Positions 1 to 23,320 of a DNA stretch of 23,320 nucleotides are shown here, in pieces (the first letter of the stretch is position 1; every line of letters begins with the position of its first letter). This DNA is from a virus. A model generated the notes under the pieces. That model was not told the origin of the DNA. It saw nothing but the letters and a program-made list of their open reading frames with translations, and searched no databases. A program made the position numbers and the translations under genes. Where the stretch lies: the IMG/VR virus record IMGVR_UViG_3300025151_000315, positions 1 to 23,320 of that record. One strand, given 5' to 3'.

Positions 1-1
1 C

Positions 2-3000
2 GAGTTATGGGGAACTAGTTTAGCTATTAGTGACAATGGAAATTATATTGCTGTAGGTGCCAATCGTTCTGATATTGAAGATAGCACAGATACAGGAACA
101 GATAAAGGTATTGTATACATACACAAATACAATACTTCAAGTTTACAATTTGAAAATACGCAAACATTGCAAGCACCAAAATCTTCAAAGAATGAAAGAT
201 TTGGTTATAAGCTAGATTTTAGTAACAATAAACTATGTGTACTTGGCGTAAATGGAAAAAATATAGATAAAACTACTTTTGATAGTAATCTAACTATATT
301 TGACAACAACACTACTAGATTATTGAATATATCAACTAGAAGGCCACAAGCATACACTTTTGAATTACTTAATGATCAGTATACTGCTAGTGAAACAATT
401 GACTATGAAAGTTACTATACACAACCAAATGGCGTAGTTATAGCAAGAGATTTATCTGGTGCTAGAGATGTAGAAATAGAATATCAAGATAACCATTTGT
501 ACTTAGGATTTGAAGGTATTGATACAAACAATAATAAAAGAGGAATTATTTTTGATTTACGAGCTAATAGAGATGCTGTAAATTGGACAACATTAGGTGC
601 GGCAACAGATTTTATTGATTACAATAAAATGCGTGGAACATTTTTATACGATAGGCAGACTAGTGATCTAATTACATATTTGGATGCAATTGATCCTATA
701 CAAGGTAAAATTGCAAATGCAGCAGAAAAAGAACTAGACTATAAACTATACTATGACCCGGCAGTTTATAATATTGGATCTACAAACACAGGAGAAGTAA
801 ATCCTTGGGGTGAAGAATATGTTGGTAAATTGCTTTGGGATTTGAATGCTGTTAAATGGTACAATCCATATCAAAAAAATACTGAGTATAGTTCAAATGT
901 ATGGAACAAGGTAGTTCCAGGATACAGTGTAGACATTTATGAATGGGTAGAGAGCACACTATTGCCTGAAGAATGGGATGCCATTGCAGATACTACTGAA
1001 GGATTATCACAAGGAGTAAGTGGTAGTTCAAAATACGGCAACACTAACTATGTAAGAAAAAATGTTTATGATCCTATTACTGGTTTATTTTCGTCAAAGT
1101 ATTTTTATTGGGTAAAAAATTCAAAAGTGGTTCCTGTACTTGAAAACAGAACAATCAGTGCAGACACTGTTGCATCTTTAATAGAAGATCCTGCTGGTAA
1201 TGGTTATAGGTTTGTTGGATTGTTTGGCACAGATAATTTTGCAGTTTATAATTGTCAAAGTTTAGTAAAAGATGAAGATACAATTTTGCATTTTGAATAT
1301 TATAATACAGAGGAAGTGTTACCAAACAATTTACATAGAGAGTACTCTTTAATAACTGAAGGATTATCAACAAGTCAACCAAGTGATAAGATTGTAGACA
1401 AATGGATAGATAGTTTAGTTGGGTATGACGAACAAAAAACATTACTACCTGTTACTACCTTAAGTCCTGCTAGAAGATATGGTATTTTAGACAACCCATT
1501 ACAAACAATGTTTGTGAATAAAACAGAAGCATTAAAGCAAGTAATAGAGCGCATAAATTTAGTTTTAGCAAAAAATCTTATTGTAGATGAATTTGACATT
1601 AGCAAATTGTCTAGCAAAGATCCTGTTCCTACTGCTGTTTCAAGAACATATGATACTGCTATTGAAAATGAAACACTCTTACGATTTGTTGGAACGTCAA
1701 AGATTAAACAAGCCACATTAGATGTAACAATTACAGATGGAAGATTAACAAACGTATTAATTACTGAACCTGGTAGAGGTTATATAGATCCTGCATTTAA
1801 TAGTGCAACAGAAACAAAACGTAGAGGACCTAGTGTTTTAATACAAGGTTCAGGCACTGGTGCAGAAATTGAAACTTATATAAACAATTTAGGACAAGTT
1901 ATAGAAGCAAACATTGTAAATGCTGGTATAAATTATTCTCAAAGCACAGTGATAACAGTAAGACCGTTTACTGCACTTATAAATTCTGACTCAACGTTGT
2001 TAGGTTTTTGGACAACTTACATATGGAATCAGACAGAAAAAGAATGGATCAGAATTAATAATCAAAATTATGATGCAAGTTTGTATTGGAATTATATTGA
2101 CTGGTACGCAACCGGCTATAGTGTTGAAACAGCAATTGATTATCTTGTACCGGGTAGTTATGCATTAGAAGGATTACAAGACAACTTAGGTGATATTGTA
2201 AAAGTTGAAACAATAGGCTCAGGTGGTTGGTTGTTGTTACGCAAAATAGACAACCAAGCAGAAGTAGATTACACAGTAAATTATGAAACTATTGGTAGAC
2301 AAAACGGAACAATAGAATTCAGTAGACTACTTTACAGCAATGAAAAATTTGGATTTGACAAAGCTGTGTATGATAGTGCTTTGTATGATAGAGATGCTGG
2401 TGAAGAAGTAAGAGTAATATTAAATGCAATCAAAGAAGATATATTTGTTGACCAATTATTAGTTGAGTGGAATAAATTATTTTTTAGTAGCGTAAGATAT
2501 GCACTAGCAGAACAACCTAACGTAGATTGGATATTTAAAACATCTTTTATTAAAGCAAAACACAACGTAGGTCAATTATCACAAAAAGTGACATACAAAA
2601 ATGATAGCCTTGATAGTTATTTAGAATATGTTAACGAAGTCAAACCTTACAGTGCAAAAATAAGGGAATATGTAAGTGCATATGAAAATATAGAACCAAC
2701 ATCAACAGTTGTGAGCGATTTTGACTTACCGCCGCGCTATGATGCAAATGCACAAAAAATTATTCCTGAACCTGCACAGGTTGTAGATAGCCAAATAAGT
2801 AACTACAGTGAATTTGTTACAACATATCCTCAAAAGAATTGGTTTGATAATGTTGGTTTTGAAATAAAAGAAATCAAAATTACCAATGGAGGATCTGGTT
2901 GGTATTCATCGCCTACCGTTACTATTTCAGGTGGCGGTGGCCCAACAATTACAGGCACTACAACTTTATCAGGTGATACAGTAACAGGTATTGTTGTTAA

Positions 3001-6000
3001 CACACAAGGTAAAAAATACATAACTGCACCAAATATTACAGTTACAGGCAGTCAAAGTGATACAGGAACTCCTGTTATAGCTTATGCTATAATTGGAAAC
3101 TCTCCTGTACGATCAACTCATATGTTGATTAAATTTGATAGAGTATCTGGTTCTTATTTGGTTACAGATCTTGATGTTACTGAAAACTTTACAGGAACAG
3201 GTTCGCAAATAGAATTTAATGTGAAATGGCCTATAAGTGTAAAACCTGCAGATACAAAAGTTGTAGTAGATACTGTAGAACAACTATCTAGTGATTACAT
3301 TGTTGAAAATATTTTAGACACCACTGCATCTTACACAAGAAACTTTGGAAGAATAACATTTACTAATCCTCCGTCTAATGCTACAAGTATAGTTATAACA
3401 TACAAAAAAGATATTAATTATTTAAGTGCTACTGATAGAATTAATTTTTACTACAATCCAACAACTGGACAGTTTGGTAAAGAATTATCACAATTGATGG
3501 ATGGAGTTGATTATGGCGGTGTACAAATTGACACAGCAACTTTTGGTGCAAACACAGGCTTTGACTCAGGTGATAAATTTGGCATAACCGACTTTGATAG
3601 ATTCTCAGGAAATCTAGAAGATGAAGTTATAATTCTTGATGGAAGTACAAAAACAATTACAGCAAGCAAGCCTTTTGAATCCGGTATAAAATATAACATT
3701 TATTACAAGTCTGCTACTGCTGGACTTAGTGATAATCCTATAAGAATAGATGATCCTGAATTTGGAACAGTAGGACAAGATAATACAAATGCTATTATGC
3801 TTACAATTACTGGAGACGGCATAACATCTACATTTGATATTAATGAAGATTTACTTGTAACAAAAGATGGCGATACAATAATTATAAGAAAAGAATCAAG
3901 CGATGGCGCATTTACTCCTTCTGGTGTAATTTTTGATACTGAAATAAGTGGCGGATCTCTAACAAATCTTGGTAACATTTTCCAAACAGCAACAGGAGTT
4001 GCTTCAGGTGACGTAGTAGTTGATGGTGATGGATTTGTTACACCTACATCTAGTAAAGGTCCTGAAGAACAAGTTCCAGGACAGGTTTTAGATACACTTG
4101 ACATCCAAGTAATAGAAAGAGTTAGTGACGGGCAAGGTGCAATAACAGTGCAAAACTTTAGAACAGATGGTATTTCAGCAGAATATTATTTAGAAGATTT
4201 ACCAGCAAACCAAGATAGCGTTATTGTTAAACTAGATAATGTAGTTTTAGATCCTACTCAATATGAAATAGATTATATTGAAAAAATACTGAGAATAAGT
4301 GATAGTTCTTTACTTCCTGTAGGTAAACATTTATCATTACTAGCAATTGGAACAAATGGATCTAGTATCATTGATAGTGATACTTTCACTGGTGACGGAA
4401 AGACAAGGACATTTATCACAGGATATAATTGGGTAGAAAATATTACTGGTGTTATAGCAATAAATGGTGTAGTAACCACAAACTTCACTATCGATAAAGC
4501 AGGTCCAGAATATGGGGAAAATGCAGATAGAATTATTATTACTCTTGGAGAAGCCCCTACATTAAATTCAATAGTAACTTATTCTTTATATGCAGGTACA
4601 GGAACTAAGTATAGTCAGCTTGCAATAGATGATACATTTGATAGATTTGTATCAACACAACGCTCGCATACATTTGGAGTAAATGGAGCTGTCACATTAC
4701 CTTTCAATAAAAAACCAATTAGTCATAACATATTAGTGAAAGTTGGAGATAAATTTTTAGAAGCAGGACACGTTGTAAAACATACGCTTACAACTGATAG
4801 AACATACGAAATTGATAATTGGCAGTTTAAAGATAAAACACTTATTAAACAATCTGATATATTAGTTTACATCAACGATAGTAAAATAGATCCTGTAAAT
4901 TATGTTTATGATACTATAAATGGAAGACTAGACTTAACAACTAGAGCAGTAGGCAAACCAGGAGATGTAATGCGTGTTTACATTATAGACAGTGCAGAAT
5001 ATTTCTTTGTTGACACTGTAGTAAACTTGTCAAATGCAGGAAGCCTTGTAGATTATGAGCCACTTGATCAAATTAATTTTACACTGAATGATAGTACAAA
5101 TGTAATTGCTACAGTTCAAGAATACACAAAATCCGGCGATGACGTAACTATCAAATTGCAAGGTTATGTACGAGATTTAATATTATTATCAGAAAAAGAC
5201 AATACACCTACATTATATTTTGATGATAGTACAGATTTTAGAATAGATAGCATCAATGTAGTAGAAAGTGATAGATTGAGTCTAAAAGACATTCCTACAG
5301 AAGATGTAAAAATTTACGTATTTTCTAATCACGACACAAATGAGTTTGAAAGATTAAGTTATTGTGTAAATTATGATGGCACAGAAGCACCAGAAGGTTC
5401 TGCAGATTACTTTGCAAAAAATCTATTAAGCAAAGGACATATTGTTTTAAATAGTATTATACCTAGTGCAAATTATGCTTGGGTGTTTTTAAACGGTAAA
5501 TTTTTAACTGCACAGTCAGATTACATTCTTGCCGAAGATGGAAAAACTATAATTTTATCAAATGCTCCTATTTTGAATGATCAAATAGAAATATTATATT
5601 TTACAGCACCAGTAAGTAAAAAGAAATTTGCATTTAGAATATTCAAAGATATGTTGAATAGATATCATTATAAACGTATTAACAGTGAAAGAGAATACAG
5701 ATTAACTTCACCCCTAAATTATTATGATTTAGCAATAGTCTTAGACAGCTCAGATGGATTAGACGAGCCAAATAGACAATCATCTATTCCTGGTATAATT
5801 TTTATAGATGGTGAAAGAATTGAATATTATGAAAAAGATGGTAATGTTTTACGACAGCTTCGCAGAGGCACTTTAGGTACTGGTGTAAAAGAATTACACA
5901 ACCAAGGAAGTAGAGTATTTCATCAAGGTACTAGCGAAACTATACCGTACCAAGACACAACATACACTCAAAAGTTTGTTGGAGACGGAAGCACTAACGA

Positions 6001-6355
6001 GTTTATATTAAATTGGACGCCTTCCAGTGTGAATGAATTTGATGTATTTGTTGCAGGTAAACGACTTAGAAAAGCTATACCAGTTGATCCTAATAATACA
6101 ACGGCTGATTATAATTACTATGTATATGATGAAACAAAGGATCAAGATAGCCCTGGAGGTGATGTTGTTGTTGCTCCAGAATTTACAATACAAAACAATA
6201 TTTTGACTGTGGTAAATGCTCCGTTGAATAATACTGAAGTTAAAATTATAAGAAAAACAGGAAAGATTTGGAATGACGACGGTGTCAGTTTAGCTAATAG
6301 TAAAAATACTATAAGCAAGTTTCTAACAGATAGCACATATAAGCTCGCCCGATAA
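2..6355 (+). CDS. Giant modular tail structural protein (5'-truncated by window edge)
   Basis: The frame is open from base 2, so the true start lies upstream; the first in-window start-like codon (TTG at 167) sits inside a continuing domain and is not the start. About 2,117 residues are visible. The first roughly 100 read as FG-GAP-like beta-propeller repeats (SLAISDNGNYIAVGA, then NERFGYKLDF). A Trp/Tyr-rich central part follows, with two sets of glycine-rich beta repeats (near nt 1720-1970 and 2870-3100, the latter with SSPTVTISGGGG). At least three modules then carry a GDGxTxxF motif (near nt 3805, 4386 and 5975), and near nt 5795-5935 a segment reads IDGERIEYYEKDG then RRGTLGTG. No enzymatic motif was seen. 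Long beta-rich repeat proteins of this kind are known as tail or baseplate-associated structural proteins in marine T4-like phages. A virion role is likely; the exact location is inferred. Confidence 0.8.
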   Translation, partial: ELWGTSLAISDNGNYIAVGANRSDIEDSTDTGTDKGIVYIHKYNTSSLQFENTQTLQAPKSSKNERFGYKLDFSNNKLCVLGVNGKNIDKTTFDSNLTIFDNNTTRLLNISTRRPQAYTFELLNDQYTASETIDYESYYTQPNGVVIARDLSGARDVEIEYQDNHLYLGFEGIDTNNNKRGIIFDLRANRDAVNWTTLGAATDFIDYNKMRGTFLYDRQTSDLITYLDAIDPIQGKIANAAEKELDYKLYYDPAVYNIGSTNTGEVNPWGEEYVGKLLWDLNAVKWYNPYQKNTEYSSNVWNKVVPGYSVDIYEWVESTLLPEEWDAIADTTEGLSQGVSGSSKYGNTNYVRKNVYDPITGLFSSKYFYWVKNSKVVPVLENRTISADTVASLIEDPAGNGYRFVGLFGTDNFAVYNCQSLVKDEDTILHFEYYNTEEVLPNNLHREYSLITEGLSTSQPSDKIVDKWIDSLVGYDEQKTLLPVTTLSPARRYGILDNPLQTMFVNKTEALKQVIERINLVLAKNLIVDEFDISKLSSKDPVPTAVSRTYDTAIENETLLRFVGTSKIKQATLDVTITDGRLTNVLITEPGRGYIDPAFNSATETKRRGPSVLIQGSGTGAEIETYINNLGQVIEANIVNAGINYSQSTVITVRPFTALINSDSTLLGFWTTYIWNQTEKEWIRINNQNYDASLYWNYIDWYATGYSVETAIDYLVPGSYALEGLQDNLGDIVKVETIGSGGWLLLRKIDNQAEVDYTVNYETIGRQNGTIEFSRLLYSNEKFGFDKAVYDSALYDRDAGEEVRVILNAIKEDIFVDQLLVEWNKLFFSSVRYALAEQPNVDWIFKTSFIKAKHNVGQLSQKVTYKNDSLDSYLEYVNEVKPYSAKIREYVSAYENIEPTSTVVSDFDLPPRYDANAQKIIPEPAQVVDSQISNYSEFVTTYPQKNWFDNVGFEIKEIKITNGGSGWYSSPTVTISGGGGPTITGTTTLSGDTVTGIVVNTQGKKYITAPNITVTGSQSDTGTPVIAYAIIGNSPVRSTHMLIKFDRVSGSYLVTDLDVTENFTGTGSQIEFNVKWPISVKPADTKVVVDTVEQLSSDYIVENILDTTASYTRNFGRITFTNPPSNATSIVITYKKDINYLSATDRINFYYNPTTGQFGKELSQLMDGVDYGGVQIDTATFGANTGFDSGDKFGITDFDRFSGNLEDEVIILDGSTKTITASKPFESGIKYNIYYKSATAGLSDNPIRIDDPEFGTVGQDNTNAIMLTITGDGITSTFDINEDLLVTKDGDTIIIRKESSDGAFTPSGVIFDTEISGGSLTNLGNIFQTATGVASGDVVVDGDGFVTPTSSKGPEEQVPGQVLDTLDIQVIERVSDGQGAITVQNFRTDGISAEYYLEDLPANQDSVIVKLDNVVLDPTQYEIDYIEKILRISDSSLLPVGKHLSLLAIGTNGSSIIDSDTFTGDGKTRTFITGYNWVENITGVIAINGVVTTNFTIDKAGPEYGENADRIIITLGEAPTLNSIVTYSLYAGTGTKYSQLAIDDTFDRFVSTQRSHTFGVNGAVTLPFNKKPISHNILVKVGDKFLEAGHVVKHTLTTDRTYEIDNWQFKDKTLIKQSDILVYINDSKIDPVNYVYDTINGRLDLTTRAVGKPGDVMRVYIIDSAEYFFVDTVVNLSNAGSLVDYEPLDQINFTLNDSTNVIATVQEYTKSGDDVTIKLQGYVRDLILLSEKDNTPTLYFDDSTDFRIDSINVVESDRLSLKDIPTEDVKIYVFSNHDTNEFERLSYCVNYDGTEAPEGSADYFAKNLLSKGHIVLNSIIPSANYAWVFLNGKFLTAQSDYILAEDGKTIILSNAPILNDQIEILYFTAPVSKKKFAFRIFKDMLNRYHYKRINSEREYRLTSPLNYYDLAIVLDSSDGLDEPNRQSSIPGIIFIDGERIEYYEKDGNVLRQLRRGTLGTGVKELHNQGSRVFHQGTSETIPYQDTTYTQKFVGDGSTNEFILNWTPSSVNEFDVFVAGKRLRKAIPVDPNNTTADYNYYVYDETKDQDSPGGDVVVAPEFTIQNNILTVVNAPLNNTEVKIIRKTGKIWNDDGVSLANSKNTISKFLTDSTYKLAR

Positions 6356-6358
6356 ATA
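6351..6358 (+). promoter_or_regulatory. T4-like late promoter motif (GATAAATA)
   Basis: GATAAATA, followed by CAATAAGGATAG, overlaps the stop codon of the giant tail gene and ends 16 nt before the next ATG. It fits the TATAAATA late promoter of T4 and the NATAAATA form described for cyanophages. The short leader would leave the AAGGA ribosome site intact. Assignment is by motif and position only. Confidence 0.5.
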
Positions 6359-6374
6359 CAATAAGGATAGTATT

Positions 6375-6980
6375 ATGATAGAAAAAGAACAAAACGGTGT
6401 ACATATAGAAGGTCATATAAAAATATTCAACCCAGAAACGGGCTTTGTGTTTGTTGACAAACGCAATGCAATTCATTATGAGAATATGAGTATAAGCCTT
6501 GCAGAAAGTCTTGGAAATATTGGCCAAGGATTTATAAGTGAAATGAGTTTTGGTAACGGTGGAACAATTGTTGATCCAACTGGAATTATAACTTATTTGA
6601 CACCTAATAGCACAGGAACAAACGCAAGTTTATACAATCAAACTTATACTAAAGTTGTTGATGCAAATAATGTTAATAATCTTGATCCTACACGTAATAA
6701 AATTGAAACTAGACACGTTGCCGGCACTAATTACACCGATATTGTCATCAGCTGTCTACTTGATTATGGCGAACCAGATGGACAAGATGCATTTGATACT
6801 GCCGCAGATACTGAGCAACAGTTTGTATTTGACGAGTTAGGATTGAGAGGCTATAGTGCTAGTGGTACAGGTAGATTAATTACACACGTAATTTTTCACC
6901 CAGTGCAAAAATCATTGAATAGATTGATTCAAATTGACTACACTGTAAGAGTACAAAGCCTTAGCGGAGGGAATAGCTAA
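6375..6980 (+). CDS. Probable virion structural protein, 201 aa
   Basis: This gene encodes a 201-residue soluble protein with no signal peptide, membrane segment or recognisable catalytic motif. AAGGA lies about 9 nt before the ATG, which supports the start. It begins 19 nt after the giant tail gene and its stop overlaps the next ATG by one base (TAATG), so it sits inside a late structural operon. Beta-strand-like segments alternate with glycine-rich turns, and the C-terminal third (residues about 140-195) has well-formed strands such as LITHVIFHPV and LIQIDYTVRVQSL. I recognise no named domain. The position between the giant tail protein and the fibre paralogues makes a baseplate or tail-fibre connector role plausible, but that is inferred from context alone. 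Confidence 0.6.
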   Translation: MIEKEQNGVHIEGHIKIFNPETGFVFVDKRNAIHYENMSISLAESLGNIGQGFISEMSFGNGGTIVDPTGIITYLTPNSTGTNASLYNQTYTKVVDANNVNNLDPTRNKIETRHVAGTNYTDIVISCLLDYGEPDGQDAFDTAADTEQQFVFDELGLRGYSASGTGRLITHVIFHPVQKSLNRLIQIDYTVRVQSLSGGNS

Positions 6981-9007
6981 TGGCATATGAAATACCCTTT
7001 ACAGATGAAGCAAATAAAGGTACAATAACTGTAGAAGATAATGCAATCAATACAGATACAAGTCTTGGATTGATTGGACAAAACTCTACAGGTTATGGAA
7101 TAAGTTTTAATACAAATTTATTACATATGTTAGAAAATTTTGCTAATGCAAATCCACCTAGCAATCCTGTCGAAGGACAATTGTGGTATGATACTACAGC
7201 AGGGATTGACCAATTAAAAATATATGATGGTACACAATGGGTATCAGCAGGCGGATTAAAAAAATCAACAGTTCAACCAGCAACAGATAATAGTGTAGTA
7301 GGAGATATTTGGGTCGACACTAACAATAGTCAAATGTACATTTATTCAGGTAGTGGGTATGTGCTTGTAGGTCCACAATATAGTTCTGCACAAATCACTG
7401 GTGCAATTGCATATAGTATTGATAGAGCAGATGACACTCCTGCAAAACAAGTAACAGCAATATATGCAGAAGATGTTATTGTAGCAATTATATCAGATGA
7501 AGAATTTGCACCAAAAACAAATATTGCAGGTTATACATCATCGGTTCCTTTTAAAGTTGGTATAAACTTAAACAGGACATTATCGTCTGTGTTAAACGGT
7601 ACAGCAGATAGAGCAAACAATATTGTTATAAACAATTTGCCTGTGCCAGGTACAAACTTTGTGCGTAACGATGCAGAAGCTGGAAAGCAAACAATTGATG
7701 CACCTATTAGAATAAGTGACAATAGAGGTATTGAACTAGGACAAACAAAAACCCTAAGTTTACAAATTGAAGATGCAGATAGTATTATTGAACATTTTGG
7801 TACAGGAACATTAGATATTAGGTCGATTGTATCTTCAACTCCTGCAATAAGAGTTAAACAATCAGAAAATACAAACAATACAGGGATTAATAATCCAAAC
7901 CCAACAGAAGCATTAGATGTAACTGGAAACATATTAACAAGCGGAACATTAAAAACTACAGATACAACAAATTCTACAAGTAGTATTACAGGTTCTATTA
8001 CAACTCCTGGAGGTATAGGTGTAGCACAAGATTTGCACGTTGGCGGTAGCCTTACAGTAAACAGCAATATAGTTGCTGAAACTTTACTACCAGAAACAGA
8101 TAGTGCAAATAATATTGGTAATACTACTCTTTACTATGATAATTTATACGCAAATCGTATAAACACTACATCAATTCAACCAAAAAGTGGATCAAGTTTA
8201 AGTATTACAGGAACACTGAACGGAACATCAACAAGTTCTGGAAAACTTAATAGTTTAACAACATTTAGATTAGTTGGTGAGGTAACTGCTGACAGTTTCA
8301 CTTATGACGGACAAACAGGTGGGCTTACAAAAACTTTTGCAAATAGTGTAATTGATCCTACTTTTGTTACAAATAAGCCAGCTGTACCAGCGCCAATTGT
8401 TGGAACAGATGAACTGCTAGTTGCAAGAGGAAGCACATTATATAAAGCAACACAAAACGATATTATAGGAAGTATTCAAACAATTCCAATTGGGTCAGTG
8501 ATGCCATATGCTGGAGGCACAGCACCATCAGGATGGTTATTTTGTGATGGATCTATTCAAATTGCTACAACATATAATTTACTATATGATGTAATTGGAA
8601 CAACATATGGATCTTCTGGTGCAAACACATTTGCACTTCCAGATTTAAGAGGTAGACATCCAGTCGGCTTACTTGGTTCTCCTAGCAGTAATAACAATAG
8701 AATCACATCAGGTACCGCATCTCTCGGAGGTGTAAGCGGTAACGCAACTAATACAATTACTTCAGCTAATTTACCTGATCACACACACGATTTAGAAAGT
8801 GACACCGGAGACCAATATTATGCTACAACTACAGTTGCATCACAAACTGGATCAGGTTCTAGTGCAGGTGGAGCTGCTGCAGATGGAGCAAGCGGAACTA
8901 AAATTTCAGTAACTGGTGGTATACCGGGTGCTACAAATAATCCATTAGATACTACTGATCCGTTCCTTGCAATGAACTTTATTATATATACGGGGCAAGT
9001 GATATGA
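6980..9007 (+). CDS. Tail fibre protein with N-terminal paralogous domain and C-terminal tail collar domain
   Basis: This 675-residue protein has three parts. Residues about 25-230 form the N-terminal domain shared with the next two genes (LGLIGQNSTGYG, then LLHMLENFANANPPSNP, EGQLWYDTT, and a second W-containing copy). The middle is a beta-rich shaft with LTVNSNIVAE and the fibre-type motif NNIGNTTLYYDNLYANRI. Residues about 502-560 match a phage tail collar domain (IPIGSVMPYAGG, SGWLFCDGS, FALPDLRGRHPVG). The end carries LPDHTHDL and DPFLAMNFIIYTG, as in T4 gp12-like and microcystin-dependent-protein-like short fibres. GGAGG nine nt before the ATG fixes the start, which overlaps the previous stop by one base. 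The protein is likely trimeric and used in host recognition. The collar assignment is strong; receptor binding is inferred. Confidence 0.88.
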   Translation: MAYEIPFTDEANKGTITVEDNAINTDTSLGLIGQNSTGYGISFNTNLLHMLENFANANPPSNPVEGQLWYDTTAGIDQLKIYDGTQWVSAGGLKKSTVQPATDNSVVGDIWVDTNNSQMYIYSGSGYVLVGPQYSSAQITGAIAYSIDRADDTPAKQVTAIYAEDVIVAIISDEEFAPKTNIAGYTSSVPFKVGINLNRTLSSVLNGTADRANNIVINNLPVPGTNFVRNDAEAGKQTIDAPIRISDNRGIELGQTKTLSLQIEDADSIIEHFGTGTLDIRSIVSSTPAIRVKQSENTNNTGINNPNPTEALDVTGNILTSGTLKTTDTTNSTSSITGSITTPGGIGVAQDLHVGGSLTVNSNIVAETLLPETDSANNIGNTTLYYDNLYANRINTTSIQPKSGSSLSITGTLNGTSTSSGKLNSLTTFRLVGEVTADSFTYDGQTGGLTKTFANSVIDPTFVTNKPAVPAPIVGTDELLVARGSTLYKATQNDIIGSIQTIPIGSVMPYAGGTAPSGWLFCDGSIQIATTYNLLYDVIGTTYGSSGANTFALPDLRGRHPVGLLGSPSSNNNRITSGTASLGGVSGNATNTITSANLPDHTHDLESDTGDQYYATTTVASQTGSGSSAGGAAADGASGTKISVTGGIPGATNNPLDTTDPFLAMNFIIYTGQVI

Positions 9008-10902
9008 GTTATAGGTTAAACAAAACTGATGGTACATTATTAACAGAATTAATTGATGGTAAAATAGACAATACGTCAACTGATCTTACTTTTATAGGAA
9101 AGAATTATTCTGGGTTTGGTGAATTTTTAAATGAAAACTTTATAAAGTTGCTTGAAAATTTTGCAAACGTATCAGCGCCATCTAAACCTATAAAAGGACA
9201 ACTTTGGTTTGACTCTACAGTAGACAGAGTAAAAGTATATGATGGCACTACATTTAGAAGTACAGACAGTAGTGTAATAAGTGCAACAGCACCTTTAGAA
9301 AAAGTAGAAGGTGATATATGGATTGATAGCACTACAAATCAAGTTTATTTTTGGGACGGACAGTCTTGGATTCTTATAGGCCCTAATTATACTAAAACAC
9401 AAGGTCTTAGCGGAATTAAGGTAGATACTGTTAAAGATTTATTTGGTTTGAACAAAGTTATTGTGTACATATATGTTGGTGGAACACCGTTAATAATTAT
9501 TGCAAGAGAAGCATTTACACCTGCTATAGAAATAACAGGATTCTCAACACTAAGAATGGGTATGAATGTTAACAGTGCTTTTAGTACTTTTGTACTTGAT
9601 GGTATTGCTGATAAAGCACTTGCTATCACAGACGAGCTAGGAACAGAATTTAGAATCAACGATTTTGTAAGTGCAACTGACACAGCCGGTGATACAATGG
9701 CTGGAAAATTAAGAATTGCTAACGATCAAGGTATTGTAATAGGAGCAGATTCTGACTACAATTTGTTAATTTCCGGAGGTGTTGTTACGCATTCAAATAC
9801 TATTACTGATGTAGATTATGAAATTAAAATGAAAGATTCTACTGCTCCTTACACAGCTCAATATTTTGATGCAAGCACTAGAAAAATAGGATTTTTTACA
9901 CAAACACCTGCATACGATTTAGATGTTACAGGCAATCAACGAATTACAGGTGATTTAAGAATCGAAGGCGATTTAACAGTTGGTACACTTGTAAATGAAT
10001 CAGTTACATCGTTAAGGGTAGCAGATAAAAACATTCAGTTGGCTATCCCAGATGATAGTAGCTTACTTGATAGTAGTAGCGAATTTGTTGATGATGCAGG
10101 TTTGTTAATAGAAACAACTGGCGGAAGTATCAAGTGGACTTATAGAACAGCAACAACTGCTTGGACAACAGAAGACAATATTAACATTGACAATGCTGAC
10201 GGAGGCTTATTACTAGAAGGAAACGTTCTTATTGATAAAACATCAATAGCATCAACTGTAACTTCAGCACCAGGACTTGTAAATATTGGATCTCTTGAAT
10301 CTCTAACAATTGACAATATCAATATAGACAGCAATAGAATAACAAACTCTAGTGCTGGTATCGAACTTACATCAAATGGTCCAATTGAAGTAATTGGTAC
10401 AGCACAAGAAATAAAAGGCGTAAAAACACCAATAAGTGCAAGAGCTGTTACAGAGAATCCTTTACTTACAGAATCAGATAACGATGCAGTTGCTACAAAA
10501 CAATATGTTGATGTTGAATTAGGATCTAAGCCGTATGTTTTTGGATTAGATGTTACCGGATTAACAATTACAGCAAGCACAAATTCAGCAGATAACAATG
10601 ATGTTAAAGGAATACTACAAGCACTAGTAAATGCTACTACAGTACCTAATCAAACACTGGCATACATACACGCCAGTGCAATTGCAGCATCTGGAACTGA
10701 TACAGCAGACGTTAATGCGCAATTGAATAAAAGTTTTATTGCTGTAGATAGTGGTGGTACACAAAACGTTAGTGTAGTACAAGACGTTAGTGCCACAGCA
10801 GTACCAATTAATGTAACGTTTAATATTACACGTTACACAATGAGATTCAAAGTAATTGCTGGAGTTTGGACACACCAGGAGACAACTGTTTATACGCCGT
10901 AA
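9004..10902 (+). CDS. Tail fibre-like protein, second member of the N-terminal paralogue set
   Basis: This 632-residue protein starts in an ATGA overlap with the collar-domain gene, which points to translational coupling. Residues about 25-230 repeat the shared N-terminal domain (LTFIGKNYSGFG, LLENFANVSAPSKPI, KGQLWFDST, EGDIWIDSTTNQVYFW). The middle carries segments common in marine phage fibres: NQRITGDLRIEGDLTVG, LRVADKNIQL, then DDAGLLIETTGGSIKWTYR. The C-terminal 100 residues are beta-rich and hydrophobic (NVTFNITRYTMRFKV and GVWTHQETTVY at the end) and match no domain I know. It has neither the collar domain of the gene before nor the ADLAEKY region of the gene after, so the three proteins probably share an attachment base and differ at the tip. 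A virion fibre or baseplate appendage role is likely. Confidence 0.8.
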   Translation: MSYRLNKTDGTLLTELIDGKIDNTSTDLTFIGKNYSGFGEFLNENFIKLLENFANVSAPSKPIKGQLWFDSTVDRVKVYDGTTFRSTDSSVISATAPLEKVEGDIWIDSTTNQVYFWDGQSWILIGPNYTKTQGLSGIKVDTVKDLFGLNKVIVYIYVGGTPLIIIAREAFTPAIEITGFSTLRMGMNVNSAFSTFVLDGIADKALAITDELGTEFRINDFVSATDTAGDTMAGKLRIANDQGIVIGADSDYNLLISGGVVTHSNTITDVDYEIKMKDSTAPYTAQYFDASTRKIGFFTQTPAYDLDVTGNQRITGDLRIEGDLTVGTLVNESVTSLRVADKNIQLAIPDDSSLLDSSSEFVDDAGLLIETTGGSIKWTYRTATTAWTTEDNINIDNADGGLLLEGNVLIDKTSIASTVTSAPGLVNIGSLESLTIDNINIDSNRITNSSAGIELTSNGPIEVIGTAQEIKGVKTPISARAVTENPLLTESDNDAVATKQYVDVELGSKPYVFGLDVTGLTITASTNSADNNDVKGILQALVNATTVPNQTLAYIHASAIAASGTDTADVNAQLNKSFIAVDSGGTQNVSVVQDVSATAVPINVTFNITRYTMRFKVIAGVWTHQETTVYTP

Positions 10903-10906
10903 AACA

Positions 10907-10914
10907 AATAAATA
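10907..10914 (+). promoter_or_regulatory. T4-like late promoter motif (AATAAATA)
   Basis: AATAAATA lies in the 34-bp gap between two fibre genes, 22 nt before the next ATG and upstream of its GAGGA ribosome site. Extended to 13 bases (AATAAATACATTG), it is identical to the motif upstream of the minus-strand fibre gene at 21629. This shared extension makes chance less likely. Confidence 0.55.
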
Positions 10915-10936
10915 CATTGCAACTTGAGGAATAACA

Positions 10937-12442
10937 ATGGCATACATAATTAATAGATTTAGTGGAGCACAATTATTATCACTAGAAGATGGTACAGTTG
11001 ACAACACAACTGATTTAAAATTAATAGGTAAAAACTATAGCGGATATGGCGAAGCACAAAACGAAAACTTTTTATTTTTACTAGAAAGTTTTGCTGGATC
11101 AACAAGTCCTGCAAAAGCAATAAGCGGACAAGTTTGGTTTGATAGTTCTACCAACAAATTAAAATATTATACAGGAACAACCTGGAAAACAGCAGGCGGA
11201 GCAGAAGTTGCTTCAGTAGAACCAGCTGGGTTAGTTGAAGGAGATCTTTGGTATAATAGCAACACAAATCAGTTGTTTGCTAGAACAAGTGCAAGTGAAT
11301 TTGTATTAGTAGGACCTCAAGCTGCTGGTACAGGTACTACACAATTGTTAAGTACAAATGTTAATTCCAGTCCGTCAGATGTTGCTATTCCTGTAGTTAT
11401 TGCCCTTGTAAATAACAATCCAGTCTATATGATAAGTGATGTTGATTTTACACCAAGTTCTACACAACCGTCAGCATTAGATGATTATGACATTACAGGA
11501 CATTTTCCTGTAGTTAAAAAAGGCATAACATTAATTAGAACTCCTAGTACAGGAATTACAGGGCAAGATGATGATACAAATACAGCAATTTATTGGGGTA
11601 CTTCAAGTAATGCTTTAAAACTTAATGGTTTAGATTCAAGTAACTTTATTTCATCTGCAGGTGCTGGTTCAGCATTAGAAATACCTGACGACGAAGGTAT
11701 TAAAATTGGTGATAGTTTAGATTTACAATTGCACGTGACTAATGGTAATGAAGCTACAATATCAAATTTAATTGGCAATGAAATTAAATTTCAATCATAT
11801 ACAGCCAGTACCGGATTAATAGAAATTGCAAGAATTCAAAATGATACTGATACAGGATTTGTTCCATTTATTAACAATGCATATGTTTTAGGAACATCTG
11901 CAAAAAAATGGAATACAGTACACGCAACTACCTTTTCTGGTAATGCAACTTCTGCAGATGCAGTTAGAGTTTCAGGAACTGACTATCCAGGTGCTCTTGA
12001 TAGCACAGGAGAAACTGTAGCTATTAGAGATGTAAATGGAAATTTAGTTGCAAACGTATTTACTGGTACAGCATCTAGAGCAAGATATGCAGATTTAGCA
12101 GAAAAATATTCAACAGCAGAAGAATTAGCGCCAGGCACAGCAGTTGCAGTTGGTGGAGATGATGATTATGAAGTTCGTCCTGCAAAATCAAGTGATGTTT
12201 GTATTGGTGTCGTATCAACAGATCCAGCATATATGATGAACAGTGACGCTGAAGGACAATACATAGGCCTTAAAGGAAGATTACCAATTAGGGTAAAAGG
12301 TCCTGTTGCAAAAGGACAAGCAATTTATGCTTGGGAAGACGGTGTATGTTCTACAGTGCAAACAACTGCTTTAGTAGGTATTGCTTTAGAATCAAACGAA
12401 ATAGGTGATGAAAAACTTGTAGAGTGTGTGCTAAAGACATAA
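10937..12442 (+). CDS. Tail fibre-like protein, third paralogue, with C-terminal ADLAEKY-type domain
   Basis: The 501-residue product starts at an ATG with GAGGA 6 nt upstream. Residues about 25-130 are the shared N-terminal domain (LKLIGKNYSGYG, FLLESFAGSTSPAKAI, SGQVWFDSSTNKL, EGDLWYNSNTNQL). Residues 226-238 (NALKLNGLDSSNF) and 313-334 (a 'YVLG...KKWNTVHATTFSG' pattern) are fibre-shaft motifs. The last 118 residues (384-501) form a compact unit with ADLAEKY, APGTAVAVGG, CIGVVSTDPAYMMN, LKGRLPIRVKG and ALVGIALES. I have seen this kind of tip in many marine phage and virus fibres. It resembles the Peptidase_G2-type intramolecular cleavage domain of phi29 gp12, but I cannot confirm that or identify catalytic residues. 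Its own late-promoter motif precedes it. Confidence 0.8.
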   Translation: MAYIINRFSGAQLLSLEDGTVDNTTDLKLIGKNYSGYGEAQNENFLFLLESFAGSTSPAKAISGQVWFDSSTNKLKYYTGTTWKTAGGAEVASVEPAGLVEGDLWYNSNTNQLFARTSASEFVLVGPQAAGTGTTQLLSTNVNSSPSDVAIPVVIALVNNNPVYMISDVDFTPSSTQPSALDDYDITGHFPVVKKGITLIRTPSTGITGQDDDTNTAIYWGTSSNALKLNGLDSSNFISSAGAGSALEIPDDEGIKIGDSLDLQLHVTNGNEATISNLIGNEIKFQSYTASTGLIEIARIQNDTDTGFVPFINNAYVLGTSAKKWNTVHATTFSGNATSADAVRVSGTDYPGALDSTGETVAIRDVNGNLVANVFTGTASRARYADLAEKYSTAEELAPGTAVAVGGDDDYEVRPAKSSDVCIGVVSTDPAYMMNSDAEGQYIGLKGRLPIRVKGPVAKGQAIYAWEDGVCSTVQTTALVGIALESNEIGDEKLVECVLKT

Positions 12443-12462
12443 GTATATAAAAGGATAGTTTT

Positions 12463-13644
12463 ATGGTTAACCAAATTATATCTGCTGCACGATACAATGT
12501 GTTACAATCTAGAATAGCAACTGTGTTAGGAGTTGGTGTAGGAGCAACTGGATATAATCAAGCAGTAAGTTCTCAACAGGTATCTAAAGAAGCCACAGTA
12601 ACCGCTGTAGAAATGAATCAGCTTTATGCAGATTTAATAAAAATTAGAACTCACCAAACTGGAACAGAACCTACAGATGCTATAAAGCAAGTTAGTGATA
12701 ATACATTTCAATATCTAATTCAAAATGCGTACATAAACACAAGTAATAATAATGTAGTAACAATAACTACTACTGTAAATCATAATTTAGTTAACGGACT
12801 TTGGGTGGACCAATTTGTAGGCGTAGTAGGTATGACACAATTAAATGGTGTATCAGGTTATGCTAAAGTTTTGTCTGCAACAGAATTTGAATTATATTCT
12901 AATTATGATCGAACACAAGGACTGCCATTTACAAACCCAATTGGAGAGGTAACTTGGGGCTCATATATATCTGGTGGAGCATTTTATCATACAATTGGTG
13001 AAGAATCTTATCAAACATATGAAGCACTTATAACACTTTGTGAAACCGCAAAGTACAATGTGGATTCAACCCAAGCAGATCCAGCAATAAAAAATACAAG
13101 AACTAGAACTGCTTTATGGGGAGGTACCGCAACACCTCAAGTTGTTTCACACGAATTTCAAGTTACATTTACTACAGCAAATGCACGTAGAGGTTTCTTT
13201 AATGCAGGAGGAGAATTAAGATTTTCTGCAAGTTTAAATAACATACCTAGTCCTGGAGCAGACAATTATGCAAAATCTGGAGACTGGGATGCAATGCTTA
13301 CTAATATGGGGGTTATATCATTTAACTATCAAGAAACAGTTAGCAGTCTAGCAAACGGTACAGGATCAACAATTGGAAATTATGACTTGACAAGTACGTA
13401 TCAAACAATATATACTAAAACAGGTAGTGCAGTTTATATTGAAAATGAATATACAATTAAAGTCAAAGAAAATAGTAATTTACAGTTGCAATTTTTAATT
13501 GAATTTACAGATGATGCAAATGGCTCCGGTGGAGCTGACGAAAGAGTAGAAGGTACATTAGAAAGTGTTCTTACAGAATATAGATCTACAGGACCATATG
13601 TTGAAAGTGAATCGCCAACAATTACTGTATTACAAAGTTTATAA
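12463..13644 (+). CDS. Tail/virion protein, first of a tandem paralogue pair (NAGG-core family)
   Basis: This 393-residue protein starts at an ATG preceded by AAGGA. Its helical N-terminus (residues 1-70) contains ISAARYNVLQSRIATVLG and ends in a segment with HQTG. Residues about 217-286 hold the core shared with the next gene: RTALWG, then TTANARRGFFNAGGELRFSA, then GDWDAMLTNMGVISF. The C-terminus is beta-rich, with YIENEYTIKVKENSNLQLQF and acidic, glycine-rich turns. No catalytic motif, membrane segment or signal peptide is visible. The family recurs, as I remember it, beside tail-fibre genes in T4-like marine phages without an assigned function. The location directly after the fibre paralogues suggests a structural appendage. 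The weak TATAAAAG just upstream is not convincing as a separate promoter. Confidence 0.7.
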   Translation: MVNQIISAARYNVLQSRIATVLGVGVGATGYNQAVSSQQVSKEATVTAVEMNQLYADLIKIRTHQTGTEPTDAIKQVSDNTFQYLIQNAYINTSNNNVVTITTTVNHNLVNGLWVDQFVGVVGMTQLNGVSGYAKVLSATEFELYSNYDRTQGLPFTNPIGEVTWGSYISGGAFYHTIGEESYQTYEALITLCETAKYNVDSTQADPAIKNTRTRTALWGGTATPQVVSHEFQVTFTTANARRGFFNAGGELRFSASLNNIPSPGADNYAKSGDWDAMLTNMGVISFNYQETVSSLANGTGSTIGNYDLTSTYQTIYTKTGSAVYIENEYTIKVKENSNLQLQFLIEFTDDANGSGGADERVEGTLESVLTEYRSTGPYVESESPTITVLQSL

Positions 13645-13653
13645 GGATCTACA

Positions 13654-14715
13654 ATGGGTGTAGGAGACAAGATATTAGCATCTGAATACAATGCAATATA
13701 TAATTTAATGGCACCAATAGTTGGTCCTACTACTAGTAATGTTGATTTAGGATACGGTAGAACTCTTTTAAGTTCACCAGTTGCTATTGGAAACACAGTA
13801 ACTTCACTTCAACAAACAAATCTATGGAAAGATTTACAAGCAGGATATATACATCAAACTAATATTGCAAACACTCGTGTAGATATTGACGATGTAGAAG
13901 TAGGAGATTTAATTAGATTTGTAAATGTAACAAATTTTGATTTATTTGCAGATGATGTGGTAGCATTTAATCCGGTATCAACAGATTTTCCAACAGCTAA
14001 CTTTGATGAAGCATCGTTGCTTACATCTTCATCTACAAGTACAAGTAGTTCTAGGTCTACAGCTTGGGGTACTGGTGCAACATCAAGGATCGGACACAGG
14101 GTAACAGTAAGTTGGGCAAGTGCAAATGCACGTAACCATTTTTGGAACGCAGGTGGACAAATACGTTTCGATGCTAGTTTAACAGGCGGTACAAGTGGTA
14201 CATCTAATACAAAAGATTGGGATTGGAACAGAATACTTGCTGAAATGGGCAAAATACGAATTAGAAAAAAAGGATCTAACTATGTAACTGATTCACTTGG
14301 TACAGGCGGCACAGGAACATCATTAGGTTTAGGATCTTTGAGTACAAACTCAAATACAAGTGGTGGATTCTTCACATCTCCAACAAGATTATACACTAAA
14401 CAAGGTGGTGGTGTAACTGGAGGAAATCCAGGCACTGTTCCAGTTACACAAATATATGATGATAATGAATACCAAATTAATATTGTTGTTCCTAACACAT
14501 CACAAATGATTTTTGAAATTGTATTTGATGATGGTGATACAGGTACAGGTGGCCAGTCAGAAGGTGTTAATGATCCAGTTGATGAATCAGTTGGTGGTAC
14601 AGTTACAAGTAATTTATATACTTTTACACCTAATAGTAATTTTACAATTGGCGCAAGTACATTTGATGCTATTGTTCAAACTGCTCCAACTGGAACTGTA
14701 GATAGTTCACTTTAG
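13654..14715 (+). CDS. Tail/virion protein, second of the tandem paralogue pair (NAGG-core family)
   Basis: This 353-residue protein follows its paralogue by 9 bp, and its AAGGA ribosome site overlaps the previous stop codon. The N-terminus aligns with the first copy (ILASEYNAIYNLMAPIVG, and a segment ending in HQT). Residues about 133-204 carry the shared core: RSTAWGTG, then ASANARNHFWNAGGQIRFDA, then DWDWNRILAEMGKIRI. The C-terminal half is low in complexity, with Thr, Gly and Ser runs (LGTGGTGTSLGLGSLSTN and DDGDTGTGGQSEG), and has a beta-strand-like end. The pair most likely arose by gene duplication, followed by divergence outside the core. It is the last gene of the plus-strand structural block: a sigma70-type promoter and a different operon start within 5 bp of its stop. 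Function is not known. Confidence 0.7.
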   Translation: MGVGDKILASEYNAIYNLMAPIVGPTTSNVDLGYGRTLLSSPVAIGNTVTSLQQTNLWKDLQAGYIHQTNIANTRVDIDDVEVGDLIRFVNVTNFDLFADDVVAFNPVSTDFPTANFDEASLLTSSSTSTSSSRSTAWGTGATSRIGHRVTVSWASANARNHFWNAGGQIRFDASLTGGTSGTSNTKDWDWNRILAEMGKIRIRKKGSNYVTDSLGTGGTGTSLGLGSLSTNSNTSGGFFTSPTRLYTKQGGGVTGGNPGTVPVTQIYDDNEYQINIVVPNTSQMIFEIVFDDGDTGTGGQSEGVNDPVDESVGGTVTSNLYTFTPNSNFTIGASTFDAIVQTAPTGTVDSSL

Positions 14716-14718
14716 CCT

Positions 14719-14747
14719 TTGACAATTGAATAAATTTGTTATATAAT
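14719..14747 (+). promoter_or_regulatory. Perfect-consensus sigma70-type promoter for the enzymatic operon
   Basis: TTGACA at 14719-14724 and TATAAT at 14742-14747 are separated by exactly 17 bp, an exact match to the bacterial sigma70 consensus. It lies in the only gap between the structural block and the following operon. Predicted transcription starts near 14754-14755, leaving a leader of about 16 nt before the chosen ATG at 14771. No extended -10 TG is present at the expected position. Confidence 0.85.
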
Positions 14748-14760
14748 ATTAATTATATAT

Positions 14761-14764
14761 GGAG
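14761..14764 (+). promoter_or_regulatory. Ribosome binding site that decides the start at 14771
   Basis: GGAG lies 6 nt before the ATG at 14771. An upstream in-frame ATG at 14759 overlaps this site and would leave only about 4 nt of leader after the predicted transcription start, so the downstream ATG is the better start. Confidence 0.7.
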
Positions 14765-14770
14765 ATTTCT

Positions 14771-15118
14771 ATGGACGAACGTCTTGAAAAAGCACTTGAC
14801 ATTAGCAACTATATGGTTACATTAAACAATCAAACGAGATTGCTTAAAGAACAATATTCTGAAAATCTTGTCTATTATTTTAATGGTGGCCAGTTTTCTA
14901 TTACACAACAACTAGTTAGTTTTTGTCAAAGTTTGCTTTCTTTGAAACAACAATCAACTATACTAATTGATGATAACAATATACCTATTGAAGTTGAAGA
15001 TTTAGAAAGTTTTACAAACTCAATTATAAGTACATATTTTGAAGCATCTAATAGATACCTTACAGAATATAATAAACTTAAGAAAAATAGATCAATTGAA
15101 AGTATTATGGATTTATGA
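14771..15118 (+). CDS. Small helical protein of unknown function, first gene of the operon
   Basis: The product is 115 residues from the ATG at 14771. It is predicted by eye to be largely alpha-helical, with Leu/Ile heptad-like spacing (EKALDISNYMVTLNNQ, QQLVSFCQSLLSLKQQ) and charged surfaces. It has no membrane segment, Cys cluster or known domain. The stop overlaps the next start as ATGA, so it is probably coupled to the first glycosyltransferase-like gene. Its place directly behind a strong promoter means it would be the most immediately transcribed gene of the cassette. It could be a regulatory or adaptor protein, or an unassigned structural or assembly factor; I do not recognise it. Confidence 0.65.
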   Translation: MDERLEKALDISNYMVTLNNQTRLLKEQYSENLVYYFNGGQFSITQQLVSFCQSLLSLKQQSTILIDDNNIPIEVEDLESFTNSIISTYFEASNRYLTEYNKLKKNRSIESIMDL

Positions 15119-15930
15119 GCCAAGGTGTACTGTTATTTGCATTTAATAACGAAAGTATAAATTACGTAAAACAGGCAATATTTTGTGCTAACCGTATACA
15201 AAAATATTTGCAACTACCTGTAAGTTTAGTTACTAATGTTGATGTTAAAGATAGTTGTTTTGATAAAATTATTAAATTAAATCAAAAACAATCTAACAAA
15301 AAATCTTATAGAGATGGATCTTTAAGTAAAAGAATACTATCATTTAACAATAGTGGTAGAGAATTTAGTTTTGACTTATCGCCATATGATGAAACAATTG
15401 TTATGGATACAGATTACATTGTAGCAAATGATAAATTATTAAATTGTTTCAAACAACAAAAAGATTTACTTATGTTTAAAGATGCGACACATTTAGGTAT
15501 TCATAACAACACAAGTGAATTTAAAAAAATAAGTGACAGCGGAATTACGTTTTATTGGGCAACTGTAATTTACTTTAAAAAAACTTTTGTAACCGAAACT
15601 TTTTTTAATTTAGTAAAACATATCAAAGAAAATTATATACATTACAGAGGTGTATATCAGTTTAAGAATACCGTATATAGAAATGATTTTGCATTTAGCA
15701 TTGCTGTGCATATGTTATCTGGTTATGTTGAAAATAATTTTATCGGCACAATACCAGGCAAAAAATATTATTCTATTGATAGAGATATATTGATTGATTT
15801 GAACAACGACGAATTTAAACTTTTAGTAGAAAAGCAAGATAGACTTGGTGAATACACACTAGTAAAATTAAAAGGTAGTAATTTACATATAATGAATAAA
15901 TTTAGTTTGGAAAGAATTATCAATGCCTAA
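15115..15930 (+). CDS. GT8-like glycosyltransferase candidate, copy 1
   Basis: This 271-residue protein has the outline of a GT-A-fold transferase. The N-terminal strand GVLLFAFNN is followed by a helix (NYVKQAIFCANRIQ) and a strand PVSLVTNVD. A DxD metal and nucleotide-sugar motif, SPYDETIVMDTDYIV, has its Asp residues at 98 and 100. The following gene has the equivalent segment SPYDDTLVMDTDMLV, so the two are tandem duplicates that have diverged strongly. No signal peptide or membrane anchor is visible, so the protein should act in the cytoplasm. The acceptor and donor sugars cannot be read from the sequence. The length is typical of compact GT8-type enzymes. The start overlaps the previous gene by 4 nt. 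The fold is fairly likely, but activity is an inference. Confidence 0.65.
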   Translation: MSQGVLLFAFNNESINYVKQAIFCANRIQKYLQLPVSLVTNVDVKDSCFDKIIKLNQKQSNKKSYRDGSLSKRILSFNNSGREFSFDLSPYDETIVMDTDYIVANDKLLNCFKQQKDLLMFKDATHLGIHNNTSEFKKISDSGITFYWATVIYFKKTFVTETFFNLVKHIKENYIHYRGVYQFKNTVYRNDFAFSIAVHMLSGYVENNFIGTIPGKKYYSIDRDILIDLNNDEFKLLVEKQDRLGEYTLVKLKGSNLHIMNKFSLERIINA

Positions 15931-16762
15931 TTTTACAATGTTAGCACAAAATACAGAAGTTGATTATGTACAACAAGCCTATCTAAATGCTATGAGTATA
16001 AAGGCAACAAACAATGATGCAAACATTTGTCTTATTACAAACGACGAAGTACCTACAAAATATAAACCTTTGTTTGATCATATTGTAGAAATACCTTGGG
16101 GCGATCACGCAAAAGATTCAGATTGGAAAATTGAAAACAGATGGAAGATTTATCACGCATCACCTTATGATGATACACTTGTAATGGATACTGATATGCT
16201 TGTATTACAAGATATATCATCTTGGTTTGATTTTTTGCAAAATTATGATTTGTTTTTTACAAGCAATGTATATACTTACAGGAATGAACTAATTACTAAT
16301 AATTATTACAGGCACACATTTGAAAAAAATTATCTGCCAAATATTTACTGTGGTGTACATTATTTTAAAAAATGTGATTTATCTCACGAATTTTATACTT
16401 GGTTAGAAATGATTACAAATAATTGGCAAAAGTTTTACAGACAACACGCTGGCGGAAGAATGTATCAGCGTAAATGTAGCATAGATTTATCGTCTGCAAT
16501 AGCAACAAAAATTATGAATATAGAAAGTCAAGTTACAAATTCACGAGTTAAGTATCCTAGCTTTACACATATGAAACCAAGAATACAAAACTGGACAAAT
16601 AATGTTGTCGATAGATGGCAAAATAGAGTAGGAACATACCTTGGAGAAGATTTACAATTAAAAATTGGAAATTATTCACAGAATGGAATTTTTCATTATA
16701 CAGAAGATGACTTTGTTACTCAAAGGATAATTAACATATATGAAAAGTATTTAGGAATATGA
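15923..16762 (+). CDS. GT8-like glycosyltransferase candidate, copy 2
   Basis: This 279-residue paralogue of the preceding gene has an N-terminus (MLAQNTEVDYVQQAYLNA) that sits at the usual nucleotide-binding position, with a strand ANICLITND after it. The DxD is in YDDTLVMDTDMLV (Asp 89 and 91). The C-terminal half contains PNIYCGVHYFKK, a common sort of substrate-side strand, and a conserved aromatic-rich tail (TKIMNIESQ, SFTHMKP, FHYTEDDF). The HMKP segment and the following His resemble the late His that ligates the metal in GT8 enzymes, but this match is only by eye. The start overlaps the upstream stop by 8 nt and the end overlaps the next ATG by 4 nt. Donor and acceptor are unknown. 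Confidence 0.7.
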   Translation: MPNFTMLAQNTEVDYVQQAYLNAMSIKATNNDANICLITNDEVPTKYKPLFDHIVEIPWGDHAKDSDWKIENRWKIYHASPYDDTLVMDTDMLVLQDISSWFDFLQNYDLFFTSNVYTYRNELITNNYYRHTFEKNYLPNIYCGVHYFKKCDLSHEFYTWLEMITNNWQKFYRQHAGGRMYQRKCSIDLSSAIATKIMNIESQVTNSRVKYPSFTHMKPRIQNWTNNVVDRWQNRVGTYLGEDLQLKIGNYSQNGIFHYTEDDFVTQRIINIYEKYLGI

Positions 16763-17322
16763 TAAAAGTTACTATAAACAACGATAGATATATTTGTTTT
16801 GACGAAAAGGGTGTAATAAACAAAATTGCAAGGACTCCAGATGAAAACTTTGAAAATTTGCTCGTAGATTTTGAAGAAGTTAGGAAGTTTGCTGAAGGTA
16901 AAGAATCATTAACAAACTACAAAGTGGAATACGATTTTATTGAAAAAAGATACATTGTAAAGAGCATACAACAATATAATGAAGGCGACAATACGCAAAA
17001 CTTTTTGTATGAAATACCAAAAGAATTAACTGGTCTTAACGAAATTACAATTGTGCAAAATAATATTGATAAATGTTGGGAATTAAAATTAGATGTTACA
17101 TTTAAAGAATACATAGATTTACAAAAAATTACAATAAATCCAAATAACCAAATTTATAGTGTTACAAAGTTGTATGATCCTAATGTTTTATACAGAACTT
17201 TAGATTTTTCAACACAAGATAAAATTAAATTTGATAGTGATTTTGAATTTGACAAAATTAATGTTAGCCTTTATACTGTAAGAAAGTTCTCTACATACTA
17301 CCACGAGGTTATAAATGGCTAA
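16759..17322 (+). CDS. Uncharacterised 187-aa protein within the glycosyltransferase operon
   Basis: No domain was recognised in this 187-residue protein. It opens with a short beta strand (MIKVTINNDRYICFDEKGVI) and continues with alternating strands and charged loops. The C-terminal half is rich in Asp, Lys and Tyr (DLQKITINPNNQIYSV, DKIKFDSDFEFDKINVSL). There is no transmembrane region and no Cys pattern for metal binding. It overlaps the GT8-like gene upstream by 4 nt (ATGA) and the DGD-motif gene downstream by 8 nt, so it is translated within the cassette. It might be an accessory or substrate-binding subunit for one of the neighbouring enzymes, which is a guess from position only. It could equally be a small structural protein. 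Confidence 0.6.
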   Translation: MIKVTINNDRYICFDEKGVINKIARTPDENFENLLVDFEEVRKFAEGKESLTNYKVEYDFIEKRYIVKSIQQYNEGDNTQNFLYEIPKELTGLNEITIVQNNIDKCWELKLDVTFKEYIDLQKITINPNNQIYSVTKLYDPNVLYRTLDFSTQDKIKFDSDFEFDKINVSLYTVRKFSTYYHEVING

Positions 17323-18235
17323 CACATTTCGTGTAATTGATTATGATATTGTTTATCTAAGTTATGATGAACCAAATGCAGAAAAAAATTATGCAGATTT
17401 ATGCAAGAAAGTTCCTTGGGCAAAACGTGTCCACGGAGTTGAAGGCAGTGATGCCGCCCACAAAGCCTGTGCTGAATTGTCAGAAACAGATAGATTTATA
17501 ACTGTAGATGGTGACAACTGTATACGTGATGATTTCCTATCACAGTCGATTGATTTTGACGAAAATTTAGATTTAACTGATAAAGTTATAAGTTGGACAG
17601 CAAAAAATATAATCAATGGTTTAAGTTATGGTAACGGAGGAATCAAATGCTGGCCTAAGCAGTATGTACTTGATATGCGTACACACGAAAATGCGCCTAA
17701 AGATAATCCACACGCTCAAGTAGATTTTTGTTGGAACACACAATATGTGCAAATGAATGGCACTTTTAGTGATGTGCATAATAATGCTACACCTCATCAA
17801 GCCTGGCGTGCAGGTTTTAGAGAAGGTGTAAAAATGGCACTAGATCAAGGATTGCGTGTCACAGCAGAGCAGTTTCATAAAAATCATTGGAAAAACTTAC
17901 ATCGTTTGTACATATGGTTAATGGTAGGAGCAGATGTAGAAAACGGACGTTGGGCAATATATGGTGCTAGAGAAGGTTTGTATAAAACAATGTGTACAGA
18001 TTGGGACCATATAAATGTTAGAGATTTTAAGTATTTGAATGAATATTGGGATGACAAAAAAATAGATGACGAAGCTATGTTTCTTGCTACTGAAGATTAT
18101 GGAGTAAAATTAATTAATGAACTTCTGTTGCCTATAGCAATAGAGCCTTTAGATGCAGGTCAAAGCACTTTTTTTAAGACTGTATATCAAAATCCTAGCA
18201 GAGATAATAGCAAGCAGTTTTTGGACAGAGAGTAA
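17315..18235 (+). CDS. GT-A-like protein with DGD motif (single-domain member)
   Basis: The 306-residue product begins with a Rossmann-type strand and helix (YDIVYLSYDEPNAEKNYADL). It then has a VHGVEG segment, a helix AHKACAEL, and the metal-binding-type motif FITVDGDNCIRDDF (Asp 65 and 67). The segment NGLSYGNGGIKCWPKQYVLD follows at 101-120. This order resembles a GT-A nucleotide-sugar transferase, in which a DxD binds metal and the Gly-rich loop lines the active site. The later half is helical, with Trp- and His-rich stretches. The final module of the ORF at 21695 is a clear paralogue (YDIVFISYQEPNADENYKR, then IIDGDADIVEDF and NGLVYGYGGVKLFP). The start overlaps the upstream gene by 8 nt and the stop shares a base with the radical SAM start. 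Substrate is unknown. Confidence 0.65.
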   Translation: MANTFRVIDYDIVYLSYDEPNAEKNYADLCKKVPWAKRVHGVEGSDAAHKACAELSETDRFITVDGDNCIRDDFLSQSIDFDENLDLTDKVISWTAKNIINGLSYGNGGIKCWPKQYVLDMRTHENAPKDNPHAQVDFCWNTQYVQMNGTFSDVHNNATPHQAWRAGFREGVKMALDQGLRVTAEQFHKNHWKNLHRLYIWLMVGADVENGRWAIYGAREGLYKTMCTDWDHINVRDFKYLNEYWDDKKIDDEAMFLATEDYGVKLINELLLPIAIEPLDAGQSTFFKTVYQNPSRDNSKQFLDRE

Positions 18236-19608
18236 TGGAACGCTCTGAAGCAGAAGAAATCAAACGTATTGATGAAATAACAAAACAAATTTCGCCTACA
18301 TTTTGTTTTGCAAAATGGTATCACGCCAACATTTATTTCCAAACAGGTGAAACACATAGTTGTTATCATCCTGCTCCCCATAAGATTGACACAGCACCAT
18401 TACTAGAAAATCCAAGTGCAATACACAACACAGCACAAAAGAAACAAGAACGTGCTGCAATGATGCGTGGTGATCAACCTGCTGGTTGTAACTATTGCTG
18501 GAAAATTGAAGCAATGGGTAAAGATTATGTAAGTGACAGAAAACAACGCAATCAAACTATTTTCTTCAAACATAGATTAAATGCTGTAAAAGAAGGAGGT
18601 GCAGAGTTTGATGTAAATCCTGAATACTTAGAAGTTAGTTTTGGTAACGAGTGTAACTTTCGTTGTGGATATTGTCATCCTAAAGCCAGCAGTAGATATT
18701 ATCAAGAAATCAAACAACACGGGCCATATGATATGGTTAAAAATCATAGATGTGATATTGATTGGTTTCAAATTTTTGAAGAAGAAAACAATCCATATTT
18801 AGATGCGTTTTGGCGATGGTGGCCTGAACTAAGTAAAGAGCTACACATATTACGTATTACAGGAGGCGAACCGACTATCCAACAAAGCACATATAGGTTG
18901 TTTGATATGTTAGATGCAGATCCTAAGCCAGAACTAGAACTAAACTGTAACAGCAACTTAGGCGGCAAACCAAAGCAATTAGAAAAGTTTACAAATCGTG
19001 TAAATGATTTATTAACAAACAATAAGATTAGACGCTTTAAAATGTTTACAAGTATTGATACTTGGGGCAAACGTGCAGAATACATACGTGACGGATTAGA
19101 CATTGAAGTGTTTGAACGCAACTTGGATTATTTTATGCGCAACTGTGAAGCACCTATGGTGTTGATGATTACGTTCAATATATTCAGTGTAACAACATTC
19201 CGCACACTCTTAGAAAAAATCTTAGAATGGCGTGCAAAATACAATGACGTAGAAACACACAGATGGCAACGCTTGGGGTTTGATACACCACACTTGAAAG
19301 AACCTTTGCAATATGATATGAATATATTGCCAAAAGAATATTTAGGTTATATGCGTGACCATTTGCAGTTTATAAAAGAAAACGTTGATGATAATCGAAA
19401 AGATGCATTTAGTACTATTGAATATGAAAAGTTTAGACGTGTTGTTGACTATATGGAAACTACTGAATATCCTTTGGAAAAAGTTATTCAAGGACGTCAA
19501 GATTTTCATAAGTTTTTTACTGAACAAAATCGTAGACGTGGAGTAAATCATTTAGAAGTTTTTCCTGAAATGACTGATTTTTTTGATTTATGTAAAACAT
19601 ATGTTTGA
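18235..19608 (+). CDS. Radical SAM enzyme with N-terminal twitch domain
   Basis: The 457-residue protein has the canonical radical SAM motif C140-NFR-C144-GY-C147, which binds the [4Fe-4S] cluster that cleaves S-adenosylmethionine, and a GGEP motif (LRITGGEPT, residues 206-214) for SAM binding. Upstream of the core, Cys 24, Cys 43, Cys 85 and Cys 88 (FCFAKW, HSCYHP, GCNYCWK) form a likely twitch-type auxiliary cluster site. That is the reverse of the usual order, in which SPASM or twitch domains follow the core. I recall an N-terminal-twitch radical SAM family known chiefly from marine phages and metagenomes, whose reaction is unknown. Its neighbours are the DGD-motif protein (1-nt overlap) and the GNAT-like protein (8-nt overlap). 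Peptide or sugar modification is plausible but not shown. Confidence 0.9.
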   Translation: MERSEAEEIKRIDEITKQISPTFCFAKWYHANIYFQTGETHSCYHPAPHKIDTAPLLENPSAIHNTAQKKQERAAMMRGDQPAGCNYCWKIEAMGKDYVSDRKQRNQTIFFKHRLNAVKEGGAEFDVNPEYLEVSFGNECNFRCGYCHPKASSRYYQEIKQHGPYDMVKNHRCDIDWFQIFEEENNPYLDAFWRWWPELSKELHILRITGGEPTIQQSTYRLFDMLDADPKPELELNCNSNLGGKPKQLEKFTNRVNDLLTNNKIRRFKMFTSIDTWGKRAEYIRDGLDIEVFERNLDYFMRNCEAPMVLMITFNIFSVTTFRTLLEKILEWRAKYNDVETHRWQRLGFDTPHLKEPLQYDMNILPKEYLGYMRDHLQFIKENVDDNRKDAFSTIEYEKFRRVVDYMETTEYPLEKVIQGRQDFHKFFTEQNRRRGVNHLEVFPEMTDFFDLCKTYV

Positions 19609-20200
19609 AATAAAATTATATAATAATGATATTGACTTAACAAATTTTTATAAAGAAGCTGAAAAGAAAAAATTTTATAATAACAGTAGTCAAGAAATGT
19701 TAATTGATTATATTAAAAAATATGAAGATGCAAAGTTATGGGTTTTGTTGTATAACAAACAGCCAGTTGGTACCGTTGTAGCACATAAGTTACAAGAGTT
19801 GGGAATACTAGGCAAAGATGCATATAGAATAGGTGCAAGGACTTGTGTGCTTACTCACTTAATTGGAAAGCAAAGAGTAAAAAGTTTAAAAGGTAAAAAA
19901 GATATTCACTATTCTCACGCTTCTCAGTTTCTACTGCCAGCTTGTATAGAAGGAATCGGTAAAGATAAACCTTTATATCTTAGCACTCATATTGGTAATG
20001 TTGGAAGTCAAAACAAGGTACATTTATTTTGGGCAAAATATTTTCATATTGCTGGTGTATTGCAAAATCCAATAGAATTAGAATATAGAGGTACGTTTCA
20101 AACATTTTGGAAAATTAATGTTGATAAGTTTTATGAAACATTAAAGGAAACAAGGTGGCCTGAAGCCGAAAGTATTTTACCTTTGTTTACCCAAGCGTAA
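19601..20200 (+). CDS. GNAT-like acyltransferase candidate
   Basis: I chose the ATG at 19601 (199 residues), not the upstream TTG at 19583, because it is an ordinary start and gives an 8-nt overlap like other junctions in this operon. The fold pattern is GNAT-like: a helical N-terminus, then strands LWVLLYNKQPVGTVVA, a hydrophobic strand around residues 74-86 (YRIGARTCVLTH), a helix QFLLPACIEGIG, and LYLSTHIGNVGSQNKVHLFW with the final strand-helix pair typical of acetyl-CoA-dependent transferases. No clear Q/RxxGxG/A acetyl-CoA loop could be identified, so the call is tentative. It is the last gene of the cassette, and its stop region overlaps the convergent minus-strand fibre gene by 14 bp. 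It probably acylates an amine or amino sugar made by the neighbours. Confidence 0.55.
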   Translation: MFEIKLYNNDIDLTNFYKEAEKKKFYNNSSQEMLIDYIKKYEDAKLWVLLYNKQPVGTVVAHKLQELGILGKDAYRIGARTCVLTHLIGKQRVKSLKGKKDIHYSHASQFLLPACIEGIGKDKPLYLSTHIGNVGSQNKVHLFWAKYFHIAGVLQNPIELEYRGTFQTFWKINVDKFYETLKETRWPEAESILPLFTQA

Positions 20201-21629
20201 CCCAAGAAGTACCATTCCATCCTTGAAATGTTTTTGATGATTTATTGTAAATTATCATTCCTTCTTCTGGAATTATATCTGTTAAATCGGCTGTGGTATG
20301 TCCTTTTGGTTTTAGGACTGGAGCAGATAAAATTCCTGCACCGTTAAAATTTAAACCTGTAGGATTATCCCAAAACGCACTAGGTAAGTTCCTACCATCA
20401 CTTAATGTTATTGCAAAGTCTGTTGGATATATTTCTAAATCTGGATCTGGCTCTATTTCAGTATTTGCGTAAAAACCCATTCCGCCACCAATCTTATATG
20501 CTTCTCCGTCCCAAGCGTGTGAAGTTATTACCATCATATGATCGCCTGGGTTTAATGGCAATTTATTTTCTTCATCACCGTTAAAAGCAAACATATTAAT
20601 TTGTCCTAAATTTGATGTGTTTACAGGATTTGATTGCATTTTAAAACTAATATTATCAGAATAAATTTCAAGTGTTTCTGTAGCATCTTTACCTATGTTG
20701 ATTTCACCTGTAGCACCGCCACATAATTGTATCTGTCCATCATTAACCGTAAGTATTGGAGTTTTATCAGTATCTACAATACCGCCTATTACATTGCCAT
20801 AAAATTCTGCAATAACGCTAGGTTTATCAGTGTCCGTCCACGGTGTTAGTGCAACAACAGGAGTGCCATCAAAATAATGAACACCTGCACGAATATGGGT
20901 TTGTTGTTCATTATCATTTACAAACAAAATAGTTGAATTAGTGTCAGGGTGTTCTATACCACATTTCAAGTTGTAGTGTTTATGCAAATCGTGCCAATTT
21001 AAAACTGAATCTAATGTGTCTGGTCTAACAATATTTCCTGCTAAACTACCATACAAAACTCCGCTTCCACCATCTAGAACTGTGCCGTTTTCATTAGTAA
21101 TACTTCCTGATACATCACCTGTCAAATTACCAATTACAGGACCTGAATGTGTTCCTGTTGTATTTCCTTGTAAATTACCAATAAAAGCACCTTCTATTGT
21201 TCCAACAAGGTTCACTTCGCCGTATAAGTTACCATAAAAATCACCTACTATTCTATCCACAGTCAAAGTACTTGTCTGAGCATCATAAACCATATCACCT
21301 GCTTGGTCTACAATACTTCCTTGTAAGTTACCTGACAATAAGCCAGTAGAAGAATTTAAAACTACATTACCACTTTCGTCTTTTACATTTCCTACAAGAT
21401 CCATATGTACTTGTTTACTATTTGAATTTAAAAGAATACCGCCTTCATCATCTTCTATATTGCCTATCATTGGGCCATATAGTTTGCCAAACGTAGTATC
21501 AACTTGTACAACACCATCTCTATTCACAACATTGGCTTTTACTTGGCTTGTCCAACTGTCAATCATTAGTGTACTATCTGCACCAACTACATCAATGCGA
21601 TACGAATCTCCAGGTATAAAATCAGTCAT
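20187..21629 (-). CDS. Tail-fibre-like repeat protein on the opposite strand
   Basis: The 480-residue product is the only minus-strand gene seen here. Residues about 48-200 consist of degenerate repeats built on (L)GNL.G.I.D..G.VV.D...G.L.G, for example GNVKDESGNVVLNSSTGLL, GSIVDQAGDMVYD and GDVSGSITNENGTVLDGG. These would suit a trimeric beta-helical shaft. A globular middle (residues 200-400) follows, and the tip ends in GMIIYNKSSKTFQGWNGTSW, a motif common at the ends of phage fibres. Start evidence is strong: GAGGAG lies 6 nt before the ATG, and an AATAAATA late motif lies just upstream. Host recognition is likely but inferred. The unusual orientation and the flanking enzymatic genes suggest it moves as a separate unit. 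Confidence 0.8.
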   Translation of the reverse strand: MTDFIPGDSYRIDVVGADSTLMIDSWTSQVKANVVNRDGVVQVDTTFGKLYGPMIGNIEDDEGGILLNSNSKQVHMDLVGNVKDESGNVVLNSSTGLLSGNLQGSIVDQAGDMVYDAQTSTLTVDRIVGDFYGNLYGEVNLVGTIEGAFIGNLQGNTTGTHSGPVIGNLTGDVSGSITNENGTVLDGGSGVLYGSLAGNIVRPDTLDSVLNWHDLHKHYNLKCGIEHPDTNSTILFVNDNEQQTHIRAGVHYFDGTPVVALTPWTDTDKPSVIAEFYGNVIGGIVDTDKTPILTVNDGQIQLCGGATGEINIGKDATETLEIYSDNISFKMQSNPVNTSNLGQINMFAFNGDEENKLPLNPGDHMMVITSHAWDGEAYKIGGGMGFYANTEIEPDPDLEIYPTDFAITLSDGRNLPSAFWDNPTGLNFNGAGILSAPVLKPKGHTTADLTDIIPEEGMIIYNKSSKTFQGWNGTSWVTLG

Positions 21630-21635
21630 ATTTTT

Positions 21636-21641
21636 CTCCTC
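21636..21641 (-). promoter_or_regulatory. Strong Shine-Dalgarno site (GAGGAG) for the minus-strand fibre gene
   Basis: The complement reads GAGGAG, 6 nt before the ATG whose first base is 21629. It is the strongest ribosome site in the window and fixes the start of the fibre gene. Confidence 0.75.
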
Positions 21642-21645
21642 AATG

Positions 21646-21653
21646 TATTTATT
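21646..21653 (-). promoter_or_regulatory. T4-like late promoter motif (AATAAATA) for the minus-strand fibre gene
   Basis: On the minus strand this reads AATAAATA and continues as AATAAATACATTG, the same 13 bases found before the fibre gene at 10937. It ends 16 nt from the start codon. Only 6 bp separate it from the plus-strand -35 element at 21660, so two opposed promoters of different classes share this gap. Confidence 0.6.
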
Positions 21654-21659
21654 CTAATA

Positions 21660-21688
21660 TTGACAAAGATAAAAATATTTAGTATAAT
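21660..21688 (+). promoter_or_regulatory. Perfect-consensus sigma70-type promoter with predicted +1 on the start codon
   Basis: TTGACA at 21660-21665 and TATAAT at 21683-21688 are 17 bp apart, an exact consensus match. With the last T of the -10 counted as -7, +1 is base 21695, the A of the next ATG. No ribosome site lies between promoter and start. Confidence 0.85.
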
Positions 21689-21694
21689 TAAGTT

Positions 21695-23320
21695 ATGTAT
21701 GATGTATTTTTAATTGCCGATAAAAGTTTGTACGAAGAAGATTACAAACGTTTAAAACAAAGCATTCCTACAGTTAAATGTGTTAAAACAATAGAACAAG
21801 CACAACAAAGTTGTGTGACAAAATTTTTGTGGGTAGTGTATCCTGATTTAGAAATTGATCCAAATTTTTACTTTGATTATGTTCCAGATGATTGGAGTCA
21901 CGACTATGTGCATTTATTCTTAAACGACAACGAGTTTGACGGAATTTCCTTAATACCAAAAAATTTAAAAATTACACAACGAGAAGTAGATTACAGATTT
22001 TACAGCAATAAAAAATTTGTAGATATAGTGGCAAGTAAACCAAAACCATTTGATTATTTTGAAATAGATAATTATGACGAATATTGTAATGCTTTAGAAC
22101 AGTCTAAAACACAAATGTTTTGGATGGGAAGTAAAAATATTTCGCAAACTGATTTAGTAAAAAGTTTTTATATTACACATCATAATGCTTCTTTAAGAAA
22201 ACAAAATCACGCTTTTGTACATCAAGTTGATGATAAAAAATTGTACAATGGTTTATTTTTATGTAGTAAAGATCAACCTCTAACACAAAAAGAAGTTGAT
22301 TACAGATTTCCTGTAGCACGTAAAGAATGGAATGAAATTGGATCAGGTCCTGCAAAATATGAAATTTATTTTGTTAATAGTTATGAAGATTATTTAAAAG
22401 CACTTGCAAAGTCAGAAACTGAAATGTTTTATGTTGTTCCAAATCATATTGACTTAGACGATAATTATACATTTGATGAATACTTTACATTTGACAATGA
22501 GTATGACAGAAAAATTAATCACGTTTACCTTAATGGCGAATATCACGATGGTGTTGTATTGTGTAGTAAGCATTCTAAAATTAGTCAAAGAGAATGGCAA
22601 TTTATGTTTATTGCAAACAAAAAAGAACATAATAAAATTGTTAGCAAACCAAAACCATATGATATTGTTTTTATTAGCTATCAAGAACCAAATGCGGATG
22701 AAAATTATAAACGTATCCTAAAACGTTTTCCAGAATGTAAAAGAATACACGGTGTTAAAGGAATACACCAAGCTCATATAGAAGCTGCAAAAATTTGTAC
22801 TACTCCTATGTTTTGGATAATTGACGGTGACGCTGATATAGTTGAAGATTTTAATTTTGATTATCAAGTTCCTGTTTGGCAATGGGATCACGTACACGTA
22901 TGGCGTAGCAGAAATCCTATAAATGGTTTAGTTTATGGTTATGGCGGTGTAAAATTATTTCCTACACAGGCTACTATTGATATGGATACAAGCAAGCCTG
23001 ATATGACAACTAGCATTAGTTCTAAATTCAGAGCAATACAGCAAGTATCTAATATTACAGCATTTAATACAGGAGAATTTGAAACTTGGAAAAGTGCATT
23101 TAGAGAATGCTGTAAGCTAAGTAGTAAAGTAATTGATAGACAAAAAGATATAGAAACAGATAGGCGATTGAAAATTTGGTCATCTATTGGGCGTGATAAG
23201 CCATATGGAGATTTTGCAATAAAAGGTGCAAAAGAAGGCACTATGTATGGAAGTGCAAATAAAAATAATATTGAAGCATTGAAAATGATAAATGACTTTG
23301 ACTGGTTAAAGGAAAAGTTT
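21695..23320 (+). CDS. Multi-domain GT-A-like protein with three degenerate copies and one intact copy (3'-truncated by window edge)
   Basis: The frame is open to the window edge: 542 codons with no stop. Four repeated modules can be read. Modules 1 to 3 (about residues 1-117, 118-221 and 222-321) each start with a strand such as YDVFLIADK, have a strand equivalent to MFW (KFLWVVYPD, MFWMGSKN, MFYVVPN), and end with a conserved signature (DGISLIPKNLKITQREVDYR, KEVDYRF, DGVVLCSKHSKISQRE). Module 4 (322-542) is like the 17315 protein, with YDIVFISYQEPNADENYKR, IIDGDADIVEDF (Asp 378 and 380) and NGLVYGYGGVKLFP. Only module 4 keeps DGD and the GYGG loop. The start is supported because YDV aligns with the starts of the other modules. 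Modules 1 to 3 may bind substrate or partners, and module 4 may be catalytic; both are inferred. Confidence 0.75.
   Translation, partial: MYDVFLIADKSLYEEDYKRLKQSIPTVKCVKTIEQAQQSCVTKFLWVVYPDLEIDPNFYFDYVPDDWSHDYVHLFLNDNEFDGISLIPKNLKITQREVDYRFYSNKKFVDIVASKPKPFDYFEIDNYDEYCNALEQSKTQMFWMGSKNISQTDLVKSFYITHHNASLRKQNHAFVHQVDDKKLYNGLFLCSKDQPLTQKEVDYRFPVARKEWNEIGSGPAKYEIYFVNSYEDYLKALAKSETEMFYVVPNHIDLDDNYTFDEYFTFDNEYDRKINHVYLNGEYHDGVVLCSKHSKISQREWQFMFIANKKEHNKIVSKPKPYDIVFISYQEPNADENYKRILKRFPECKRIHGVKGIHQAHIEAAKICTTPMFWIIDGDADIVEDFNFDYQVPVWQWDHVHVWRSRNPINGLVYGYGGVKLFPTQATIDMDTSKPDMTTSISSKFRAIQQVSNITAFNTGEFETWKSAFRECCKLSSKVIDRQKDIETDRRLKIWSSIGRDKPYGDFAIKGAKEGTMYGSANKNNIEALKMINDFDWLKEKF

Follow-up and report, generated by a model that had tools for sequence, protein, structure and literature searches.

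The window analysed here is a 23,320-base IMG/VR virus record (IMGVR_UViG_3300025151_000315) from an uncultivated aquatic virus; a second stretch (L005) comes from this virus or a near-identical one (99.4% over 5,306 bases). Virion and tail genes, putative glycosyltransferases and a radical SAM protein precede an ORF that starts with ATG and runs off the window end after 542 residues. As its orthologue in L001 (81% identical) measures 546 aa, about four residues are missing. The ORF consists of three degenerate GT-A modules (M1 to M3) arranged head to tail and one intact GT-A-like domain (CAT) that is probably a sugar-attaching enzyme. Two other products of the window gave sub-threshold matches: a 501-aa fibre-like protein (10937-12442) resembles Peptidase_G2, an autoproteolytic cleavage domain, at its C-terminus, and a 393-aa protein among the tail genes (12463-13644) matches E1_FCCH (E 4.7e-6).

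Table. Features of the window, with the domains of its terminal ORF
Feature	Position	Strand	Observations
Virion protein ORF	2-6355		Resembles jumbo-phage virion structural proteins, about 30% identity
Tail collar/fibre protein	6980..9007	+	Pfam Collar 8e-22; PHROG tail protein 6e-22; marks the surrounding host-recognition region
Possible second GT8-like protein (271 aa)	15115..15930	+	Weak match, glycogenin E 0.035; invariant DxD
GT8/glycogenin-like putative glycosyltransferase (279 aa)	15923..16762	+	Family profile vs glycogenin-1 E 6e-7; conserved D-x-D
GT_a (306 aa), stand-alone GT-A-like paralogue	17315..18235	+	36% identical to the catalytic domain
Radical SAM protein (457 aa)	18235..19608	+	phrog_14086 E 5e-10; Pfam Radical_SAM 2.7e-5, below cut-off
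Putative tail-fibre-like protein (480 aa)	20187..21629	-	Gly-rich, repetitive; divergent from the array gene; no strong database match
Array ORF	21695-23320	+	Modules 1 to 3 and CAT
Module 1	21695..22045	+	Residues 1-117; GT-A-like N-terminal half, b1-a1-b2-a2-b3; YPD instead of DGD, second Asp kept
Module 2	22046..22351	+	Residues 118-219; shortened derived module without a1-b2 and without DxD; missing in the nearest relative L008
Module 3	22352..22654	+	Residues 220-320; shortened derived module without DxD; 88% identical in L001, dN/dS 0.064
CAT, GT-A-like putative catalytic domain	22655..23320	+	Residues 321-542; DGD (377-379, nt 22823-22831), YGYGG loop, C-terminal helices

Relatedness between the modules was assessed by local alignment against 500 shuffles. 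This gave z scores of 9.6 (M1-M2), 14.5 (M1-M3), 19.2 (M2-M3) and 17.4 (M1-CAT, 35% identity over 98 aa), and the pairings M2-CAT (z 0.5) and M3-CAT (z 3.7) were unconvincing. Profiles reached further. The module classes matched one another in profile-profile comparisons at E 7e-29 to 8e-55, and against the N-terminal half of CAT first modules scored E 4e-20, middle modules 1.5e-10 and last modules 8e-11. A profile built from single-copy relatives only recognised M1 of the window ORF at iE 3e-12 and M3 at 4e-4, with M2 at just iE 1.6. The homology of M2 and M3 to CAT relies on profiles rather than on pairwise alignment. An alignment that included N-terminal fragments (A2) was discarded, as MAFFT had placed first modules on the catalytic domain.

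Structure prediction with AlphaFold2 on an alignment of 59 relatives yielded the same core in all four copies (pLDDT 93.8 and pTM 0.80 for the window ORF; 93.3 and 0.85 for modules 1-3 alone). According to DSSP of the models each copy runs from b1 through a helix to a strand ending at the DxD position, after which come a short strand, a pair of strands, a helix and a long final strand. The b1-a1-b2-a2-b3 order holds for module 1 and CAT; modules 2 and 3 are reduced to b1-helix-b3. The C-terminal helices (461-541) are unique to CAT in the models, the modules stopping at the last long strand, which leads through a linker of about 3 residues into b1 of the next module in a confidently predicted arrangement.

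In a search with the whole model, E. coli K4 chondroitin polymerase (2z86) was the top Foldseek match. The solved structures closest to CAT are mostly GT-A enzymes, namely B4GALNT1 (Z 11.3, 2.7 A, 135 residues), SunS/ThuS and WrtF, followed by IspD-type nucleotidyltransferases of related fold (Z of about 10); LH3/PLOD3 and mimivirus R699 were also among the structural matches. The Rossmann-like core expected of a GT-A fold is therefore evident from the model and these matches, and the conserved DxD after the central strand is found in the fourth copy only. Foldseek gave no match under E 0.001 for modules 1-3 alone. Their predicted fold draws on the second-look aligner, for module 1 only (B4GALNT1, Z 8.7, 2.7 A over 114 residues), on the common secondary structure and on the profile match to CAT. 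Two proteins of uncultured Caudovirales phages deposited as uncharacterized, A0A6J5LK21 (804 aa, E 1e-34) and A0A6J5L5L5 (1076 aa, E 4e-33), matched the whole model and apparently share its architecture by structure.

The original prediction had read four copies of one GT-A-like domain type into this ORF, with DGD and the following loop confined to the last, and had named unrelated predicted folds or a lack of module-to-module profile matches as grounds for abandoning it. The copies were recovered at nearly the same coordinates, the profile matches are significant, the models share one core, and the PDB matches of CAT and module 1 agree with a GT-A-like fold. One correction applies: modules 1-3 are not full-size GT-A domains, as all three lack the C-terminal helices and modules 2 and 3 also a1-b2.

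The distribution of active-site residues further separates CAT from the modules. D377 and D379 of the DGD motif and about thirty further positions are invariant in CAT across 59 aligned sequences, among them N407, Y414, G415, K420, F469-E471, R491 and W495. In first modules the second Asp of the DxD is present in 82% of 40 cases, as in the YPD of module 1, and across 74 derived modules conservation is lost at both Asp positions. Because the metal site is gone from modules 2 and 3, together with the a1-b2 segment that belongs to the nucleotide-binding face, these two should not work as ordinary GT-A enzymes. Module 1, which is without the C-terminal helices and the first Asp, is for that reason probably inactive as well. 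The residue pattern agrees with the earlier proposal of three modules without a full metal site and one intact module at the end.

Relatives of the ORF are very common in uncultivated viruses, with at least 597 related stretches confirmed by tblastn. For the module scan the set of all derived modules (A8) had too short a conserved stretch and a narrower set (A9) was used; the derived-module profile matched 463 IMG/VR stretches. Among the isolated phages of INPHARED, tblastn found no match for the array ORF, GT_a or a single-domain relative. The Pfam GT2 models (Glycos_transf_2 and kin) stayed below their gathering scores, with best E values of 0.0024 (Glyco_tranf_2_3) and 0.04 (Glycos_transf_2), and neither the array protein nor its relatives matched a PHROG or NCBIfam family at E under 0.003. 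Annotation misses the family because no family model tried covers the array and the isolated-phage collection is without matches.

Many relatives consist of the bare 224-residue domain without any modules, so that the family can do without the arm, a point against the recognition function favoured below. Among the 109 distinct array ORFs, 106 carry a single catalytic domain, in every case at the C-terminus; the other three are truncated at a contig end or divided between two ORFs. Counts of four modules for L199 and two for L177 were rejected since these are split ORFs. Complete non-redundant arrays hold 1 to 11 or 16 modules in ORFs of up to 2,008 aa, with a first-type module first and the catalytic domain last. 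One relative (L183) has an extra degenerate stretch upstream of its first scored module.

Module number has changed about 20 times on the catalytic-domain tree, a quick tree on whose topology the count depends. The nearest relative of the window (L008, catalytic domain 90% identical) has two modules. Modules 2-6 of L247 are 68-90% identical to one another, pointing to single-module duplications; modules 5 and 6 of L153 are 84% identical in DNA, and in L246 a block of about three modules is repeated with copies up to 92% identical. Growth of the gene by repeated internal duplication, as envisaged in the original prediction, is borne out by these near-identical modules and blocks and by the copy-number changes. 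Higher-order repeats are present in L246:4462-10008 and L218:4150-9678, where the block comprises one first-type and two or three derived modules and counterparts are up to 92% identical. Two further proteins, L125 (442 aa) and L163 (445 aa), have an N-terminal region with weak similarity to two parts of the catalytic domain, its start and its C-terminal helices; this region may be a complete copy that has decayed and would then represent an intermediate on the way to the modules.

Such free shifts in copy number, which occur even where the catalytic domains of two relatives are 90% identical, could be neutral, the product of a repeat-prone stretch of the gene in which the copies themselves serve no purpose. 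We consider this very improbable. Every comparable module of the window ORF has a dN/dS of 0.06-0.24 against L001 or L008 and is hence kept by purifying selection, and arrays of as many as 16 modules keep their reading frame, with a fixed order in dozens of lineages.

Two genomic settings recur among the relatives. The first is a cassette of a fibre-like gene, a 285-aa family protein, a GT8/glycogenin-like protein, GT_a, GT_b with or without modules and several radical-SAM proteins, often joined by UDP-glucose dehydrogenase, an NAD-dependent epimerase or a DegT aminotransferase. In the second, typical of most long arrays, the array gene is flanked by a tail-fibre gene and by genes for a tail-sheath stabiliser and a head-tail adaptor. 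The Gly-rich fibre-like type of gene adjoins the array gene in many array-bearing relatives, and GT_a often lies immediately upstream of it or is fused to its catalytic domain. The tree set contains GT_a-GT_b fusions at six viral loci, and two MAG loci (L057, L058) have them too; three of the fusions extend into the u291 family.

In L144, L145, L156, L116 and L001 the gene immediately after the array gene encodes a u291 protein, methyltransferase-like by eye and without a Pfam match. At its N-terminus this protein has helical repeats, each about 22 aa long (EDLRKAVTEKNxHSLFRLLG), whose number varies, making it a second accordion gene of the cassette. Bacterial (Rhodobacteraceae) relatives of GT_a adjoin caspase-domain proteins with Sel1 repeats at several loci (L069, L072, L076, L077, L082, L084, L086, L087, L088). 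Five MAG contigs (L055, L056, L075, L078, L090) carry the phage-type cassette with fibre-like genes; they are therefore probably of phage origin and ended up in bacterial bins.

The fusions suggest that GT_a, GT_b and u291 act jointly, and the short linkers and confidently predicted inter-module geometry would suit a rigid rod. The modules might therefore be a scaffold that has no contact with the acceptor and either distances the glycosyltransferase domain or docks GT_a, the u291 protein and radical-SAM proteins of the cassette. We regard this as rather unlikely, because a pure spacer should tolerate more change than the dN/dS values and the many conserved polar residues suggest, and because module-free loci with the same cassette exist. 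The position of the gene among tail-fibre and virion genes would also fit a virion-displayed, lectin-like receptor-binding arm made from GT modules, in which the terminal domain would serve as one more head, for binding or for modification; copy-number-variable tandem repeats tied to phage tail proteins are known for BACON domains (PMC6949934). That possibility appears improbable, given that the catalytic domain has an invariant DxD and ranks among the most conserved parts, that the ORF contains no recognisable fibre or attachment domain and that the single-domain relatives resemble ordinary soluble enzymes.

We consider it on balance probable that the ORF encodes a GT-A glycosyltransferase with one active C-terminal domain and a length-variable, non-catalytic arm that binds an acceptor or a partner. 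The C-terminal 224 residues would form the active GT-A-type domain, presumably transferring sugar, and the arm would consist of degenerate, non-catalytic copies of the enzyme's own N-terminal half. By analogy and from its context, the array is most likely a recognition arm, in keeping with the original suggestion that dead modules may feed or position substrate. It would bind either a partner enzyme or an acceptor, in the latter case most likely a long repetitive substrate such as a phage tail fibre, or a surface glycan, and hold it for the terminal domain, within a glycan cassette that includes GT_a, the GT8-like protein, radical-SAM proteins and nucleotide-sugar enzymes. Acceptor recognition is favoured on two grounds: the individual copies are constrained although their number is free to vary, as would be expected of repeated binding units, and repetitive fibre genes adjoin.

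The acceptor may be a tail fibre or a host surface glycan. In the sections of the pelagimyophage study that deal with comparable regions, the authors favour modification of the host LPS O-chain rather than of the virion by the glycosyltransferases (PMC7029224), which counts against a virion acceptor. The prediction that module number tracks the length of the neighbouring fibre-like protein is not supported (Spearman 0.51, p 0.13, n = 10). As a tentative extension of the recognition arm, phages might lengthen or shorten their row of 1-16 dead GT-A half-domains and thereby adjust both the choice of repetitive acceptor and the extent of it that the terminal glycosyltransferase reaches. If true, specificity in this enzyme family would evolve through the copy number of its own decayed duplicates.

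The GT-A fold and single pseudo-GT-A accessory domains are known. An array of 1-16 shortened pseudo-GT-A modules ahead of one intact domain is apparently undescribed in the family libraries and literature searched; the literature search covered open-licence papers only, so that finding no description of such arrays in them is a weak negative. The array represents a real, evolving building plan, of which related viruses carry one to sixteen apparently dead copies.

E. coli K4 chondroitin polymerase (2z86) resembles the window ORF in its tandem GT-A domains within a single chain. It has two full GT-A domains, both active, whereas the family described here combines one apparently active domain with 1-16 shortened dead modules. 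B4GALNT1, SunS/ThuS and WrtF have the GT-A core in common with CAT (Z 9-11 over about 135 residues) but no comparable tandem dead modules, and identity is about 10-14%. The BACON repeats of crAssphage are likewise a phage domain array near tail genes that arose by internal duplication; they are, however, Ig-like and enzyme-free, whereas the repeats described here are decayed copies of the enzyme downstream (PMC6949934). In its treatment of host recognition clusters, the pelagimyophage study describes glycosyltransferases and radical-SAM cassettes, so that tail fibres, several glycosyltransferases and radical-SAM cassettes meet in one hypervariable region as they do here (PMC7029224). Those glycosyltransferases are mainly described as GT8 and the account of the clusters describes no module arrays (PMC7029224); a further difference is that the large ORF at the start of the window resembles jumbo-phage virion proteins.

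The closest parallels are LH3/PLOD3 and mimivirus R699, in which an active GT-A domain also stands beside an inactive GT-A-like accessory domain (PMC6082870, PMC11838735). The LH3 accessory domain is no longer active, and a role in collagen recognition has been proposed for it (PMC6082870); that of R699 is involved in donor-induced rearrangements (PMC11838735). The original claim that no characterised enzyme has this arrangement is fair for the arrays, but single accessory domains of this type beside an active one are known. The similarity to LH3 and R699 seen here is one of fold; profile A1 had no match among PDB sequences up to E 10. Both enzymes differ from the window ORF in having a single full-size accessory domain after the catalytic domain, in place of 1-16 shortened dead modules before it; PLOD has a hydroxylase domain in addition. 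Arrays of up to 16 contiguous dead copies that differ in number between close relatives extend these known enzymes with one inactive copy, and offer a natural length series for testing what accessory pseudo-GT domains do, the question left by LH3.
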